Shown here piece after piece: positions 1 through 64,000 of a DNA stretch of 64,000 nucleotides. The notes below the pieces were generated by a model. That model made no database searches, was not told the origin of the DNA, and saw nothing but the letters and a program-made list of their open reading frames with translations. The first letter of the stretch is position 1, and the number at the start of each line of letters is the position of its first letter. The stretch lies in assembly GCF_000506985.1 (NCBI RefSeq), contig NZ_KI650979.1, forward strand, positions 2,294,710 through 2,358,709, in the 5' to 3' direction. This DNA is from Advenella kashmirensis W13003. Its GTDB lineage: Bacteria; Pseudomonadota; Gammaproteobacteria; Burkholderiales; Burkholderiaceae_B. Position numbers and translations under genes: made by a program.

Positions 1-1008
1 GGCGGAAAAGGCATCGCGTGGCCGGCGCAAGAAGAATGCGAGCTGCTGGCGCAGTTGAACCAGGCGGTGACCGAGGAGGGCATCAGTTACGGCCGTCCGC
101 GGCTGGACACCGATATCGACGCTGCCGAGACGATTCTGATGCTGGCGCCCGAAACCAATGGCGAAGTGTCGGTCAAGGCCTGGGACGCCCTGTCCGCCTT
201 CACGGGACGGGATCATTCGCACCTGGCCAAGCCGCGCGAGCATGAGAAAATCCGCTACCGCGATTTGCAGGCCCAGCCGCGCAAGATTATCTCCTCTCCT
301 ACCTGGTCCGGGCTCGAGTCTGACCACGTCAGCTATAGCGCCGGTTATACCAACGTGCATGAGCTGATTCCGTGGCGCACCCTGACCGGACGCCAGCAGC
401 TTTACCAGGACCATACGTGGATGCGCGCATTCGGCGAGGCGTTATGTGTTTACCGGCCGCCGGTCGACACCAAATCCATCACGCCCCTGTTGCAATCGCG
501 CGGCAACGGCAATCCGCATTTGCTGCTCAATTTCATCACGCCTCACCAGAAATGGGGCATTCACTCCACCTATACAGACAACCTGATCATGCTGACGCTG
601 TCGCGTGGCGGTCCCATTGTCTGGATATCGGAAAAGGACGCGGCGAAAGCTGGCATTGCCGATAATGACTGGATCGAGGCGTTCAATGTGAATGGCGCAC
701 TGGTGGCGCGTGCGGTGGTCAGCCAGCGGGTGCCGGAAGGCATGACCATGATGTACCACGCGCAAGAGAAAATCGTGAACATGCCAGGTTCGGAAATTAC
801 CGGGGCCCGGGGCGGTATTCACAATTCGGTGACCAGAACGGTCATCAAGCCCACGCACATGATCGGCGGATATGCCCAACTGTCTTATGGTTTGAATTAT
901 TACGGGACCGTGGGATCCAATCGCGACGAGTTCGTGATCGTACGCAAAATGTCGAAAATAGACTGGCTCGAATCGCCCCTGCGGGATTCAGCCACGGCAA
1001 AGCCCTAG
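1..1008 (+). CDS. narG: Respiratory nitrate reductase alpha subunit, C-terminal part (NarG)
   Basis: Reading frame 1 is open from the first base and stops at TAG 1006-1008, so this is the last ~335 codons of a gene beginning before the window. The protein is the molybdopterin (bis-MGD) catalytic subunit of membrane-bound nitrate reductase, which reduces nitrate to nitrite on the cytoplasmic face. Only the C-terminal domain is seen; it includes a stretch describing loss of cofactor-side contacts such as WISEKDAAKAGIADNDWIE (about codons 205-223), typical of the molybdopterin dinucleotide-binding fold. The identity rests also on the directly following narH, narJ and narI. The gap to narH is 15 bases and carries a GGGAGGAGAGG Shine-Dalgarno stretch. 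Nothing can be said of the promoter, which lies outside. Confidence 0.95.
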   Translation, partial: GGKGIAWPAQEECELLAQLNQAVTEEGISYGRPRLDTDIDAAETILMLAPETNGEVSVKAWDALSAFTGRDHSHLAKPREHEKIRYRDLQAQPRKIISSPTWSGLESDHVSYSAGYTNVHELIPWRTLTGRQQLYQDHTWMRAFGEALCVYRPPVDTKSITPLLQSRGNGNPHLLLNFITPHQKWGIHSTYTDNLIMLTLSRGGPIVWISEKDAAKAGIADNDWIEAFNVNGALVARAVVSQRVPEGMTMMYHAQEKIVNMPGSEITGARGGIHNSVTRTVIKPTHMIGGYAQLSYGLNYYGTVGSNRDEFVIVRKMSKIDWLESPLRDSATAKP

Positions 1009-1023
1009 CGGGAGGAGAGGACA

Positions 1024-2589
1024 ATGAAAGTACGCGCGCAAATAGCGATGGTCCTGAATCTGGACAAATGTATCGGCTGTCACACCTGTTCGGTCACCTG
1101 TAAGAACGTCTGGACCTCGCGCGACGGTATGGAGTACGCGTGGTTCAATAACGTGGAAACCAAGCCGGGCATTGGTTATCCCAAGGACTGGGAGAACCAG
1201 AAACACTGGAACGGTGGCTGGAAGCGCAATGCAAACGGACGGATTGAGCCACGCCAGGGAGGCAAGCTTAAGCTACTGGCAAATATTTTCGCCAATCCGA
1301 ATTTGCCGGAAATTGACGACTATTACGAACCCTTTACATTTGATTATGACCACCTGCAATCCGCACCGGAGTCAAAGGCCACGCCCACGGCTCGGCCCCG
1401 GTCTTTGATTACAGGCAAGACCATGGAAAAAATCGAATGGGGTCCCAACTGGGAGGAGATCCTGGGCGGCGAGTTTTCGAAACGATCGGCCGATTACAAT
1501 TTCGAGGATATTCAGAAAGATATCTATGGGCAGTTTGAAAATACCTTCATGATGTATCTGCCCAGATTGTGTGAACATTGTCTGAACCCCAGTTGCGTCG
1601 CCAGCTGTCCGTCAGGGTCCATCTACAAACGCGAAGAGGACGGCATCGTCCTGATCGACCAGGACAAATGCCGAGGCTGGCGCATGTGCGTGTCCGGCTG
1701 TCCTTACAAGAAAATCTATTACAACTGGAATAGCGGTAAAGCGGAAAAATGCATATTTTGTTATCCACGTATCGAGGCGGGGCAGCCCACGGTCTGTTCG
1801 GAAACCTGTGTGGGGCGGATCCGCTATCTGGGCGTACTGCTTTACGACGCTGATCGCATCGAGCACGCCGCATCGGTACAGGACGAGGCGGCACTGTATG
1901 AAGCGCAACTGGACGTATTTCTGGACCCCGACGATCCTGCCGTCATTGCCCAGGCCCTGGCCGACGGCGTGCCGCAGGGCTGGCTGGATGCGGCGCAGCG
2001 ATCGCCGACCTACAAAATGGCGGTCGAGTGGCGGATTGCCTTCCCCTTGCATCCGGAGTACCGGACACTGCCCATGGTCTGGTATGTCCCGCCCTTATCG
2101 CCTATCCAGTCCGCCGCCAATAGCGGTGATATCGGCAGCTTCGGCGCCTTGCCGGACATCAGATCCTTGCGGATACCCCTGCGTTATCTGGCCAATATGC
2201 TGACGGCGGGAGACGAGGCGCCGGTGGCGCTGGCCCTGGAGCGTCTACTGGCCATGCGTGCCTTTATGCGCGCCAGAACAGTCGACGGTGAAGAGCGGCC
2301 CGACATTTTGCAACAGGTCGGGCTCACATTGCCACAGGTAGAGGAAATGTACCGATACCTGGCTATTGCCAATTACGAGGATCGGTTTGTGATTCCGACC
2401 TCGCATCGCGAATATGCCGAGGACGCCTTCGACATGAAAGGAGGCTGTGGGTTTTCTTTTGGCGACGGCTGTTCGGGGGGCGCGTCCAAAGGCAGTTTGT
2501 TCGGCAAAAAACCGAAGGGCGACGCGCAACAGGTGGTGTTCATGGACCTGCAGCGAAACCGGACTGCTCCGACAGGAGAAACGTCATGA
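1024..2589 (+). CDS. narH: Respiratory nitrate reductase beta subunit (NarH)
   Basis: Iron-sulfur electron-transfer subunit that passes electrons from NarI to NarG at the cytoplasmic side of the membrane; 521 residues, normal for the family. The cysteine groups are all visible: C16/C19/C22/C26, C183/C186/C191/C195, C216/W219/C222/C226 and C243/C246/C258/C262. The tryptophan at 219 in place of a cysteine is the NarH hallmark and makes one cluster a [3Fe-4S] centre. The C-terminal third contains the NarH-specific HPEYRTLPMVWYVPPLSPIQ stretch and a Gly/Cys-rich tail (GGCGFSFGDGCSGG). The stop overlaps the narJ start as ATGA, implying coupled translation. Confidence 0.97.
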   Translation: MKVRAQIAMVLNLDKCIGCHTCSVTCKNVWTSRDGMEYAWFNNVETKPGIGYPKDWENQKHWNGGWKRNANGRIEPRQGGKLKLLANIFANPNLPEIDDYYEPFTFDYDHLQSAPESKATPTARPRSLITGKTMEKIEWGPNWEEILGGEFSKRSADYNFEDIQKDIYGQFENTFMMYLPRLCEHCLNPSCVASCPSGSIYKREEDGIVLIDQDKCRGWRMCVSGCPYKKIYYNWNSGKAEKCIFCYPRIEAGQPTVCSETCVGRIRYLGVLLYDADRIEHAASVQDEAALYEAQLDVFLDPDDPAVIAQALADGVPQGWLDAAQRSPTYKMAVEWRIAFPLHPEYRTLPMVWYVPPLSPIQSAANSGDIGSFGALPDIRSLRIPLRYLANMLTAGDEAPVALALERLLAMRAFMRARTVDGEERPDILQQVGLTLPQVEEMYRYLAIANYEDRFVIPTSHREYAEDAFDMKGGCGFSFGDGCSGGASKGSLFGKKPKGDAQQVVFMDLQRNRTAPTGETS

Positions 2590-3302
2590 AGCCGGCATCT
2601 GCTGCTGCGTCCGCAGGGGAAGCGCTTCAACCACGTGTGCTCTATGCGGTGCTCTCGGCAATGTTGAGTTATCCCGACGAAGAACTGGTTGACGCAATGC
2701 CGCAGTTGAAGTCGCTATTGAGCGAAGAACAATCCAGGCTGCTCTGGCCGGTGTTCGCGCTTTTTGACAATAGCACCGACCTGATTGAGCTGCAAGAGCA
2801 ATACGTTGATACGTTCGATCGCAAGCCCAGCCATTCTTTGCATTTGTTTGAGCACATCCACGGCGAGTCACGGGACCGAGGACAGGCCATGGTGGATTTA
2901 CGCAATGAGTATATCGAGCATGGCTTGCTGCCGGATACGACCGAGTTGCCGGACTACATTCCCCTGTTTCTTGAATTTTTGTCGCAGATACCGGCAGACA
3001 AGGCAGCAGGCCTGCTGGGCGACGCCATTCACATTTTTTCCCGCATCGAGGAAAAGCTGGCCAGGGTGCATAGTCCGTATGCCGTGATATTTACGGCGTT
3101 GCGTGGCATGACGACAGTCGTGCCCGAGGTGCTGCCCGAACCGCCCGAGGGGGCGATGGAAGAGACTATGGTTACGTTCGGACCGAATGCAGACGGCACT
3201 GAACCCGTTCTTGCGCGCAGGCCAGCGGCGGATCACCCCATTACGTTTTACCAAACGGATCCCCGCAAAAAGACCGATCCAATTGTCGCAACGGATAAAT
3301 AG
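2586..3302 (+). CDS. narJ: Nitrate reductase molybdenum cofactor assembly chaperone (NarJ)
   Basis: System-specific chaperone that binds apo-NarG, assists cofactor insertion and delays membrane docking until NarGH is mature; it is not part of the final enzyme. The 238-residue length and all-helical composition fit the NarJ/TorD family, with the family pattern LSYPDEEL near residue 30 and a conserved HSLHLFEHIHGESRDRGQAM segment around residues 84-103. It starts inside the narH stop (ATGA overlap) and ends 12 bases before narI, so it is an internal member of the nar operon. The C-terminal ~50 residues are low in recognisable motifs, as usual for this family. Confidence 0.96.
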   Translation: MKPASAAASAGEALQPRVLYAVLSAMLSYPDEELVDAMPQLKSLLSEEQSRLLWPVFALFDNSTDLIELQEQYVDTFDRKPSHSLHLFEHIHGESRDRGQAMVDLRNEYIEHGLLPDTTELPDYIPLFLEFLSQIPADKAAGLLGDAIHIFSRIEEKLARVHSPYAVIFTALRGMTTVVPEVLPEPPEGAMEETMVTFGPNADGTEPVLARRPAADHPITFYQTDPRKKTDPIVATDK

Positions 3303-3314
3303 GGAGCGCTTAAA

Positions 3315-4001
3315 ATGGATGCCTATTTACATCATTTCTTTTTCGCAATCTACCCGTATATTGCGCTGGCCGTATTCCTGCTGGGCAGCCTGATGCGATT
3401 TGAACGCGGTCAATACACCTGGAAAAGCGATTCAAGCCAGCTGCTCAAACGCAGCACGCTACGGCTGGGCAGTATCCTGTTTCACGGAGGGATTATTGCG
3501 CTTTTCTTTACTCATCTTTTCGGACTGCTCACGCCGCCAGCGGTTTATCATGCCCTCGGTTTATCGACGCAAGCCAAGCAGATGATGGCCGTTGTCGTCG
3601 GGGCTGCGCTGGGGCTGGTCTGTCTGATCGGGCTGGTGCTGCTGATCTACAGACGCGTATCCGAGCCCCGGCTGGTGGCGACATCCAGATTCAGTGACTG
3701 GCTGACCTTATTCTGGATTCTGATTGTGCTGTTGTTGGGGTTGTTGTCGATTTTTACATCAGTGCACCACAAAGACGGCACGGTCATGCTGATGCTGGGC
3801 GAGTGGGCGCAGCGGATTGTCACCTTCCGTGCAGGCGCTGCAGAGGTTCTGCTGGGCGCGCCCTGGGTGTATCAGGCTCATATGATACTGGGAATGACGC
3901 TGTTTCTGATTTTTCCATTCACGCGGCTGGTTCACGTCTGGAGCGGATTTGCATCAGTGACGTACCTGACGCGTGCGTGGCAGCTGGTGCGTTCACGGTG
4001 A
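3315..4001 (+). CDS. narI: Respiratory nitrate reductase gamma subunit, cytochrome b (NarI)
   Basis: Membrane anchor and quinol oxidase of nitrate reductase; it carries two b hemes and releases protons to the periplasm. The 228 residues contain five hydrophobic segments (about 10-27, 48-75, 90-112, 128-150, 185-205). Histidines at the expected heme positions are H57 and H67 in the second helix and H189 and H207 in the last one. An AGGGAGCG ribosome site precedes the ATG. The gene ends 13 bases before the ppiC start. Confidence 0.96.
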   Translation: MDAYLHHFFFAIYPYIALAVFLLGSLMRFERGQYTWKSDSSQLLKRSTLRLGSILFHGGIIALFFTHLFGLLTPPAVYHALGLSTQAKQMMAVVVGAALGLVCLIGLVLLIYRRVSEPRLVATSRFSDWLTLFWILIVLLLGLLSIFTSVHHKDGTVMLMLGEWAQRIVTFRAGAAEVLLGAPWVYQAHMILGMTLFLIFPFTRLVHVWSGFASVTYLTRAWQLVRSR

Positions 4002-4014
4002 AGAGGAGGACATC

Positions 4015-4761
4015 ATGATTCAAGTGAACGGCGTCAGTATCGACGAAGCAGCACTGGCCGATGAATTGCCCCGGCATGACGGGCAACGGGATCCGGTCAA
4101 AAGCGCCAGCCATGAATTGGTGTTTCGGGAACTGCTGCGCCAGCGGGCGCTTTCGCTTGGTATCCACGAGACGGACACCGAAGTCTTGACGCAGGCGGTT
4201 TTGGATGCGGAAGTCATCACGCCGGAACCGGATGCCTCTGCGTGCCTGCGCTATTACGAGCTGCACAAAAACCAGTTTGTTTACAACGACAGCATTGAGG
4301 TCTGGCATATTCTGTTCCAGCTGACCCCCCGCATTGATGCAAAACGGCTGCGAACCTATGCGGGCGACATTCTCAACACGCTTTACCAGGCCGGGCCGGA
4401 CGCTTTTGCCGACTATGCGCGACAGTATTCCAATTGTCCATCCTCAGCCAAGGGCGGGGCGCTCGGCATCGTTTTGCGTGGCGATACGTTGCCCGAATTT
4501 GAAAAGGCCGTTTTTGCGATGGCGCCCCACACGTTATTGAATCGACTGGTCGACACCCGTCATGGATTCCATATTGTCCGTACCGGTGACAAGCAGGAAG
4601 GAAGCGTAATGCCGTTTGAGTCGGTGCATGCGCGTATCGCAGACTGGCTCAGTCAGTCCAGCCGGCGGCGCGCGACATCCCAGTATCTTCAATTGCTGGC
4701 AGGGCAGGCCAATATCAAGGGGCTGGATATCGAAGGAGCCGATTCACCGCTGCTGCAATAA
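4015..4761 (+). CDS. Parvulin-type peptidyl-prolyl isomerase in the nar operon (PpiC domain)
   Basis: Predicted peptidyl-prolyl cis-trans isomerase of the PpiC/rotamase family, 248 residues from the ATG at 4015. That start is chosen because it follows GAAGAGGAGG at good distance; an upstream in-frame start at 3973 would sit inside narI. The parvulin domain spans roughly residues 95-205, with family motifs such as WHILFQLTP, FADYARQYSNCPSS and HGFHIVRTGD. No signal peptide is seen, so the protein is probably cytoplasmic. A ppiC-like gene after narI is a known arrangement in beta- and gamma-proteobacteria, and a role in folding a Nar subunit is likely but inferred from position only. Confidence 0.88.
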   Translation: MIQVNGVSIDEAALADELPRHDGQRDPVKSASHELVFRELLRQRALSLGIHETDTEVLTQAVLDAEVITPEPDASACLRYYELHKNQFVYNDSIEVWHILFQLTPRIDAKRLRTYAGDILNTLYQAGPDAFADYARQYSNCPSSAKGGALGIVLRGDTLPEFEKAVFAMAPHTLLNRLVDTRHGFHIVRTGDKQEGSVMPFESVHARIADWLSQSSRRRATSQYLQLLAGQANIKGLDIEGADSPLLQ

Positions 4762-4788
4762 TTTTTCTGACCGTCACAAGAGAGACCC

Positions 4789-6030
4789 ATGATGACAACC
4801 GACAATCCCAAAGCGTATGCTGTTTTGTACAGCAGCACCTTTGCCTTTATGGTTTGCTTTGTTGTTTGGATGATGTTCGGTGTGCTGGGCATTCAGATCC
4901 GCCAGGAGCTTGGGCTGAACGCCTTCGAATTCGGGCTGTTGACATCGACGCCTGTGCTGACGGGGGCGCTTTTCCGCTTGCCACTGGGGATCTGGACCGA
5001 TCGTTTCGGCGGGCGGGTCATGATGACGATCCTGCTGGCAGGCTGTTCCATTCCCGTCTATCTGGTCAGTTATTCCCAGCAGCTTTGGCATTTCCTGGTC
5101 ATCGGCTTGTTCCTGGGATTGGTGGGAGCTTCTTTTGCCATCGGCACGCCCTATGTCGCCCGCTTCTTTTCCGCCGAAAGAAAAGGCTTCGCCATGGGTT
5201 TTTTTGGAGCGGGCACGGTGGGCGCGGCAGTCAACCTTTTCCTGACGCCGATATTGCTTGAAAGTTTCGGCTGGCGCGCCGTACCCAAAATCTACGCGGT
5301 CGTGTTATTGATCACGGCAGTGGGTTTCTGGTTTGTCTCTGCGCCCGATCCTGGCGCAGGCAAGACTAGCGGTCGCTTTGCCGACCAGTTCAACGTGCTC
5401 AGAAATCCCAAAGTCTGGCGATATTGTCAATACTATTCGATTACGTTTGGCGGGTTTACCGCACTCTCCTTGTGGATCCCCCAGTATTTTCAGGCCGAAT
5501 ATGGACTGAGCCTGGTTGCCGCCGCGGCCCTGGCCGCCGGGTTCTCCTTGCCTGGTGCAATCTTGCGCGCAGTCGGCGGCGGGCTGGCGGACCGGTTCGG
5601 CGCACACAATGTTACCTGGTGGTGCCTGTGGGTTGCGTGGATCTGTCTGTTCCTGCTTTCTTACCCCGACACGCAGTTAACCATTAAAACTCTGGACGGA
5701 TCGTCGTCTTTTCATTTGTATATGCCTATCTGGCTTTTTGTCGGCATTTTGTTCGTGCTGGGTGCCGTCTTTGCCTTCGGCATGGCCTCCACCTTCAAAT
5801 ATGTGGCGGACGATTTTCCGGACAATATGGGTACGGTGACCGGCATTGTCGGATTGGCGGGTGGCCTGGCAGGATTCCTGTTGCCCATCATGTTCGGCAT
5901 ATTGGCAGAGATTCTTCCTGTCCGCTCCAGCTGCTTCATGCTGCTTTACGGCGTGGTGTGGGTATCGCTGATCATCATCTATTTTTCAGAGGTCAAGCGC
6001 GTGGAAATTTCCGGGGAAATACAACGATAG
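4789..6030 (+). CDS. narK: Nitrate/nitrite MFS transporter (NarK family)
   Basis: Twelve-helix major facilitator that imports nitrate (by proton symport) or exchanges it for nitrite. The 413-residue length corresponds to a single NarK unit, not the fused NarK1-NarK2 form. Visible family features include FRLPLGIWTDRFGGR in the loop between helices 2 and 3 and a Gly-rich helix, GFFGAGTVGAAVNLFLTP. Adjacent ATGs occur at 4789 and 4792, preceded by AAGAGAG. It lies 27 bases after ppiC and is the last gene of the nar operon; in many bacteria narK instead precedes narG. It converges on the minus-strand gene ending at 6092, and no clear terminator is seen in the 61-base gap. Confidence 0.93.
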   Translation: MMTTDNPKAYAVLYSSTFAFMVCFVVWMMFGVLGIQIRQELGLNAFEFGLLTSTPVLTGALFRLPLGIWTDRFGGRVMMTILLAGCSIPVYLVSYSQQLWHFLVIGLFLGLVGASFAIGTPYVARFFSAERKGFAMGFFGAGTVGAAVNLFLTPILLESFGWRAVPKIYAVVLLITAVGFWFVSAPDPGAGKTSGRFADQFNVLRNPKVWRYCQYYSITFGGFTALSLWIPQYFQAEYGLSLVAAAALAAGFSLPGAILRAVGGGLADRFGAHNVTWWCLWVAWICLFLLSYPDTQLTIKTLDGSSSFHLYMPIWLFVGILFVLGAVFAFGMASTFKYVADDFPDNMGTVTGIVGLAGGLAGFLLPIMFGILAEILPVRSSCFMLLYGVVWVSLIIIYFSEVKRVEISGEIQR

Positions 6031-6091
6031 CTTGGCTGACGCAAGCCTCTGTTTTGCTGTGCATGATCGGTGATTCACTGTGCCCGCGAAT

Positions 6092-7681
6092 TTAACCCGC
6101 GGCCTCAAGCGAGCGGGCGATCTGGATCTGGTCATTCAGCAGGAAATCAATATCGTCATGTTTGGTCAACGGATTGAGCAGCACGGCCCGTAAAAGGGCC
6201 AGGGACTGGTTCTGATAGCGTTTGATGGGCCGGAATGTGCGGGAAACGAAGCTGTCTCCTTTCTGTCTCTGCGCTTTTTGCAGAGCGATATTGAACTGGC
6301 TGATGTGATTATTATCCTGCTCATCGAGCGGCTTGCCGCGATACGCTTGTGGTATATAGCGGTATGCCAAAATATTCATTGATGGCGGCGCAATCAGTTC
6401 AAATTCTGCACGCGCATCGATGGCTTGTGCCATATAGCGGGCACGTCCCAGACTTTCGGTATAAAGGTCATCGTAGCCTTGCTTGCCGATGATATGCAGT
6501 GCGGCGTGTAAATATAATGCGTTGACTGGGCGCGACCCTTCAAGCGTAAAGCGGCCCTGGTCATAGGAAGTGGCGCGTACTGCGTAGGGGGCATGATGGA
6601 CAGTTGCCTGCGAGAATGTCGGATCACGAAAAAACAGCAGACCACAGCCCAGCGGCAGCATAAGCTGTTTGTGACCGTCAATCGTGACCGTATCGGCAAG
6701 CTCAATGCCGTCCAGCAACGACCGGTTGCGCTCGCTCAGAATCAATCCGCCACCCCATGCAGCGTCAACGTGCACATGCGCCTCAACATCATGCGCCAAC
6801 TCGCAGATGGCTCGCAGGTCATCCACGCTACCGTAGTCGGTAGTGCCGGCAATGGCAACGATGCAAATAATAGGTTGCCCTGCCTGTCTGAACTGTTCAA
6901 TTGCCTCGCGCAGCGCATCCAGATCAATCTGGAACCGATCATTGACCGGCACTTTATGCAAGTGCGCACCAAGCAGATGCGCACCCTTGTCAAAAGAATA
7001 ATGCAGCAATTCCGAGCCGATGATCACGGGCTTATTCAGCGTGCCGACTGACTGTTGCATTTGTGCCGGATGTCGGTCCTGGGCTCTGCGCCAGGCCGTC
7101 CAGAGGGCACCGATGTTGGCAAGCGTGCCGCCGCTGGTGAAAATGCCCAGCGCCTCGGAAATGCTTTGCAAATGGCTTTGGTAAAACTCATGATCGAAAC
7201 GGAAGATTTCCCGGTGCAGCATGCCAATGACCTGGCGTTCAAGGAACGTCAGGCTGCGGCTGGTTTCCATCTTGACAACGTTCTGGTTCAAAGTCTGAAC
7301 CAGGCGACCGATTTCGGGTAAAAAACTGGGGATCGGCGATGTCATATGGCCCATATACCTGGGCGACGCCAGATGAGAACAGTGCGGCAGCACGTCCTGA
7401 TCGAGCTTGTCCAGATAAGCGTCTACATTGCTGCCCTGCGAGGGGATATCCAGCGCCATGAACTTGTCACGGATGTTCTCAATGGGCATGTCATCGGTCG
7501 CATCGGTGCTATTGAGAAATGTGCTGCGGCTTGCTTCGACCCGTTGCCGAATTGACAGCGTGTCGGCGCCGAACAGGGTTTCGGTCAGGCTTGAGGATTC
7601 CTGATTCGTACCAGCAAGCCCGACCTCACTGTCGGAGACCGCATTTATATTGACGTTCATGTTCCGTTCTTTCAAATTCAT
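6092..7681 (-). CDS. panP: PLP-dependent decarboxylase, PanP-like (putative aspartate 1-decarboxylase)
   Basis: Group II PLP decarboxylase of 529 residues, closest in pattern to the PanP type that makes beta-alanine from aspartate for pantothenate synthesis; glutamate or another amino acid as substrate cannot be excluded. The PLP lysine is K338 in TIDGHKQLMLPLGCG, with the aspartate of HVDAAWGG at 306 that pairs with the pyridine ring, and substrate-domain motif FTSGGTLANIGALW at 181-194. A second ATG at 7660 (MNVNIN) has an AAAGAACGG stretch before it and may be the true start. The gene stands alone, converging with narK and 162 bases downstream of the bug gene at 7844. The PanP name is tentative. 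Confidence 0.75.
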   Translation of the reverse strand: MNLKERNMNVNINAVSDSEVGLAGTNQESSSLTETLFGADTLSIRQRVEASRSTFLNSTDATDDMPIENIRDKFMALDIPSQGSNVDAYLDKLDQDVLPHCSHLASPRYMGHMTSPIPSFLPEIGRLVQTLNQNVVKMETSRSLTFLERQVIGMLHREIFRFDHEFYQSHLQSISEALGIFTSGGTLANIGALWTAWRRAQDRHPAQMQQSVGTLNKPVIIGSELLHYSFDKGAHLLGAHLHKVPVNDRFQIDLDALREAIEQFRQAGQPIICIVAIAGTTDYGSVDDLRAICELAHDVEAHVHVDAAWGGGLILSERNRSLLDGIELADTVTIDGHKQLMLPLGCGLLFFRDPTFSQATVHHAPYAVRATSYDQGRFTLEGSRPVNALYLHAALHIIGKQGYDDLYTESLGRARYMAQAIDARAEFELIAPPSMNILAYRYIPQAYRGKPLDEQDNNHISQFNIALQKAQRQKGDSFVSRTFRPIKRYQNQSLALLRAVLLNPLTKHDDIDFLLNDQIQIARSLEAAG

Positions 7682-7843
7682 TGAATATCACAAATATTGA
7701 GGCGTCAATGCTACTACGAAGTTCGCATCCCCGGCAACGAACGGGGCTTTAAACGAAGACATATTTCTCGCATCTGATATGTGGGGAGCGCGCGCAAACG
7801 TTCCTCTCCACAATGATGTTAGCCGATAGCGATGCGCAGCAGG

Positions 7844-8866
7844 CTACTCGACCTTGATATCGGCCTGCTTGATGACACTCTCCCATTTTTGCGTCTGATC
7901 CAGCATGAACTTGCCAAATGCTTCTGGTGAAGATGGCGATGGCTGGATAGCCTGTTTGTGAAAAAATGAAGTCATCTCGGCGTTTTTCAGAATGTTATGG
8001 ATATCTTTATTCAAACGCGAAATGATATCTTGCGGTGTACCGGCTGGCGCGAGCACACCGATCCAGGACTGGGCCTCGAAAGATGGATAGTACTGAGTGA
8101 GGGAGGGCACATTCGGTAACTGGGGGATCTCATGTTTGGTTGTAACAGCGAGCGCCTTGAGTTTGCCGGCGTGAATGTGCGCAAGCACAGAGCTGGCACT
8201 GACAAACATCACTTGAACCCGCCCCGCCAGTAAGTCTGCAATGGCAGGCGCACCACCTTTGTATGGGATATGGGTGAGATCGGCACCCGTTGTGGATTTG
8301 AACAGTTCCGCAGCGAGCTGATTGGAACTGCCCGCACCGGTTGATGCATAGTTCAGGGCACCAGGATCTCGTTTGGCCAACTCGACAAGTTCGGGAACGC
8401 TATTGACCGGAACTGAGGCAGGCACGGCGAGAACCAAAGCAGAGGTGCCGATCAGAGAAATCGGCATCAAATCCTTGTCGGAGTCAAATGGCAATTTATA
8501 TAAAAGCGGGTTGATGGCATGCGTATCAAAGGCCATCAGCAGCGTGTAACCGTCCGGTTTCGATCTGGCAACCTGTGCCGCACCGATAGAGCCGCCTGCC
8601 CCCGCTTTGTTCACCACCACTAATGGTTGCTTCAATGTATCACTTAATTGGCGCGCCATGGTACGGGTGACAACGTCGACAATGCCGCCTGGCGGGAATG
8701 GCACGACCAGCTCTATCGGTCTTTCGGGATAAGCAGCGGATGCAGTTGTCGCAGCAAGAGGCAGTATGATTGATGCGAGCGCCGCCCCGGCTATGCGTGT
8801 TGTAATGCGGCCAATCTTTTCTTTTGCAAATTGTGTGTGTTTATTGAAGGGCATAATGATAGCCAT
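7844..8866 (-). CDS. Bug/TctC-family periplasmic substrate-binding protein (1)
   Basis: Periplasmic receptor of the tripartite tricarboxylate (TTT) family, which binds small carboxylates with high affinity. About 340 residues; an N-terminal hydrophobic export signal ends near TTASAAYPERPIE, followed by the family core motif VVPFPPGGIVDVVTR and KAGAGGSIGAAQVA. The start may be 8866 or the ATG at 8854. It lies 36 bases downstream of the cyclase-family gene and is the third gene of a probable tetR-cyclase-bug operon on the minus strand, so its ligand may be the cyclase substrate or a relative. No TctA/TctB membrane genes are present, as is usual for orphan Bug proteins. Confidence 0.93.
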   Translation of the reverse strand: MAIIMPFNKHTQFAKEKIGRITTRIAGAALASIILPLAATTASAAYPERPIELVVPFPPGGIVDVVTRTMARQLSDTLKQPLVVVNKAGAGGSIGAAQVARSKPDGYTLLMAFDTHAINPLLYKLPFDSDKDLMPISLIGTSALVLAVPASVPVNSVPELVELAKRDPGALNYASTGAGSSNQLAAELFKSTTGADLTHIPYKGGAPAIADLLAGRVQVMFVSASSVLAHIHAGKLKALAVTTKHEIPQLPNVPSLTQYYPSFEAQSWIGVLAPAGTPQDIISRLNKDIHNILKNAEMTSFFHKQAIQPSPSSPEAFGKFMLDQTQKWESVIKQADIKVE

Positions 8867-8902
8867 TGTCTCGGTGGTTGTGAAGGAATGGGACCGGCGT
8901 TG

Positions 8903-9688
8903 TTAATCAAGAATCGCGACAGTTCTGCACCAGCCTGCCGAGGCGTCCTTGATTTTTATCGGAAAACAGCTGATTGTGAATCCGTGCGACGGCAACTGAT
9001 CCAGATTGGTCAGTTTTTCCATCTGAAAATAACCAATATCCCGGCCGGCCTTGTGGCCTTCCCAGAGAATGCGCGGATCCTTGTTTTGCTTAAAGCGCTC
9101 AATGACATACTTGAAGGCCGGGTCCCAGCTGTACGAATCGGTGCCGACGATACGCACGCCTTGCTCCAGCATCCATAGCGTTGCATCGCGACCGAAACCA
9201 CACGCGCTTTCCCAATAATCCGCCTGCCCCTGTCGTGCGCCTGCACGGGTATTGGCTACCACGATGTCCAATGGCTTGAGCGTATAGTTGATCCGTTCGA
9301 GTTCGTTTTGTATGTCTTGCGGTGTGACCACGTAACCGGCGTCGAAGTGGCGAAAATCCAGCTTCACACCGGGTTTCAGACACCAGTCCAGTGGCACCTG
9401 GTCGATACCGGGCGCCGGCTCCCCACCTTCGGTCAGGGCGTGATTGGTCGTGGGGTGATAATGCCAGGGCGCATCCATATGCGTGCCAGCGTGGGTGGAG
9501 AGTGATACTTTTTCCACCGCCCAGGCTTTTTGATCTGGCATATCATCAGGGGTGACGCCCGGCAGGAGTCGTCCAAACAATTCCCACGAATCGTCGTGAT
9601 TGACGTAGTCGATCTTGGGCTGGTGATGGGCGGGTGAGGTGGGTTTGTCCTCAAGCGTGACCGACAGGTCGATGATTTTACGGGTCAT
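8903..9688 (-). CDS. Cyclase-family metal-dependent hydrolase (kynurenine formamidase fold)
   Basis: Member of the cyclase/KynB fold family, which hydrolyses amide, ester or cyclic bonds using a metal bound by a His/Asp cluster. The metal motif HAGTHMDAPWHYH at about residues 66-78 carries the HxGTHxDxPxH pattern, and a later H/D-rich part includes TDSYSWDP near residue 190. The length of 261 residues is normal. A good AAGGA ribosome site precedes the ATG. It sits 14 bases after tetR and 36 bases before a bug gene, suggesting a hydrolase and receptor used for the same compound under TetR control. The substrate is unknown; kynurenine formamidase itself would normally sit with other kyn genes, absent here. 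Confidence 0.85.
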   Translation of the reverse strand: MTRKIIDLSVTLEDKPTSPAHHQPKIDYVNHDDSWELFGRLLPGVTPDDMPDQKAWAVEKVSLSTHAGTHMDAPWHYHPTTNHALTEGGEPAPGIDQVPLDWCLKPGVKLDFRHFDAGYVVTPQDIQNELERINYTLKPLDIVVANTRAGARQGQADYWESACGFGRDATLWMLEQGVRIVGTDSYSWDPAFKYVIERFKQNKDPRILWEGHKAGRDIGYFQMEKLTNLDQLPSHGFTISCFPIKIKDASAGWCRTVAILD

Positions 9689-9702
9689 GTGTTTCCTTTT
9701 GC

Positions 9703-10347
9703 TCAGTGAGCCGGCGTTGATACGTTGGGCGCAGAAAATCCCGCGACAATGAATGCGACCAACTGTTTAACAATAACGTCGGGATCATCTGTGTCGCAGA
9801 GCCCGTCCGATAGTCTATTCAAACGATGATAGTTTTTATCCCCGTCGCTGATGATGTACATCATCGCGCCGATGGTGAATGAATAACGCCAGAAGGCTTC
9901 TGCACGGTTCAAGCCCGGTGAGGCTTTCATAAAGGCATCAACGAAAAGCAGTGCCATGGCATCGTATTGTTCGAAAATGGCGGCGTTCGTTGCCTCCTGA
10001 GGCAGGGCCCGGGCCTGCATCAACAACCTGATCAGCAATCGGCTATCGCCCGTCGTTTGCAGACTATGCCTGATGGGCGGCGCCACCAGTGCCTCAACGA
10101 TTCGCTCCAGTGTCAGCGCTCCTTCACCAGACAGCTTTTCCAGCGCCTGTGTGCGCAACATGTTGACGGGCTGGGCGACCGATTCGAGCACGACCCGGAT
10201 CAGATCTTCTTTTGTGCCGAAGTGGTAATGGATCGCGGCGACATTCACATCAGCAAGTGTTGTGATGTCTTTTAGCGTGGTTGCGTCAAAGCCCCTTGTC
10301 GCGAAAAGCGAAAGGGCGCTGGCTGTGATTTTGTCTTTAGTCGACAT
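9703..10347 (-). CDS. TetR/AcrR-family transcriptional regulator
   Basis: A 214-residue repressor with the TetR DNA-binding domain at the N-terminus (residues ~1-50: helix-turn-helix around TTLKDITTLADVNVAAIHYH, then FGTKEDL), and a C-terminal ligand-binding helical part. It is the first gene of a minus-strand operon with the cyclase and bug genes. No clear Shine-Dalgarno is present before the ATG at 10347. Directly upstream, from 7 bases before the start codon, lies a perfect inverted repeat (10354-10399), a very likely autoregulatory operator. Confidence 0.92.
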   Translation of the reverse strand: MSTKDKITASALSLFATRGFDATTLKDITTLADVNVAAIHYHFGTKEDLIRVVLESVAQPVNMLRTQALEKLSGEGALTLERIVEALVAPPIRHSLQTTGDSRLLIRLLMQARALPQEATNAAIFEQYDAMALLFVDAFMKASPGLNRAEAFWRYSFTIGAMMYIISDGDKNYHRLNRLSDGLCDTDDPDVIVKQLVAFIVAGFSAPNVSTPAH

Positions 10348-10353
10348 GCAAGT

Positions 10354-10399
10354 ATTTAAATATAAATTTCAAATAATAATTTGAAATTTATATTTAAAT
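10354..10399. repeat. Perfect 20-bp inverted repeat with 6-bp spacer (candidate TetR operator)
   Basis: Left arm ATTTAAATATAAATTTCAAA (10354-10373), spacer TAATAA, right arm the exact reverse complement (10380-10399). The element is almost pure A/T in a moderate-GC chromosome. It begins 7 bases upstream of the tetR start codon, so it must overlap the promoter or leader of tetR-cyclase-bug; TATAAAT on either strand could be a -10 element. It is longer than a single TetR-dimer operator (15-20 bp), so it may hold two operators or have a second role. As RNA it would form a weak A-U hairpin without a GC stem, so a terminator is unlikely. Confidence 0.75.
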
Positions 10400-10522
10400 G
10401 GCAATCGTGTCAAGATTTTTATGCTTTATGGCAGTTGCGGTAAGCGGCTTTGCTCGGGCTGTTATTTGCAGTTCGGGTCAAACCAATTGTTTGCCGTACA
10501 AGGACACTAAGAGCCGGAACGA

Positions 10523-11143
10523 TTAAGCCCCTGGTTTGATCGTCTCCATAATTTTTGACTCAACGTCGGCCAGTCTGTCTTTGCCAAAGTAAATATCGTT
10601 TCCGACAAAAAAGGTTGGCGATCCGAAAGCGCCGCGGTCACATGCATGCTGGGTATTGTCAATCAGCGCCTGCTTGACATCTGCCTGCTGGGATTGCTCC
10701 AGAATCTGCGCGCCATTGAGCCCGGCCGTGTCAAGCGCCTGCACAATGACGTCTGCATTGGCCATATCCAGTTCCTGTTCCCACATAGCGGAAAATACGG
10801 CGTTGACATAAGTCTCGAATACCCCCAGTTTTTCTGCTGCCACTGCGCCACGCATGATTTTGAGCGTGTTTACCGGCCAGTAAGGGTTGCGACGGTATTT
10901 TGTCAAATTGTGTTTTTGGATGAAACGTTGCACTTCCAGCGCATCATAAGCACGTTTGTTGGCAATATGCGCAAACGCATCTGCCGGCGACTGATTGTTA
11001 GTCAGTTTGAACAATCCGCCAAGCAAAATAGGCACATAGCGGAAAGTTGTGCCGGTCCGGGCCTCGATGTCGGGAATGACTTCATGGCTGAAATAGGCGT
11101 TCGGGCTACCAAAATCGAATAGAAAATCAACAGAAATAGTCAT
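10523..11143 (-). CDS. 2-hydroxychromene-2-carboxylate isomerase-like protein (DsbA/GST-kappa fold)
   Basis: Thioredoxin-fold isomerase of the NahD/kappa-GST group; family members use glutathione to isomerise cyclic hemiketals in naphthalene-type catabolism. From the ATG at 11143 the protein has 206 residues; an upstream in-frame start at 11200 would add 19 residues without resemblance to the family. The N-terminal motif DFLFDFGSPNAYF with the glutathione-activating Ser13 is typical, as is RGAFGSPTFFVG near residue 165. It is the last gene of the ligase-NMO-SDR-isomerase cluster, 77 bases after the SDR. Other aromatic ring genes are absent, so the substrate is uncertain; related proteins act outside naphthalene routes too. 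Confidence 0.85.
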   Translation of the reverse strand: MTISVDFLFDFGSPNAYFSHEVIPDIEARTGTTFRYVPILLGGLFKLTNNQSPADAFAHIANKRAYDALEVQRFIQKHNLTKYRRNPYWPVNTLKIMRGAVAAEKLGVFETYVNAVFSAMWEQELDMANADVIVQALDTAGLNGAQILEQSQQADVKQALIDNTQHACDRGAFGSPTFFVGNDIYFGKDRLADVESKIMETIKPGA

Positions 11144-11220
11144 GATGACGGGCTCAATAGTGGGTTGACGAGGTTGGCATCCGGTTGCCCGGATGCGCAA
11201 AACGAATCGGGTTGCCAGAG

Positions 11221-11949
11221 TTACCAGGCTTCCATCCAGGGACGCAATTCGGTCTCATGCGTCCAGGCATTGCGCGGCTGCTGGTGAATCTGCCAGTATG
11301 CTTCGGCAATGCTTTCCGGGTCGACAATGCCGTCCTGGTCTTTCAGGGCGTAGCGCTGTGGAAAGGTCTCGCGGATAAATTCGGTATCGATGGCGCCGTC
11401 GATGATCGGATGGGCAACATGAATGCCCTTGGGCCACAATTCGCGCGCCATACTTTGGGCAAGTGCGCGCAATCCATGTTTTGCGCCGGCAAAGGCGGCA
11501 TAATTGGCTCGTCCTCGCAGGCTGGCTGTGGCGCCGGTAAAAATAATCGTGCCGCGTTCGCGGGGTAGCATAACGCGTGCCGTTTCGCGTCCCATCAGGA
11601 ATCCTGCAAAGCAGGCCATTTCCCAGACTTTCGAATAAACGCGGGCAGTGGTGTCGGTAATACTGAACTGGACATTGGCACCGATATTGAAAACGGCCAC
11701 TTCGATGGGGGCGATGGTGCTTTCAATCTGGTTGACCAGCTCGATCATCTGGTCTTCCTTGCGGGCGTCGCTGCCGAAGCCGTGTGCCTGACCGCCTTCG
11801 GCGATAATTTGATTGACCAGCGGTTCCAGTTTGTCTGCGTGCCGGCGGGTTACGCAGGCGATGTACCCCTCGCGTGCAAAACGCCTGGCGATGGCGCCAC
11901 CGGTCGCGTCTCCTGCGCCGATGACGAGAATCGCTTTTTTATTGTCCAT
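11221..11949 (-). CDS. Short-chain dehydrogenase/reductase with altered catalytic positions
   Basis: Rossmann-fold SDR of 242 residues from the ATG at 11949, which follows CAGGAG; an upstream in-frame extension to 12093 overlaps the preceding gene and is not used. The cofactor loop is GAGDATGGAIARRF (residues 11-24), a variant of TGxxxGxG. In the active-site region the usual YxxxK appears as F153-A-G-A-K157, and the usual Ser is Ala or Thr (TGATAS 138-143), so the standard catalytic Tyr and Ser both seem replaced. This is a known style of divergent SDR, but whether it is a redox enzyme is open. Third gene of the minus-strand ligase cluster, 32 bases after the flavoprotein gene. Confidence 0.88.
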   Translation of the reverse strand: MDNKKAILVIGAGDATGGAIARRFAREGYIACVTRRHADKLEPLVNQIIAEGGQAHGFGSDARKEDQMIELVNQIESTIAPIEVAVFNIGANVQFSITDTTARVYSKVWEMACFAGFLMGRETARVMLPRERGTIIFTGATASLRGRANYAAFAGAKHGLRALAQSMARELWPKGIHVAHPIIDGAIDTEFIRETFPQRYALKDQDGIVDPESIAEAYWQIHQQPRNAWTHETELRPWMEAW

Positions 11950-11981
11950 GAAATGACTCCTGTATGTTGTTGTGTTATGGA

Positions 11982-12935
11982 TTAGTGCCCAAGTTGTGCC
12001 AGTGTGCTGTGATATTCCGTGGCCAACTGCGCGATAAGTTCTCCTGCGGGCAGGACCGACTGGATATTGCCCACGCCCTGGCCTGCACCCCAAACGTCTT
12101 TCCAGGGTTTGATGCGTTTTGAACCAAAGTCCATGCTGCTTTTATCTGCGTTTGGCAGATTTTTCGCATCCAGGCCGGCAGCGGTAATGCTGCGAGCCAG
12201 ATAATTGCCATGAACGCCAGTAAAGAGCGGGGTATATACGATTTCAGAGGCGTCACTATCCACCAGCATTTGCTTGTATTCGGTTTGGGCGTTGGCCTCC
12301 TCGGTAGCTATGAAACGGGTGCCCATATAGGCCAGGTCGGCGCCCATCGCCCTGGCGGCGGCGATGTGCGCGCCCGACGTCATGGCGCCGGACAGGGCAA
12401 TCGGGCCGTCGAAAAACCGTCTGACTTCGCTGATCAGGGCGAATGGACTCAGGGTGCCTGCGTGGCCGCCCGCGCCGGCGCATACCAGAATCAGCCCGTC
12501 AACGCCGGCTTCCAGGGCTTTTTCAGCGTGCCGGATATTGGTGACATCATGAAAAACCAGCCCGCCGTATTCATGAATCGGCGCCACAAAATCAGTGGGT
12601 GCAGACAGACTCGTAATGATGACCGGCACGCGATAGCGAATGCAGGAATCCATATCCTGGTCAAGCCGGTCATTTGAGCCGTGGATGATCTGGTTGATTG
12701 CAAACGGGGCGATGCGTTTTTGCGGCATGTCCTGACGCGCCTGATCCAGTGTGGTCGTAATCTGCTCCAGCCATTCGTCCAGTTGCGCCTGGGGTCTGGC
12801 GTTGAGCGCGGGCATGGAACCAATAATGCCCGACAGGCACTGCGCAATGACCAGGGCTGGATTGGAAATAATAAAAAGAGGGGAGCCGATAACGGGCAAA
12901 GCAAGCTTGTCTTGCAGGGCAGCAGGCAGTGTCAT
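11982..12935 (-). CDS. Nitronate monooxygenase / 2-nitropropane dioxygenase-family flavoprotein
   Basis: FMN-dependent TIM-barrel protein of 317 residues. Key family features are the FMN phosphate loop with AGAGGHAGTLSPF (about residues 158-170, including the catalytic-type His) and GAMTSGAHIAAARAMGADLAYMGTRF (shown here in part) downstream. The family includes nitronate monooxygenases but also enoyl reductases and enzymes of unknown reaction. It lies between the acyl-CoA ligase (29 bases upstream) and the SDR (32 bases downstream). In that context it may act on an unsaturated acyl-CoA rather than a nitro compound; this is inference from neighbours only. Confidence 0.85.
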   Translation of the reverse strand: MTLPAALQDKLALPVIGSPLFIISNPALVIAQCLSGIIGSMPALNARPQAQLDEWLEQITTTLDQARQDMPQKRIAPFAINQIIHGSNDRLDQDMDSCIRYRVPVIITSLSAPTDFVAPIHEYGGLVFHDVTNIRHAEKALEAGVDGLILVCAGAGGHAGTLSPFALISEVRRFFDGPIALSGAMTSGAHIAAARAMGADLAYMGTRFIATEEANAQTEYKQMLVDSDASEIVYTPLFTGVHGNYLARSITAAGLDAKNLPNADKSSMDFGSKRIKPWKDVWGAGQGVGNIQSVLPAGELIAQLATEYHSTLAQLGH

Positions 12936-12964
12936 AAGAATGGGTCCTGATAATGAAGAGGCAA

Positions 12965-14533
12965 TTAGTTCGTCGGGCTTGCCTGTGCGTGGTCGAAAGA
13001 CTGTGCGGCAAGCTGTTTAAGTGCATTTTTGAGTATCTTTCCTGTGGGTGCGGTGGGCAGCGCCTCGAGAAACCGGATCTCCGCAGGCAATTTGTAGGGC
13101 GAGAGCCGCTCACGCAGATATTCGCGAAAATCGGCTTCGTCGGTGGCTTGCGCAGGCCGGTTCAGTTCGATAAATGCTACGACTTCCTCATTATGCTCAA
13201 CGGTTCTTCCTACAACGGCAGACTGCACCACGCACGAATGGCTGTTGATAACCTGTTCGACTTCAAGTGGATACACATTAAAGCCCGATCGAATGATGAG
13301 TTCCTTGCTGCGTCCGACAATATGCAGCGCACCGTCGGGATCCTGCCGGACCATATCGCCGGAATTGAACCAGCCTTCTGGCGAGATGGCCTCGCGTGTC
13401 AGCTCGGGGTTGCGGTAGTAGCCTTTCATGACATTGGGGCCGCGGATACGCAACGTACCCACTTCACCCTGCGGTACCGGTTTGCTGTCAGCATCGACGA
13501 TGCTGATTTCTATGCCGGGGATCGGAAAGCCGACGGAGCAGTCGTGCCGGACCTGATCAATATGGGTTTGGGCAACGGTCGGCGACGTTTCCGTCAGCCC
13601 GTATCCATTGTTTAACGGCAGACCGAACAAATTTTCGACTTCTTTTTTAAGCTTGGACGTGAGAGGGGCCCCGGATGTTCCTATGCATCTCAAGGCATGT
13701 TGTCGGGTACTTAATGGTTCTTTTTGAACCTGCTCCAGCAATCTGGCGTACATGGCGGGTACACCGACAAATAAACTGACCTTTTCATTAAGAAGAATGT
13801 GCAGCGCCTGGCTTGCAGAAAACCGGGCCTCCAGCAATACAGCTGCGCCGCCCAGCATGGCCCCCAGAAACTGTGTCACCAGCCCGACAACATGCGCCAT
13901 GGGCAGCACGCCATAGAGCAGGTCGCCGGGGTTCATGCAGCGCGATGTGCAGGCCTGGCGTGCGGCAAACAAAAGACCGGCGTGTGTCAGCATGACGCCT
14001 TTTGGAGAGCCTGATGTGCCGGATGTGTATACCATCGCGGCGACCTGTTGCTCAGCTCCTTCATATACGGTTTCGGGTACCGTTGATTGATTGCAAACGC
14101 CGATGTGAATATCGCCAAGCGCCGGCATAGGGAGCGGCGCAGCCTGGTGGCGCGCCGAATGCGCCTTGGCGTTTTCAGAGACATGACACGTGTAAAGTGT
14201 CAGCCTGGGCGTGGCATGCTCGATGATGCTGTCGATTTCCCGGGGTGACAGCCGGGCGTTGACAAAGCTGGACCAGGCATCAAGCCGGCTGATAGCCATC
14301 ACGATGATGCACGCCGATACGCAGTTTTCTCCGACGATCAGAATGCGATCTCCGCCGCGCACACCCCTTTGGGACAGTTCATCTGCCAGTTTTTCGGAAA
14401 ACGCAGTCAGTTCACCATAACTGATATTGGCATAGCGGTCACGCAGCGCCGCTGCGTTCGGGGTGCGAACGGCCCATTCATCCACAATCTGATGAATGCG
14501 AGTCAGTTGCCTGGTGTCGGGTCTCCAGCTCAC
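12965..14533 (-). CDS. AMP-forming acyl-CoA ligase
   Basis: ANL-superfamily synthetase of 522 residues that activates a carboxylic acid to its CoA thioester through an acyl-adenylate. Visible motifs are the P-loop YTSGTSGSPKGVMLTH, the A5 motif NGYGLTETSPT, the hinge region around GWFNSGDMVRQDPDG and the catalytic lysine in PTAPTGKILKNAL near the C-terminus. The start is GTG at 14533, preceded by GGAG; no in-frame ATG lies nearby. It is the first gene of the minus-strand operon with the flavoprotein, SDR and isomerase, and 150 bases separate it from the iclR gene. Substrate chain or ring type cannot be read from sequence alone. Confidence 0.92.
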   Translation of the reverse strand: MSWRPDTRQLTRIHQIVDEWAVRTPNAAALRDRYANISYGELTAFSEKLADELSQRGVRGGDRILIVGENCVSACIIVMAISRLDAWSSFVNARLSPREIDSIIEHATPRLTLYTCHVSENAKAHSARHQAAPLPMPALGDIHIGVCNQSTVPETVYEGAEQQVAAMVYTSGTSGSPKGVMLTHAGLLFAARQACTSRCMNPGDLLYGVLPMAHVVGLVTQFLGAMLGGAAVLLEARFSASQALHILLNEKVSLFVGVPAMYARLLEQVQKEPLSTRQHALRCIGTSGAPLTSKLKKEVENLFGLPLNNGYGLTETSPTVAQTHIDQVRHDCSVGFPIPGIEISIVDADSKPVPQGEVGTLRIRGPNVMKGYYRNPELTREAISPEGWFNSGDMVRQDPDGALHIVGRSKELIIRSGFNVYPLEVEQVINSHSCVVQSAVVGRTVEHNEEVVAFIELNRPAQATDEADFREYLRERLSPYKLPAEIRFLEALPTAPTGKILKNALKQLAAQSFDHAQASPTN

Positions 14534-14683
14534 GTCATGATCTCCACATAATTTGTTTTTTGCTTACGACTGTAGATTAATGGTAGAGCAAATAACGTCA
14601 ATGCGAAATACGGGAAAGACGAATCAGGCAAATGGAAAACTGCAATGCAGTATTGAAAGCGTCAGCAGGTGACGCCAAGTCGC

Positions 14684-15499
14684 TTAAGCGACCGCGTCTG
14701 CGTTTACTTTTTTCACGATCTCGGCCGCTGCGGTCAACAGTTTGGGTCTGACCTGGCGCATCAGGCGATCCTGCGTCATATGGCCGGCCGGCCCGGCAGA
14801 GGTCAGCACCATAATCGGCATGCCGCTGCTGAACGAAAGCGGAACGGCCAGTCCGTTGATCTCTTTATGCCAGTCACCAAAAGAGCGGACACATCCGAGC
14901 GTCAGGTAATCCTGGCGACCCTGTTCAATGCCCTGTTTCAGTCGCGGCCAGGAAAAGGTGTCAAACGAGCGGATGCGATCTTCCAGCGCACGGCGCTCAG
15001 TTGCATCGGCCAGTGCCAGATAAGCCTTGCCCATCGCCGTGGGCGCAATTGGAATGCGCGATCCAATGCCCAGATTCAGGGTAATCAGTGCATTACCGCG
15101 GTAACTCTCGATGTAGTGCATGCTCATGTCATCGCGAATGCCAAGTGAAATAAGACTCTCTGTCTCTTCTGACAACTGACGCATCACGGGCTGGCTGATT
15201 TGCTTGACATTCAGGCGAGCCAGAGTGGTCCCGCCCAGTGTGAGCGTCTTCATGCCCAGCCGGTATCGCGGTTGCTGGCCGGATTTATGCAGGTAGCCCA
15301 GTTTGGAAAGCGTGTAGGTCAGCCGGGTTACCGTGGACTTGGGCAGGTCGCAGCGCAGCGCAAGTTCCTGGTTGCCAAGGAGCTCTTCGCCCGAGCGAAA
15401 GCACTTCAGGATGGCCAGTCCGCGGGCCAGGGCAGTCACAAAATGGCGATCACGATTCTCCTGGCTGTCGTCATCGTCCTCATTGCGCATTTTGTTCAT
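14684..15499 (-). CDS. IclR-family transcriptional regulator (1)
   Basis: A 271-residue regulator with an N-terminal winged helix (residues ~20-80, with ALARGLAILKCFRSGEELLG and CDLPKSTVTRLTYTLSKLGYL) and a C-terminal effector domain. AGGAGAT precedes the ATG. It is divergent from the bug gene at 15610 and lies upstream of the ligase operon on the same strand, so it could control either or both. IclR regulators often control genes for aromatic or small organic acids. Confidence 0.93.
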   Translation of the reverse strand: MNKMRNEDDDDSQENRDRHFVTALARGLAILKCFRSGEELLGNQELALRCDLPKSTVTRLTYTLSKLGYLHKSGQQPRYRLGMKTLTLGGTTLARLNVKQISQPVMRQLSEETESLISLGIRDDMSMHYIESYRGNALITLNLGIGSRIPIAPTAMGKAYLALADATERRALEDRIRSFDTFSWPRLKQGIEQGRQDYLTLGCVRSFGDWHKEINGLAVPLSFSSGMPIMVLTSAGPAGHMTQDRLMRQVRPKLLTAAAEIVKKVNADAVA

Positions 15500-15609
15500 G
15501 GTTTATCTCCTGTCTCGTTATATCAATACTGCATCGCGGTTTTCGGGCTGTGATGAACGGGAATAATAGTACAGAATGGCCCGACGTCACAATACACAAG
15601 GAGGCAGCC

Positions 15610-16626
15610 GTGAACGTAATAAGAGAATGCTTTAACAGATTAATGCAGGGCGCGTGCAACGTAGCATTGTTGCTCGTGCTTATGACACCTTTTTCATTTT
15701 TTCCGATAGCCGCATCGGCGCAGCAGGCAGCTGAGCATTATCCGGATCGGCCGATTCGCATTCTGTTGCCATTTGCCGCGGGCGGATCGACTGATGGTCC
15801 CATGCGGGTACTCGCCAAACATGTATCGGAGTCCCTCAAGCAACCGGTGATTATTGATTATCGCCCCGGCGCTGGAGGCACGCTGGCCACGCAAACCGTC
15901 TACTCCATGAAGCCCGATGGCTACACGCTGGCAGTCGCAGTGGCCGGTGTCTATCGCATGCCGTACACAATGAAAATCAATTGGGATCCATCAAGCGACC
16001 TGACCTATGTCATCGGCATTACCGGGTATGCCTTTGGTGTTGTCGTGCCCGCGTCCTCACCCTTCAAAACCATGAATGACATGATCGCCTATGCAAAACA
16101 GCATCCGGGAGTGGTGACCTACGGGACGCCCGGGGTTGCAACCACCAACCATCTGACCATGGAGCGGGTGGCAATGAAATTTGGCGTCAAGTTCAATCAC
16201 ATTCCCTATAAAGGGTCTGGAGAGTCCCTGCAGGCACTGATGGCGGGGCAGGTCGACAGTGCAGCCGAAACCTCGGCTTTCGTGCCACTGGTGCAAACGG
16301 GGAAATTGCGAGTGCTGACCGTGTGGGGGCAGGAACGCATGCCGCGTTTTCCGCAGATACCCACATTGAGGGAACTGGGAATTGATATTGTCCAAAGCTC
16401 ACCCTGGGGATTGGTGGCACCCAAGGGTACCGACCCGGCGATTGTGCGCAAATTGCACGATGCCTTCAAAGAGGCAATGGGAAAAGAAGACTTCAAAAAA
16501 ATGCTGGCGCAGTTTGATATGACGCCTGAATACAGAAGTTCTGCGGATTTTCAAGCGTTTGCAGCGGCTGCCATGAAGAACGAAAAGGCGACTATTGAGC
16601 AATTGGGCTTGAATCTCAAACAATAA
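15610..16626 (+). CDS. Bug/TctC-family periplasmic substrate-binding protein (2)
   Basis: Periplasmic TTT-type receptor of 338 residues. The start is set at GTG 15610 because AAGGAGG stands 6 bases before it; an earlier in-frame ATG at 15550 has no ribosome site. The export signal ends near IAASAQQAAEHYPDRP, followed by LLPFAAGGSTDGPMR and DYRPGAGGTLATQ, the two loops that grip the ligand carboxylate in this family. It is transcribed away from iclR and is followed by a weak hairpin (CCGTCTG/CAGACGG, 16682-16707) without a T-run. It is monocistronic. Confidence 0.93.
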   Translation: MNVIRECFNRLMQGACNVALLLVLMTPFSFFPIAASAQQAAEHYPDRPIRILLPFAAGGSTDGPMRVLAKHVSESLKQPVIIDYRPGAGGTLATQTVYSMKPDGYTLAVAVAGVYRMPYTMKINWDPSSDLTYVIGITGYAFGVVVPASSPFKTMNDMIAYAKQHPGVVTYGTPGVATTNHLTMERVAMKFGVKFNHIPYKGSGESLQALMAGQVDSAAETSAFVPLVQTGKLRVLTVWGQERMPRFPQIPTLRELGIDIVQSSPWGLVAPKGTDPAIVRKLHDAFKEAMGKEDFKKMLAQFDMTPEYRSSADFQAFAAAAMKNEKATIEQLGLNLKQ

Positions 16627-16724
16627 ATAATAAGTCGTCGCGACCTTTTCCACGATACATCATCACTTTACGTTGTTTCGACCGTCTGTGTAGCGTAATG
16701 CAGACGGCGTGTTTATCTATCCCG

Positions 16725-16730
16725 TATAAT
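16725..16730 (+). promoter_or_regulatory. Consensus -10 element (TATAAT)
   Basis: An exact TATAAT lies 35 bases before the ATG of the small membrane protein at 16765, giving an expected transcript start near 16737. No good -35 hexamer is at 16-18 bases upstream, so the promoter is suggested rather than proven. Confidence 0.45.
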
Positions 16731-16764
16731 GTCTTTGACTAGTCAATTATTTAGGAATAGAATA

Positions 16765-17049
16765 ATGGATATCTGGGCCTGGTTTATCGGCCTGCTCATG
16801 GTGATTGTTGTCGTGGCGGCGTTTTTTCTTGCGCCATCGGATAGAGAACGGGAGCCGTTATACGTCAGACAGATTGTGGCGGCAGTGTTTGCCTTTTGCG
16901 CTGCAATTGTATGCTCGTCGTTGTTTCATCTATCGCCTTCCGAAACGGAAGGGGCGGAAATCGCCTTTGTGATTATCAGCGTCATTGTAATGGTGCTCAT
17001 TTCCTGTTGGTACGCCTGCAGGGGACGCAAAAAGAGCAGGCAGAATTGA
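16765..17049 (+). CDS. Small membrane protein, unknown function
   Basis: From the ATG at 16765 (AGGAAT 9 bases upstream) the product has 94 residues. It has three hydrophobic segments, about residues 3-22, 34-52 and 64-83, and a basic C-terminal tail (RGRKKSRQN), so it is probably an inner-membrane protein with three helices. An in-frame start at 16729 would overlap the TATAAT promoter box and is rejected. No family is recognised. It stands alone between the bug gene and the porin. Confidence 0.6.
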   Translation: MDIWAWFIGLLMVIVVVAAFFLAPSDREREPLYVRQIVAAVFAFCAAIVCSSLFHLSPSETEGAEIAFVIISVIVMVLISCWYACRGRKKSRQN

Positions 17050-17455
17050 ACCGGGCGCGATCAAACTGACCGTGTACGGTCCAGTCAGTTGCTGCTTTTG
17101 CAGGAACTGAGCATATCCGCGTGTGTCGCATATTTGTCACAAAACGTGGCTAAAAAGCATGGGTATATCCACTATCAAGGAAAACCCTTGTATTGCTTGG
17201 TCGGGCGCCTGCAGACATGCCACCGGAAAGCACTTTTTATCATCCCTCTCTTCCCTGTTATTTCCATTTCTGAATATCACCTTTGGCATAGTAACGTTTT
17301 GATTACAAAAGTAATAACAGAAAAGTTGACCTTGCTAATTCGGTGAAGAAAAGCCAGTTTACAAACGTGATTTTAATGGGTCAATAGATAGATCTTTTGC
17401 CCTTTCTGATGGCGTTATCATCCCACCCTGCTTACTCGAACCCGGATACAAAATC
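17050..17455. other. Gene-free upstream region of the porin
   Basis: About 400 bases, AT-rich towards the porin. A reading frame of 85 codons on the plus strand (17089-17346) has no ribosome site and no family resemblance and is taken as chance. No repeat or hairpin of note was seen. The long leader-side space is typical of porin genes that have multiple regulator sites. Confidence 0.5.
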
Positions 17456-17484
17456 TTTACATAAGTGGGTCTAATCTTTATATT
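17456..17484 (+). promoter_or_regulatory. Predicted sigma-70 promoter of the porin
   Basis: TTTACA (17456-17461) and TATATT (17479-17484) are separated by 17 bases, giving an expected start near 17491 and a leader of about 65 bases before the porin ATG. Confidence 0.55.
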
Positions 17485-17555
17485 TTAACCAATCTGAACA
17501 GTTCCAGAAACATTCGGATAAGAACTGAAGACCATTCCCTGAGGAGATTAGATAG

Positions 17556-18761
17556 ATGAAAAAGACTTTGCTTGCTGCGGCATTGACTCTCGGTTTTACC
17601 GGAGTTGCGAGTGCCGAGACTTCCGTGGTTCTATACGGTATTGTTGATGCCGGTATCGGATACCAACAAACCAAAGTTAGCCAAGGTGATGCCTACACTA
17701 AAACACGCGACATCGGCCTGATCGATGGTGTACGAAATGGGAATCGCTGGGGTATGAAAGGAAGTGAAGACCTGGGCAACGGCACCAGCGCGATCTTCCA
17801 ATTGGAAAGCGGCTTTAACCTGGGTAACGGTCGGTCTGCACAAGGCGGACGTCTGTTCGGTCGTTATGCCTATGTTGGTCTGGCTGGTGAGAACTGGGGC
17901 AAGCTGACTCTGGGCCGCCAGACTCACGTAGCATCTGACTTGCTGTCTTCGCTGAATCCGTTTGGCGTGAGCTATCTGCAGGCGGGTACGCTTTCAGGTG
18001 CATTCGGTGCTTCCGTATACGCCCGTATGGACAACTCGATCAAATACATGTCACCTGACTTTGGCGGTTTCAAAGTCGGTATCGGTTACGCAGGCAAAAA
18101 CAACAAGACCACCAGCAGCGACGGTTTTGACGATTTTGAATCACGCGATACCTCTAACTGGATCACTACCGGTATTTCCTACGACAATGGCCCGATTACA
18201 GTGGCCGCCTCGTATGATCGCTTCCGTACAGACTATCGCGACAGCGACGGTGATCTGAAAGGCACAACCCACATGTGGAACCTGTTTGGTTCTTACGACT
18301 TTGAAGTGGTTAAAGCATTCCTGGGCTATGGTCAGGTTCGTGGTTCCATTGCCAACGACGTGATTGTTGAACAAGGCGCCGGCAGTACAGGCCTGAACGC
18401 AGCGTTCAATGATTTCACAACAGTTACCAATCCCAATAGCGTTGTGTATGGCCGCAATTATGCAGAAACCAATGGCTATCGCCAACAGGCCTGGATGGCT
18501 GGTGTGACGGCTCCCGTCGGCGACAGTGGCAAAATCATGTTCTCTTACCAGGGCAGCGCGACCAAGAACACGGGTGACGCATTTGACGGTGTGAAGGGCA
18601 ACCTGCACATTTTCAGCCTTGGATACGAACAAAAACTGTCCAAACGCACCAACGTTTACGCGATCGCGTCATACGGTACAGGCAAGCTGAAGTTTGACAA
18701 TCAGGAAAACGTCAAACTCAAGTCTACGCTGATCGGTATTGGTCTGAACCACCATTTCTAA
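17556..18761 (+). CDS. General porin, beta-proteobacterial type
   Basis: Outer-membrane trimeric porin allowing diffusion of small hydrophilic solutes; 401 residues. The signal peptide is residues 1-20 (MKKTLLAAALTLGFTGVASA) with cleavage before ETS. The mature part starts with VVLYGIVDAGIGY, as in Bordetella/Burkholderia porins, has alternating beta-strand pattern throughout, carries the eyelet-type segment GRYAYVGLAGENWGKLTLGR near residues 107-126, and ends in the terminal phenylalanine needed for outer-membrane assembly (GLNHHF). GAGGAGA precedes the ATG. Codon usage looks that of a highly expressed gene. Monocistronic. Confidence 0.95.
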   Translation: MKKTLLAAALTLGFTGVASAETSVVLYGIVDAGIGYQQTKVSQGDAYTKTRDIGLIDGVRNGNRWGMKGSEDLGNGTSAIFQLESGFNLGNGRSAQGGRLFGRYAYVGLAGENWGKLTLGRQTHVASDLLSSLNPFGVSYLQAGTLSGAFGASVYARMDNSIKYMSPDFGGFKVGIGYAGKNNKTTSSDGFDDFESRDTSNWITTGISYDNGPITVAASYDRFRTDYRDSDGDLKGTTHMWNLFGSYDFEVVKAFLGYGQVRGSIANDVIVEQGAGSTGLNAAFNDFTTVTNPNSVVYGRNYAETNGYRQQAWMAGVTAPVGDSGKIMFSYQGSATKNTGDAFDGVKGNLHIFSLGYEQKLSKRTNVYAIASYGTGKLKFDNQENVKLKSTLIGIGLNHHF

Positions 18762-18776
18762 TCAGTAGCACGACTT

Positions 18777-18805
18777 GGCGATGGTGCGTTACTGCGGCCA
18801 TCGCC
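18777..18805 (+). terminator. Hairpin after the porin, without T-run
   Basis: GGCGATGG (18777-18784) pairs with CCATCGCC (18798-18805) around a 13-base loop, 16 bases after the porin stop. No U-tract follows, so it may protect the mRNA end or act weakly as terminator. Confidence 0.4.
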
Positions 18806-18951
18806 GGCGCGATTAGTAATATAAAAGAAACGCCGGGGGATTTGCAGTCAATCGTAGTGAGACGGGCCTTCAATGACGCGACTCATACAAGACGTGCGGT
18901 TGCCTGACTTACAGAAATCCTCCAGGCTGGCATTCTCTCCGTAGTATAAAT

Positions 18952-18984
18952 CCCCAGGTTGCGGTTTGGCCCTGGGGTTTTTTT
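18952..18984 (+). terminator. Intrinsic terminator
   Basis: CCCCAGG (18952-18958) and CCTGGGG (18971-18977) form a GC stem with a 12-base loop, followed by seven T. It reads on the plus strand about 190 bases after the porin stop, so it ends either porin read-through or a separate short transcript between the two hairpins. The 18762-19077 interval otherwise holds only a second inverted pair, CCGGCG (18804-18809)/CGCCGG (18831-18836). Confidence 0.75.
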
Positions 18985-19077
18985 CGTCTGCCGTTGTTCT
19001 TAAGATAAATTATTGCAACCGTAATGACATTATGGCACCATGTCTCGTATAACAACGGGAAGCAGGGAAGCAGATTT

Positions 19078-20610
19078 ATGAGTGAATCAACTTCAGCGCC
19101 ACAGCAGGGGCAACCCCTGCACATCGACGATATCACCGTCATTGATGATTCCAAGCTCAAGAAAGCCGTTACGGCGGCTGCGCTGGGCAACGCGATGGAA
19201 TGGTTTGACTTTGGTGTTTACGGTTTCGTTGCCTATGCGCTAGGCAAGGTTTTTTTTCCCGATGCTTCGCCTGCGGTCCAGACGATCGCTGCGCTCGGTA
19301 CGTTCTCGGTTCCGTTTCTGGTGCGTCCGCTGGGGGGCGTTTTCTTTGGTGTGATGGGCGACCGGTTCGGGCGGCAGAAGGTTTTGTCCCTGACCATTAT
19401 CATCATGGCGATCAGCACATTCTGCATCGGCCTGATCCCATCCTACGCAACCATCGGCCTGTGGGCGCCCATTATTCTCCTTTTGTGCAAACTTGCCCAG
19501 GGCTTTTCTGTTGGGGGCGAATATACCGGCGCGGCCATTTTCGTTGCAGAGTACGCGCCCGACAGGCGACGCGGATTCCTGGGCAGTTGGCTCGACTTTG
19601 GGTCCATTGCCGGCTTCGTTCTCGGTGCGGGGCTGGTGGTGCTCTTGCAGACCATTCTTGGCGAGCCGACCTTTCTTGAGTGGGGATGGCGTGTTCCGTT
19701 CTTCGTGGCCGGTCCGCTGGGGTTGCTGGGGTTGTATCTGCGTCATGCAGCAGAAGAGACGCCGGCATTTACTCAGCAACTGGAGAAAATGGAAAAAGAA
19801 GACCGGGATGCCATTAAAGAGCGGCCGACAGTGTCTTTCCGGGAAATTTTCGTCAAATATCGCAAGGCGTTGCTGATTTGCATCGGCGTCGTACTCGTCA
19901 CAAACGTGACGTATTACATGCTGCTTACCTACATGCCGACTTATCTGTCCAGCAGCCTGGGTTACTCGGAAGAGCATGGCGTGTTAATCATCGTCGTGGT
20001 CATGATCGGCATGTTGTTCGTGCAGCCTGTTGTGGGTTTTTTTAGTGACAAAATCGGGCGCAAACCGTTTATACGGGCCGGTAGCATCGGCTTGCTGTTC
20101 CTGGCGATTCCTGCGTTCAAGTTCATCGGCAGCGACAATACCGGGTTGATCTTTCTGGGATTGTTATTTATCGCCATCCTGCTCAATTGTATGACCGGTG
20201 TGATGGCATCTACATTGCCCGCCTTGTTTCCGACTCGCATTCGCTATAGCGCCCTGGCAAGTTCGTTCAATGTCGCCATTATCGTGGCCGGTCTCACGCC
20301 TACTGTGGCGGCATGGCTGGTGGAAGAAACCGGCGATCTGCTGCTCCCCGCCTATTATTTGATGGTGGCGGCAGTGATTGGCATCGTGACTTCATTTGTC
20401 ATCCCTGAAACAGCAAACAAACCGTTGCGCGGTGACACGCCGAACGCGTCCAACAAACACGAAGCCAAGGCGCTGCTCAAAGAAGCGTACGAAAATATTG
20501 AACAGACCGTGTCTGATATCGAAGAAGAGATTACGGCCATGGAAGCGCAGCTCGAGGCGCTGCGCGAGCGGCGTCAGCGCCTTGTCGACCGGCATCCGCA
20601 TATGGATTGA
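19078..20610 (+). CDS. MFS osmolyte/organic-acid:H+ symporter, ProP-like
   Basis: Metabolite:H+ symporter family protein with twelve membrane segments, closest to ProP (proline/betaine uptake under osmotic stress). From the ATG at 19078 (AGGGAAG upstream) it has 510 residues; an earlier ATG at 19024 lacks a ribosome site. The N-terminal part has the family pattern GNAMEWFDFGVYGFVAYALG, a GDRFGRQK loop and FVAEYAPDRRRGFLGSW. The C-terminal tail, from residue ~470, predicts a coiled coil (EEEITAMEAQLEALRERRQR), the element that in ProP tunes the osmotic response; this makes ProP more likely than a citrate- or shikimate-type relative. The next gene starts 8 bases after the stop. Confidence 0.85.
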   Translation: MSESTSAPQQGQPLHIDDITVIDDSKLKKAVTAAALGNAMEWFDFGVYGFVAYALGKVFFPDASPAVQTIAALGTFSVPFLVRPLGGVFFGVMGDRFGRQKVLSLTIIIMAISTFCIGLIPSYATIGLWAPIILLLCKLAQGFSVGGEYTGAAIFVAEYAPDRRRGFLGSWLDFGSIAGFVLGAGLVVLLQTILGEPTFLEWGWRVPFFVAGPLGLLGLYLRHAAEETPAFTQQLEKMEKEDRDAIKERPTVSFREIFVKYRKALLICIGVVLVTNVTYYMLLTYMPTYLSSSLGYSEEHGVLIIVVVMIGMLFVQPVVGFFSDKIGRKPFIRAGSIGLLFLAIPAFKFIGSDNTGLIFLGLLFIAILLNCMTGVMASTLPALFPTRIRYSALASSFNVAIIVAGLTPTVAAWLVEETGDLLLPAYYLMVAAVIGIVTSFVIPETANKPLRGDTPNASNKHEAKALLKEAYENIEQTVSDIEEEITAMEAQLEALRERRQRLVDRHPHMD

Positions 20611-20618
20611 GGCCTGTC

Positions 20619-20999
20619 GTGCAACATAGGCAATACCGGTTTTCTGCAATTGTGCTTTTCGCCTGCATTGTGCTACCGATCCATGCGGCACCGTTGCACA
20701 TTCAGAACGATGTCTCCGCCTGCGCTGCGATTCAGGCCAGAGCGGTGTCCACGCAAGCCGATCTTGTATTGGCAGATATTGCTATCGATTCGCATAAACC
20801 TGTGGGTGACTGCGGTTGTCTGTCTGCGCTGATCCAGTATCACAGCGAGGTCAGTGTCGGGGGATCCCCTCAAGTCCTGCAGAGCGGGCTGTTGGCGGTC
20901 AAACACAGCGAAGAAAAAAGACTTGTCCTGGCAACAGAACCCGGGCTGATTGCAGACAGCCCGGTATCTCTGCGATTCAGTTGCGCGCCGCCTTTATGA
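20619..20999 (+). CDS. Small exported protein, unknown function
   Basis: Probable start GTG at 20619 with GAGG 6 bases upstream (TTG at 20607 is the alternative); 126 residues. Residues ~8-24 form a hydrophobic export signal ending in HAAP. The mature part is short, beta-rich in look, with cysteines in NDVSACAA, GDCGCLS and RFSCAPP, which could form disulfides in the periplasm. It begins 8 bases after the ProP-like gene, so it is probably cotranscribed. I do not recognise the family with confidence. Confidence 0.65.
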   Translation: MQHRQYRFSAIVLFACIVLPIHAAPLHIQNDVSACAAIQARAVSTQADLVLADIAIDSHKPVGDCGCLSALIQYHSEVSVGGSPQVLQSGLLAVKHSEEKRLVLATEPGLIADSPVSLRFSCAPPL

Positions 21000-21007
21000 C
21001 TATTTTT

Positions 21008-21021
21008 TTGATCTACATCAA
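21008..21021. promoter_or_regulatory. Consensus FNR/ANR box upstream of ompW
   Basis: TTGATCTACATCAA matches the FNR consensus TTGAT-N4-ATCAA exactly. Its centre is 122 bases before the ompW ATG and just after the stop of the preceding gene. In E. coli, ompW is an FNR-controlled gene. A second small inverted repeat, TGACCT-N6-AGGTCA, follows at 21054-21071. A matching -10 at the usual class II distance is not obvious. Confidence 0.7.
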
Positions 21022-21136
21022 TATATAGCAGTAATCTGCCATCGCTTGCCACCTGACCTTGCGCCAGGTCAATATTCACTTGTCATATTTACTCCATGCT
21101 ATCGGTTCATTAACAACGTTCTGATGGAGTAGAAAA

Positions 21137-21805
21137 ATGATTGCTGTTCGTCATATTGCTGTAGCTTGTACTGTTGCCGTGGGTTCGTTGCTCGCAACGC
21201 CTGCTGTCGCTCACGAGGCCGGCGACTGGATCGTGAAGGCCGGCTTGACAAGTGTGATGCCCACGTCCGACAACGGGACCGTGGGAAAGGCAATCGCCCC
21301 ACGGGGTATTGGCCTCGACATAGACAGCAGCACCCGCCCGAGCTTCAGTCTGACCTATATGGCCACGCGCCATCTCGGGATCGAATTATTGGCTGCTGCA
21401 CCATTTCAGCATGACATCCGTGGCGATGCTCCTGACTTGGGCGGTGATATCGGCCGTATCGGCAAGACAAGACACCTGCCGCCAACGCTGAGTCTGCAAT
21501 GGCACTTTTTGCCCGATGCGGCAGTGCAGCCATACGTGGGTGTGGGCGTCAACTACACGACCTTCTTTCACACCAAACCCACAGGCGCATTGCGTGAACT
21601 GGGCGTAGAAAAATTGACGCTGTCCGATTCCTGGGGACTGGCGGCACAAGTGGGGGCCGATGTCAGGCTGAGCGAGAACTGGTTTATGAATGCCAGTGTC
21701 CGCTACATCGATATCAAGACCAAAGTCAGGATCGACGGCACGAAAATCGGTACAGCGAAGGTCAACCCCTGGGTTGCTACGATTGGGGTCGGCTACCGGT
21801 TCTGA
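21137..21805 (+). CDS. ompW: OmpW-family outer membrane protein
   Basis: Eight-stranded outer-membrane barrel with a narrow hydrophobic channel; implicated in small hydrophobic molecule passage and stress adaptation. 222 residues with a signal peptide ending near TPAVAHEAGDW. Family features are DWIVKAGLTSVMP at the start of the barrel, LPPTLSLQWHF, and the terminal phenylalanine in IGVGYRF. ATGGAG precedes the start. The consensus FNR box upstream points to oxygen-dependent control, consistent with a nitrate-respiring organism. Confidence 0.93.
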   Translation: MIAVRHIAVACTVAVGSLLATPAVAHEAGDWIVKAGLTSVMPTSDNGTVGKAIAPRGIGLDIDSSTRPSFSLTYMATRHLGIELLAAAPFQHDIRGDAPDLGGDIGRIGKTRHLPPTLSLQWHFLPDAAVQPYVGVGVNYTTFFHTKPTGALRELGVEKLTLSDSWGLAAQVGADVRLSENWFMNASVRYIDIKTKVRIDGTKIGTAKVNPWVATIGVGYRF

Positions 21806-21842
21806 TTCTGGCCGCCGGCCGGCCCCCGGCAATCGTTACTGA

Positions 21843-22895
21843 TTACATGGCATCGAAGGCGGCTTGCAGATCCTGCTTACTGGTTTTTCCAGATTGCAGA
21901 AGCAGCATGAGCAAAATGCGGGCTTTTTGCGGGCTCAAATTGCCGGCCATGATGGCACCTGCGTCTGCCGTCGTTTTACCACCGCCTTCGAATCCGTAGT
22001 TGGCCATGACGCGACCATTATAGACACGCGTTGAGATGACTACGGGAATCTGTTTTTCCAGTGCGTATTTGACTGCTTCAAACATGGGTTTGTTCATATT
22101 GCCCATGCCCAGGGCCTGCACCACGACTCCCTTCGCTCCCTGGTCCACAGCGCTGCGCAGCAGGCTGCCATCGGCGCCGCCATACATGGCCACGATCTCC
22201 ACTTTGGGCATGGCATCTGTCTGGACTGTAATATGCTGACGCCGTAGCGGTGTCCGGGCGAACAGCACCTGATCGGGATACACCTCGCCGAGGAAACCAT
22301 AGTCGCCCGACTGGAAAGTTTCAACATTCGCGGTATGGGTTTTTGTGACATGGCGGGCTGCGTTGATCTGGTTATTCATGGCAAGCATAACGCCTTTCCC
22401 CCTGGCCTGATCGTCAACAGCGATACGCACTGCGTTCAACAAATTGCGCGGGCCGTCAAAATCAGAAGAGGATGCGTTACGCTGAGCACCAATCAATACG
22501 ACGGGTTTCTCTGATTGCACAGTCAGGTCCAGCCAGAATGCAGTTTCCTCCAGCGTGTCGGTGCCATGGGACACAATGACACCTGATACCTCCGGACGCT
22601 GCAGTGCGGTCTGAACCGCTCGGCTCAGCGCTACCCAGCGAGGCGGGTCCATGTAATCGGACGGCACGTTCGACAAATTGTTGACTTCGATTTTTGCAAA
22701 CTCAGCCACCTCCGGCACGGTCGCCAACAGATCGTCACCGGAGATGGCGGGTACCGGTGCCTTTTTGACCGGATCGATTTTCATGGCGATGGTGCCGCCT
22801 GTGGCGATGAATTGCACTGTCGGTTTTTCCTGGGCGCCGGCACTGGTGATGATGGCAGCCAATAGTCCGGCTAATACAAATGACATTTTCTTCAT
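21843..22895 (-). CDS. ansB: Type II (periplasmic) L-asparaginase
   Basis: Hydrolyses asparagine (and often glutamine) to the acid and ammonia in the periplasm; 350 residues. A signal peptide ends at SAGAQEKP. The two catalytic threonines are in ATGGTIAM (about residues 31-38) and SHGTDTLEETAF (about residues 109-120, Thr-Asp pair), and the catalytic lysine is expected in the GVMLAMNNQINAARHVTKTHT region near residue 188. Monocistronic, converging with ompW with a 37-base gap, and divergent from the hydrolase at 23083. Confidence 0.95.
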   Translation of the reverse strand: MKKMSFVLAGLLAAIITSAGAQEKPTVQFIATGGTIAMKIDPVKKAPVPAISGDDLLATVPEVAEFAKIEVNNLSNVPSDYMDPPRWVALSRAVQTALQRPEVSGVIVSHGTDTLEETAFWLDLTVQSEKPVVLIGAQRNASSSDFDGPRNLLNAVRIAVDDQARGKGVMLAMNNQINAARHVTKTHTANVETFQSGDYGFLGEVYPDQVLFARTPLRRQHITVQTDAMPKVEIVAMYGGADGSLLRSAVDQGAKGVVVQALGMGNMNKPMFEAVKYALEKQIPVVISTRVYNGRVMANYGFEGGGKTTADAGAIMAGNLSPQKARILLMLLLQSGKTSKQDLQAAFDAM

Positions 22896-23082
22896 GGTTG
22901 TCCCCTATATTGTGATTTAATTAACATGAATGTGATCCTGTGCAGAAGGGGGGCGGCCCCTGTTCTGCGCCAATACATGGTACCAGTATCGGTTTCGGAT
23001 TTCATCGTGTACTCATTTTTGCCCTCAGTTCCTTCTTCTGTTCTTCCGGGCCTGCCGGCCCGCCTGTCAAGGAGTTCGTACC

Positions 23083-23973
23083 ATGAACCGCAAGCAAGCA
23101 AGTGATTTTCATCCTGAAGTACTCAAACTGTTCGATGCCTATGTGCATGGCGGCATCAACAGGCGCCAGTTTCTTGACCGTTCGGCACGCTACGCTGTCG
23201 GCGGCGTGACCGCTTCGGCTATTTTAAGCAGCCTGGCACCGAATTTCGCATGGGCCCAGCAGATTGCGCCCGATGACAAACGAATTAAAACGGGCTATGT
23301 GGAATATCCATCTCCACAGGGCAACGGGACCATGAAAGGCTATCTTGCCCAGCCTGCCGAGGCCGCAGGCAAGTTGCCGGCGGTGGTGGTGATCCATGAA
23401 AACCGTGGTTTAAACCCCTATATCGAGGACGTGGCAAGGCGGCTTGCTGTCGAAAACTATGTCGCCTTTGCTCCTGATGCACTGACGCCTGCAGGCGGCT
23501 ACCCGGGAGACGAAGACAAGGCGCGCGAGCTCTTTGCAAAACTGGATCCGGCCAAACGTACCGAAGACATGGTGGCCGCTGCGCAATTTCTGAAAGGCCA
23601 TGAGGCTGCCAATGGAAAACTGGGCGCTGTCGGTTTTTGCTATGGGGGCGGGGTCGCCAATATGCTTGCTGTGCGGATGCCGGATCTGGCTGCTGCGGTG
23701 CCTTTTTATGGCGGTCAGCCTGCAGCAGCTGACGTGCCTAAAATCAATGCGCCGTTGTTGATTCATTACGCCGGGCTGGACGAGCGTATCAATGCGGGGT
23801 GGCCGGATTACGAAGCGGCGCTAAAGGCTAATAATAAAAAGTACGAAATGCACATGTATGATGGCGTCAATCATGGTTTCCACAACGACACCACGCCACG
23901 TTACGATGAGGCGGCTGCCAAGCTGGCATGGTCGCGCACACTGGCGTTCTTCAAGGACAATCTGTCTTCGTGA
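23083..23973 (+). CDS. Dienelactone hydrolase-family protein with Tat signal
   Basis: Alpha/beta hydrolase of the dienelactone hydrolase (carboxymethylenebutenolidase) family, 296 residues. The catalytic triad is C186 (GFCYGGG), D233 (GLDERIN) and H264 (GVNHGFH); E106 in HENRGL matches the glutamate that activates the Cys. Unlike the classic cytoplasmic enzyme, the N-terminus carries a twin-arginine export signal, [16 protein letters not shown] at residues 26-41, followed by a hydrophobic stretch and AWAQQ. The protein should therefore act folded in the periplasm, on an unknown ester or lactone. AAGGAG precedes the start. The gene is monocistronic. Confidence 0.9.
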
Positions 23974-24086
23974 TCTTGATCGTGGCTGGCGGTTTGCGCT
24001 GATTGCCGGACACATTCGGGTTTACTGCTATCGCGGTAATACGATCATGAGGTTTATCGATGATGACAATATCGGTCACGTTGCCT

Positions 24087-25133
24087 TCAAGGCAGGTTTT
24101 CCCGAAAAATAATCTGGCTCTGCACCGGATCGACGCCGCTCATGACAGGGCGTCGATCGCGCAAATTGGCAAAGATCCGAATGCTGTTCATGGTTGTGGT
24201 TTGCGGATTCTGGGTAATGACCGCGTCCATGGTGCCATCAATGAGCAGGGCGCGGGTGTCGGGCGTCAGTCCGTGGCCGATAAACACGACTTTATGTGCC
24301 AGACCCGCTTCCTTCAGCGCCCGGGCAACGCCGTCCGATGCGCCGCCTATATTGTAAATACCGGCCAGCCCGGGCGATTGCTCCAGTAATTGGCGTGTGA
24401 GGCGATAGTTCTCCTCGGCGCTATCCAGTCCTTCTCTGAGCCCGACAACGTCAACCGTGGGGAACAATTCCTTGAACATATACAGAAAACCCATTTCGCG
24501 CTCTTCGTGCGCGCGATAACTCAGGCTTCCGGCAATCATGGCGGCCTTGGCCGGTCGCGCCCCGATAAAACGGGCGATCAGATAGGCTGCCGTACGCCCG
24601 GCCGCCCTGTTGTCCAGACCGATGTATGCGGCGCGACGGGTGTTGGAGATATCGGTAATCAATGTAATCACGTGCTTGCCTTTTTCGACCAGATCCTCGA
24701 TGGCGTCACGAACCAGGGGATGTTCAATAGCCATGCAGGCCACGCCGTCGGCACGCTCGGCCTGCTTTTTCAGGCTGGTGGCAAGCGCCTCGGGATTGAA
24801 TCCTTCGACATAGTCCACTCTGCATTTCACGTTATAGGGAGCCCAGCTGTCATGAGAGTAGGTAATGGTGTCACCCAGCATTTTGATAAAACGGTTGGTG
24901 CCTTTGGGTAATACAAATGAAATACGCATGGCGCTGGGCGTGAGGGCTGCGTACAGATCATTTTCCGGAAGATAGGCCAACTCTGCTGCCGCCTTCAGTA
25001 CGCGCTGGACGGTAGCTTCCCGTACGCCCGCCCGGCGATTCAGGACGCGATCTACCGTGGCGGTGGAAACGTTTGCCAGGCGCGCAATATCGGAAATATT
25101 GGCTTTGCCTGCGGGGTTGTGTGGATTTGCCAT
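24087..25133 (-). CDS. LacI-family transcriptional regulator
   Basis: Repressor with LacI-type helix-turn-helix at the N-terminus (ISDIARLANVSTATVDRVLN, then RRAGVREATVQRVLKAAAEL) and a periplasmic-binding-protein-like sugar domain. The start is probably ATG 25133 (MANPHNP); in-frame ATGs at 25151 and 25148 are possible, all with poor ribosome sites; length 348 from 25133. The gene is divergent from the TRAP/RuBisCO-like operon beginning at 25246 and very probably controls it. A 17-base sequence occurs twice between and around the two starts (25137-25153, 25212-25228), candidate binding sites. Confidence 0.92.
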   Translation of the reverse strand: MANPHNPAGKANISDIARLANVSTATVDRVLNRRAGVREATVQRVLKAAAELAYLPENDLYAALTPSAMRISFVLPKGTNRFIKMLGDTITYSHDSWAPYNVKCRVDYVEGFNPEALATSLKKQAERADGVACMAIEHPLVRDAIEDLVEKGKHVITLITDISNTRRAAYIGLDNRAAGRTAAYLIARFIGARPAKAAMIAGSLSYRAHEEREMGFLYMFKELFPTVDVVGLREGLDSAEENYRLTRQLLEQSPGLAGIYNIGGASDGVARALKEAGLAHKVVFIGHGLTPDTRALLIDGTMDAVITQNPQTTTMNSIRIFANLRDRRPVMSGVDPVQSQIIFRENLP

Positions 25134-25136
25134 TAC

Positions 25137-25153
25137 ATCAAAAACCATCATTT
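25137..25153. repeat. 17-bp direct repeat, copy 1 (candidate LacI-type site)
   Basis: ATCAAAAACCATCATTT, identical to the copy at 25212-25228, 75 bases away (about seven helical turns). This copy lies at the 5' edge of the lacI gene. Confidence 0.6.
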
Positions 25154-25211
25154 GGAATGATTGACGCTGTCATCATATCACTATATCGTTTCGGCTATAA
25201 AAATAAAAAAA

Positions 25212-25228
25212 ATCAAAAACCATCATTT
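25212..25228. repeat. 17-bp direct repeat, copy 2 (candidate LacI-type site)
   Basis: Second exact copy of ATCAAAAACCATCATTT, 18 bases before the dctP start codon and just ahead of its CTGGAGA ribosome site, so binding here would block the operon leader. Confidence 0.6.
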
Positions 25229-25245
25229 ATTATCTGGAGACAACG

Positions 25246-26265
25246 ATGCAGAAATATTCCCGCCGCAGCATGCTGCGCACGCTCTCTGCCATGCCGCTGG
25301 CGGGTGTGGTCGGCGCTTTGCCTCAGGTGGCGCGCGCCGCCGAGTTTTCTTATAAATATGGCAACAACCTGCCTTTGTCGCATCCGTTGAACATACGTGC
25401 CAAGGAAGCCGCTGACGAAATCCGGGAAAAATCCGGCGGGCGCGTGGATATTGCCATATTTCCGAATAATCAGCTGGGCGGCGATACCGACATGTTGTCT
25501 CAGGTGCGATCCGGCGGCATACAATTCTTTACGCCATCTTCACTGGTGATCGCGACGCTGGTGCCAGTTGCCGCCATCAACGCGCTGGGATTCGCATTCA
25601 GTGACTATTCACAGGTCTGGAAAGCGATGGATGGGGAGCTGGGCGCTCATGTGCGTGCGTCTATCCGCAAAATCCGCTTGTACGCTTTCGACAAAATGTG
25701 GGATAACGGCTTTCGTCAAATGACCAGCAGTAAGGCGCCCATTCAACAGGCCAGCGATCTTGATGACCTTAAAATCCGCGTGCCGGTCAGCCCGCTGTCG
25801 ATTTCCATGTTCAAGGGGCTGGGTGCCTCTCCTACCAGTCTTCAATTTTCCGAGGTGTATTCCTCTTTGCAGACGAAAATTGTCGATGCTCAGGAGAATC
25901 CACTGCCGATTATCCAGGTTGCAAAACTCTATGAAGTTCAGAAGTATTGTTCATTGACCAATCACATTTGGGATGGTTTCTGGTTTATTGCCAACGGCGC
26001 AGCCTGGGATCGGTTGCCTGATGACCTGAAAAAAATCGTAGCCGACGGGATCAATGGCGCGGGTATGCGCCAGCGCGAGGACATTAAAAAGCTGAATGAA
26101 TCAGTTGTCACCGATTTACAGTCCAAGGGCCTGACATTCAACACCCCCACTCCGGACTCGTTCCGGGAGGCCTTGCGGCATGCCGGCTTCTACAAAGAGT
26201 GGAAAGGGCGGTTTGGCGATGAAGCCTGGGCTGCCCTTGAAGCGTCCGTCGGCAAGCTGGTTTAA
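25246..26265 (+). CDS. TRAP transporter substrate-binding protein (DctP type)
   Basis: Periplasmic receptor of a TRAP transporter, 339 residues, that delivers an organic acid to the DctQM membrane part. The N-terminus has a twin-arginine motif (SRRSMLRTLSAMPLAG) and cleavage is likely after ARAAE. The fold is recognised by YKYGNNLPLSHPLNIRAKE, the LGGDTDMLSQVRSGGIQFF helix region and the carboxylate-binding arginine expected in LKIRVPVSPL near residue 182. First gene of the operon, 5 bases before dctQM. The context with an acid-sugar kinase and a RuBisCO-like protein suggests a sugar acid as ligand. Confidence 0.93.
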   Translation: MQKYSRRSMLRTLSAMPLAGVVGALPQVARAAEFSYKYGNNLPLSHPLNIRAKEAADEIREKSGGRVDIAIFPNNQLGGDTDMLSQVRSGGIQFFTPSSLVIATLVPVAAINALGFAFSDYSQVWKAMDGELGAHVRASIRKIRLYAFDKMWDNGFRQMTSSKAPIQQASDLDDLKIRVPVSPLSISMFKGLGASPTSLQFSEVYSSLQTKIVDAQENPLPIIQVAKLYEVQKYCSLTNHIWDGFWFIANGAAWDRLPDDLKKIVADGINGAGMRQREDIKKLNESVVTDLQSKGLTFNTPTPDSFREALRHAGFYKEWKGRFGDEAWAALEASVGKLV

Positions 26266-26269
26266 TCAC

Positions 26270-28168
26270 ATGGATACTGCCATGCACTCAGATTCCGCGC
26301 TGCGAGCGCCAACGTCTGTCGGTTCATCTGCATCCGGTGCCGCCAGATGGCTGGTCGCGGTGGACCGGGTACTCGGGCGTTGCATTGAGCTGGTCGCCGT
26401 TACCCTGATTCTTCTGGAAGTGGTCATCCTGTTTTCAGGGGTGGTAGCGCGGTACGTATTGCATGTGCCATTGGTGTGGACCGATGAATTGGCGTCCATT
26501 CTGTTTCTCTGGTTGTCCATGCTGGGTGCCGTCATTGCGCTGCGGCGCGGACAACACATGCGCATGACCGCATTCATTGATCGCGTATCGCCACATACTC
26601 GTTTGCTTCTTGAAGGATTCGCGCTATCTGCGTCCATGGCATTCCTGGTGCTGTTTCTGTATCCTGCTTTTGAATATGCCTATGAAGAGTCCTATATCGT
26701 GACGCCGGCGCTGGAAATCAGCAACGCCTGGCACGCTGCGGCCCTGCCGACCGGCATTGCACTCATGATATTGACGTCGGCAACCCGCATGGCCATGACG
26801 GCCAGCCGCAAGCAACTGTTCACCAGTCTGGGCGTGACGCTGGCCCTGCTGGCTGCTTTCTGGCTGGCGCAACCCTGGCTGATGGAGCTGGGCAAATTCA
26901 ATCTTGTGATCTTCTTTGTGATTGTTGTGGCTGCCGGTGTTTTCTCGGGTGTGCCTATCGCGTTTTCCTTTGCGCTGGCGACCTTCGGCTACCTGACGCT
27001 CACCACGCAGACGCCTATCGTGGTCATGGTAGGACGACTGAATGAGGGCATGTCGCATTTGATTTTGCTGGCGGTGCCATTATTCATTTTTCTGGGGGCG
27101 CTCATTGAAATGACGGGCATGGCCCGGGCCATGATCCAGTTTCTGGCCAGTTGCCTTGGGCGGGTGCGTGGGGGACTGTCCTATGTGCTGATCGGTGCCA
27201 TGTATCTGGTGTCCGGCATTTCGGGGTCAAAAATTGCTGACATGGCCGCAATCACACCCGTGTTATTCCCGGAGATGGAAAAGCGCGGCGCAAAAAAAGG
27301 CGAACTCGTCGCGCTGCTATCTGCCACAGGCGCGCAGACCGAAACGATCCCGCCTTCTATCGTATTGATTACCATTGGTTCGGTCACGGGCGTATCGATT
27401 GCCGCACTCTTCACTGGAGGGATTCTGCCGGCAGTTGTGCTGGGCTTATGTCTTTGTGTGGTCGTCGGCTGGCGCTATCGTGGCGAGAACATGGCCCAGG
27501 TGCCCAAAGTCCCCGCACGCGAGATTTTTCGTTTGCTGATGATTGCTTTGCCTGCCATCTCTTTGCCGTTCGTGATACGGGCTGCAGTGGTGGAGGGCGT
27601 GGCGACCGCAACTGAAGTTTCGACCATCGGTGTGGTGTATTCCGTTGTTCTGGGACTGGTGGTTTATCGGCAGTTTGACTGGAAACGCATTACACCCATC
27701 CTGGTGGAGACGGCAACGTTGTCTGGCGCCATCATGCTGATCATCGGTTGCGCGACTGCCATGGCGTGGGCGCTCACTCAGTCGGGTTTCTCAAGTGACC
27801 TGGCGGCGCTGATGGCGGGGGTGCCGGGAGGCGGCTACGGTTTTCTGATTATTTCGGTGATTGCATTCATTATCCTGGGCAGCATTCTGGAAGGCATTCC
27901 GGCCATTGTGCTGTTCGGGCCACTGCTTTTCCCCGTTGCGCGTGCATTGCATATTCATGATGTGCATTATTCCATCGTCGTCATTTTTGCGATGGGCATC
28001 GGGCTGTTCGCGCCGCCCTTCGGCGTAGGGTACTACGGCGCCTGCGCCATCAGCAAGGTCGACCCATCAGAAGGCATGCGGCATATCTGGGGTTACGTCG
28101 TCGCACTGCTGGTGGGCTTGATGATTGTGACTTTCGTGCCCTGGATATCAACGGGTTTTATTAAGTAA
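26270..28168 (+). CDS. TRAP transporter membrane protein, fused DctQ-DctM
   Basis: Fusion of the small (DctQ, residues ~25-195, four helices) and large (DctM, from ~205, about twelve helices) TRAP membrane subunits; about 632 residues from ATG 26270. In-frame ATG 26282 is an alternative, and upstream in-frame starts inside dctP are rejected. DctQ is marked by VVARYVLHVPLVWTDELAS, DctM by GVPIAFSFALATFGYL, SGSKIADMAAITPVLFPEM and GATGAQTETIPPSIVLI-like segments. Import is driven by the sodium or proton gradient. Translation is probably coupled to dctP. Confidence 0.93.
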   Translation: MDTAMHSDSALRAPTSVGSSASGAARWLVAVDRVLGRCIELVAVTLILLEVVILFSGVVARYVLHVPLVWTDELASILFLWLSMLGAVIALRRGQHMRMTAFIDRVSPHTRLLLEGFALSASMAFLVLFLYPAFEYAYEESYIVTPALEISNAWHAAALPTGIALMILTSATRMAMTASRKQLFTSLGVTLALLAAFWLAQPWLMELGKFNLVIFFVIVVAAGVFSGVPIAFSFALATFGYLTLTTQTPIVVMVGRLNEGMSHLILLAVPLFIFLGALIEMTGMARAMIQFLASCLGRVRGGLSYVLIGAMYLVSGISGSKIADMAAITPVLFPEMEKRGAKKGELVALLSATGAQTETIPPSIVLITIGSVTGVSIAALFTGGILPAVVLGLCLCVVVGWRYRGENMAQVPKVPAREIFRLLMIALPAISLPFVIRAAVVEGVATATEVSTIGVVYSVVLGLVVYRQFDWKRITPILVETATLSGAIMLIIGCATAMAWALTQSGFSSDLAALMAGVPGGGYGFLIISVIAFIILGSILEGIPAIVLFGPLLFPVARALHIHDVHYSIVVIFAMGIGLFAPPFGVGYYGACAISKVDPSEGMRHIWGYVVALLVGLMIVTFVPWISTGFIK

Positions 28169-28232
28169 TCCGGATGCACCAGAAGAATTCATTACCCCAC
28201 GCACTGTTTTTATCAAAAAGCTGGAACATAAC

Positions 28233-28772
28233 ATGAGCATTTTTTTTGGCGAAATTCGTCAGCTGGGATATGTCGTTGATGATATCGAAGAGGCGATGGC
28301 CTATTGGAGCGATACCCTGGGTGTCGGGCCCTGGTATTACAACCCCAAAGTACCTATTCGCAATTATGAGTACGATGGAAAGGCCTATGAGCCGCATAAT
28401 TCCGTGGCACTGGCCAATTCGGGTTTTGTGCAGGTCGAGTTGATTCAAACGCGTAATGATGTCCCTTCCATGTATCGGGATTTTCGTCAGGCCGGCCGTA
28501 CTGGCTTGCAACATGTGGCTTACTGGACCGAGCAATATGACGCCGATCTGGAGCGCCTGCTCAAGCAGGGATTCAAGCCGCGCATGAGTGGCGAAGTGGG
28601 TGAACAGGGACGGTTTATTTACTTTGACACAGAATATCATCCTGGCACGGTCATTGAGTTGTCGGAAGTGGCAGGCCCCAAGGGGCGGCTGTTTGATCTG
28701 ATCCGCGAAACAGCGGAGAACTGGAATGGACAGCAGGCCGTCAGGCCGTTTCCGGACCTGGATACATTATGA
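28233..28772 (+). CDS. VOC-superfamily metalloprotein (glyoxalase-like)
   Basis: 179-residue protein of the vicinal-oxygen-chelate fold, with two beta-alpha-beta-beta-beta modules. Candidate metal ligands sit at the classical places: Q10 (RQLGYVVDDIEEAMAYW), E69 (VQVELIQ), H94 (LQHVAYW) and E142 (VIELSE). Such enzymes stabilise an enediolate and include epimerases, isomerases, lyases and dioxygenases. Its stop overlaps the start of the RuBisCO-like gene (ATGA), so it belongs tightly to that pathway. An isomerase or epimerase step that forms the 3-oxo acid is an attractive guess, not a demonstrated role. Confidence 0.85.
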   Translation: MSIFFGEIRQLGYVVDDIEEAMAYWSDTLGVGPWYYNPKVPIRNYEYDGKAYEPHNSVALANSGFVQVELIQTRNDVPSMYRDFRQAGRTGLQHVAYWTEQYDADLERLLKQGFKPRMSGEVGEQGRFIYFDTEYHPGTVIELSEVAGPKGRLFDLIRETAENWNGQQAVRPFPDLDTL

Positions 28773-30043
28773 GTACCCAGGACGTTCTGGCCCGATATGC
28801 GGTGGAAACGCCTTTTGAGCCGGCCAGGGTCGCTGAAATCATGGCTGGCGAGCAATCTTGCGGCACCTTTACCCGCGTTGCCGGAGAAACCGATGAACTC
28901 AGGCAACGGGCCCGTGCCACGGTTTGCGCGGTTCGCGAGCTTGCTGCAGCCGATGTTGCCAGTCTGCCCAATGCATGGCTGGAGCGCAGAGGTGTTAAGG
29001 GTCCATGGCGTCGCGCCGAGATTGATATTTCATTCCCCGTCGCCAATTTTGGTGCAAATCTGGCCACGCTGGCTGCGACCGTTTCGGGTAATTTGTATGA
29101 TCTGGGCGAAGTGACCGGACTGCGCCTGGAATCGCTGACCCTGCCATCGTCATTTCGAATGCAATTTGAACTGCCGCGGCTTGGTGTGGATGGAACCCGT
29201 GCCAGTATAGGTGCCAGCGATGGCGCGATGGTCGGCACCATTATCAAGCCCAATGTCGGCCTGACTGCGCAGCAGACGGCTGAGCTGGTCAAAACCCTGT
29301 GTGAGGCAGGTGTTGATTTCATCAAGGACGATGAAGTATGCGCCAACCCTGCACATGCGCCGCTGGCAGAGCGGGTTCCGGCGGTGATGGCGGTAATACG
29401 TGAGCATGCGCAGCGTACCGGGAAAAAAGTCATGATGGCATTCAATATTAGCGACGATCTGGACGCCATGCGACGCCATGCCGATCTGGTCCGGCAGCAG
29501 GAGGGCACCTGCGTCATGGCCAGCCTGAATTACTGCGGTTTTTCAGCCATTCAAAGCTTGCGGCGGACTACGGAGCTGGCTGTGCACGGTCATCGCAACG
29601 GCTTTGGTGCGCTATCGCGGCATCCTTTGCTGGGGATCGGTTATCAACCCTATCAGGCAATGTGGCGACTTGCCGGCGTGGATCATATGCATGTGCATGG
29701 GCTGCAGGGAAAGTTTTCACAACCCGATAGCGAAGTTGTTGATGCTGCGGCTGTTTCCCTGGGCAGAATGTCCGATAGCGTTGATGATCGGGTGCTGCCG
29801 GTGTTTTCGTCGGGTCAGTGGGCCGGGACGGTTCCTGCAACCTGGCACGCAGTTCAAAGCCAGGATCTGCTTTTTATGTCGGGTGGCGGTATTCTCGCCC
29901 ATCCCATGGGGCCGGCGGCAGGTGTAGTCAGTCTTCGACAGGCCTGGGCCGCGCAGCAGGAAGGTGTTTCTCTGGCACATTACAGTCGCAATATGCCGGA
30001 ATTGAAGGCGGCGCTGGATTTTTTCGGTGCCTCGCAATCATGA
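28769..30043 (+). CDS. RuBisCO-like protein (form IV type), probable 3-oxo acid-sugar phosphate decarboxylase
   Basis: 424-residue homologue of the RuBisCO large subunit. Aligning by eye to spinach numbering, most active-site residues are kept: E28 (E60), T33 (T65), N108 (N123), K160 (K175), K186/D188/E189 of FIKDDE (carbamylated K201, D203, E204), H275-R276 (H294-R295), H308 (H327), K315 (K334) and S371 (S379). The second lysine of the KPK motif is N162 in place of K177. This is not a carbon-fixing enzyme: no small subunit or phosphoribulokinase is near. With the adjacent DUF1537 kinase it resembles OiaX, which decarboxylates 3-oxo-isoapionate 4-phosphate. It overlaps both neighbours by four bases. 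Confidence 0.9.
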   Translation: MSTQDVLARYAVETPFEPARVAEIMAGEQSCGTFTRVAGETDELRQRARATVCAVRELAAADVASLPNAWLERRGVKGPWRRAEIDISFPVANFGANLATLAATVSGNLYDLGEVTGLRLESLTLPSSFRMQFELPRLGVDGTRASIGASDGAMVGTIIKPNVGLTAQQTAELVKTLCEAGVDFIKDDEVCANPAHAPLAERVPAVMAVIREHAQRTGKKVMMAFNISDDLDAMRRHADLVRQQEGTCVMASLNYCGFSAIQSLRRTTELAVHGHRNGFGALSRHPLLGIGYQPYQAMWRLAGVDHMHVHGLQGKFSQPDSEVVDAAAVSLGRMSDSVDDRVLPVFSSGQWAGTVPATWHAVQSQDLLFMSGGGILAHPMGPAAGVVSLRQAWAAQQEGVSLAHYSRNMPELKAALDFFGASQS

Positions 30044-31398
30044 GCCTGAAGTTCGGCTGGTATGGCGATGATTTCACTGGTGCAACCGATACGCTGGCTG
30101 TCGCGGCACGCTCGAACTTGCGCAGTATCCTGTTTCTGGATGTTCCCACGCAGAAGCAGTTGTCGCGCGTCGGCCCGCTTGAGGCCATTGGCATTGCCGG
30201 TACTGCCCGCTCCATGTCCGGGCTGCAAATGCAGGCATCGTTACCCAGGGTGGGACGTTTCTTCCAGGAAATGGCAGTTCCGGTTCTGCATTACAAATGT
30301 TGTTCCACTTTTGACAGTGCGCCGAACGCAGGCAGCCTGGGCGAAGCCATTCGCATTCTGGGGCAATATGTCGGAGCGCCATGCGCATTGATCGTGGGCG
30401 GACAGCCCGATATTGGCCGCTATTGTTGCTTTGGCAATCTGTTTGCCTCGGCCGGCAGTTCCAGTGATATTTATCGCATCGATCGGCATCCGACCATGCA
30501 GTGTCATCCGGTCACACCGATGGATGAAGCCGATTTGCGATTGCATTTGAAATGCCAGGGCATGCAGGACGTGTTCAGCGTTCCTTACACGGCTTACAGG
30601 CAGCAGCCGGCTGCGTTGGACGAGCAGGTGGATCGCGCCAGTGATCATGGTCGCAGCGACATGGGAAAGATGGGTCGGGCTGTGTTGTTTGATGTGTCCG
30701 ATAACGCTCAGCTCACCCATATTGGGCGACAAATCCAGCGCCTGGCCAAACGGTATAACACAGCCCTGGTCGTCGGTTCGAGTGTTGTTTTACAAGCGGT
30801 GGCCGCTCATTGGGGCGATGATCAAAATCACGATGCTTCAGAGATATCGTTGCCAGAGGCCAGCACGCGCAAAAAGGCAGGTGGACCGACATTTGTGTTG
30901 GCAGCAAGCCTGTCTCCCGTGACCGCAGCCCAAGTGGCAACGTGCCACTCATATGAAAAAATCGCATTGCAGGCGCGAACGCTGCTGGTCGACGCAGCGT
31001 ACCGGCAGGCGCAATGCCGGAAAATCTGTGATTTACTGGCCAAAAAACGTCATGTATTGGCTTATGTCGATCAACAGAACGGACGCGATCCAGGTATCGA
31101 TTCGGGCGACCTTGCCCAGGGTACGGCACAGTTTGTCCGCGACGTGATGCACGGACTGGCAGAACGTGGCATTCGCCTGGGCCATCTTGGGATCGCGGGA
31201 GGGGACACATCGAGCCAGGCGGTGGCACGATTGAATGTCTGGGCCTTGTCCTATTCAAGAATACTGTCGCCGGGGGTGACCGTTTGCACCATGCATAGCG
31301 ACGATGTCATGCTGGACGGGCTTGAAGTGATGCTCAAGGGCGGTCAGATGGGAACCGAGGACGTGTTTGAAAGGCTGTTGTTGCGGCCAGAGGACTGA
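30040..31398 (+). CDS. DUF1537 four-carbon acid sugar kinase-family protein
   Basis: 452 residues from the ATG at 30040, which overlaps the RuBisCO-like gene stop; an upstream in-frame start at 29818 lies inside that gene and is rejected. The N-terminal sugar-acid domain starts with GWYGDDFTGATDTLA (Asp pair typical of the family), and the C-terminal ATP domain has GIAGGDTSSQAVARL near residue 390 and KGGQMGTEDVF near the end, where other members often have a KPGN-type motif. Characterised relatives phosphorylate 3-oxo-tetronate, D-threonate or 3-oxo-isoapionate (OtnK, DtnK, OiaK). Here it should supply the phosphorylated substrate of the RuBisCO-like protein. OiaK-like is the best guess. Confidence 0.9.
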   Translation: MSLKFGWYGDDFTGATDTLAVAARSNLRSILFLDVPTQKQLSRVGPLEAIGIAGTARSMSGLQMQASLPRVGRFFQEMAVPVLHYKCCSTFDSAPNAGSLGEAIRILGQYVGAPCALIVGGQPDIGRYCCFGNLFASAGSSSDIYRIDRHPTMQCHPVTPMDEADLRLHLKCQGMQDVFSVPYTAYRQQPAALDEQVDRASDHGRSDMGKMGRAVLFDVSDNAQLTHIGRQIQRLAKRYNTALVVGSSVVLQAVAAHWGDDQNHDASEISLPEASTRKKAGGPTFVLAASLSPVTAAQVATCHSYEKIALQARTLLVDAAYRQAQCRKICDLLAKKRHVLAYVDQQNGRDPGIDSGDLAQGTAQFVRDVMHGLAERGIRLGHLGIAGGDTSSQAVARLNVWALSYSRILSPGVTVCTMHSDDVMLDGLEVMLKGGQMGTEDVFERLLLRPED

Positions 31399-31501
31399 TT
31401 CAGTATTTTTTGAGATGTCGCTCTGCCGAAATGACAATTGCATTAATGCGCCAATCACCGTAACATGGTAGATGCCAATCCATACAAAAAGGAGCAGCAT
31501 C

Positions 31502-31708
31502 ATGACTGATCATATCTATAAACATATTGAGCTGACAGGATCCTCCAAAACCAGCATCGAAGAAGCCGTCAGCAATGCACTTGCCAAAGCCAACGAGACG
31601 GTGCGCAATATCCAGTGGTTTACCGTTACCGAGACGCGAGGTCATGTAGTGGACGGCAAGGTTGCGCATTGGCAGGTCACCATCAACGCAGGATTTACAC
31701 TGGATTGA
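31502..31708 (+). CDS. Dodecin-family flavin-binding protein
   Basis: Small protein of 68 residues from ATG 31502, chosen because AAAGGAGC precedes it (an ATG at 31472 does not). Dodecins assemble as hollow dodecamers that store or buffer flavins. The family pattern is clear: [35 protein letters not shown] and [18 protein letters not shown] (in parts). It stands alone, about 100 bases after the kinase gene, and is probably a separate unit. Confidence 0.93.
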
Positions 31709-31740
31709 ACTGGGGGTTTGCCAGTTGCAATCAAGCAATA

Positions 31741-31788
31741 GCGCCCGTACAGAGTGTGCCTTGGTACGGCTTCCCATGTGTCGGGCGC
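31741..31788. other. Alternative hairpins downstream of dodecin
   Basis: GCGCCCG (31741-31747) can pair with CGGGCGC (31782-31788), while the overlapping CCGTAC (31745-31750) can pair with GTACGG (31764-31769). The two stems exclude one another. There is no T-run on either side, so it is not a plain terminator for the converging dodecin and dehydrogenase genes. Confidence 0.35.
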
Positions 31789-31817
31789 GCAAGATTCTCA
31801 CCCCCGCGACGCGTCGT

Positions 31818-32717
31818 TTATTGAGGTCGGCGTTCTGCAATTAGTTTATACATGACCGTATGATCTGTCGGCCCATGACTGGCAGCAGCGTGATGCCATA
31901 ATTTGCCTATTTCTTCTCCCAGCGGTAGCGCCTGCCCCATGTTCTCGGCAAGATCTAATGCAATACCTACGTCTTTTGCCATTAACTGAAGTGAGAAGCC
32001 GGAATTGAATGTTCCGGAAAGAATGAATTGTTTTACTTTGTAGTCGGTAGCGCTATTTTTGCCAGACGACCGGTTGAGCACGTCCGTCATGAGTGACAGA
32101 TCCAGTCCAAAACGTTCCGCCACCAACAAGGCTTCTGTCGCAGACACAAAACTGACGGCGGCAATATAATTATTCAACGCTTTTAATGCGTGACCGCAAC
32201 CATTTGATCCGACGTGCGTGATGCTCCCCATCAGAGACAGCAACTCAGATACTTCTTTGACCTTCCCGGGATCGCCACCGGCCATGATTGTTAGCATGCC
32301 GGTCATTGCTTTTTTTACGCCACCAGAGACGGGCGCATCAATTAAACTAATTTGCTGCTCTTCCAGCTGCTTTGCAAGTTCACGTGTTCTGACCGGATTG
32401 GAAGAACTCATGTCGATAATGAGCGATGACGGTGGCAAAATATTAATTAATCCGTCGGTGTCTGAGGTTCCGAGCACGACAGACTCAACGGCGTTGGAGT
32501 CTGGAAGCATCAGAATGACGACACCAACATCGTCGGACAGATTTTTGTATGTCTGTAACGCTTTTGATTGCGGGTGTTCTGCGACGAATTTTCTGAGATG
32601 ACCGTCTGACATATCAGACACTTCCATCGACAGTCCCGCATGATAAAGCCGGGATGCCATAGGGTAGCCCATCGCGCCTAAACCGATAAAGCCGATTTTT
32701 CTTGAAGGTGTTGGCAT
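31818..32717 (-). CDS. 3-hydroxyisobutyrate/tartronate semialdehyde dehydrogenase-family protein
   Basis: NAD(P)-dependent beta-hydroxyacid dehydrogenase of 299 residues. Start at ATG 32717, preceded by AGGAGG; it overlaps the stop of the preceding gene by one base (TAATG). Motifs: Rossmann loop GFIGLGAMGYPMASRL at the N-terminus, the substrate motif DAPVSGGVKKA, and the catalytic lysine in GHALKALNNY. Last gene of the iclR-bug-carboxymuconolactone decarboxylase-like operon on the minus strand. It probably reduces or oxidises a small hydroxyacid made in that route. Confidence 0.9.
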   Translation of the reverse strand: MPTPSRKIGFIGLGAMGYPMASRLYHAGLSMEVSDMSDGHLRKFVAEHPQSKALQTYKNLSDDVGVVILMLPDSNAVESVVLGTSDTDGLINILPPSSLIIDMSSSNPVRTRELAKQLEEQQISLIDAPVSGGVKKAMTGMLTIMAGGDPGKVKEVSELLSLMGSITHVGSNGCGHALKALNNYIAAVSFVSATEALLVAERFGLDLSLMTDVLNRSSGKNSATDYKVKQFILSGTFNSGFSLQLMAKDVGIALDLAENMGQALPLGEEIGKLWHHAAASHGPTDHTVMYKLIAERRPQ

Positions 32718-33094
32718 TAAATGGCCTCCTGAGAAAATACGTCGCGCGCGAGCCGAAAGCATTCAAGACCTGCAGGCACACCGGCATAGACGGCGACCTG
32801 CAGGAATATTTCGACCATTTCTTCTTTCGTGACGCCATTATTCAACGCACCCTTGATGTGAAGTTTGAGTTCGCTGGGCCGGTTAAGTGCAGCAATCATC
32901 GCCAAATTCAGCAGGCTGCGTGTTTTCCGTTCCAACCCGGGACGCCCCCAAACCTCTCCCCAGCAATACTGGGTCACAAACTCCTGGAAGGGCATGAAAA
33001 AATCGTCGGCATTTTTCATGGCAGTATCGACTGCACGGTCACCTAACACTTCCCTGCGAATTTTCATTCCTTTGTCAAACAGCTCTTTATTCAT
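32717..33094 (-). CDS. Carboxymuconolactone decarboxylase-family protein (PcaC-like)
   Basis: 125 residues from ATG 33094, preceded by AAAAGGA; an in-frame start at 33124 has no ribosome site. The helical fold and the motif ELKLHIKGALNNGVTKEEMV followed by YAGVPAG match gamma-carboxymuconolactone decarboxylases, the AhpD/PcaC superfamily. No redox CxxC motif of AhpD is seen, favouring the PcaC side. It follows a bug gene (27-base gap) and is coupled to the dehydrogenase. Other protocatechuate genes are absent, so it may act on a related beta-keto or lactone acid. Confidence 0.88.
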   Translation of the reverse strand: MNKELFDKGMKIRREVLGDRAVDTAMKNADDFFMPFQEFVTQYCWGEVWGRPGLERKTRSLLNLAMIAALNRPSELKLHIKGALNNGVTKEEMVEIFLQVAVYAGVPAGLECFRLARDVFSQEAI

Positions 33095-33120
33095 GTCATT
33101 CCTTTTCAAAAATAGTGATA

Positions 33121-34128
33121 TCAACGTACAGCTAATTGGCGGGCGGTAATGATTTTTTCCCAGTGACTGGACTCGCGCTGAATGTCATCAGTGAACTGTG
33201 GTGGCGGACTTGCGACGATCTCTACCCCCATTTTGCGAAATCTGGCGACGGTCTGCTCATCGCTTAGAACATGATGGCAATCCTGATATAGCTTCTGGAT
33301 GATCTCCCGTGATGTACGTGCAGGTGCCATCAATCCAAACCAGGCGAGATTTTCGAAGTGATCCAGCCCGGACTCCGCCATTGTTGGAATGTCCGGCAGG
33401 ATAGGACTTCGCTGCAGACTGGTGATGGCGATCGCACGCAAGCGTGGTGACGACAGCTGACCGGATACGACGGAAATATTGCCTACCGCGAACTGTACTT
33501 GTCCTGCCATGAGGTCCGGATAAATTCCCCCTTCGCCTTTGTAAGGAATATGCGTAGCTTCCAGGCCTGCTGCGTAGAGAAACTGTTCGGCGGCCATGTG
33601 CGTCTGACTGCCAATCCCTGCGGAGGCATAATTGACCGATCCAGGCTTGCTTTTAAGTACCGCTATAAATTCCTGGAGCGTTTGAGCGGGGAAATTGGCA
33701 TTCACTACGAGAACGTGCGGGCTGCTTACCAACTTCGTAATGGGAATGAAATCGGTTTTGCCGTTGAATGGAAGTGATTTATACAGATATTGATTAACTG
33801 TCAGAATGCTGCCGGAAGGAACCAGCAATGTATAACCGTCAGGGTCCGCTTTTGCTGCGAAAGCGGCGCCAACGTTGCCTCCCGCACCGCCTTTATTTTC
33901 CACTACGACAGGTTTGCCCCATAATTCGGATAGCTTTTGAGCTACCAGGCGTGCTGCGATGTCTGCACCGCCACCAGCGACAAAAGGAACGACGAATTTG
34001 ACGGGGCGATCCGGGTATCCGGAAGTGCCGGCAAAAACCGTCTTTGTCAGGCCTGGCGATGCCGCAAGCGGTAAAGTAGCTGCCGAGAAAATCAATCGTC
34101 TGCGTGTGCTGCTTATTCTGTTTTTCAT
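33121..34128 (-). CDS. Bug/TctC-family periplasmic substrate-binding protein (3)
   Basis: TTT-type receptor of about 335 residues. The ATG at 34128 fits the AAAGGAGATGGAG ribosome region better than the ATG at 34134. The export signal begins STRRRLIFSAATLPLAA and looks twin-arginine-like, unlike most other copies here. Ligand loops: VVPFVAGGGADIAAR and NKGGAGGNVGAAF. It is the second gene of a minus-strand operon after iclR (26-base gap), and the enzymes after it are a PcaC-like protein and a hydroxyacid dehydrogenase. Confidence 0.93.
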   Translation of the reverse strand: MKNRISSTRRRLIFSAATLPLAASPGLTKTVFAGTSGYPDRPVKFVVPFVAGGGADIAARLVAQKLSELWGKPVVVENKGGAGGNVGAAFAAKADPDGYTLLVPSGSILTVNQYLYKSLPFNGKTDFIPITKLVSSPHVLVVNANFPAQTLQEFIAVLKSKPGSVNYASAGIGSQTHMAAEQFLYAAGLEATHIPYKGEGGIYPDLMAGQVQFAVGNISVVSGQLSSPRLRAIAITSLQRSPILPDIPTMAESGLDHFENLAWFGLMAPARTSREIIQKLYQDCHHVLSDEQTVARFRKMGVEIVASPPPQFTDDIQRESSHWEKIITARQLAVR

Positions 34129-34154
34129 CTCCATCTCCTTTGTTAGTGCACGTA

Positions 34155-34940
34155 CTATTCCCGCAATATTTTTCCAATCCGGTCGGCGTAGACGCGCATG
34201 GTAGATATCATTTCGATAACGTCCTTCTCCGTTTTCTCATTTGACGATACATACAGTCCGAGTGCTGCCAGAATATTTTTGTCCTGATCGAAAATCGGAA
34301 CCGATGCGCCTATAATGCCTTCCAGGTAGCCTGCCGTATTGATTGAGTAGCCGTCTTTTCTGACTTGCAGGATCTTTTTCCTCAAACCCTCGGGCGTCGT
34401 GATCGTGTATTTCGACATTTGTTTCCACGGACCGGTTGCCAGGTATTGGTCCAATAATCTGTCGCTCATACCGGCCAGAAAAACATGGCCCACCGCGCTG
34501 GTATGCAGGGGGACGCTCATGCCTGACTGAATATGCTGAGCACGAGTGGCTGCTTCAGAGGTCACCACAAACTGTACGTACCCCATCGACATGACTGAAA
34601 TGTTCGCCGATTCTCCAGTTCGCCGGGAAAGACCGGTTAACAGAGAACGAATAGGTGCATATGCTGATGTCGAGGTCAGCATTAGATGCGCCAGCGAAGC
34701 CATTTTTGCAGAAAGACAGTATTTCCCGGGGTAAGGGGATCTTTGAATCAGGCCTAATTGCTCGAATGACTGGAGATATCTGTTTACGGTGGGACGCGGT
34801 ATTTTCAGCATGTTGACAATGTCGGACACGGAGACCAGTCCGAGGTGCGCAAACAAATCCAGGAGCGCGAAAGCGCGACCCAGTGGACTGCTGTTTACTG
34901 CAATCAAATCCTCTTTTTTTTGCGTATTCTGTTTCTTCAT
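34155..34940 (-). CDS. IclR-family transcriptional regulator (2)
   Basis: 261 residues: winged helix at residues ~15-75 (SPLGRAFALLDLFAHLGLVS, IPRPTVNRYLQSFEQLGLI) and an effector domain beyond. First gene of the minus-strand operon with bug, the PcaC-like gene and the dehydrogenase, and divergent from a second bug gene at 35290. Repeated ATTGAATGTT sequences in the AT-rich gap (35046-35055, 35105-35114) could be its sites. Confidence 0.92.
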   Translation of the reverse strand: MKKQNTQKKEDLIAVNSSPLGRAFALLDLFAHLGLVSVSDIVNMLKIPRPTVNRYLQSFEQLGLIQRSPYPGKYCLSAKMASLAHLMLTSTSAYAPIRSLLTGLSRRTGESANISVMSMGYVQFVVTSEAATRAQHIQSGMSVPLHTSAVGHVFLAGMSDRLLDQYLATGPWKQMSKYTITTPEGLRKKILQVRKDGYSINTAGYLEGIIGASVPIFDQDKNILAALGLYVSSNEKTEKDVIEMISTMRVYADRIGKILRE

Positions 34941-35289
34941 ATTAGTGAACCTATTCGTGTTTTTGATTGTATATAGACTGCGTTGGAATGAAAGAGAGCG
35001 ATATTCATTAAATGAGACATCAAATTATGCGGTAGTTATAAATCAATTGAATGTTTCTATTGAAAGCTACTTTTATTCATTTCACTATCGCTTTTTCTTC
35101 GAAGATTGAATGTTCAATTTTCGAGACATGTTTTTAATATCAATCTGCGAAATTGTCTTGGAGTCATCTGTTATCGAGAGTAAAAACGTGATTGTTACCA
35201 TAATAAGGTCATAAAACTAACCTATTGACATTAAAATGGGATTGCATTACTCTTCGCTTTCAAAATAAAAGAAAGTGCAGGGAGACAAG
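34941..35289. promoter_or_regulatory. Divergent AT-rich control region between iclR and bug, with repeated ATTGAATGTT
   Basis: No gene is seen in these 349 bases. ATTGAATGTT occurs at 35046-35055 and again at 35105-35114, 59 bases apart; the second copy is part of the perfect palindrome ATTGAA-TG-TTCAAT (35105-35118). TTGACA-like and TAAAAT-like hexamers (35223-35236) lie upstream of the bug gene but their spacing is too short for a standard promoter. Confidence 0.45.
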
Positions 35290-36300
35290 ATGGCTTACGT
35301 TCATCAAAAAAAAATGCTTTCATACATTCGAAAACTGGCCTTTTTCTTGATTGCCTTTTTCGTAGCCGGTCCAGGTCAGGCACAGACAGAGGACGCCTCA
35401 GGCTCAAGCTGGCCCGACCATGCGATTCGATTTATCGTTTCTTTCCCGCCCGGCGGCGCAACCGACATTATCAGTCGTGAGATCGCTGCCGGACTTCAGG
35501 AAAGAACGAAACAAGCCGTTGCGGTTGAGAACGTAGGGGGAGCAAGCGGTTCCATTGGTGTCGGGCGGCTGGCCAAGTCAAAAAATGATGGCTACACAAT
35601 TGGACTGGGCAACTCGGGCACGTTTACAATGACGCCTTATCTTCAGAAGGTACCTTACAATCCCCGTACGGATTTCACGCCGGTTTCAATGCTTACCGAA
35701 TATTCCAATGTTCTTGTGGTTGGCAAGAAAATGAAAGCGAAGTCTGTGCCTGAATTTATCAAAGAAGCACAATCGAGCCCCGAAGTATTAACCTATGGCT
35801 CGGCAGGCAACGGCTCCAGCAATCATATGACGGGCGTGATGTTTGCCAATGCGACCAAGCTGAAGTTTCTGCATGTTCCCTATAAGGGAAATAATCCCGC
35901 ACTTCTGGCGGTTATTGGAGGAGAAGTGGACTGGATGTTTGCAACCATTTCGGAAATCAAACCTTTCCTGGAGTCGGGAAAACTCCGTGCGCTCGGTGTC
36001 TCCAGTTTGAGAGCGGATCCGCTACTGCCTTCAGTGCCTCCAATTAGCGACACCGTATCCGGATTCAATGTTGTCGGTTTCATGGGGTTGTTCGGTCCGG
36101 CCAACATGTCGCCGGATATAACAAAAAAGTTGACTAACGAAGTAAACGAAATACTGACTTCTCCAGGCGTGATAGAGAAATTTGCAAGACTCGGTATGCG
36201 TGCTAATCCCAGTTCGCCTGAGGAGCTCGCTGAACGAGTGAACGCCGACGGTGCTCTTTGGAAAAAGGCAATCGCGGACGAGCAGATCAAAACCAACTGA
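35290..36300 (+). CDS. Bug/TctC-family periplasmic substrate-binding protein (4)
   Basis: 336 residues from ATG 35290, preceded by AGGGAGA; GTG 35275 is possible but lies before that site. Signal peptide ends near GPGQAQTED. Ligand loops are VSFPPGGATDIISRE and NVGGASGSIGVGRLA. Divergent from the iclR operon that holds another bug gene, so one regulator may control two receptors. It is followed after 28 bases by an EthD-domain gene. Confidence 0.93.
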   Translation: MAYVHQKKMLSYIRKLAFFLIAFFVAGPGQAQTEDASGSSWPDHAIRFIVSFPPGGATDIISREIAAGLQERTKQAVAVENVGGASGSIGVGRLAKSKNDGYTIGLGNSGTFTMTPYLQKVPYNPRTDFTPVSMLTEYSNVLVVGKKMKAKSVPEFIKEAQSSPEVLTYGSAGNGSSNHMTGVMFANATKLKFLHVPYKGNNPALLAVIGGEVDWMFATISEIKPFLESGKLRALGVSSLRADPLLPSVPPISDTVSGFNVVGFMGLFGPANMSPDITKKLTNEVNEILTSPGVIEKFARLGMRANPSSPEELAERVNADGALWKKAIADEQIKTN

Positions 36301-36328
36301 ATGAGTCGACAATCAAAAGGAAATCGAA

Positions 36329-36721
36329 ATGAACAATATACCTGAATCGAAGTCACGCAAAACAATGGTTAAACGAATTTCACTATTAACGCGCAAAGAG
36401 GGCATGTCCAAAGAAGAATTCCTGAAGCATTGGAATGACCATTTGCCCATATCACACGATGTGCCGGGTTTAAGGCGATATGTACTATGTCATATCATAA
36501 GCGAACCGCAACGCGCTGATGTTCCGCTCAAATGGGAGCTGGGAGAAGTGGATGGCATTGCCGAAACGTGGTTTGATAGCCAGGAGGCGACAGACGTAGC
36601 CTTTCAATCTCCTGAAGGCAGGCGGTGGCTCGCACACGGTTCGACTTTTATCGGACGCCAGAAGACGTTTGTCGTGCAGGAAGAGATCGTTATTGAGGGT
36701 GCTGACAAGTCAGCGCTTTAA
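36329..36721 (+). CDS. EthD-domain (ferredoxin-like dimeric alpha/beta barrel) protein
   Basis: 130 residues. The EthD pattern is clear in LLTRKEGMSKEEFLKHWNDH followed by PISHDVPGLRRYV. EthD-like proteins are small dimers found in catabolic operons, where some are enzymes (for example lactone or quinone processing) and others have unknown tasks. AAAGGAA precedes the ATG at 36329; an internal ATG at 36365 is possible. It is probably cotranscribed with the bug gene. Confidence 0.85.
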   Translation: MNNIPESKSRKTMVKRISLLTRKEGMSKEEFLKHWNDHLPISHDVPGLRRYVLCHIISEPQRADVPLKWELGEVDGIAETWFDSQEATDVAFQSPEGRRWLAHGSTFIGRQKTFVVQEEIVIEGADKSAL

Positions 36722-36821
36722 TCAGAGGCGTATTGACGGCAAAGGCTCATATGCGTTTACTGTGACCAGCGTCGCTGATGACCAGAGTTTCAGCGGGTCG
36801 TCGATAACGTATCAAAGCACA

Positions 36822-37142
36822 CTATTTGCTTTCCACCGGATATTTCTGCGCGTTCAGTTCCAGTTTCTCCTGGGCGGCGCCAAGAATATCTATGCCAAGG
36901 ACCCGGCTGATGGTCAAAAGGTATAAGAAGACATCGGCGATCTCGTGCCGGGCAGCACGCAATTCCTGTTCATTGAGCGAAGCCGATTGCGCTTCGGTTT
37001 TCCACTGAAATATCTCAACCAGCTCTGCTGCCTCTACGGAAAGCGCCATGGCGATATTCTTGGGGGAATGGTACTGGTCCCAGTCGCGGGCTTTGGCAAA
37101 GTCGAGCAGCTGTTTTTCTATGGATGATAAGGTGGGTTTCAT
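36822..37142 (-). CDS. MazG-like nucleotide pyrophosphohydrolase
   Basis: 106 residues, an all-alpha NTP pyrophosphatase of the MazG/RS21-C6 type that cleaves non-canonical or excess (d)NTPs. Metal-binding acidic motifs: SVEAAELVEIFQWKTE (residues ~30-45) and HEIADVFLYLL (residues ~65-75). It is a single gene unrelated to the catabolic modules around it. No strong ribosome site is visible before ATG 37142. Confidence 0.9.
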   Translation of the reverse strand: MKPTLSSIEKQLLDFAKARDWDQYHSPKNIAMALSVEAAELVEIFQWKTEAQSASLNEQELRAARHEIADVFLYLLTISRVLGIDILGAAQEKLELNAQKYPVESK

Positions 37143-37185
37143 GGGTAATCCGTTAAAGAAAGCGATCTATAACCGTATAGGTGTT

Positions 37186-38106
37186 TTACAGTAGCTTGGT
37201 ATATTTCCAGATGTTATCCGCAATAAGCCGGTTCGCGGTCTCTTCGCAGACGGCGATGACGCATGCCACCGCTTCATTGCCGGTCACATTATCCGCATGA
37301 CAAATAAAAATCTCGCGAATAAATTCGAAATCAAAACGTCGCATACTGATTGTACCGTCGTGGATCTCATCGTGAGCGGCCGAGTAGGGAAGGATCGTGG
37401 CCGCCAGTCCGTGCCTGACTGCGGGAATCAGAATGGCCGACGTGCTGGCTTCAGCGATCAGTTCATAGGGAAGGCGACGTTCAAGGAATGCATGGTCAAT
37501 GCGTGAGCGCAAACGGTTGGGCAGGCTTGGCAGAATTAGCGGCAATTTGCGGATGTCTTCAATCGTGACACGACGTTTTTTCATGGGCATGTCTGCGCGC
37601 AACAACAGCAATAATTCTTCTACCAGAAAGGGTTTGAGCGTAACCCCTTTGATTTCCTGTTGATCCGGGGTCAGCGCAAAGTCAACGCGTCCCTGCAGAA
37701 CCTGGCGAGTCAGATCGGCACTGGGCAGATCGACGATTTCCAGTATGACCGACGGGTAGCGTTGCTTGACTTCGCGAATGAGCGGCAGCGCCAGCATGCG
37801 TGCCGTGCTGGAAGCCAGCGCAATAGAAACGGTGCCGCTGATCGCATTGTCCTTTCGGTGCAAAATAGCTTTGGTATTGTCAATCTGACGCAGAATCGTG
37901 CGGGCATGTTTGTACAGAAGCGTCCCTTCACCCGTAGGCTTGACCCCGCGCGTGGAACGGATAAACAGGGCGACACCCAGTTCCTCTTCAAGCAGATGAA
38001 TTTGCTGGGTCAGGGCCGGCTGGGCAACATGCAGCGTGGCAGCCGCCTTGGTCATATTTCCGAGTTCGAAGACTCTGATGAAATATTTCATTTGACGTGT
38101 ATTCAT
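37186..38106 (-). CDS. LysR-family transcriptional regulator
   Basis: 306 residues from ATG 38106 (MNTRQMKYF), the usual LysR-type start; an in-frame ATG at 38136 would add 10 unrelated residues. The helix-turn-helix is MTKAAATLHVAQPALTQQIHLLEEELG, followed by the co-inducer domain. Divergent from the CaiB-enoyl-CoA hydratase-bug operon, its probable target. A palindromic TACGATCGTACGATA at 38166-38180 lies in the shared control region. Confidence 0.93.
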   Translation of the reverse strand: MNTRQMKYFIRVFELGNMTKAAATLHVAQPALTQQIHLLEEELGVALFIRSTRGVKPTGEGTLLYKHARTILRQIDNTKAILHRKDNAISGTVSIALASSTARMLALPLIREVKQRYPSVILEIVDLPSADLTRQVLQGRVDFALTPDQQEIKGVTLKPFLVEELLLLLRADMPMKKRRVTIEDIRKLPLILPSLPNRLRSRIDHAFLERRLPYELIAEASTSAILIPAVRHGLAATILPYSAAHDEIHDGTISMRRFDFEFIREIFICHADNVTGNEAVACVIAVCEETANRLIADNIWKYTKLL

Positions 38107-38165
38107 GATGCGGCCGGTGTCCGTGTACGCTTTCACTGTTAGGAAGAAAATTTATCATAAGAAAA

Positions 38166-38180
38166 TACGATCGTACGATA
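38166..38180. promoter_or_regulatory. Overlapping palindromes, candidate LysR-type site
   Basis: TACGATCGTA (38166-38175) and ATCGTACGAT (38170-38179) are both perfect 10-bp palindromes that overlap. The composite T-N13-A element lies 60 bases from the lysR start and 62 from the CaiB start, the usual place for a LysR-type recognition site. Confidence 0.5.
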
Positions 38181-38193
38181 AAAAAACAATATT

Positions 38194-38221
38194 TTGATTG
38201 GAAAATCTTATTGCCTAGAAT
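38194..38221 (+). promoter_or_regulatory. Predicted sigma-70 promoter of the CaiB operon
   Basis: TTGATT (38194-38199) and TAGAAT (38216-38221) with 16 bases between, just downstream of the LysR-type palindromes; the ribosome site AAAGGAGG follows. Confidence 0.45.
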
Positions 38222-38241
38222 AACGCGAAAAGGAGGCAATC

Positions 38242-39465
38242 ATGAAACAACCATTAAACGGCCTGCGTGTCCTGGATCTGACGCGTGCTCTATCCGGGCC
38301 TTTCAGTACGATGACACTGGCCGATCTGGGCGCCGAGGTCATCAAGGTAGAGCCCACACCCAAAGGCGATATGATCAGGCAATGGGGGCCCTTCGACCAG
38401 GACATCAGTGTTTATTACTTGAGTGCGAACCGGAATAAGAAAGGTATCGGCGTCGATTTTCGAAAACCCGAGGGCCTGGCTTTCATTCGCGAATTGGCGC
38501 TGCAATCCGATATCGTGGTGGAAAACTTCAAGGTGGGAACCATGGAAAGCATGGGTTTATCGTATGACTCACTGAGTCAGGAAAAGCCTTCGCTGATCAT
38601 GGCATCTATTTCCGGTTTTGGCAGTAAAGGCCCGGCGAAGAACTGGGCCGGCTTTGATCAGATTGCCCAGGGGTACTCGGGTTTTATGAGTCTGACGGGT
38701 ACGCCTGAGTCGGGGCCGACACGTGTGGGTACGGCTATTGGAGACCTGACTGCAGGGATGTGGGCCGTGATCGGCGTACTGGCCGCAGTGATAGAAATGA
38801 AAGCGACGGGCAAGGGTCAGCATGTCGAAACGTCGCTGCTTGCCAGCCTGGTGAGTCTGCTCTCGGTGCAAGGACAGCGCTACCTGAGTGTAGAAGAAGT
38901 TCCGCAGCCCTGTGGAAACGTGCACCCGGTGATTGCGCCCTACGGCACATTTGACACAGCCGACGGTCCGATCAATCTGGCTCCTGCAACGCAGGATATG
39001 TGGGTACGGCTGTGCTCGGTGCTGGAACTGCATGAGCTGGTAGAGGACCCTCGTTTTGTACGCAACGCGGACAGAATGAAGAACCGTCATATCCTGAAAG
39101 AGATTCTGGAGGGCCGTCTTCAACTGCACACCCGTATGCACTGGACGCCCATTATGATTGAACAGGGCATTCCGGCCGGGCCGATCAACACGCTGGAAGA
39201 TGTGTTCAGCGATGAACAGGTGCTGGCGTGTAATCTGGTTCAAACGGTTGAGCATGCACAACTGGGTCCCCTGCGGCAAGTGGCGTTACCGCTGCAAATG
39301 AGCAATCACGATGGTTCGACGGTCCGTGCGGCGCCGCCGGTATTCGGGCAGGATACAGCCCAGGTGGCTTCGGAAATCGGCCTCACCAGTGAACGAATCA
39401 AGACATTGATTAAGCAGGGAGTGCTGTTTCAGGCGGATCGGGAAAGAGAAGGCGCGTCAATATGA
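38242..39465 (+). CDS. CaiB/BaiF-family (class III) CoA transferase (1)
   Basis: 407 residues. Family III CoA transferases move CoA from one acyl-CoA to another acid without a covalent ping-pong on a free acid. The catalytic Asp is expected in TRVGTAIGDLTAGMWAV at about residue 168. Other marks are LRVLDLTRALSGPFSTMTLADLGAEVIKVE-type N-terminus (seen in part as LADLGAEVIKVEP) and NRNKKGIGVDFRKPEG. First gene of an operon with an enoyl-CoA hydratase (ATGA overlap) and a bug receptor; together they suggest activation and hydration of an imported acid. Confidence 0.94.
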   Translation: MKQPLNGLRVLDLTRALSGPFSTMTLADLGAEVIKVEPTPKGDMIRQWGPFDQDISVYYLSANRNKKGIGVDFRKPEGLAFIRELALQSDIVVENFKVGTMESMGLSYDSLSQEKPSLIMASISGFGSKGPAKNWAGFDQIAQGYSGFMSLTGTPESGPTRVGTAIGDLTAGMWAVIGVLAAVIEMKATGKGQHVETSLLASLVSLLSVQGQRYLSVEEVPQPCGNVHPVIAPYGTFDTADGPINLAPATQDMWVRLCSVLELHELVEDPRFVRNADRMKNRHILKEILEGRLQLHTRMHWTPIMIEQGIPAGPINTLEDVFSDEQVLACNLVQTVEHAQLGPLRQVALPLQMSNHDGSTVRAAPPVFGQDTAQVASEIGLTSERIKTLIKQGVLFQADREREGASI

Positions 39466-40229
39466 ATGAAGACAAATACGCGCCTGCGCTTCAGATTGAT
39501 GGCCCCATCGCGACTATCCGCTTGAACAAGCCTGACTATGCCAATCGTCTTTCTCCCGCAGACCTGAAAGCGATAGAGGCGCATATAGCAGATGTGAATG
39601 CGCTCGACGACGTGCGAGTATTGCGGTTTTTCTCTTCCGGAAAGTATTTCTGCAGCGGTTATGACATCTCATCGCTCGCTTCGGACGAGGCGCCCAGTTC
39701 GCTGTATTTCGGTGAGGTGATGGACATGATTGAACGATGTCGTCCGGTCACGATTGCCGCCATACAGGGAGGCGTCTATGGCGGAGGAACAGATCTGTGC
39801 CTGGCATGTGATTTCCGGGTAGGGAGCGATAGTGTCAATATGTTCATGCCGGCTGTGCGGTTTGGACTGCACTTTTATCCTGGCGGTATGCAACGTTATG
39901 TCACACGGCTTGGACTGAACAACGCGAAATATCTTTTTCTGACAGCCGAGAAAATCGCGGCGCAGAGAATGCTGGATATGGGGTTTCTGACTGAGCTTGT
40001 TCCTGCGCCTCAGTTGGGTGACTGTGTTGAAAACCTGTCCGGCCGGCTGGCTTCCATGGCTCCTTTAGCCCTGTTGGGTATCAAGCGGCATCTGAATCTG
40101 ATTGCCCGGCAGGATATGAGAATCGATGAAATTAACCAGGCCGTCTTGCATTCGGAGTTGTCGCAAGATATGAAAGAGGGAGCAACTGCCTGGAAAGAGA
40201 AGCGCGATCCTGTATTTCGGGGGCGTTGA
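39462..40229 (+). CDS. Enoyl-CoA hydratase/isomerase-family protein
   Basis: Crotonase-fold protein of 255 residues. Oxyanion-hole segments are FSSGKYFCSGYDISSLAS (about residues 52-69) and AIQGGVYGGGTDLCLACDFRVG (in parts, about 98-119). The usual acid/base glutamates of hydratases are not clear: the position after GGG is Thr-Asp and a later one is Pro-Gly-Gly (FYPGGMQRYV), so it may be an isomerase, decarboxylase or hydrolase of the superfamily instead. The start overlaps the CaiB stop. Confidence 0.88.
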   Translation: MNEDKYAPALQIDGPIATIRLNKPDYANRLSPADLKAIEAHIADVNALDDVRVLRFFSSGKYFCSGYDISSLASDEAPSSLYFGEVMDMIERCRPVTIAAIQGGVYGGGTDLCLACDFRVGSDSVNMFMPAVRFGLHFYPGGMQRYVTRLGLNNAKYLFLTAEKIAAQRMLDMGFLTELVPAPQLGDCVENLSGRLASMAPLALLGIKRHLNLIARQDMRIDEINQAVLHSELSQDMKEGATAWKEKRDPVFRGR

Positions 40230-40268
40230 AATATAACAAAGTGGGTAAATCCATATATGGAGACAAAT

Positions 40269-41234
40269 ATGATTGGAGCAAAGAAAATACTGACGGCGAC
40301 AGTCCTGCTGGCTGCGACCGTCTCGGCTCATGCTGCCGGATATCCTGAGAGGCCAATTTCACTTGTAATAGGATTTCCGCCAGGCGGGGGCGCGGATAAT
40401 GTGGCAAGAGTTTATGCCGACCATCTGGCAAAAGTGCTGGATCAGCCGGTGATCGTTGAGAATCGGCCTGGCGCGGGCTCTACGATTGCGGCTGGTCACG
40501 TTGCCAGGGCGAAGCCTGACGGCTATACGATCTTTATGGGCAATTCCAGTGTCATGGGAAGCGACAATGTGCTGTATAAAGTCTCGTATACGCCAGAGAG
40601 TTTCATCCCTGTGGCCAGGCTGACGACATCTCCCATGATTCTCATTGCCAGCAAGAAGTCAGGCATCAACAGCGTCCAGGATCTGCTGGATCGCTCTGAA
40701 AAAGAACCCGGCAAACTGACGTTTGCGTCGTCGGGCAACGGTGTGATTACCCATTTGGCTGGAGTCGAGTTTCTGAGGCTTTCAGGCAGGAATCTTTTGC
40801 ATATTCCATTCAAGGGAGGCGCTCCTGCGACACAATCGGTTGCGGCAGGCGATACGGATATTTCATTCGCCACAGCACCTTCTGCCAAGGCAATGATCGA
40901 TACCGGAAAAGTGAAGGGGCTGGCAATTACCTCCAAAGCGCCATCGGCAGTCATCAATCAATTTAAGCCGATTGATCAGTCGGGGCTCAAAGGATACGAC
41001 ATCACAAACTGGTGGGGCGTATTCGTGCCGGCAGGTACGCCTCAAAATGTTACGAATACGCTATTTACGGCGACAGGCAAGGTGCTGGCAGAATCCGCCG
41101 TGAAAAAAAATCTGACCACAAACTTTGAAGAGGTCAATCCGTCAGAGAGTCAGGTGGCATTTGCACAATTCGCCCGCGAGGAAGGCAAGCTTGGGCTGGA
41201 TCTTGCCCGTGCCAGCCTGCAGACAAAAAATTGA
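40269..41234 (+). CDS. Bug/TctC-family periplasmic substrate-binding protein (5)
   Basis: 321 residues from ATG 40269; the ATG at 40257 lies on its own ribosome site (ATGGAGACAA) and is less likely. Signal peptide ends at SAHAAGYPERP. Ligand loops: VIGFPPGGGADNVAR and NRPGAGSTIAAGHVA. Third gene of the LysR-controlled CaiB operon; its ligand is probably the acid that the transferase activates. Confidence 0.93.
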   Translation: MIGAKKILTATVLLAATVSAHAAGYPERPISLVIGFPPGGGADNVARVYADHLAKVLDQPVIVENRPGAGSTIAAGHVARAKPDGYTIFMGNSSVMGSDNVLYKVSYTPESFIPVARLTTSPMILIASKKSGINSVQDLLDRSEKEPGKLTFASSGNGVITHLAGVEFLRLSGRNLLHIPFKGGAPATQSVAAGDTDISFATAPSAKAMIDTGKVKGLAITSKAPSAVINQFKPIDQSGLKGYDITNWWGVFVPAGTPQNVTNTLFTATGKVLAESAVKKNLTTNFEEVNPSESQVAFAQFAREEGKLGLDLARASLQTKN

Positions 41235-41302
41235 ATGTGAAACGCCGGCGTGTCCTTTTCGGGCATGACCGGCGTCGTGGGTATTTGGACTAAATTCGAA
41301 AA

Positions 41303-41316
41303 ATTGCATACAAAAT
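41303..41316. promoter_or_regulatory. Candidate GntR (FCD) operator, imperfect
   Basis: ATTGCATACAAAAT resembles the better site at 41362-41377 (core TTGnATACAA). It lies 59 bases upstream of it in the AT-rich leader of gntR. Confidence 0.5.
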
Positions 41317-41361
41317 ATTATAAATATGAAAATTAATACGATAATAATCTAAAAAATAAAA

Positions 41362-41377
41362 ATATTGTATACAATAT
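41362..41377. promoter_or_regulatory. Candidate GntR (FCD) operator, perfect 16-bp palindrome
   Basis: ATATTGTATACAATAT is its own reverse complement and contains TTGTATACAA, a pattern typical of FCD-type GntR sites. It ends 39 bases before the gntR ATG, which points to autoregulation. Confidence 0.65.
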
Positions 41378-41416
41378 GGCAAATGTAATTTAATCAGCCA
41401 TGTTGGAACCAATACC

Positions 41417-42079
41417 ATGTCCTCTACTGAAGTGGCCTACCACGGCGTACGCTCAGACATACTGAACCGGGTCTACCGGCCCGGCGACCGGATTAAGGAA
41501 ACGGCGGTCGCGCAGAAATATGGCGTCAGTCGTACGCCGCTGCGCGAGGCATTCCGTCGGCTCATATCGGAAGGCTGGCTGGAAAACGTGCCCAACCAGG
41601 GCGTGCGGGTGAGCACATGGTCGCACACAGATCTGGAACATATTTTCGACATTCGGGTTCGTCTTGAGCCTTATCTGACAGGATGCGCGATCGGGCGGCT
41701 TGACGCCGATCAGTTGCTCGCCCTGGAAACGTATGCTGATGATATTGCCCGCTTTTCAAACACATCCGGCGAGACGGCCATTCAAAAACGCACGCAGGCG
41801 AATCACCAGTTTCATAAAACGCTACTGACTGCTTCGGGAAATCCGCGAGCTGTTGCCATTTTGAATAATCTGGTGGAGCTGCCGCTGGTGATTTGGACCT
41901 TCCGTCAGTTCACGCCGCAGGAAACAGCCAGAAGCAACGCGCATCACTACGAGATCGTCGAGGCTGCCAGAGCGCGGGACGCGCAGTGGGCAGAAAGTGT
42001 GATGCTGAGCCATATTCTGGCGGCAAAAAATACTGTGATTTCAAGATTGATGCAGTCGACCGCGTCAACGGAATGCTGA
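41417..42079 (+). CDS. GntR-family regulator, FCD subfamily
   Basis: 220 residues: winged helix at the N-terminus (RPGDRIKETAVAQKYGVSRT, then PLREAFRRLISEGWLEN) and an all-helical FCD effector domain, which usually binds a metal and an organic acid. It precedes, in the same direction, an isocitrate lyase-superfamily gene (33-base gap) and a bug gene, its likely targets. Two TTGnATACAA-type sites lie in its own leader. Confidence 0.93.
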   Translation: MSSTEVAYHGVRSDILNRVYRPGDRIKETAVAQKYGVSRTPLREAFRRLISEGWLENVPNQGVRVSTWSHTDLEHIFDIRVRLEPYLTGCAIGRLDADQLLALETYADDIARFSNTSGETAIQKRTQANHQFHKTLLTASGNPRAVAILNNLVELPLVIWTFRQFTPQETARSNAHHYEIVEAARARDAQWAESVMLSHILAAKNTVISRLMQSTASTEC

Positions 42080-42112
42080 CTATTTCAATATTGATAAATT
42101 AAAGGAGTTTTT

Positions 42113-42994
42113 ATGCAGAACCCGGCAACCTCGCTGAAAGCCTTGCTGAATCAGAAGAAGTTGATTGTTTCACCCGGTATTTTTGATATGGTGTCACTCA
42201 AAATTGCCGACCAGTTTGATTTTCCCTGCCTTTATATGACTGGCTACGGAACGGTTGCCTCTTATCTCGGGTTGCCCGATGCGGGTCTGGCAACGTACTC
42301 AGATATGGTCAACCGTGTGCAGGCCTTTTGCTCAGCAACATCAACCCCGATTATTTGTGACGGCGATACAGGCTATGGCGGGTTGTTGAATGTAGCTCAT
42401 ACCGTTGACGGCTACATTCGTGCCGGCGCGGCCGGCATACAGCTGGAGGATCAGCAGTTTCCAAAAAAATGCGGGCATACGAAAGGTCGACGCGTGATTG
42501 CGGCCAGAGATATGGCGGCCAAAATCCGCGTTGCCGTTGATGCGCGTGCCGGTCGGGACGATTTTCTGATTATTGCCCGTACCGATGCAAGGACCTCGCT
42601 GGGGCTGGACGAAGCGCTCAGACGCGCAGACAGCTATCTGCAGGCGGGCGCCGATGTGCTGTTCGTTGAGTCTCCTGAGTCGCGGGAAGAGCTGGAGGCG
42701 ATCGGGCGCCGCTTTGATGTGCCGCTGGTGGTCAATATCGTGGAGGGTGGAAAAACGCCGCAACCGAGCGCGCAGGAACTGGAACAGATGGGATTTTCAC
42801 TGGCTATTCATCCGGGGCTCGGGTTTCTCGCGATGGGCCGGGCGCTTGAATCTGCGTACGGGCAACTGAAAAAAGCCGGTGATTCGGTGGGCTATACCGA
42901 TCTGGCCGATTTTGAGATGTTCAGCAGGTTGATGGGATTTCAGAAAGTCTGGGATTTTGACGATAAATACAAAGACCTGGAAACCATGCAATAA
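42113..42994 (+). CDS. Isocitrate lyase/PEP mutase-superfamily lyase
   Basis: 293-residue TIM-barrel enzyme that cleaves a 2-hydroxy dicarboxylate or related oxo-acid. Magnesium site residues are in CDGDTGYGG (D83, D85), and the catalytic cysteine C120 is in KKCGHTKGRR, the loop that marks true lyases rather than PEP mutases. Candidates are methylisocitrate lyase, 2,3-dimethylmalate lyase or oxaloacetate decarboxylase; none can be chosen from sequence alone. It is followed after 25 bases by a bug gene and preceded by gntR, making a compact regulator-enzyme-receptor module. Confidence 0.9.
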   Translation: MQNPATSLKALLNQKKLIVSPGIFDMVSLKIADQFDFPCLYMTGYGTVASYLGLPDAGLATYSDMVNRVQAFCSATSTPIICDGDTGYGGLLNVAHTVDGYIRAGAAGIQLEDQQFPKKCGHTKGRRVIAARDMAAKIRVAVDARAGRDDFLIIARTDARTSLGLDEALRRADSYLQAGADVLFVESPESREELEAIGRRFDVPLVVNIVEGGKTPQPSAQELEQMGFSLAIHPGLGFLAMGRALESAYGQLKKAGDSVGYTDLADFEMFSRLMGFQKVWDFDDKYKDLETMQ

Positions 42995-43019
42995 ATCAGA
43001 TAAAAAAGGAGGAGACATA

Positions 43020-43985
43020 ATGAAACCAATGATCAAAAAATTACTTGCCTGCGCGGCAATGCTTGCGCTGCCGGGTGCTGTATGGGCGCAGAGTATAGAT
43101 AAATGGCCCGAAAAGCCGGTTGTTCTGATCGTTCCCTATTCGCCGGGCGGCGGGACCGACATTCTGGCCAGAATGATTGGCGCCAAGTTATCGGAAATCT
43201 GGAAACAGACAGTCGTGGTAGAAAACAAGGCGGGCGCCAATGGCATTATCGGCTCGGCTGATGTCCAGCGCGCCGCGCCAGACGGCTATAAAATCATGCT
43301 TGTGGTTGGATCTCACGTTATTAATAAAATCCTGACCAAGAGCGTTCCCTTTGACCCACAAACCGACTTCACGCCAATTACCCGGTTTGCTGTCTCGCCA
43401 TCTATCCTGGCCGTCAAAAACGAAGGCAAATTCCAGGATCTGCCAAGTTACATCGAGGCTGGCAAGAAGCAGGATGTCAGCATCGGTTATTCGGAAGGGC
43501 AGACCCAGTTGACGGGTGAGTTGATTCGCCAGGCGACAGGCATCAAGGCGGTACCTGTTCCATACAAGGGCGGATCGCCGTTAATGGTGGATATTGTAGG
43601 TGGTCATGTCGACTCCGGCGTGACCAGCGTACTGACCGTGCTGCCCTACGTCAAATCGGGGCAGCTCAAAGTGATCGCTGTCGCGGCGGACACGCCTCTG
43701 GATGTATTTCCTGAAGCGGTGACTTTCAAGCAAACCGGTCACCCCGAAGTGGAGTCCCTGAGCTGGTATGGTTTCTTCGGCCCGAAAAATATGCCAGATG
43801 CCATTGTCTCGAAAATCAACGACAGTCTGCTGACGGCTACACAGGATCCGAAGATTGCCGAGCAGCTCAAGGCTCAGGGTGCGACGGTGACGCTGGACAA
43901 GCCAGCGCAATTTCGCGTGTTTCTTGAAAACGAAAAGAAAAAATGGCAACGTGTTGCCGATAAAGGCGGCATTACCGCCAAATGA
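43020..43985 (+). CDS. Bug/TctC-family periplasmic substrate-binding protein (6)
   Basis: 321 residues from ATG 43020, preceded by AAGGAGGAG. Signal peptide ends at AVWAQSID. Ligand loops: IVPYSPGGGTDILAR and NKAGANGIIGSADVQ. It follows the isocitrate lyase-like gene, whose substrate (a branched dicarboxylate) is a reasonable guess for its ligand. Confidence 0.93.
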   Translation: MKPMIKKLLACAAMLALPGAVWAQSIDKWPEKPVVLIVPYSPGGGTDILARMIGAKLSEIWKQTVVVENKAGANGIIGSADVQRAAPDGYKIMLVVGSHVINKILTKSVPFDPQTDFTPITRFAVSPSILAVKNEGKFQDLPSYIEAGKKQDVSIGYSEGQTQLTGELIRQATGIKAVPVPYKGGSPLMVDIVGGHVDSGVTSVLTVLPYVKSGQLKVIAVAADTPLDVFPEAVTFKQTGHPEVESLSWYGFFGPKNMPDAIVSKINDSLLTATQDPKIAEQLKAQGATVTLDKPAQFRVFLENEKKKWQRVADKGGITAK

Positions 43986-44090
43986 AGCATGTGATATGCA
44001 TGCTTCATTTGGCAGAAACAGACAATGGCATGAGGGGGGCATGGTCGGCAAGCAGGTGTGGGCGTCACAAAAACGATCACACCTGACAGC

Positions 44091-45062
44091 TCAGTCAGAT
44101 TGACTTACTTTGAGCCCGATGCTGGCGGCAAGTTTACTGAGATCGGAATACTCGTTCAGCAATTGATGGTTGAACTCGGCCACCGAATTGGCAACGGGTT
44201 CGGCTACCTGCGCTTGCAGGGCGTCTTTGACCTCCTTGACCATAACTGCCTTCCTGATCTCCTGCTGCATGCCCTGCACAATCTCGTCTGGTGTGCCGAC
44301 CGGCGCAAACAGGCTATAGGTCACGTACATCGAAAAATCGGGCATGCCCTGTTCCTTAAGGGTTTTGACGCCGGGCAGAGAGGCGTCCTGCCGGTCGCCA
44401 GTCAAGGCGATTGGAACTACTTTACCTGAGGAAATATACGCGTTGGCTGCCAGTATGCTGCCGACGCCCAGCGTGGTATTGCCCGCCGCCACGTCTGTCA
44501 TCAGCGGCGCGCCGCCGCTATAGGGAACGTTGATCATGTCCAGATTCTGTTCTTTGACGAAGCGGGCGCCCACCAGTTTGGTGAAGTTTTCGGAGCTGCC
44601 GTAAGCAAATTTCCCGGGATTTTTTCTGGCCAGTGCAAGAAACGCATCCAGGGTTTTGACACCCAGGCTCTTTGGCACCACCAGAACCAGCGGGGACTTG
44701 GCAATCATGGTGACGCCGGTCAGATCCTTGAGCGTATCGTATGGCATGGTTTTATGGAACAGAGGGTTGACCACATGCGTATTGACCACAAGAGCGTACG
44801 TGTGGCCGTCTGGTTTGGATCGTACAACCGAGGAAGTGCCGATAATGCCGTCTGCGCCTGCCTTGTTTTCGACGATGACACTTGTGTTGAGTTGTTTTGT
44901 TAACTGGTTGGAAAGTCGTCGTGCAATCGTGTCGGTGCCGCCACCGGGGTTATAGGGAACCACAATCGTGACCGGTCTGCCACTGAAGTCGTGAGCGAGG
45001 GCTGGGGTTGCAACAGAAAAAAAAAGGATGCAGGAAAACAGCAGTCGATGCAGTTTGAACAT
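44091..45062 (-). CDS. Bug/TctC-family periplasmic substrate-binding protein (7)
   Basis: 323 residues on the minus strand. Signal peptide ends near ATPALAHDFSGRP. Ligand loops: VVPYNPGGGTDTIARR and NKAGADGIIGTSSVV, close to the copy at 43020, so the two may be paralogues from a duplication. It converges with that gene and is divergent from the MaoC operon. GGAGAC precedes the start. Confidence 0.93.
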   Translation of the reverse strand: MFKLHRLLFSCILFFSVATPALAHDFSGRPVTIVVPYNPGGGTDTIARRLSNQLTKQLNTSVIVENKAGADGIIGTSSVVRSKPDGHTYALVVNTHVVNPLFHKTMPYDTLKDLTGVTMIAKSPLVLVVPKSLGVKTLDAFLALARKNPGKFAYGSSENFTKLVGARFVKEQNLDMINVPYSGGAPLMTDVAAGNTTLGVGSILAANAYISSGKVVPIALTGDRQDASLPGVKTLKEQGMPDFSMYVTYSLFAPVGTPDEIVQGMQQEIRKAVMVKEVKDALQAQVAEPVANSVAEFNHQLLNEYSDLSKLAASIGLKVSQSD

Positions 45063-45420
45063 GGTTGTCTCCAGGGTGAAATTGTTATGTGCAGGAAGTC
45101 AGGTTTTATTTGAGCCTGTTAGCCTGCAAGGTGTATTGGTAATGATTATTTGGTACATTGTCCGTATAAATCGTGACATTAAACCACAAGCTTGTCAATT
45201 CGTGCGCTGCCTGAATTATCCAGTTGGTTCCATTCAACCCTGGTGTTGAGGCCATTCTTATGAAAAAAATCGGCGTGCTTCTCGTAAAGATGCGAGTTTA
45301 TGACCATTATCATAAGAAATAATGTGGCAAAAATAAAAACATTGACATAAGTAAAAAACAAAATTATTATGTTTATCGTAATGTACGGACAAATAAACAA
45401 ACACACAGACAGGAGATAAA
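45063..45420. promoter_or_regulatory. Divergent AT-rich control region between bug (7) and maoC
   Basis: No gene is seen in these 358 bases; frames present are short and lack ribosome sites. TTGTCCGTA (45158-45166) recurs inverted as TACGGACAA (45384-45392), each next to GTAC, one near each gene. The rest is AT-rich. The two inverted copies may be regulator sites for the divergent promoters. Confidence 0.4.
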
Positions 45421-45930
45421 ATGCTTACACCCGAACAGGTTGCCCCCAATCGCTATCGAGCCAGATACGGTCGTTATCTAGAGGAGTTTTCTGTCGGGGA
45501 TGTCTACGAACATCGTCCGGGACGGACCTTGACCGATGCGGACAATATCCAGTTTTCCCTGCTGACGATGAACTATCACCCCATGCATTGCGACCAGGCT
45601 TTTGCCGAGAAAAGCGAGTTCGGAAAGCTGTTGGTCAGTAGCGGCCTGACGCTTGCCATTGTGCTGGGTATGTCGGTCAACGACGTCAGCGGGCAGGCGA
45701 TTGCCAATCTGGGCTGGAAAGATATCAAGCTCACCAATCCGGTTTTTGCCGGCGATACGCTGTATGCCGAGTCGGAAGTGCTGGACGTTCGCGAGTCCAA
45801 ATCCCGGCCGTCGCAGGGGATCGTGACGGTTAAAACGACAGCGTTCAATCAGCGCGACGAACAAATCATGGTATTCGAGCGGACTTTCCTGGTTGGAAAA
45901 AAACCGCAACAGGATCTGGTGCAGGGCTAA
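45421..45930 (+). CDS. MaoC-family acyl-CoA hydratase
   Basis: Hot-dog fold hydratase of 169 residues. The catalytic region is LTMNYHPMHCDQAFA near residues 48-62, where the His and a preceding Asn replace the classical Asp/His pair, as in mesaconyl-CoA-type hydratases; FGKLLVSSGLTLAIVLG follows. AGGAGAT precedes the ATG. It is the first gene of an operon with bug, MmgE/PrpD, acyl-CoA dehydrogenase and CaiB genes. Hydration of an unsaturated dicarboxyl-CoA such as mesaconyl- or itaconyl-CoA is the best guess. Confidence 0.9.
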   Translation: MLTPEQVAPNRYRARYGRYLEEFSVGDVYEHRPGRTLTDADNIQFSLLTMNYHPMHCDQAFAEKSEFGKLLVSSGLTLAIVLGMSVNDVSGQAIANLGWKDIKLTNPVFAGDTLYAESEVLDVRESKSRPSQGIVTVKTTAFNQRDEQIMVFERTFLVGKKPQQDLVQG

Positions 45931-46006
45931 GGCCTGGCGCGATCTACGTATTTGCGGCTGTGAAAAGAAAAACGATGCAGCCGTTCACACCCTTCAAAGG
46001 ACAGAG

Positions 46007-46975
46007 ATGAGACAAAAATTAGTCAGTGCAGTCATGGCACTGTTGTTCGTGTTGCCGATGGCGCCGGCGCTTGCGGCATACCCGGAAAAGCCAATCCGGA
46101 TTATCGTGGGATTTCCTGCGGGGCAGGCGACCGATATTGTGGCCCGGCTTGCCGCAAAAACACTGGAATCCGCACTGAAGCAGTCAGTTTTTGTAGAAAA
46201 CAAACCTGGTGCATCGGGCATTATCGGTGCGATGGATGTGGTACGGGCGGCACCCGATGGCTATACCCTGCTGGTGACATCCAGCGGACCGCTGGCGATC
46301 AACCCCAGTCTGTATACAAACCTGGCCTACGATCCGCTACGCGATATTGCGCCCGTTACCGAATTGTCCGAAGTGCCTCTGTTTCTGGCTGTGAATGCAA
46401 AGCTCCCCATGAAGACCGCAAGCGAGTTTGTCGACTATGTGAAAGCGAACCCTGGCAAGTTGAACTATGGGTCGGCCGGTAGCGGTGTGACCAGCCATTT
46501 GGCAATGGAATTACTCAAGCACGGCCAGGGTTTGGACATCCGCCACGTTCCGTATAAGGGCAGTCCGCCGGCTGTGGCCGATCTGATCGGTGGGCATGTA
46601 CAGGCGATGGTCGATACCGGTCCTGCGTTGTTACCCGTGGCGCGGCGGGGCGATATTCGTATCCTGGCGACGCTCAATGACAAACGTAATGCGGCTGTGC
46701 CGGAAGTGCCTACAGCGAAAGAGGCAGGCATAGGCGAGCTGGCGACACCGGCCTGGGTCGGGCTGGGGGCCCCCAAGGGAACGCCGCCGGAGATTATCGA
46801 TACGCTCTACAAAGCCCTGGAAGCTAGCTGGAAAACACCGGAAAACATAAAGGTGCTTCAGGGGCTGGGGTCTGAAGCAGTGTTGAAAGATCCGCAGGTA
46901 TTTCGTCAGTATATTGCAGACGAAATTAAAAAATGGAAAGTCGCCGTGGATGTTTCCGGTGCGCAAGTAAACTGA
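46007..46975 (+). CDS. Bug/TctC-family periplasmic substrate-binding protein (8)
   Basis: 322 residues from ATG 46007, preceded by AAAGGA; an in-frame extension to 45893 overlaps maoC and is rejected. Signal peptide ends at ALAAYPEKP. Ligand loops: IVGFPAGQATDIVAR and NKPGASGIIGAMDVV; the first has GQ where other copies have GG. It lies inside the MaoC operon, 76 bases after maoC and 10 before the MmgE/PrpD gene. Confidence 0.93.
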   Translation: MRQKLVSAVMALLFVLPMAPALAAYPEKPIRIIVGFPAGQATDIVARLAAKTLESALKQSVFVENKPGASGIIGAMDVVRAAPDGYTLLVTSSGPLAINPSLYTNLAYDPLRDIAPVTELSEVPLFLAVNAKLPMKTASEFVDYVKANPGKLNYGSAGSGVTSHLAMELLKHGQGLDIRHVPYKGSPPAVADLIGGHVQAMVDTGPALLPVARRGDIRILATLNDKRNAAVPEVPTAKEAGIGELATPAWVGLGAPKGTPPEIIDTLYKALEASWKTPENIKVLQGLGSEAVLKDPQVFRQYIADEIKKWKVAVDVSGAQVN

Positions 46976-46985
46976 AGAGGATGCA

Positions 46986-48374
46986 ATGAAGACAATTTCA
47001 CAGACGATCAGCAATAAGGCTCGGGCCTTTACGTACGACAACATTCCCCACGAAGTGCGTGAGCGGGCGCGACATTTGATGCTTGATGCGTTCGGGATCG
47101 CATTTGCCTCGACCCGCTTTGATTTTTCCCGCCGCACCCTCGATGGGTTGCTCGCCCTGACTGAAGGTTCGGCAGGCAACGTGCCCGTCGTGGGCATGGA
47201 CACAAACTTGCCCACTCGCGATGCGGCAGTCATGAACGGCCTGCTGATTCACGGTCTTGATTACGACGATACGCATCCGAATGGGATTATTCACGCCACG
47301 GCATCGGTGGTTACAGCCGTGACGGCACTGGGCTACGCACACAATAAATCTGGAAAGGATCTGTTGACGGCGTATGTGTTGGGTATTGAAGTGGCCACCC
47401 GGCTCGGCGCCGCCGCGCGTGGCGAGTTCCATCAGGTCGGGTTTCATCCGACTGGCCTGATTGGCGCCTTTGGATGCACGATCGCCGCCGGCTTGCTGCT
47501 GGGTCTGACCGAAGAGCAAATGACGCACGCGCAGGGAATCACACTGTCATTTGCTGCGGGCAGCATGGAGTTTTTGCAAGATGGCGCATGGACAAAGCGC
47601 ATTCATCCGGGCTGGGCAGCGCAATGCGCCATTACCGCGGCAACCTTGGCAAAGAATGGATTCATCGGGCCAAGAGAAACCTATGAAGGGCGCTTTGGTC
47701 TGTTTGCCAGTCATTTGGGCAAGGACTTTCAATTGAATGGTCTGCAAGAGGAGATCGACACGATCGGCCAGACATGGGAATTGAATAATGTTGCGATCAA
47801 ACCGATCCCGGCGTGCCATTTTACGCATGCCAGCGCCGATGCTGCTGCGATCCTGCATAAAGACCTGGCCCTGGAGCAGATCGCCAGGATCGTCGCGAAA
47901 GTGCCTGCCGGAGTCATGAAAACCGTGTGCGAACCGGTCGAGAACAAGAAAAGGCCGGCCAACGCCTACGAGGCTCAGTTCAGTATTCCATACTCCGTGG
48001 CAACCGGCTTGCGCTATGGCCGTTTCGGACTGGATGCCCTTGACGAAGCCGCCTATACGGATGCGACCACACTTGCCATTGCTGAAAAAGTCGAAAGCAT
48101 GGCGGATCCGGAAGCGGATTTTCCAAAATACTATTCAGGCGAAGTGATTGTGGAGCTGAAAGACGGAAGCATGCTGTCTCATCGTGAACATATCAACCGT
48201 GGTGCCGATACCCGGCCCATTACCAACGAAGAAATCGTGCTGAAGTTTCGCGAAAATGCGGGAACCGTACTGAAGGCTGAGTCCATCGACCGGATTCAGT
48301 CCTTGATCCAGAACATCGAAAAACATGACGCTCGTGATTTGCTGGACGGCATGAGCAAGGGGGAACAGAAGTAA
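46986..48374 (+). CDS. MmgE/PrpD-family protein
   Basis: 462 residues of the family that includes 2-methylcitrate dehydratase and cis-aconitate decarboxylase (the itaconate-forming enzyme). Visible family segments: RARHLMLDAFGIAFASTRFD, NGLLIHGLDYDDTHPNGIIH and NNVAIKPIPACHFTHASADA. The exact reaction cannot be read; substrates are usually tricarboxylates or branched dicarboxylates. It overlaps the acyl-CoA dehydrogenase start by one base (TAATG). Confidence 0.92.
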   Translation: MKTISQTISNKARAFTYDNIPHEVRERARHLMLDAFGIAFASTRFDFSRRTLDGLLALTEGSAGNVPVVGMDTNLPTRDAAVMNGLLIHGLDYDDTHPNGIIHATASVVTAVTALGYAHNKSGKDLLTAYVLGIEVATRLGAAARGEFHQVGFHPTGLIGAFGCTIAAGLLLGLTEEQMTHAQGITLSFAAGSMEFLQDGAWTKRIHPGWAAQCAITAATLAKNGFIGPRETYEGRFGLFASHLGKDFQLNGLQEEIDTIGQTWELNNVAIKPIPACHFTHASADAAAILHKDLALEQIARIVAKVPAGVMKTVCEPVENKKRPANAYEAQFSIPYSVATGLRYGRFGLDALDEAAYTDATTLAIAEKVESMADPEADFPKYYSGEVIVELKDGSMLSHREHINRGADTRPITNEEIVLKFRENAGTVLKAESIDRIQSLIQNIEKHDARDLLDGMSKGEQK

Positions 48375-49537
48375 TGCACGCAACCAACACATACGATTTG
48401 GAACAGGAACAGTTAATCCTGGATATGCTGGATCGCTTTCTGGCGGTCGAAGTTCAGCCGCATGTTCACAAACTGGAACACGATGATATTTATCCCGAAG
48501 AGATTGTGGAAAAAATGAAGGAGATGGGGCTCTTTGGCTGCCTGATTGCGCCCGAATATGGCGGCCTGGGGTTGTCCACAGTCACATACGCAAAGATCAT
48601 CGAGCGCATGTCCGCAGTCTGGATGTCGATTTCAGGCATTATCAATTCGCATGTCATTATGGCCATGACCGTCCAGCGTAACGGCACCGACGAGCAGAAG
48701 CGCGCCTTTTTACCGCGTTTCGCGACAGGTGAGCTACGCGGCGGGGTCGGACTGACTGAGCCTGATTGCGGCACAGATTTGCAGGCCATCAGAACGGTAG
48801 CGCGTCGCGATGGCGACAAATATATCGTGAATGGCTCGAAAATGTGGATAACCAATAGTATGTACGGCAATTGTCTTGCGCTGCTGGTCAAGACCGATCC
48901 GCAAGCCATGCCACGGCATCGCGGCATGAGTCTGCTGATTGCGGAAAAAGGCAAGGGGTTTGTGGTCAGCAAGAAGCTGGAGAAGCTTGGTTATAAGGGG
49001 ATTGACACCTGCGCACTGAATTTTGACGACTACGAAGTGGATGCGTCGCGCCTGATCGGCGGGGTAGAAGGCAAGGGGCTGCAGCAAATTCTCAACGGCC
49101 TGGAACTGGGACGCATCAACGTGGCGGCGCGTGGCCTGGGCGTGGCGCAGGCGGCGCTGACAGAGGCGCTGGTCTATTCCCAGACGCGTAAAACGTTCGG
49201 CAAGCCCATTTGTGAACATCAGGCCATACAACTGAAATTGGGAGAAATGGCGACGCGTACCGAAGCGTCCCGACTGCTGGTCTATTCAGCTGCCGCAGCC
49301 TACGACAAAGGTGAACGTTGTGATGCCGAAGCCGGCATGGCAAAGTATTTCGCAACCGAGGCCGGTATGGAGAATTCGCTGGAGGCAATGCGCATATTTG
49401 GCGGTTACGGTTATTCCAAGGAATACAACGTTGAACGGCTTTATCGCGACGCGCCCCTGCTGCTGATCGGTGAAGGTACCAATGAGATGCAGCGAATCAT
49501 TATTGCGAAACAGATGATTGAGAGGAACCGGATATGA
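48374..49537 (+). CDS. Acyl-CoA dehydrogenase
   Basis: FAD enzyme of 387 residues making a 2,3-enoyl-CoA. Motifs: GGVGLTEPDCGTDLQAIRT near residues 118-136 (FAD-binding), WITNSMYGN, and the catalytic Glu in LLLIGEGTNEMQRIII near residue 365. QTRKTFGKPICEHQAIQLKL is the family C-terminal signature. In the operon it could oxidise methylsuccinyl-CoA or a similar ester ahead of the MaoC hydratase; this is inferred from neighbours. It overlaps the CaiB gene by four bases. Confidence 0.94.
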   Translation: MHATNTYDLEQEQLILDMLDRFLAVEVQPHVHKLEHDDIYPEEIVEKMKEMGLFGCLIAPEYGGLGLSTVTYAKIIERMSAVWMSISGIINSHVIMAMTVQRNGTDEQKRAFLPRFATGELRGGVGLTEPDCGTDLQAIRTVARRDGDKYIVNGSKMWITNSMYGNCLALLVKTDPQAMPRHRGMSLLIAEKGKGFVVSKKLEKLGYKGIDTCALNFDDYEVDASRLIGGVEGKGLQQILNGLELGRINVAARGLGVAQAALTEALVYSQTRKTFGKPICEHQAIQLKLGEMATRTEASRLLVYSAAAAYDKGERCDAEAGMAKYFATEAGMENSLEAMRIFGGYGYSKEYNVERLYRDAPLLLIGEGTNEMQRIIIAKQMIERNRI

Positions 49538-50745
49538 GCAGCACGACGCAGGACACGGCAGGCAGTATGCTGCCGCTGGCGGGGATACGAATTATCGCAG
49601 TTGAACAATATGGTGCAGGTCCTTTCGGCACACAACATCTGGCCGACCTTGGCGCAGAAGTGATCAAAATCGAAAACCGCGCCGATGGCGGTGACGTCGG
49701 CCGGCACGTCGGGCCCTATTATTTCGATGAAAATGACAGTCATTTTTACCAGTCATTCAATCGCAATAAAAAAAGTATGACGCTCAACCTGAAATCAGAG
49801 CAGGGGATCGAAATACTGCACCGACTGGTACAAAATGCAGCCGCCGTCTTCAATAACTTGCGGGGCGATCTTCCGGAAAAACTGGGCCTGACATATGATG
49901 CTTTGAAGCATCTGAATCCGCAACTTGTCTGTGGACACTTGTCGGCTTACGGCCGGCAGGGCAGTCGCAAAGCCTGGCCGGGATATGATTACCTGATGCA
50001 GGCCGAAGCCGGATATTTGTCTCTGACCGGCGAACCGGATGGCCCGCCCAGTCGCATGGGATTGTCCATTATAGATTTGATGACCGGCACAACCGCTGCG
50101 ATGGGCTTATTGGCAGGTATCCTGGGGGCCCGCGCCACCGGCGTCGGGCGTGATATTGATGTGAGCCTGTATGATGTGGCAGTCCATAATCTGGCTTATG
50201 TAGGAACGTGGTATCTGAATGAAGGATTTTCGCTCAAGCGTGAGCCGTTCTCCAGCCATCCGTCTCTGACTCCCAGCCAGCTGTACCGAACGGCTGACGG
50301 CTGGGTATTTCTGATGTGCAACAAGGAAAAATTCTGGGGCACGTTATGCAAGGCGATTGAGCGTCACGACTGGATTGCCAGCGAACAGTATTGCGATTTC
50401 AAAAGCCGCCTGAAAAACCGGGATCAGCTCAAGCAGGATCTGGAGGTCGTGCTGGCAGCGCACACCACCGAGGAGTGGATGACACGCTTTGCCGGCAAGG
50501 TGCCTGCAGCCCCTGTTTATGACGTCGCGCAGGCGCTGGACAATGATTTCATTCGTGAGCAGGAGCGTATTCTGGAACTGGCGCATCCTACGACCAAGGT
50601 ACGGGTGATCGCGTCGCCGGTTCGGGCGGGCGAGCATCCCGTGCGAGCGGCGCCGGCGATGGGACAGGACAATGCAGCGCTGCTTAGTGAAATCGGCTAC
50701 AGTGAATCGCAGATTCAATCTTTCCTGGAAAGCGCGGTCATTTAG
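49534..50745 (+). CDS. CaiB/BaiF-family (class III) CoA transferase (2)
   Basis: 403 residues. N-terminal RIIAVEQYGAGPFGTQHLA and LADLGAEVIKIENRADGG are typical, and the catalytic Asp is in SRMGLSIIDLMTGTTAAMG near residue 175. Start overlaps the dehydrogenase stop (ATGA). It is the last gene of the MaoC operon and would load CoA onto the imported acid. A short 51-base gap separates it from gntR, so read-through is possible. Confidence 0.94.
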   Translation: MSSTTQDTAGSMLPLAGIRIIAVEQYGAGPFGTQHLADLGAEVIKIENRADGGDVGRHVGPYYFDENDSHFYQSFNRNKKSMTLNLKSEQGIEILHRLVQNAAAVFNNLRGDLPEKLGLTYDALKHLNPQLVCGHLSAYGRQGSRKAWPGYDYLMQAEAGYLSLTGEPDGPPSRMGLSIIDLMTGTTAAMGLLAGILGARATGVGRDIDVSLYDVAVHNLAYVGTWYLNEGFSLKREPFSSHPSLTPSQLYRTADGWVFLMCNKEKFWGTLCKAIERHDWIASEQYCDFKSRLKNRDQLKQDLEVVLAAHTTEEWMTRFAGKVPAAPVYDVAQALDNDFIREQERILELAHPTTKVRVIASPVRAGEHPVRAAPAMGQDNAALLSEIGYSESQIQSFLESAVI

Positions 50746-50796
50746 CAAAGATGTCAATGTCAGCTCACTATAATAGAAGTTTTTTGAGGCACAAAG

Positions 50797-51573
50797 ATGG
50801 CAAGGTCAGCTGACGCTTTTCATGATTCGTTGCTCAATACCAGCCAGCCGCGATATATGCAACTGGCCAAAACACTGGTGGCCGAAATCGCCGACGGAAA
50901 GTATGCGGTAGGCGATCTGCTGCCCACCGAACAGGAGTTGTGCACGCAGTTCGGCATCAGTCGTTTTACGGCAAGGGAAGCATTGAAAAAGCTGGTGCAA
51001 TCAGGCTTGGTAACGCGCCAGCCCGGCGTTGGCACCAAGGTTGTGTCCAGTAAGGCCACGAGTGCCTACAGCCAGAACATGGCAGGTATTTCCGATCTGT
51101 ATCAGTACGCGACCGATACGACACTTGTCATCGAAAAACAGGAAATCATCGCCCTGACCGAAGCGCAAAGCGCGCTGGTCGAAGGCACGGCCGGAGAAAC
51201 CTGGCTGCATTTGCAGGGCAAGCGATTTGTAGCAGACAATCCTTTGCCCATTTGTGTAACGGAAATCTGGATCCATCCTGCATTTCGATCCATCCGCGGT
51301 GTGCTGGGTGAGCAGCATGAAGCCATTCACTCCAATATTGAACAGCAGTTTGGCGAAACTATCGCCACGGTCGATCAGCAAATCGATGCGATCTCGCTGA
51401 CCCGCGCTCACGCGACGCAATTGCAGGCCAGGGCAGGCAGCCCCTGTCTGAAGATCGTTAGAAAATACCGCAATCGAAAAGGCGAGCTGATTGAAGTGGC
51501 GGTCAGCACGCACGCTGCCGATCGTTATTCTTATCATTCTGTCTTCAATCGGGAATGGCGTGTCGAAGCATAA
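50797..51573 (+). CDS. GntR-family regulator, HutC/UTRA subfamily
   Basis: 258 residues: winged helix (PRYMQLAKTLVAEIADGKYA, LLPTEQELCTQFGISRFTAR) and C-terminal UTRA ligand domain. It lies between the CoA-transferase operon and the MFS-lyase pair, all on the plus strand, so it probably controls the whole set. No strong ribosome site is visible. The effector is likely an organic acid or CoA ester of the pathway. Confidence 0.92.
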   Translation: MARSADAFHDSLLNTSQPRYMQLAKTLVAEIADGKYAVGDLLPTEQELCTQFGISRFTAREALKKLVQSGLVTRQPGVGTKVVSSKATSAYSQNMAGISDLYQYATDTTLVIEKQEIIALTEAQSALVEGTAGETWLHLQGKRFVADNPLPICVTEIWIHPAFRSIRGVLGEQHEAIHSNIEQQFGETIATVDQQIDAISLTRAHATQLQARAGSPCLKIVRKYRNRKGELIEVAVSTHAADRYSYHSVFNREWRVEA

Positions 51574-51597
51574 TCAGGTACCCGTAGCGAGTCAGCC

Positions 51598-52839
51598 ATG
51601 AGCGAATTTTCCCGCACACCGGTGCCGGGTGCGGCATCCGGGCGACAGGCCTGGCTGGTTCTGATTCTGACACTCACCATTCAGGCGCTGGCGTCAATGA
51701 TTCTGCTGGTGCCGCCGGTAATGGCCCCGGTGCTGTCCACGACATTGAGCGTGCCTGCCACTTATATTGGTTTTTACATTGCCGTTGCGTATCTGTCTGC
51801 CATGGTCAGCAGCCTGAGTGCAGGTGCGATGCTGACCATCATTGGCCCCATCAGGCTTAGTGCCCTGTGTATTGTGTCATCAGCCGTCGGCGTGACGCTT
51901 TTTGTGCTGATTCCTTCCATTGCGACCCTGGCGCTTGCGGGGGTCTTTATTGGTCTTGGATATGGTCCCGTGACCCCTTGCAGCTCCCAGATTCTGATCA
52001 AAAACACGCCGATGCACAGGCTAAGCCTGACGTTTTCAATCAAGCAGACCGGTGTGCCATTGGGTGGCGTGCTGGCGGCGATGGTGATGCCCACCTTGCA
52101 GGAACTGGTGGGCTGGCGCAGTGCGCTGGGCATAATATGCGTCGTGCTCTTTATTTGTGCCCTGGTGTCGTTCCTTGCTCCCCGCTCATGGGAGCCCAAG
52201 GCAACGGCTGCCGCCAAATCCTTTCGGGACGAATTCATCGATGCGCTGAGAATGATTTTCCAGATTCCTGTCCTGCGAACCCTGGCAATTTGTTCCTTCT
52301 GCTTTTCGGTATGCCAACTGACATTAATGACGTATGCCATTACGTTTCTGCACAGTGAAGTAGGAACATCGCTGGTACTGGCGGGCGTCTTTCTGTCTGT
52401 CTCTCAGGCAGCGGGCGTGATCGGCCGGATTTTATGGGGTTATCTGGCGGATAATTTTTTCTCCACATGGAGTGTCTTGCTTGCCCTGGCTGCCGGTATG
52501 CTGATGTCGGCCATCGGCGTATTTTATATTGACGCCAACGCAAGCCAATGGTGGATCATTTTCGTGTTTGCGGTTTTTGGAGCGACGGCGATTGGCTGGA
52601 ATGGGGTCTATCTGGCAGAAGTCGCCAAGCGTGCGCCCGAAGGAAAATCGGGTTCGGTCACCGGCGGAACCCTCGCAGTAACCTACCTGGGCGTGGTGCT
52701 TGGACCGCCTGCGATCGGGCTGATCTCCCAGGCGACGGGCGGATTCGGTTACGGCTTTCTCGCTTTACTGATACCCACTATCGCATCCATGATTTTACTG
52801 ATCAGAACCCGACCGCATTTCACAGGAGGACTCAAATGA
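51598..52839 (+). CDS. MFS transporter, organic-acid type
   Basis: 413 residues, about twelve membrane helices, with the cation:anion symporter-like look of carboxylate carriers. Segments: GLGYGPVTPCSSQILIK, TFSIKQTGVPLGGVLAAMV and WNGVYLAEVAKRAPEGKSG. It starts 24 bases after gntR and its stop overlaps the CitE-like gene start (ATGA), which ties it to that enzyme. It offers a second uptake route next to the Bug receptor in the same locus. Confidence 0.9.
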   Translation: MSEFSRTPVPGAASGRQAWLVLILTLTIQALASMILLVPPVMAPVLSTTLSVPATYIGFYIAVAYLSAMVSSLSAGAMLTIIGPIRLSALCIVSSAVGVTLFVLIPSIATLALAGVFIGLGYGPVTPCSSQILIKNTPMHRLSLTFSIKQTGVPLGGVLAAMVMPTLQELVGWRSALGIICVVLFICALVSFLAPRSWEPKATAAAKSFRDEFIDALRMIFQIPVLRTLAICSFCFSVCQLTLMTYAITFLHSEVGTSLVLAGVFLSVSQAAGVIGRILWGYLADNFFSTWSVLLALAAGMLMSAIGVFYIDANASQWWIIFVFAVFGATAIGWNGVYLAEVAKRAPEGKSGSVTGGTLAVTYLGVVLGPPAIGLISQATGGFGYGFLALLIPTIASMILLIRTRPHFTGGLK

Positions 52840-53651
52840 AAGAGAAAAGCTATTTATTTGTGCCGGGCGACCGTGCGGAGCGCTTTGACAAAGCGATGGC
52901 CACGCATGCTCATGTTGTCATTATCGACCTGGAAGATGCGGTTGAACCCGACGCAAAGGATACTGCGCGTCAGGCGATCGCAACCTGGCTGCAGGGCGTA
53001 ACGCTGCACGCGAGCGGGCCGCGCCTGTTTCTTAGAGTCAATGACGTCAATACCGCCTGGTATGAAAAAGATTGCGCGCTGCTGCAATCTGCGCATATTG
53101 CAGGTGTCATGTTGCCGAAGGCCGAGAAAGTAGATGCACTGTCTGCGCTTGCAAATACGCTCAATGCCAACCAGGAACTGATCCCCCTGATCGAAACAGT
53201 GCGCGGGTGGGATGCCGCCCGTGAGATTGCCTCTGTAAAAGGCGTCTCGCGACTGGCTTTCGGGTCAGTGGACTTTTGCATTGATGCAGGTATAGCCGGA
53301 GAAGAAGAGCATCTGCATTTTGTTCGCACGTCACTGGTACTGGCGTCGCGTCTTGCTGGCGTGGCTGCTCCCATTGACGGCGTGACGGTTGATTTCCGAA
53401 ACGAAGAGCAGTTAAAGCGAGATGTGTTGCAATCAAGAAAATTTGGTTTCGGGGCCAAACTGTGCATTCATCCTGCGCAGATCGAATCAGTCAACACGGG
53501 ATTTGCGCCGGGTGCTGCTGAAATCAGCTGGGCTGAAAAAGTGATTGCCGCAGTGCAAAGCAAGGGCGCTGGTGCCATTGCCGTGGACGGAAAGCTGATA
53601 GACAAACCGTTGCTGTTGCGCGCGCAGAAAATCCTCGAAGCGGTTGACTGA
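52836..53651 (+). CDS. CitE-like CoA ester lyase (HpcH/HpaI aldolase family)
   Basis: 271 residues from ATG 52836, preceded by AGGAGG; an in-frame extension back to 52548 lies inside the MFS gene and is rejected. Motifs: YLFVPGDRAERFDKAM with the CoA-binding Arg, VVIIDLEDAVEPDAKDTAR with the Mg-binding acidic residues, and FGAKLCIHPAQIESVN near the C-terminus. Such enzymes cleave malyl-, citramalyl- or methylmalyl-CoA to acetyl-CoA (or propionyl-CoA) and an oxo acid. With MaoC and CaiB it completes an itaconate-like set. Confidence 0.92.
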   Translation: MKEKSYLFVPGDRAERFDKAMATHAHVVIIDLEDAVEPDAKDTARQAIATWLQGVTLHASGPRLFLRVNDVNTAWYEKDCALLQSAHIAGVMLPKAEKVDALSALANTLNANQELIPLIETVRGWDAAREIASVKGVSRLAFGSVDFCIDAGIAGEEEHLHFVRTSLVLASRLAGVAAPIDGVTVDFRNEEQLKRDVLQSRKFGFGAKLCIHPAQIESVNTGFAPGAAEISWAEKVIAAVQSKGAGAIAVDGKLIDKPLLLRAQKILEAVD

Positions 53652-53669
53652 ATTCTTTGCAAAGCCCTG

Positions 53670-53716
53670 CAGGGGAGCGCTTTTCCCCTGAAACACATTT
53701 GTGTTTATTTTCAGGG
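53670..53716. terminator. Nested/competing hairpins between the CitE-like gene and udh
   Basis: CAGGGGA (53670-53676)/TCCCCTG (53684-53690) forms a first stem 18 bases after the lyase stop; AAACACA (53691-53697)/TGTGTTT (53700-53706) a second. CCCTGAAA (53686-53693) can instead pair with TTTCAGGG (53709-53716), which would break the first. A T-rich stretch follows the second stem (ATTTT). Probably a terminator of the upstream operon. Confidence 0.5.
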
Positions 53717-53793
53717 TAAACGATAATTCCAAGATGTCAGATAACATACAACAATGATAAGCATACATCATCCGTATTTCAGCTGGAATTTTC

Positions 53794-54618
53794 GTGCAAG
53801 AGACAAAACCCTTCAAACGCCTTCTGCTGACCGGTGCCGCCGGCGGGCTGGGCACCGTGCTGCGCCAGACCCTCAAACCATTTTCGGACATAATCCGGCT
53901 GTCGGATATCGTTGCCCCTGCTGACAGACCAAAGGCAGAGGAGGGCGAAGAGCTGATATTGTGCAATCTGGCGGACAAGGCGGCGGTTGACCAGTTGGTG
54001 GCCGGTTGCGATGCCATTGTGCATATGGGCGGCGTTTCGGTGGAGCGGCCTTTCGAGGAAATACTCGAAGCGAATATCAAGGGCGTATTCCATATCTACG
54101 AAGGCGCACGCAGGCATGGTGTCAATAGAGTGATCTTTGCCAGTTCCAATCACGCTATTGGCTTTTATCGTCAGAATGAAACCATCGACGCGAGCGTGCC
54201 GCGCAGACCGGATGGCTATTATGGCTTGTCCAAGGCCTATGGCGAGGAGATGGCCAATTTCTATTTTGATCGCTATGGCATTGAGACTGTGAGTATTCGC
54301 ATCGGCTCGTCGTTTCCCGTTGTCAAGGATCGTCGCATGATGCACACCTGGATCAGTGCCCGCGATCTCACAGAATTGATCCGTTGTGGACTGGTCACCC
54401 CGCAAGTAGGACACACCATCGTGTACGGGATATCAGACAACAAACGCGTCTGGTGGGACAACCGTTTGGCGGCCCATCTTAATTTTGTAGCCAGGGATAC
54501 CTCCGAGCTATTCCGGGAACAGGTCGAGCAGCAGCCCATGCCCGCTGCCGATGATCCCGTTGCCGTCTATCAGGGAGGCGCATTTACCGCGCAGGGCCCG
54601 TTCGAGACACTCAATTGA
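53794..54618 (+). CDS. udh: Uronate dehydrogenase
   Basis: Extended SDR of 274 residues that oxidises D-galacturonate or D-glucuronate with NAD+ to the aldaro-lactone. NAD loop TGAAGGLG (residues 13-20), catalytic Y143 and K147 in GYYGLSKAYGEE, and family-specific FASSNHAIGFY at 115-125 and WWDN near residue 215. The start is GTG at 53794, with a weak AGCTGGA site. ATGAT/ATCAT inverted halves at 53754-53771 lie upstream. It is followed after 45 bases by an ABC transporter for polar solutes. No aldarate dehydratase or further uronate genes lie in the window. Confidence 0.88.
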   Translation: MQETKPFKRLLLTGAAGGLGTVLRQTLKPFSDIIRLSDIVAPADRPKAEEGEELILCNLADKAAVDQLVAGCDAIVHMGGVSVERPFEEILEANIKGVFHIYEGARRHGVNRVIFASSNHAIGFYRQNETIDASVPRRPDGYYGLSKAYGEEMANFYFDRYGIETVSIRIGSSFPVVKDRRMMHTWISARDLTELIRCGLVTPQVGHTIVYGISDNKRVWWDNRLAAHLNFVARDTSELFREQVEQQPMPAADDPVAVYQGGAFTAQGPFETLN

Positions 54619-54663
54619 TGACAGGGTTGGTATTCCGGAGGTTGATCGGAATGGGAGAAATGC

Positions 54664-55428
54664 GTGCAGTATGATTTCAATTTCGCGGGACTGCTTCCCT
54701 ATTGGAATACGTTTCTGAGCGGCGCAGTCCTGACGCTGGAACTGACTCTGGCCTCCACCGTCTTTGGTCTTGTGATTGGCGTTTTATGTTCGATCGGCAG
54801 CCGCAGCCGTTACCGCTGGATCAATCGCATCTGTGCCGTCTACGTCGAGACGATTCGCAATACACCATTTCTGGTGCAGATATTCATTTTTTATTTCGGT
54901 CTGTCCAGTATTGGCCTGCAGATGCCGGCGGCGGTGGCCGCCGTCATTGCGATGGTAATTAATGTAGGCGCTTATTCCTCGGAAATTATTCGCGCGGGCA
55001 TGGACGCGATACCCCGCGGACAGCTCGAGGCGGCTGAATGTCTTGGCTTGTCCACACCTCGCATCTACTGGCATGTCATCATGCTCCCCGCTTTCGAGAA
55101 AGTGTATCCCGCGATCACAAGCCAGTTTATTCTGATGATGCTCATGTCTTCCATCACATCGCAGATATCGACCGAAGAACTGACGGCCGTCGCGAACAAC
55201 GTGCAATCGGAAACGTTCCTGTCGCTGGAATCCTATATCGTCGTAGCTGCGCTTTATCTGTTGCTGGCGGTTGTCTTGCGCATGCTGTTCTGGATGGGCG
55301 AGTTGATTCTGTTTCGTCGCAAGCGTGTAATTGCACAGGCGCAACGTCGTTCTGCGCAGGGTAACGCGGCAGGGCGCAAGCAAAAACCGGTGGCGCGCAA
55401 AACATCGGCCGTTACGGTCAAGGGGTAA
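54664..55428 (+). CDS. Amino acid-type ABC transporter permease (1)
   Basis: 254 residues, HisM/GlnP-type permease with five to six helices and the ATPase-contact loop QLEAAECLGLSTPRIYWHVI. Start GTG 54664, preceded by GGGAGAA. The C-terminal tail (about 35 residues, rich in Arg/Lys/Gln/Ala) is longer and more basic than usual. Second gene of the udh operon; the permease family normally carries polar amino acids, so a uronate or amino acid cargo is undecided. Confidence 0.93.
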   Translation: MQYDFNFAGLLPYWNTFLSGAVLTLELTLASTVFGLVIGVLCSIGSRSRYRWINRICAVYVETIRNTPFLVQIFIFYFGLSSIGLQMPAAVAAVIAMVINVGAYSSEIIRAGMDAIPRGQLEAAECLGLSTPRIYWHVIMLPAFEKVYPAITSQFILMMLMSSITSQISTEELTAVANNVQSETFLSLESYIVVAALYLLLAVVLRMLFWMGELILFRRKRVIAQAQRRSAQGNAAGRKQKPVARKTSAVTVKG

Positions 55429-55432
55429 GCAG

Positions 55433-56083
55433 ATGGATACCTTTTCTTCGGTACAACTATTGTATTTGCTCAAGGGTGTGGGCTGGACCCTGGTACTTTC
55501 CGCGTTGTCTTTCGTGCTGGGGTCGGTGGCAGGGTTCGGCGTGATGCTGGCGCGCGTGTCGGTGCACCGGCCCTTGCGCATCCTGACCTCTGCGTACATA
55601 CAGATTATCCAGGGTATTCCGTTGCTGGTCTTGCTGTTCATCGTGTATTTCGGAGTAGGTATTTTCGGCATCAACGTGGCGCCGCTGATCGCTTCGGCCG
55701 TCGCCTTGATGATTCATGTGAGTTCGTTTCTGGGTGAGATCTGGCGGGGCAGCGTACAGGCGATCGAAAAGACGCAGTGGGAAGCATCGGAATGCCTTGG
55801 GTTGTCGCGCTGGCAATCGCTGATCCTGGTCATTATCCCCCAGGCATTGCGCATGTCATTGCCACCGTCCGTCGGCTACCTGGTCCAGGTCATCAAGCTG
55901 ACTTCGCTGGCTTCAGTTGTGGGGTTTGTCGAGCTGACCCGTGCCGGCCAGATTATCAACAATTCGCTGTTCCAGCCCTTTCTGGTGTTTGTGCTGGTGG
56001 GTATTTTTTATTTTCTGCTCTGCTATCCATTGTCGTTATGGAGCCGGGCCATGGAGAGGAAACTGAATGTCGGCAATCGTTAA
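55433..56083 (+). CDS. Amino acid-type ABC transporter permease (2)
   Basis: 216 residues from ATG 55433; an upstream in-frame start at 55331 overlaps permease 1 and is not used. EAA-type loop WEASECLGLSRWQSLILVII, membrane segments throughout, and VYFGVGIFGINVAP typical of HisQ/HisM-type proteins. It starts 4 bases after permease 1 and overlaps the ATPase gene by 17 bases. Confidence 0.93.
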   Translation: MDTFSSVQLLYLLKGVGWTLVLSALSFVLGSVAGFGVMLARVSVHRPLRILTSAYIQIIQGIPLLVLLFIVYFGVGIFGINVAPLIASAVALMIHVSSFLGEIWRGSVQAIEKTQWEASECLGLSRWQSLILVIIPQALRMSLPPSVGYLVQVIKLTSLASVVGFVELTRAGQIINNSLFQPFLVFVLVGIFYFLLCYPLSLWSRAMERKLNVGNR

Positions 56084-56795
56084 TGTGCGCGATGTGCACA
56101 AGAAATTCGGGGATAACGAAGTCCTGAAGGGCGTGTCGTTTGAAATAGAGCGTGGTGAGGTGGTGGCGATAATCGGGCAGAGCGGGTCGGGCAAAAGTAC
56201 GGCATTGCGTTGCATGGACCATCTGGAAACGATCAATAGTGGCTCTATCTCAGTCTGCGGGCACGAACTGGGGACAGGAACTGTCAATCTGCGTGAGTTG
56301 CGCAAGGACGTAGGCATTGTGTTCCAAAGTTATAACCTGTTTCCACATCTGACGGTGCGGCAGAACATCATGCTTGCCCTCAAACACGTGCGCAGGCTTT
56401 CCCGCGACGAATGCAACAGCAAGGCAGAGTATGTTCTGGACAAAGTGGGATTAGCGGCCAAGGCAGACAGCTATCCAGAACAGCTGTCCGGCGGGCAGCA
56501 ACAGCGGGTTGCCATCGCCCGGTCGCTGGCAATGGAACCCAAAGTCATGTTGTTTGATGAAGTGACGTCGGCGCTCGATCCCCAACTGACAGGTGAGGTG
56601 CTTAAAGTCATTGAAGATCTTGCCAAAGGCGGCATGACCATGGTGCTGGTCACGCACGAAATGTCTTTTGCGCGCCGGATTGCAGACAAGGTGATTTTTA
56701 TGTATCAGGGAATGGTATGGGAAACCGGCGGCCCGGAAATACTGACCCGTCCCGAAACCCGGGAGCTGCAGGAATTTGTAGGTACCGGACTGTAG
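56067..56795 (+). CDS. Amino acid-type ABC transporter ATP-binding protein
   Basis: 242 residues, GlnQ/HisP type. Walker A GQSGSGKST (37-45), signature LSGGQQQR (140-147), Walker B VMLFDEVTSALDP (160-172; the aspartate-glutamate pair is DE), switch histidine in LVTHEMSF near residue 200. Energises the two permeases encoded just upstream. Confidence 0.96.
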   Translation: MSAIVNVRDVHKKFGDNEVLKGVSFEIERGEVVAIIGQSGSGKSTALRCMDHLETINSGSISVCGHELGTGTVNLRELRKDVGIVFQSYNLFPHLTVRQNIMLALKHVRRLSRDECNSKAEYVLDKVGLAAKADSYPEQLSGGQQQRVAIARSLAMEPKVMLFDEVTSALDPQLTGEVLKVIEDLAKGGMTMVLVTHEMSFARRIADKVIFMYQGMVWETGGPEILTRPETRELQEFVGTGL

Positions 56796-56836
56796 CAGTT
56801 GAACGCAGCACACTATATCAATAAGGTAGAAGACAA

Positions 56837-57634
56837 ATGAAATTAATACAGGCATTGAGAGTCGCCGGTTTCGGTTTGGGCTTGATGGGATTCTGCGCAG
56901 TGAGCCATGCTGACGCACTCGCGAAGATCAAGGAAAATGGCACTATCCGGGTGGCGGTGGCAATGGGGGTCCCCATGTTCAGTTATGCCAACGCCAATAT
57001 GGAGCCGGAAGGGTCTGATGTGGATACCGCCAAACTGCTGGCTCAGGATCTTGGCGTCAAGCTGGATCTGGTGCAGATCACAAATGCGGCGCGCGTGCCT
57101 GCAATTCAGACCGGCAAGGCAGACCTGACCGTATCCAGCTTATCGATCACGCCGGAACGTGCAAAGGTGGTGGACTTTACCGTTCCGTATGCGTCGCTGC
57201 AGACGATTGTGGCCGCGCCCAAGGATGTACAAATCAAGGATTATGCTGATCTCAAGGGGCTACGCCTGGGAGTGACGCGCGCCACGGTAAATGACGCCGA
57301 TGTGACAAAGAACGCCAAGGATGCCAATATCCGCCGCTTCGAGGATGATGCCACGCTGGTGACGGCAGGGGTCTCCGGTCAGGTGCAGGCGGTCTCGTCG
57401 CAATGGCCTATCGTGGCGGAGATCAATAAGAAGCAGACTAAAAATCCGTTCGAAACGAAATTCGTGCAGCACGAGTTTATGCTGGGTATCGCTATGCCCA
57501 AGAATAATCCAGAGCTAAAGGCCTGGCTGGATAAGTGGATTCTTGAAAATCTGAAGAACGGAAAATTGAATGATATATATAAAAAATATCATGGCAACGA
57601 ACTTTCTGAAAAAGTCGTGAACCAGAAAGGCTGA
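56837..57634 (+). CDS. Amino acid-type ABC transporter periplasmic binding protein
   Basis: 265 residues, solute-binding family 3. Signal peptide ends at SHADALAK; ligand-domain markers are GTIRVAVAMGVPMF, DVDTAKLLAQDLGVKLDLV and LTVSSLSITPERAKVVDFT. The family usually binds amino acids through an Asp at the GxxxD-like position and an Arg in SITPERA (R near 110). Last gene of the udh-ABC operon, 41 bases after the ATPase gene. Confidence 0.93.
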   Translation: MKLIQALRVAGFGLGLMGFCAVSHADALAKIKENGTIRVAVAMGVPMFSYANANMEPEGSDVDTAKLLAQDLGVKLDLVQITNAARVPAIQTGKADLTVSSLSITPERAKVVDFTVPYASLQTIVAAPKDVQIKDYADLKGLRLGVTRATVNDADVTKNAKDANIRRFEDDATLVTAGVSGQVQAVSSQWPIVAEINKKQTKNPFETKFVQHEFMLGIAMPKNNPELKAWLDKWILENLKNGKLNDIYKKYHGNELSEKVVNQKG

Positions 57635-57907
57635 TAGCAGCGCAAATGTCTTCCCCGCAAGTACTGGCGGTCGTGCGCGCCCATCGACGCCTGTCATGAC
57701 ACTTGCGGTTACTTTCCTTTCCCCGATACTATCACACCTACCCGGACAGAATATGGCATACTGGTTTTGTCATATTCCGGGGTGAGGGTTTGCCCGCCTG
57801 GCAACGATCAGCCGCATTTTCACCAGTGAACAATGCCGCATGGTTACCGTGACCCCGCTTTTCGTTTCAACTGATCATTATTCAAGTTCCGTTTTAAGGA
57901 GATGCTA

Positions 57908-60001
57908 ATGAAGTCAAGTTCGAAGAAATCGGTTTCCCGCCCCGCCAAAGGTGCAAAAAAAAATGAAGTCGGCAACGCCGGCGAACCGCAGCAGCAGGCT
58001 GGGGGCACCCACCCGGTCATGACTACGCAGCAGGGCCTGGCAATCAGTGATAATCAGAATTCCCTGCGGGCTACGCCACGGGGTCCGACGCTGCTCGAAG
58101 ATTTTGTTCTTCGGGAAAAAATCACCCATTTTGATCATGAACGAATCCCTGAACGCATCGTCCATGCCCGCGGGACGGGCGCTCACGGGTATTTTGAATT
58201 GACCCAGTCACTGTCGAAATATACGACCGCAAACATTCTGACCGAAAAAAACGTGCAGACGCCGGTCTTCTGTCGATTTTCGACCGTGGCTGGCGGCAGC
58301 GGTTCGGTGGACACGCCACGTGATGTACGTGGCTTTGCGGTCAAGTTTTATACCAACCAGGGCAACTGGGATCTGGTCGGCAATAACATTCCGGTCTTTT
58401 TCATCCAGGATGCGATGAAGTTTCCTGACCTGATCCACGCGGTTAAAATGGAGCCCGACCGTGGGTTTCCCCAGGCCGCCAGCGCACATGATACCTTCTG
58501 GGATTTTATTTCACTGATGCCCGAGTCCATGCACATGGTCATGTGGGCAATGAGTGATCGGGCCATTCCACGCTCATTACGCATGATTGAGGGTTTTGGT
58601 ATTCACAGTTTCCGGCTGGTGAACAAGGAGGGCCAAAGCACATTTGTCAAATTTCACTGGCGTCCGAAAATCGGCCTGCAATCTACAGTATGGGATGAGG
58701 CGGTTAAACTGGCCGGCGCCGACCCTGACTTTCACCGTCGCGATTTCTTCGAGGCTATCCAGAATGGTCACTATCCTGAATGGGAGCTTGGCGTACAACT
58801 GTTTACACAGGAAGAGGCCGACGCATTTCCGTTTGATCACCTGGACTCCACTAAACTCATCCCCGAAGAACTGGTGCCGTTGAAAATCATCGGCCGGATG
58901 GTACTCAATCGCTGGCCGGATAATTTCTTTGCGGAAACCGAGCAGGTGGCATTCTGCCCGGCCAATATTGTTCCGGGTATTGATTTTTCCGACGATCCGC
59001 TACTGCAGGGCCGACTGTTTTCTTATCTTGATACCCAGCTGATTCGACTGGGCGGCCCGAATTTTACCCAGATCCCGGTCAATGCGCCCAAGTGTCCGTT
59101 TCATAATATGCAACGAGATGGCCATATGCAGACGCAGGTGTATAAAGGTCGAACTGCGTACGAACCGCAAAGTCTTGAAGCGGACAAGCCGCGTGCCAGC
59201 CAGAAGACGGGCTTTCACAGTGCCGCCGTGCAGGCAGAGGGCGTCAAGTCGCGCATCCGGGCCGACAGTTTTGCGGATCATTACAGTCAGGCCAGAATGT
59301 TTTTCCGTAGCCAATCCGAGACCGAGCAGGCGCACCTGGCGTCTGCGCTGGTTTTTGAACTCTCCAAGGTGGAAACAGAACATGTGCGACTGGCGGTGAT
59401 CAGTCAGTTGCGTACTGTTGATGAAAGCCTTGCAAAGCGCGTCGGAGACGGGTTGGGGCTCAAGTCGCTACCGGCCGCCGTTGCGCCCTTTGTTCCGGTT
59501 AAGGATCTGGACCTGTCTCCGGCACTGCGTATTATCGATAGAATGAAAGATACGCTGGAGGGCAGGACTATCGGCATATTGGTCGCCGACGGTTCGAACA
59601 ATGAAAGCATCGATGCCATGAAAAACGCAGTGGAGAAGGCCGGCGCCCAAGTAAAACTGGTGGCACAGAAACGTGGCGTGACGCTCAAGGACGGGACCTA
59701 TGTGACGGCCGACGGCCAGCTTGCCGGTACGCCTTCCATCGTGTTTGACGGTGTCGTCAGTATTTTGCCGATGGCCGAAGCGGAAAAACTGGTCAACGAA
59801 GCGGCGGCAGTGGATTGGTTCCGGGATGCATTCGGACATTTGAAAGTGATCGCGGCCTGTAAGGGAACACATAAAATTCTGGAGGCGGCCGGCATTACGC
59901 CTGATGCGGGGGTTGTCGCTCCCGAGGATATCAAGGCGTTTATCAAACTGGCCAAAACGCGGCAGTGGGCGCGGGAGCCCAAGTTGCGCAACCTGGCTTG
60001 A
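57908..60001 (+). CDS. katE: Large-subunit (clade 2) monofunctional catalase, HPII type
   Basis: Heme catalase of about 697 residues, the long form with an extra C-terminal flavodoxin/class I amidotransferase-like domain (from about residue 550, [20 protein letters not shown]). The active-site His is in [16 protein letters not shown] near residue 96 and the Asn in [17 protein letters not shown] near 165. The Tyr that binds the heme iron is expected in [16 protein letters not shown] 57908 fits the AAGGAG site better than ATG 57902. The Lys/Ala-rich N-terminal extension is unordered in look. Monocistronic, ended by a strong terminator. Confidence 0.95.
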
Positions 60002-60029
60002 ATATTCATTTGTGATAATACTAATTAGT

Positions 60030-60074
60030 AATGTCACCACGGACGGTTTTCTTCCGTGGTGACATTATTTTTTT
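60030..60074. terminator. Strong intrinsic terminator after catalase
   Basis: Perfect 14-bp stem AATGTCACCACGGA (60030-60043)/TCCGTGGTGACATT (60053-60066), 9-base loop, then A and seven T. The converging gene stops 3 bases beyond the T-run; for it, AATATT-type A-rich sequence on the other side makes weaker termination possible. Confidence 0.93.
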
Positions 60075-60076
60075 GA

Positions 60077-60592
60077 TCAGGCTAACGAATCCCGGTCTGT
60101 AGCCAATTGCGGATCCGAATCGCTCGCCCGTGCGCCCGTGGCTGGCATGGGCTGATCAAGCGATTCCTGCAAGATCCAGCCTTTGTCCGTGTGTTGCATG
60201 ACAAAATAGATCTTCTGATTCATGGTCAGCGCGCTGCTGTCCAGGCGTTTTACCCGTTCAGGTCTGTCCAGATGGACGGCGTACATGATGCGAATAAAGG
60301 TATCGGCGTGTCGGGGGATTCTGCTGGCCGATTCCCATTCCAGCAATTGTGATTCGGTCAGTGCCAGGCGTTTGCAAAGCACAGCTGACGATAAATGCAG
60401 TTCCGTGCACAAATAGCGAAACTCAGCGCCGGTCAACGGGATGCTTTTCACGCAAAGCGCGCTGCATAGGGTTCTTTTGAGGCCCTGTGGATTATGGACG
60501 ATGACGCTCCTGCCATTTTTGGTCTCTTTTATCCGATAACCGTTCCTTAGCCACACGTTCTGCAGGCCGCCATCAACAAATGGATGCATCAT
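60077..60592 (-). CDS. Small HTH protein with YgiT/MqsA-like regulator domain
   Basis: 171 residues from ATG 60592, preceded by TTGGGA; an upstream in-frame start at 60664 adds 24 unrelated residues. A short N-terminal part is followed by a helix-turn-helix from about residue 55 (LTGAEFRYLCTELHLSSAVL, CKRLALTESQLLEWE) with the WE(S) ending typical of XRE-like domains. No zinc-binding CxxC pairs of MqsA are present. No toxin gene is adjacent. The C-terminal 60 residues have no recognised domain. Confidence 0.7.
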   Translation of the reverse strand: MMHPFVDGGLQNVWLRNGYRIKETKNGRSVIVHNPQGLKRTLCSALCVKSIPLTGAEFRYLCTELHLSSAVLCKRLALTESQLLEWESASRIPRHADTFIRIMYAVHLDRPERVKRLDSSALTMNQKIYFVMQHTDKGWILQESLDQPMPATGARASDSDPQLATDRDSLA

Positions 60593-60719
60593 CAATCCCA
60601 ATGAGAAACGTTTGTGTAGAGGTCTTAACGAAAAGTATACAGGACGCAGGTTTAAATAAGACAAATTTAATACGCGTTTTTGACAAACGAACTGGATTGA
60701 TTAATACAATAATTTTATG

Positions 60720-60740
60720 AATTGATCAAAACAATCAATT
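60720..60740. repeat. Inverted repeat in the AtuA operon leader
   Basis: AATTGAT (60720-60726), 7-base spacer, ATCAATT (60734-60740). ATTGATTAATACAAT (60696-60710) nearby is a looser relative. Both lie in AT-rich sequence 66-110 bases before the AtuA gene start, a plausible regulator site. The 7-base spacer argues against an FNR box. Confidence 0.45.
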
Positions 60741-60805
60741 TATTTTTTCAATTGAAATTCAATAGAATAGATTGATAAATGATTTAAATAGCATCTGGAG
60801 GCAAT

Positions 60806-62176
60806 ATGCAAAGTTTATTGATCGGCTGTGGCGCAGGTTTTTCGGGCGACCGGATCGATGCAGCGCAGGCGGTCGTGAGTACATTAATTGCGCGTGAGCA
60901 ACCGGCCGTGCTTATTTTTGAGATGCTGGCTGAGCGCACCCTGGCTTTGGGTCAGTTGGCGAAAAACCAGAATCCCGAACTTGGGTTTGAGCCACTGCTG
61001 GAGGAGGTGCTGGCACCGATACTGAAAGATTGTGTTGAGCATGGCATTCCAATTGTGAGCAATTTTGGTGCGGCCAACCCGGTCGCCGCAGCCAGAACGA
61101 TCCAGGCACTCGCTCGGACACAGAATCTGGACGGCCTCAAAATTGCGGTTGTCGAAGGTGACGATATTCTTTCAAAAGTGGATCTTGCCGAAATGCAGAT
61201 CTGGGAAGGCGATCGCGAACTGGCTACCGGGGCCGGTGCGCCCATCGCTGCAAATGTTTATTTGGGGGCGGCGGCAATCGCGCAGGCGCTGACCGACGGT
61301 GCCCAGATTGTGATTACCGGGCGGGTAGCTGATCCTGCCCTGACTGTGGGGCCTGCCATGGCTCATTTTAACTGGGATTGGCAGGACTGGGACCGGCTGG
61401 CAGCAGCCACACTGGCAGGTCACCTGCTTGAGTGTGGATCACAGGTGACGGGTGGTTATTTCGCGGACCCGGGTTATAAGGATGTTCCTGATGTGGCTCA
61501 TGTTGGTTTTCCTGTTGCAGAATTATTTGATGACGGGAAAATCATGATTGGCAAGGCTGACAATACCGGTGGAACAGTCAATCTGATGACTGTGAAAGAG
61601 CAGATGCTGTATGAAATACATGATCCGGCCAGTTACCTGACACCCGATGTCATTCTTGATATCTGCGCCGTGCAGCTTGAGCAAATTGCGCCGAATCAGG
61701 TTGGGTTGACGGGCGCTCGCGGCCGGGCACGACCCGATACGCTTAAGGCGACGGTGTCATTCATGGGCGACTGGTTCGGTGAAGGCGAAATATCTTATGC
61801 CGGCCCGAACGCCGGCAAGCGTGCGTTACTGGCGGCGGACATACTGGGTGAGCGCGCGAAGCTGTTGAGCGAGCCATGTCGCTTTCGGTGCGATCTGCTT
61901 GGTGTGGTGAGCGTGCTGGACTCGGATGACGGGACCTTGCGTGCACACACGCCGGTAGAGAATGCACAGGACGTGCGCTTGCGGCTGGCCGTCAATGCAC
62001 CTGAGAAAAGGACTGTCGAGCGTCTGATGCACGAGGTCAACGCCCTGTACTGTTGCGGTCCGGCAGGTGGTGGGGGCGTTCGCACTTCAGTCAAAAGCAG
62101 TGTGCGGACCGTGTCCTATCTGGTTCCGCGTGATCTTGTGCGGGAAAGCTGGCGCTATGTGTCGGGAGAGGCGTAA
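60806..62176 (+). CDS. AtuA (DUF1446)-family acyclic terpene utilisation-like protein
   Basis: 456 residues. The family N-terminal pattern LLIGCGAGFSGDRIDAAQAV is clear, with GADIANVYLGA-like GAPIAANVYLGAAAIAQAL and ITGRVADPALTVGPAMAH further on and GPAGGGGVRTSVKSS near the end. AtuA proteins take part in citronellol/geraniol breakdown in Pseudomonas; the reaction is not settled, and many homologues serve other acids. It overlaps the next small gene by one base. No other atu genes are near. Confidence 0.9.
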   Translation: MQSLLIGCGAGFSGDRIDAAQAVVSTLIAREQPAVLIFEMLAERTLALGQLAKNQNPELGFEPLLEEVLAPILKDCVEHGIPIVSNFGAANPVAAARTIQALARTQNLDGLKIAVVEGDDILSKVDLAEMQIWEGDRELATGAGAPIAANVYLGAAAIAQALTDGAQIVITGRVADPALTVGPAMAHFNWDWQDWDRLAAATLAGHLLECGSQVTGGYFADPGYKDVPDVAHVGFPVAELFDDGKIMIGKADNTGGTVNLMTVKEQMLYEIHDPASYLTPDVILDICAVQLEQIAPNQVGLTGARGRARPDTLKATVSFMGDWFGEGEISYAGPNAGKRALLAADILGERAKLLSEPCRFRCDLLGVVSVLDSDDGTLRAHTPVENAQDVRLRLAVNAPEKRTVERLMHEVNALYCCGPAGGGGVRTSVKSSVRTVSYLVPRDLVRESWRYVSGEA

Positions 62177-62493
62177 TGACAAACACGATCAAACTGCATG
62201 AAATCGCGCACGCGCGTGCGGGGGACAAAGGCAATCGCCTGAATATCAGTCTGATTGCCTATGATGAAAAGCATTGGCCGCTATTGCTGGAACAGGTCAG
62301 TGCGGAAAAGGTCAAGGCATGGTTTGCTCATCGTGGCGCAACGCATGTGGTGCGCTACGAATTGCCTAATCTTAACGCCCTGAATTTTGTGATTGATAAC
62401 GTTCTGGAGGGCGGCGTGAATACGAGCCTGAATCTGGACAAACACGGTAAATCAAATTCGTTCCGGTTGCTGGATATGCCGGTGCAAATATAA
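62176..62493 (+). CDS. AtuA-like small C-terminal domain protein
   Basis: 105 residues starting in the stop of the AtuA gene (TAATG). The motif HEIAHARAGDKGNRLNISLI near the N-terminus is that of the small domain found fused at the C-terminus of many AtuA homologues. Here the two domains are separate, so they likely form a complex. Followed after 19 bases by a bug gene. Confidence 0.88.
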   Translation: MTNTIKLHEIAHARAGDKGNRLNISLIAYDEKHWPLLLEQVSAEKVKAWFAHRGATHVVRYELPNLNALNFVIDNVLEGGVNTSLNLDKHGKSNSFRLLDMPVQI

Positions 62494-62512
62494 ATAGAAC
62501 AGGAGACATAAA

Positions 62513-63487
62513 ATGAAAATGAAGAATTTCAAATACATTATTTCAACCGCGATCGCCGGCGTGGTTTTGGCGGGCAGTCCGGCCCTGGCGGCGTATCCCG
62601 ACAGGCCGATCACGTTTGTGGTGCCGTTTGGCGCGGGCAGTGGTACCGATAAACTGGCCAGGGTACTGGCGGAAAATGTATCAAAACAGGTCGGACAGAC
62701 GGTTGTGGTGGAAAACAAAGGGGGTGCCAGTGGCTTTATTGCAGCACAGGAAATTGCCCGCGCTAAACCCGATGGTTACCATATTTTCGTGACTTCCAAC
62801 ACGACCCATGCCAGTAACTCTGCGCTATTCAAAAAACTGCCTTATGATCCGGTCAAAGATTTCGCACCTATTTCCAAATTGGGCAATATTCCGCTGGTAC
62901 TGGTGGTGAATCCCAAAAGCATTCCGTCCAAAACCGTGCCGGAATATATTGATTATCTGAAGCAGAATCCCGATAAAGTGTTTTTTGGCAGTGGCAGCAC
63001 GTCGGCCAGGATTGGCGGCGAGCTCTTCAAAATCCTTACTGGTACCAAAATCAGCAATGTGGATTATAAAAGCAACCCCCAGGCTGTGGTCGATACCGTG
63101 GGCGGCCAGATCCAGATGATGATTGCCGATGCGGCGACCACTTTGCCACTGGCACGTGAAGGAAAGTTGCGGGCACTGGCGGTGTCAACCAGCAAGCGTA
63201 CCGACATCGCGCCGGATTTGCCTACCCTGGACGAAAGCGGTGTCAAGGGTTATGAAATGGTCGCCTGGTTCGCCGCTTATGCGCCTGCTGGTACACCCGA
63301 AGAGGCGATCAAAATACTGAACCAGGCGTTCGTCAAAACGCTGAATGATCCGGCAATCGTGAAAAACCTGCAAATCCAGGGTATTGAGGCGGAATCGAGT
63401 TCTCCCGATGAGCTGGCCGCCTTCCAAAAAGCGGAAACAGAAAAGTGGGTCGATATCGTTGCCAAGGCAGGAGTTGAAGTACGATAG
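62513..63487 (+). CDS. Bug/TctC-family periplasmic substrate-binding protein (9)
   Basis: 324 residues, ATG preceded by AGGAGA. Signal peptide ends at PALAAYPDRP. Ligand loops: VVPFGAGSGTDKLAR (GSG instead of GGG) and NKGGASGFIAAQEIA. Third gene of the AtuA operon, so the ligand is likely the acid processed by the AtuA pair. Confidence 0.93.
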   Translation: MKMKNFKYIISTAIAGVVLAGSPALAAYPDRPITFVVPFGAGSGTDKLARVLAENVSKQVGQTVVVENKGGASGFIAAQEIARAKPDGYHIFVTSNTTHASNSALFKKLPYDPVKDFAPISKLGNIPLVLVVNPKSIPSKTVPEYIDYLKQNPDKVFFGSGSTSARIGGELFKILTGTKISNVDYKSNPQAVVDTVGGQIQMMIADAATTLPLAREGKLRALAVSTSKRTDIAPDLPTLDESGVKGYEMVAWFAAYAPAGTPEEAIKILNQAFVKTLNDPAIVKNLQIQGIEAESSSPDELAAFQKAETEKWVDIVAKAGVEVR

Positions 63488-63549
63488 AGGGCATGAAGGC
63501 GGCCGCGTCAGGCGGCTCGCCTGTTCATTAACACCCTGATATTGCACTT

Positions 63550-64000
63550 GTGAATCTATCTGTCAAACATCTGAAAGCCTTCAAGGCGCTGGCCGGCGAG
63601 AAAAACTTTACCAAGGCGGCCAGTCAGTGTCATCTGACACAACCTGCACTCAGCGTGCTTATCCAGAACCTGGAGGAGCTGGTAGGGGCCAAATTGTTCG
63701 AGCGCAATACACGCAACGTAACGCTGACGCCGGAAGGGCGTTTGTTTGACGCGTTCGCCGATAAGTTGCTGGATGATTTCGAGCATGCGCTCAATGAATT
63801 GCAGCAGCATGTTTCCAAAAAGGCAGGTCACGTGATCGTAGCGGCCTTGCCATCTGTCACTGTTGGCAGTCTCATCCCGGCTGTTGCGCATTTCAACCGG
63901 ATCTATCCAGGAGTGTCGGTCGCCTTCATTGATGTGACTGCCGACGAATGCCTGGCGCTGGTCAAGGCGCGCAAGGCGGATTTCGCCGTGACATTCGTTG
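63550..64000 (+). CDS. LysR-family transcriptional regulator, N-terminal part (cut by window end)
   Basis: Open frame from GTG 63550 to the window end, 150 codons. The helix-turn-helix reads FTKAASQCHLTQPALSVLI, then QNLEELVGAKLFERNTRNVT and LTPEGRLF, which is the LysR N-terminal domain; the co-inducer domain starts at about residue 90. Codon TTG two bases upstream is out of frame. It follows the AtuA-bug operon by 62 bases in the same direction and may regulate it. Confidence 0.9.
   Translation, partial: MNLSVKHLKAFKALAGEKNFTKAASQCHLTQPALSVLIQNLEELVGAKLFERNTRNVTLTPEGRLFDAFADKLLDDFEHALNELQQHVSKKAGHVIVAALPSVTVGSLIPAVAHFNRIYPGVSVAFIDVTADECLALVKARKADFAVTFV

Follow-up and report, generated by a model that had tools for sequence, protein, structure and literature searches.

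A widespread operon for a VOC protein, a RuBisCO-like protein and a DUF1537 kinase: a candidate route for acid-sugar catabolism

The window, i. e. the whole 64-kb stretch of Advenella DNA that was analysed, carries a compact cassette of six genes, all of which were located. A LacI-type regulator with LacI HTH and Peripla_BP_4 domains (24087..25151, minus strand) is divergent from an operon on the plus strand. This operon begins with dctP for a TRAP solute-binding protein with a DctP domain (25246..26265) and dctQM for a fused TRAP permease with DctQ and DctM domains (26270..28168), and the presence of these three domains makes the system a DctP-type TRAP transporter. After a gap of 64 bp follow the genes for a VOC protein of 179 aa with the methylmalonyl-CoA-epimerase fold and predicted metal ligands (28233..28772), a RuBisCO-like protein (RLP) of 424 aa related to OiaX (28769..30043), and a DUF1537 kinase of 452 aa, a distant relative of OiaK with SBD_N and NBD_C domains (30040..31398). 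The VOC/RLP and the RLP/kinase junctions each consist of a 4-bp ATGA overlap. Every gene was thus found where the first-pass annotation had placed it, including the divergent LacI gene and the overlaps, and the named Pfam domains of all cassette genes exceed their gathering scores. Two starts deserve comment: the dctQM reading frame was listed as 26180-28168, but the ATG at 26270 is the likelier start, and the kinase starts at the ATG at 30040, the longer GTG frame from 29818 being mechanical. An adjacent HIBADH-like gene was dropped as a candidate for the pathway dehydrogenase, since no homologue occurs in any of the 38 loci of relatives used for comparison.

Upstream of dctP, the putative operator ATCAAAAACCATCA is repeated on the plus strand, at 25137..25150 and, 75 bp from this copy, at 25212..25225. 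Allowing at most one mismatch, these are the only two matches in the whole window, and none of 100 shuffles reached two. In a search for exact matches in six Advenella genomes the pair occurs solely in front of this operon; a stray single copy in one genome (G006) leaves the restriction to this operon valid for five of the six. Since the putative operator is confined in this way, the pathway may be self-contained. A LacI gene is found in this position in the majority of 80 VOC loci, and a LysR-type gene takes its place in L056-L061.

The VOC, RLP and kinase genes are a conserved unit, and their arrangement is not due to chance: the RLP and kinase genes lie directly downstream of the VOC gene on the same strand in 118 of the 122 VOC loci (identity of 55% or more, followed by 2.8 kb or more of contig) in sampled sets that overlap. 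The triad was present in 30/30 Burkholderiales relatives, 73/73 GTDB contigs (seven of 80 VOC loci were too short and left out), 7/7 loci of a phylum sample and 8/12 of the G361 family. It occurs in Burkholderiales and Alphaproteobacteria, and also in the four plasmid records opened among 302 with an RLP match (Azospirillum brasilense, Neorhizobium, Roseomonas and Pseudosulfitobacter). The operon is real and widespread in bacteria. Variant loci exist: three (L224-L226) combine VOC, TRAP and kinase genes and lack the RLP, one (L223) has VOC and dctP with neither RLP nor kinase, and in another (L190) VOC and TRAP genes stand beside a kinase and an RLP of the ApnO-linked group, a pairing that allows for a substrate nearer to 3-oxo-isoapionate, the C2 of which bears no proton for an epimerase to act on. 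These variants count against the reading that we prefer below. In several RLP matches an in-frame TGA was suspected; among the six loci checked (L026, L028-L032) it was in frame only in L028 and L029, where it is the normal stop overrun by the alignment.

The RLP belongs to form IV of the RuBisCO superfamily, with both RuBisCO domains above the Pfam cut-offs (213.3 and 39.4 bits). The annotation had named an enolase of the MtnW type as the identity that would speak against its reading; the two MtnW models give 122.3 and 155.6 bits, far below their NCBIfam cut-offs of 513.6 and 409, and this identity was rejected. The best solved relative is PDB 3NWR, 'a rubisco-like protein' presumably from Burkholderia fungorum (625 bits over 415 residues), the listing of which names no function. 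Apart from this structure and the unspecific names given to such proteins in the opened records, we found no function assigned to the VOC-linked RLP group. Judged by its sequence, the RLP is not OiaX: it scores 417.6 bits with the OiaX model NF042437, below the curated cut-off of 700, whereas the two OiaX-type rows run as positive controls, of six, pass with 780 (L209) and 787 bits (L211). In a midpoint-rooted tree, which contains no authentic OiaT sequence, 58 of the 59 VOC-linked RLPs form one group (SH-aLRT 100) together with a single VOC-less row, L062, where there is no VOC gene within 1.8 kb before the RLP. This group adjoins a mixed group of 17 rows, nine of them ApnO-linked and the others not, and the six OiaX-type rows fall elsewhere. 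Moreover, the window RLP and 58/58 VOC-group rows retain 15 of the 20 RuBisCO sites examined: E60, T65, N123, K175, K201, D203, E204, H294, R295, H327, K334, S379, G381, G403 and G404. The six OiaX-type rows have instead D60, G123, Q327 and, in five of six, G379. The positions W66, T173, K177, H298 and G380 are changed in the VOC group. With K177 missing (N162) and H298 replaced by F or Y in most rows, recarboxylation by these proteins is not assured. The decarboxylation proposed earlier by analogy to OiaX is weakened by the missed cut-off, the separate tree position and the retention of residues that the OiaX-type proteins have lost.

The kinase is a member of the DUF1537 family (SBD_N 148.9 bits, NBD_C 74.1 bits). 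With the OiaK model NF042436 it reaches 264 bits at a cut-off of 700, but the kinase beside the true OiaX of L209 also remains below this value with 470 bits, which suggests that the OiaK cut-off separates poorly. With the model of 3-oxo-tetronate kinase, OtnK (NF043035), it reaches 150 bits at a cut-off of 350. OiaX and OiaK are nevertheless the top-scoring models for the RLP and the kinase, respectively, and to this extent the pair is of the OiaK/OiaX kind, as had been claimed.

For the VOC protein, 20 of the best 21 PDB rows matched by its model are methylmalonyl-CoA epimerases, one of these 20 being called 'putative'. Its predicted metal ligands are Q10, E69, H94 and E142; in an alignment of 71 sequences the latter three are invariant and Q10 is present in 69, with gaps in two. 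In the alignment these residues line up with H12, Q65, H91 and E141 of 1JC4, which we take to be the metal ligands of methylmalonyl-CoA epimerase. In contrast, position 55, near which the epimerases have their second catalytic base, varies. The fold is shared, but with the epimerase model TIGR03081 the protein scores 24.8 bits, below the cut-off of 114.95. The VOC protein probably acts as an isomerase or epimerase through an enediolate and without redox change. In the literature searched we found neither a report of a VOC enzyme in acid-sugar pathways of this kind nor a published pathway for the VOC-RLP-DUF1537 kinase set, in agreement with its earlier designation as undescribed.

The D-apionate pathway is among the closest known systems: its OiaK/OiaX branch, reportedly the work of Carter et al. 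in 2018, likewise has an adjacent DUF1537 kinase and RLP related to those described here. The differences are that our locus lacks ApnO, LerI and DerI, that a VOC gene stands in front, and that the RLP misses the OiaX cut-off and falls into a different tree group. The branch is covered in PMC6302742 and PMC11747546.

The distribution of the partner enzymes bears on this comparison. The D-apionate oxidoisomerase ApnO and the VOC protein never share a locus (0/129), while ApnO is present in 14 of 27 RLP loci lacking VOC. The VOC gene heads the triad and takes the place of the usual entry enzyme. But among the 29 VOC genomes, 26 lack ApnO and three encode it elsewhere; these three make it doubtful that the VOC protein stands in for the oxidoisomerase on the same substrate, so that the replacement holds for the entry position and a plain substitution is weakened. 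Neither ApnO nor DerI, the partners expected for OiaX, was found in the genome of the window, and its one Tpi-like protein has 36% identity to the LerI candidate: the lack of the oxidoisomerase and of the tetrulose-phosphate isomerases, first noted at the locus, extends to the genome. A DerI-like protein (at least 50% identity) was detected in 1/29 VOC genomes as compared to 6/6 genomes with OiaX-type rows, from one of which the query was taken. The exception, G496, has the VOC triad plus a DerI-like protein at 57%, and in G520, where the ApnO-linked RLP reaches 472.7 bits and so is not OiaX, one at 51% lies on the same contig. DerI does therefore not sort cleanly between the RLP groups. Weaker RpiB-like matches (33-41%) occur in the VOC genomes G022, G605 and G440. 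In the sense of the first-pass annotation, a D-apionate-type route would have the operon yield 3-oxo-isoapionate 4-phosphate and the RLP act as OiaX to form L-erythrulose 1-phosphate. The top-scoring models and the pairing in L190, where an ApnO-linked-group RLP and kinase accompany VOC and TRAP, fit this idea; we consider it improbable given the missed OiaX and OiaK cut-offs, the distinct position and residues of the RLP, the 28 of 29 VOC genomes without a close DerI and the 26 without ApnO.

What we observe are the genes and their conservation, the tree groups, the residues and the repeated motif, whereas all enzyme activities are inferred. The reading that we tentatively prefer, although we would not put it at an even chance, is a LacI-controlled, self-contained operon for the catabolism of an acid sugar with a carbonyl group present from the outset. 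The substrate would be a small carboxylic acid sugar with an aldehyde or ketone function, imported by the TRAP transporter as its family suggests. The VOC protein would shift a proton via an enediolate and so convert the imported isomer to a 2-hydroxy-3-oxo acid without redox chemistry, and the kinase, by analogy to OiaK and OtnK, would phosphorylate the terminal hydroxyl adjacent to the 3-oxo carbon. The RLP would then, in the manner of OiaT, decarboxylate the 3-oxo acid phosphate to an enediolate, return the CO2 to the neighbouring carbon, and hydrolyse the carboxylated product to 3-phosphoglycerate and a short acid. With such products, a tetrulose-phosphate isomerase would not be needed. 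In the minority of loci with an SDR gene ahead of dctP, this enzyme probably serves to oxidise a reduced form of the substrate; such loci share one DctP group (seven with and one without SDR, support 99). We favour the OiaT-like outcome over simple decarboxylation because the RLP is not OiaX by sequence, keeps RuBisCO residues that true OiaX has lost and occurs in genomes of which 28 of 29 lack a close DerI. OiaT, the RLP of Xanthobacter that forms 3-phosphoglycerate and a short acid by these steps, is probably the closer functional relative, with isomerases unneeded and 15 of the 20 RuBisCO sites kept here; it differs in that here ApnO is missing and the VOC gene stands in front. The ApnO-linked RLPs that are not OiaX would likewise act as OiaT. 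The Xanthobacter RLP transcarboxylates and hydrolyses 3-oxo-isoapionate 4-phosphate according to PMC6302742.

An unlikely but serious alternative is a linear four-carbon route, in which the VOC protein replaces OtnI (2-oxo-tetronate to 3-oxo-tetronate), the DUF1537 protein is the 3-oxo-tetronate kinase, and the RLP takes the place of OtnC as a plain decarboxylase that forms dihydroxyacetone phosphate, a central product that makes an isomerase unnecessary; the SDR, where present, would replace LtnD. This matches, step for step, the four-step L-threonate route with its isomerase, DUF1537 kinase and C-C cleaving enzyme in PMC12540250, even if the families that supply the isomerase and the decarboxylase here would be unrelated to those of that route, and an SDR gene precedes dctP in 7 of the 59 rows with a VOC link in the set used for the RLP tree. 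The lack of a dehydrogenase in most loci, the kinase, which falls far short of the OtnK cut-off and is nearer to OiaK, and the 15 of 20 RuBisCO sites, more than a decarboxylase should need, speak against the four-carbon route.

A branched six-carbon route of the kind by which hamamelose is broken down, with the RLP as an oxygenase, seems very unlikely: in the neighbourhoods drawn, where a minority of flanking genes were identified, no dehydrogenase-plus-lactonase set recurs beside the triad. It has a precedent in an Ochrobactrum RLP reported by Kim 2018 to yield 3-phosphoglycerate and glycolate (as cited in PMC8914248 and PMC10176493), and plants contain pools of carboxyarabinitol, which derives from hamamelose (PMC9833046).

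Within the preferred OiaT-like scheme, it is tempting to speculate on one specific chemistry, which we regard as a long shot: the VOC protein could be an aldose-ketose isomerase for 3-C-carboxy aldoses, converting HOOC-C(OH)(R)-CHOH-CHO to HOOC-C(OH)(R)-CO-CH2OH, the CH2OH of which would be phosphorylated by the kinase before the RLP cleaves the product to R-COOH and 3-phosphoglycerate. If R is CH(OH)CH3, aceric acid, a constituent of rhamnogalacturonan II in plant pectin, would be the substrate and lactate would be formed as the second product. The entire route would then consist of three redox-neutral enzymes, and this would account for the isolated operator as well as for the absence of a dehydrogenase and of isomerases. 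The titles and abstract openings listed by our literature searches (6 of 6 and 12 of 8,495 matches) contain no bacterial aceric acid route.

Our work delineates a large, coherent RLP group and links it to a single kinase, a single VOC protein and, in most cases, a single regulator, which should allow the substrate to be found by direct assay. If the RLP transcarboxylates, it would be a further natural case of a RuBisCO relative moving CO2 between carbons and would help to explain the origin of RuBisCO chemistry. We know of no earlier case in which the VOC fold provides an isomerase for the breakdown of acid sugars, and such an enzyme would add a role to those of the fold.

Finally, the transporter next to the triad varies between fused TRAP, three-gene TRAP and amino-acid-type ABC systems: the proposed TRAP uptake stands for acid import, but not as a general rule. 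The nearest solved DctP is PDB 4OAN (452 bits), presumably the Rhodopseudomonas palustris protein with an acetolactate ligand, which has at most 64% identity to any row of the DctP tree. Its orthologues lie beside an acyl-CoA ligase family in 5/7 and dctQM in 6/7 cases, and not beside VOC-RLP-kinase; as this dctP-dctQM-acyl-CoA ligase context differs, its ligand is weak evidence for the window DctP. In the ABC variant, the key Asp position, which we assume to bind amino groups in this binding-protein family, is Thr in 9/9 binding proteins, and an amino acid is therefore an unlikely substrate.

The six genes of the cassette at 24087-31398, a divergent LacI gene, dctP, a fused dctQM, and the genes for a VOC-family protein (VOC), a RuBisCO-like protein (RLP) and a DUF1537 kinase, were all found in the window with the coordinates and overlaps reported in the first-pass annotation. 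The best NCBIfam models for the RLP and the kinase are those of OiaX and OiaK, the decarboxylase and kinase of the D-apionate pathway, and both scores are well below the cut-offs (417.6 bits vs 700, and 264 bits vs 700, respectively). An RLP of the MtnW type, which would be at odds with the acid-sugar route proposed initially, can be ruled out: the MtnW models score far under their cut-offs. The genome (12 contigs, 4.85 Mb) encodes a second RuBisCO-domain protein elsewhere (449 bits), evidently the true RuBisCO. Downstream of the kinase gene lie a gene for a 68-aa protein that is dodecin-like by eye (31502-31708) and a convergent 3-hydroxyisobutyrate-dehydrogenase-like gene (31818-32762), a homologue of which was absent from all 38 relatives' loci compared. 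Further along, the region 46986-62176 encodes MmgE/PrpD, acyl-CoA dehydrogenase, HpcH/HpaI lyase, catalase and AtuA-family proteins.

The three enzyme genes form a conserved unit. We compared five samples: 38 neighbourhoods of RLP relatives in the Burkholderiales, the best 80 of at least 585 confirmed VOC places on GTDB contigs, 20 stretches out of 27 places in a phylum-wide sample (matches at 1e-60 in 23 of 398 genomes), six rhizobial RLP loci, and 20 of 30 places in the family of genome G361 (VOC relative at 1e-30 in 29 of 295 genomes). RLP and kinase genes lie directly downstream of the VOC gene in 118 of 122 VOC loci (at least 55% identity and room downstream); the samples overlap and the counts are not independent, since some genomes occur in two of them (e.g. 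loci L036 and L071). The exceptions are L223, with LacI-dctP-VOC alone, and L224-L226. Of 302 plasmid records that match the RLP, four named ones were opened, and all have the VOC-RLP-kinase order as well. In the open-access literature, no paper describing this gene set was found among the matches listed, in agreement with the initial view of the set as a candidate undescribed one.

Loci L224-L226 combine VOC (56-59%), dctP/dctQM (61-63/50-52%) and a DUF1537 kinase without an RLP; in L224, the one locus where these genes were read or scanned, a PdxA-like dehydrogenase, a DeoR-like regulator and a DeoC/LacD-family aldolase take the place of the RLP. Possibly, this is a second back end for the same VOC/TRAP front end. 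VOC relatives of 48-51% identity (L227-L234) occur in a different context with neither RLP nor kinase nearby. On an Azospirillum brasilense plasmid (L235, 1-2101), a gene annotated as the large subunit of acetolactate synthase and one for a 3-keto-5-aminohexanoate cleavage protein are located close to the LacI gene that belongs to the VOC operon. Locus L185 unites RLP, kinase, a beta-keto acid cleavage enzyme (BKACE), two SDRs, TRAP and an HpcH/HpaI aldolase without VOC. Plasmid-borne RLP relatives (44-47%) were also seen in halophilic archaea (H35, H41, H45, H47, H49, H50, H56) and in Rufibacter (H46), in the latter case overlapping an annotated acid sugar kinase.

Among 27 RLP loci that lack VOC, 14 encode proteins similar to the oxidoisomerase ApnO, and none of 129 VOC loci does (L196 and L214 overlap as stretches in these counts). 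They contain PGDH_C, in L191 together with weak ketol-acid reductoisomerase similarity, and we take them to be ApnO from family identity and gene context. At 1e-30, no ApnO was detected in 26 of the 29 VOC genomes; the other three (G440, G519, G735) have it at another locus, and thus the two systems are able to coexist. They may serve different substrates. Near the ApnO-like gene of L209 are encoded an RLP above the OiaX cut-off (780 bits) and a protein above the cut-off for the tetrulose-phosphate isomerase DerI (254.7 vs 240 bits).

The AlphaFold model of VOC (mean pLDDT 86.3; 26 closely related sequences) retrieved methylmalonyl-CoA epimerases from the PDB in 20 of the top 21 rows, with TM-scores (query length) of 0.67 for the first row and 0.48-0.58 for the rest. 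Q10, E69, H94 and E142 align to the epimerase metal sites; the latter three are present in 71 of 71 VOC sequences and Q10 in 69, with gaps in two. Position 55, the candidate second-base site, is not conserved. Methylmalonyl-CoA epimerase takes a proton from between a carboxylate and a carbonyl. By analogy, a 2-hydroxy-3-oxo acid, or its 2-oxo/aldehyde isomer, would offer the same proton chemistry, which makes a redox-neutral isomerase or epimerase the likeliest role of VOC.

In an RLP tree of 87 rows (quick method, midpoint root), 58 of 59 VOC-linked RLPs form one group (support 100) together with that of L062, where VOC is absent from the 1.8 kb preceding the RLP. The sister group comprises 17 rows: nine linked to ApnO, five unassigned, two with TRAP/SDR, and L190. 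Its RLPs reach 438-473 bits on the OiaX model, under the cut-off (10 of 17 run), and six rows of OiaX type are further from the VOC group. Locus L190 (G361) joins window-type VOC, TRAP and LacI (75, 75/70 and 62% identity) to an RLP and a kinase that fall among the ApnO-linked ones (supports 99 and 95, respectively). The kinase/RLP pair is therefore exchangeable between VOC and ApnO settings, and this swap argues that both pairs would act on similar 3-oxo acid phosphates.

According to a review passage (PMC6302742), the RLPs of Agrobacterium and Xanthobacter act on 3-oxo-isoapionate 4-phosphate by decarboxylation and transcarboxylation/hydrolysis. Of 20 RuBisCO positions, picked by motif from the window genome's own RuBisCO, 15 are retained by the VOC group in 58 of 58 rows. 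It is changed at W66, T173, K177, H298 and G380 (spinach numbering). The OiaX-type rows have further changes (E60D, N123G, H327Q and, in most rows, S379G), and the nine other ApnO-linked rows keep all four of these residues (9/9). Decarboxylation is reportedly the reaction of the Agrobacterium RLP and transcarboxylation/hydrolysis that of the Xanthobacter RLP, the latter said to yield 3-phosphoglycerate and glycolate. A DerI-like protein of at least 50% identity is found in one of 29 VOC genomes and in all six genomes with OiaX-type rows (one of them the query source; two of the six RLPs were scored against the OiaX cut-off). Among genomes with other ApnO-linked RLPs, G239, G338 and G017 have no DerI-like match, G440 and G465 have matches of 33-42% only, G520 has one of 51%, and one of 63% is found in G203, whose RLPs include one of OiaX type. 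Because of the residue pattern and the scarcity of DerI-like proteins in VOC genomes, we infer that transcarboxylation/hydrolysis is favoured over decarboxylation for the window-type RLP. The kinship to OiaX on which decarboxylation had been proposed holds, OiaX being the best model, but the score under its cut-off, the residues and the DerI distribution weaken the case for that reaction.

The transporter of the VOC loci is mostly a fused TRAP system, with three-gene TRAP (e.g. L044, L051, L121, L180-L182) and polar amino-acid-type ABC variants (e.g. L042, L045, L179). All nine binding proteins compared from the ABC variant have Thr at the position of the Asp that binds amino groups in this family, so that an alpha-amino acid is an unlikely substrate. 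An SDR gene is located between LacI and dctP in seven loci from five distinct genomes (L041/L114 and L048/L105 are identical) and likewise in a Neorhizobium record; the DctP proteins of the seven loci belong to one tree group (support 99) that also includes the SDR-less L110. Import of a reduced substrate form and its subsequent oxidation would fit these genomes. The solved DctP closest to the window protein is PDB entry 4OAN, reportedly the protein with the 2-acetolactate ligand in a structural survey. Most of the loci examined for it, comprising that of the exact gene (100%, G636) and those of orthologues, are dctP-dctQM-acyl-CoA ligase operons; 4OAN therefore represents a paralogous system that says little on the window operon. 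A passage of a review (PMC5812351) lists 2-acetolactate among the TRAP-protein ligands of that survey.

The gap between LacI and dctP has a copy of a 14-bp direct repeat on either side. The window and five other Advenella loci carry it in exact form (one ambiguous base), and with at most two mismatches it recurs at four loci that are more distant. In the window it occurs at this gap only, and exact copies in the six Advenella genomes are confined to the LacI-dctP site save one stray copy in G006, a search that degenerate copies escape. If this repeat serves as the operator for LacI, co-control would not extend to any distant dehydrogenase or isomerase gene through an exact site, which would support a complete three-enzyme route.
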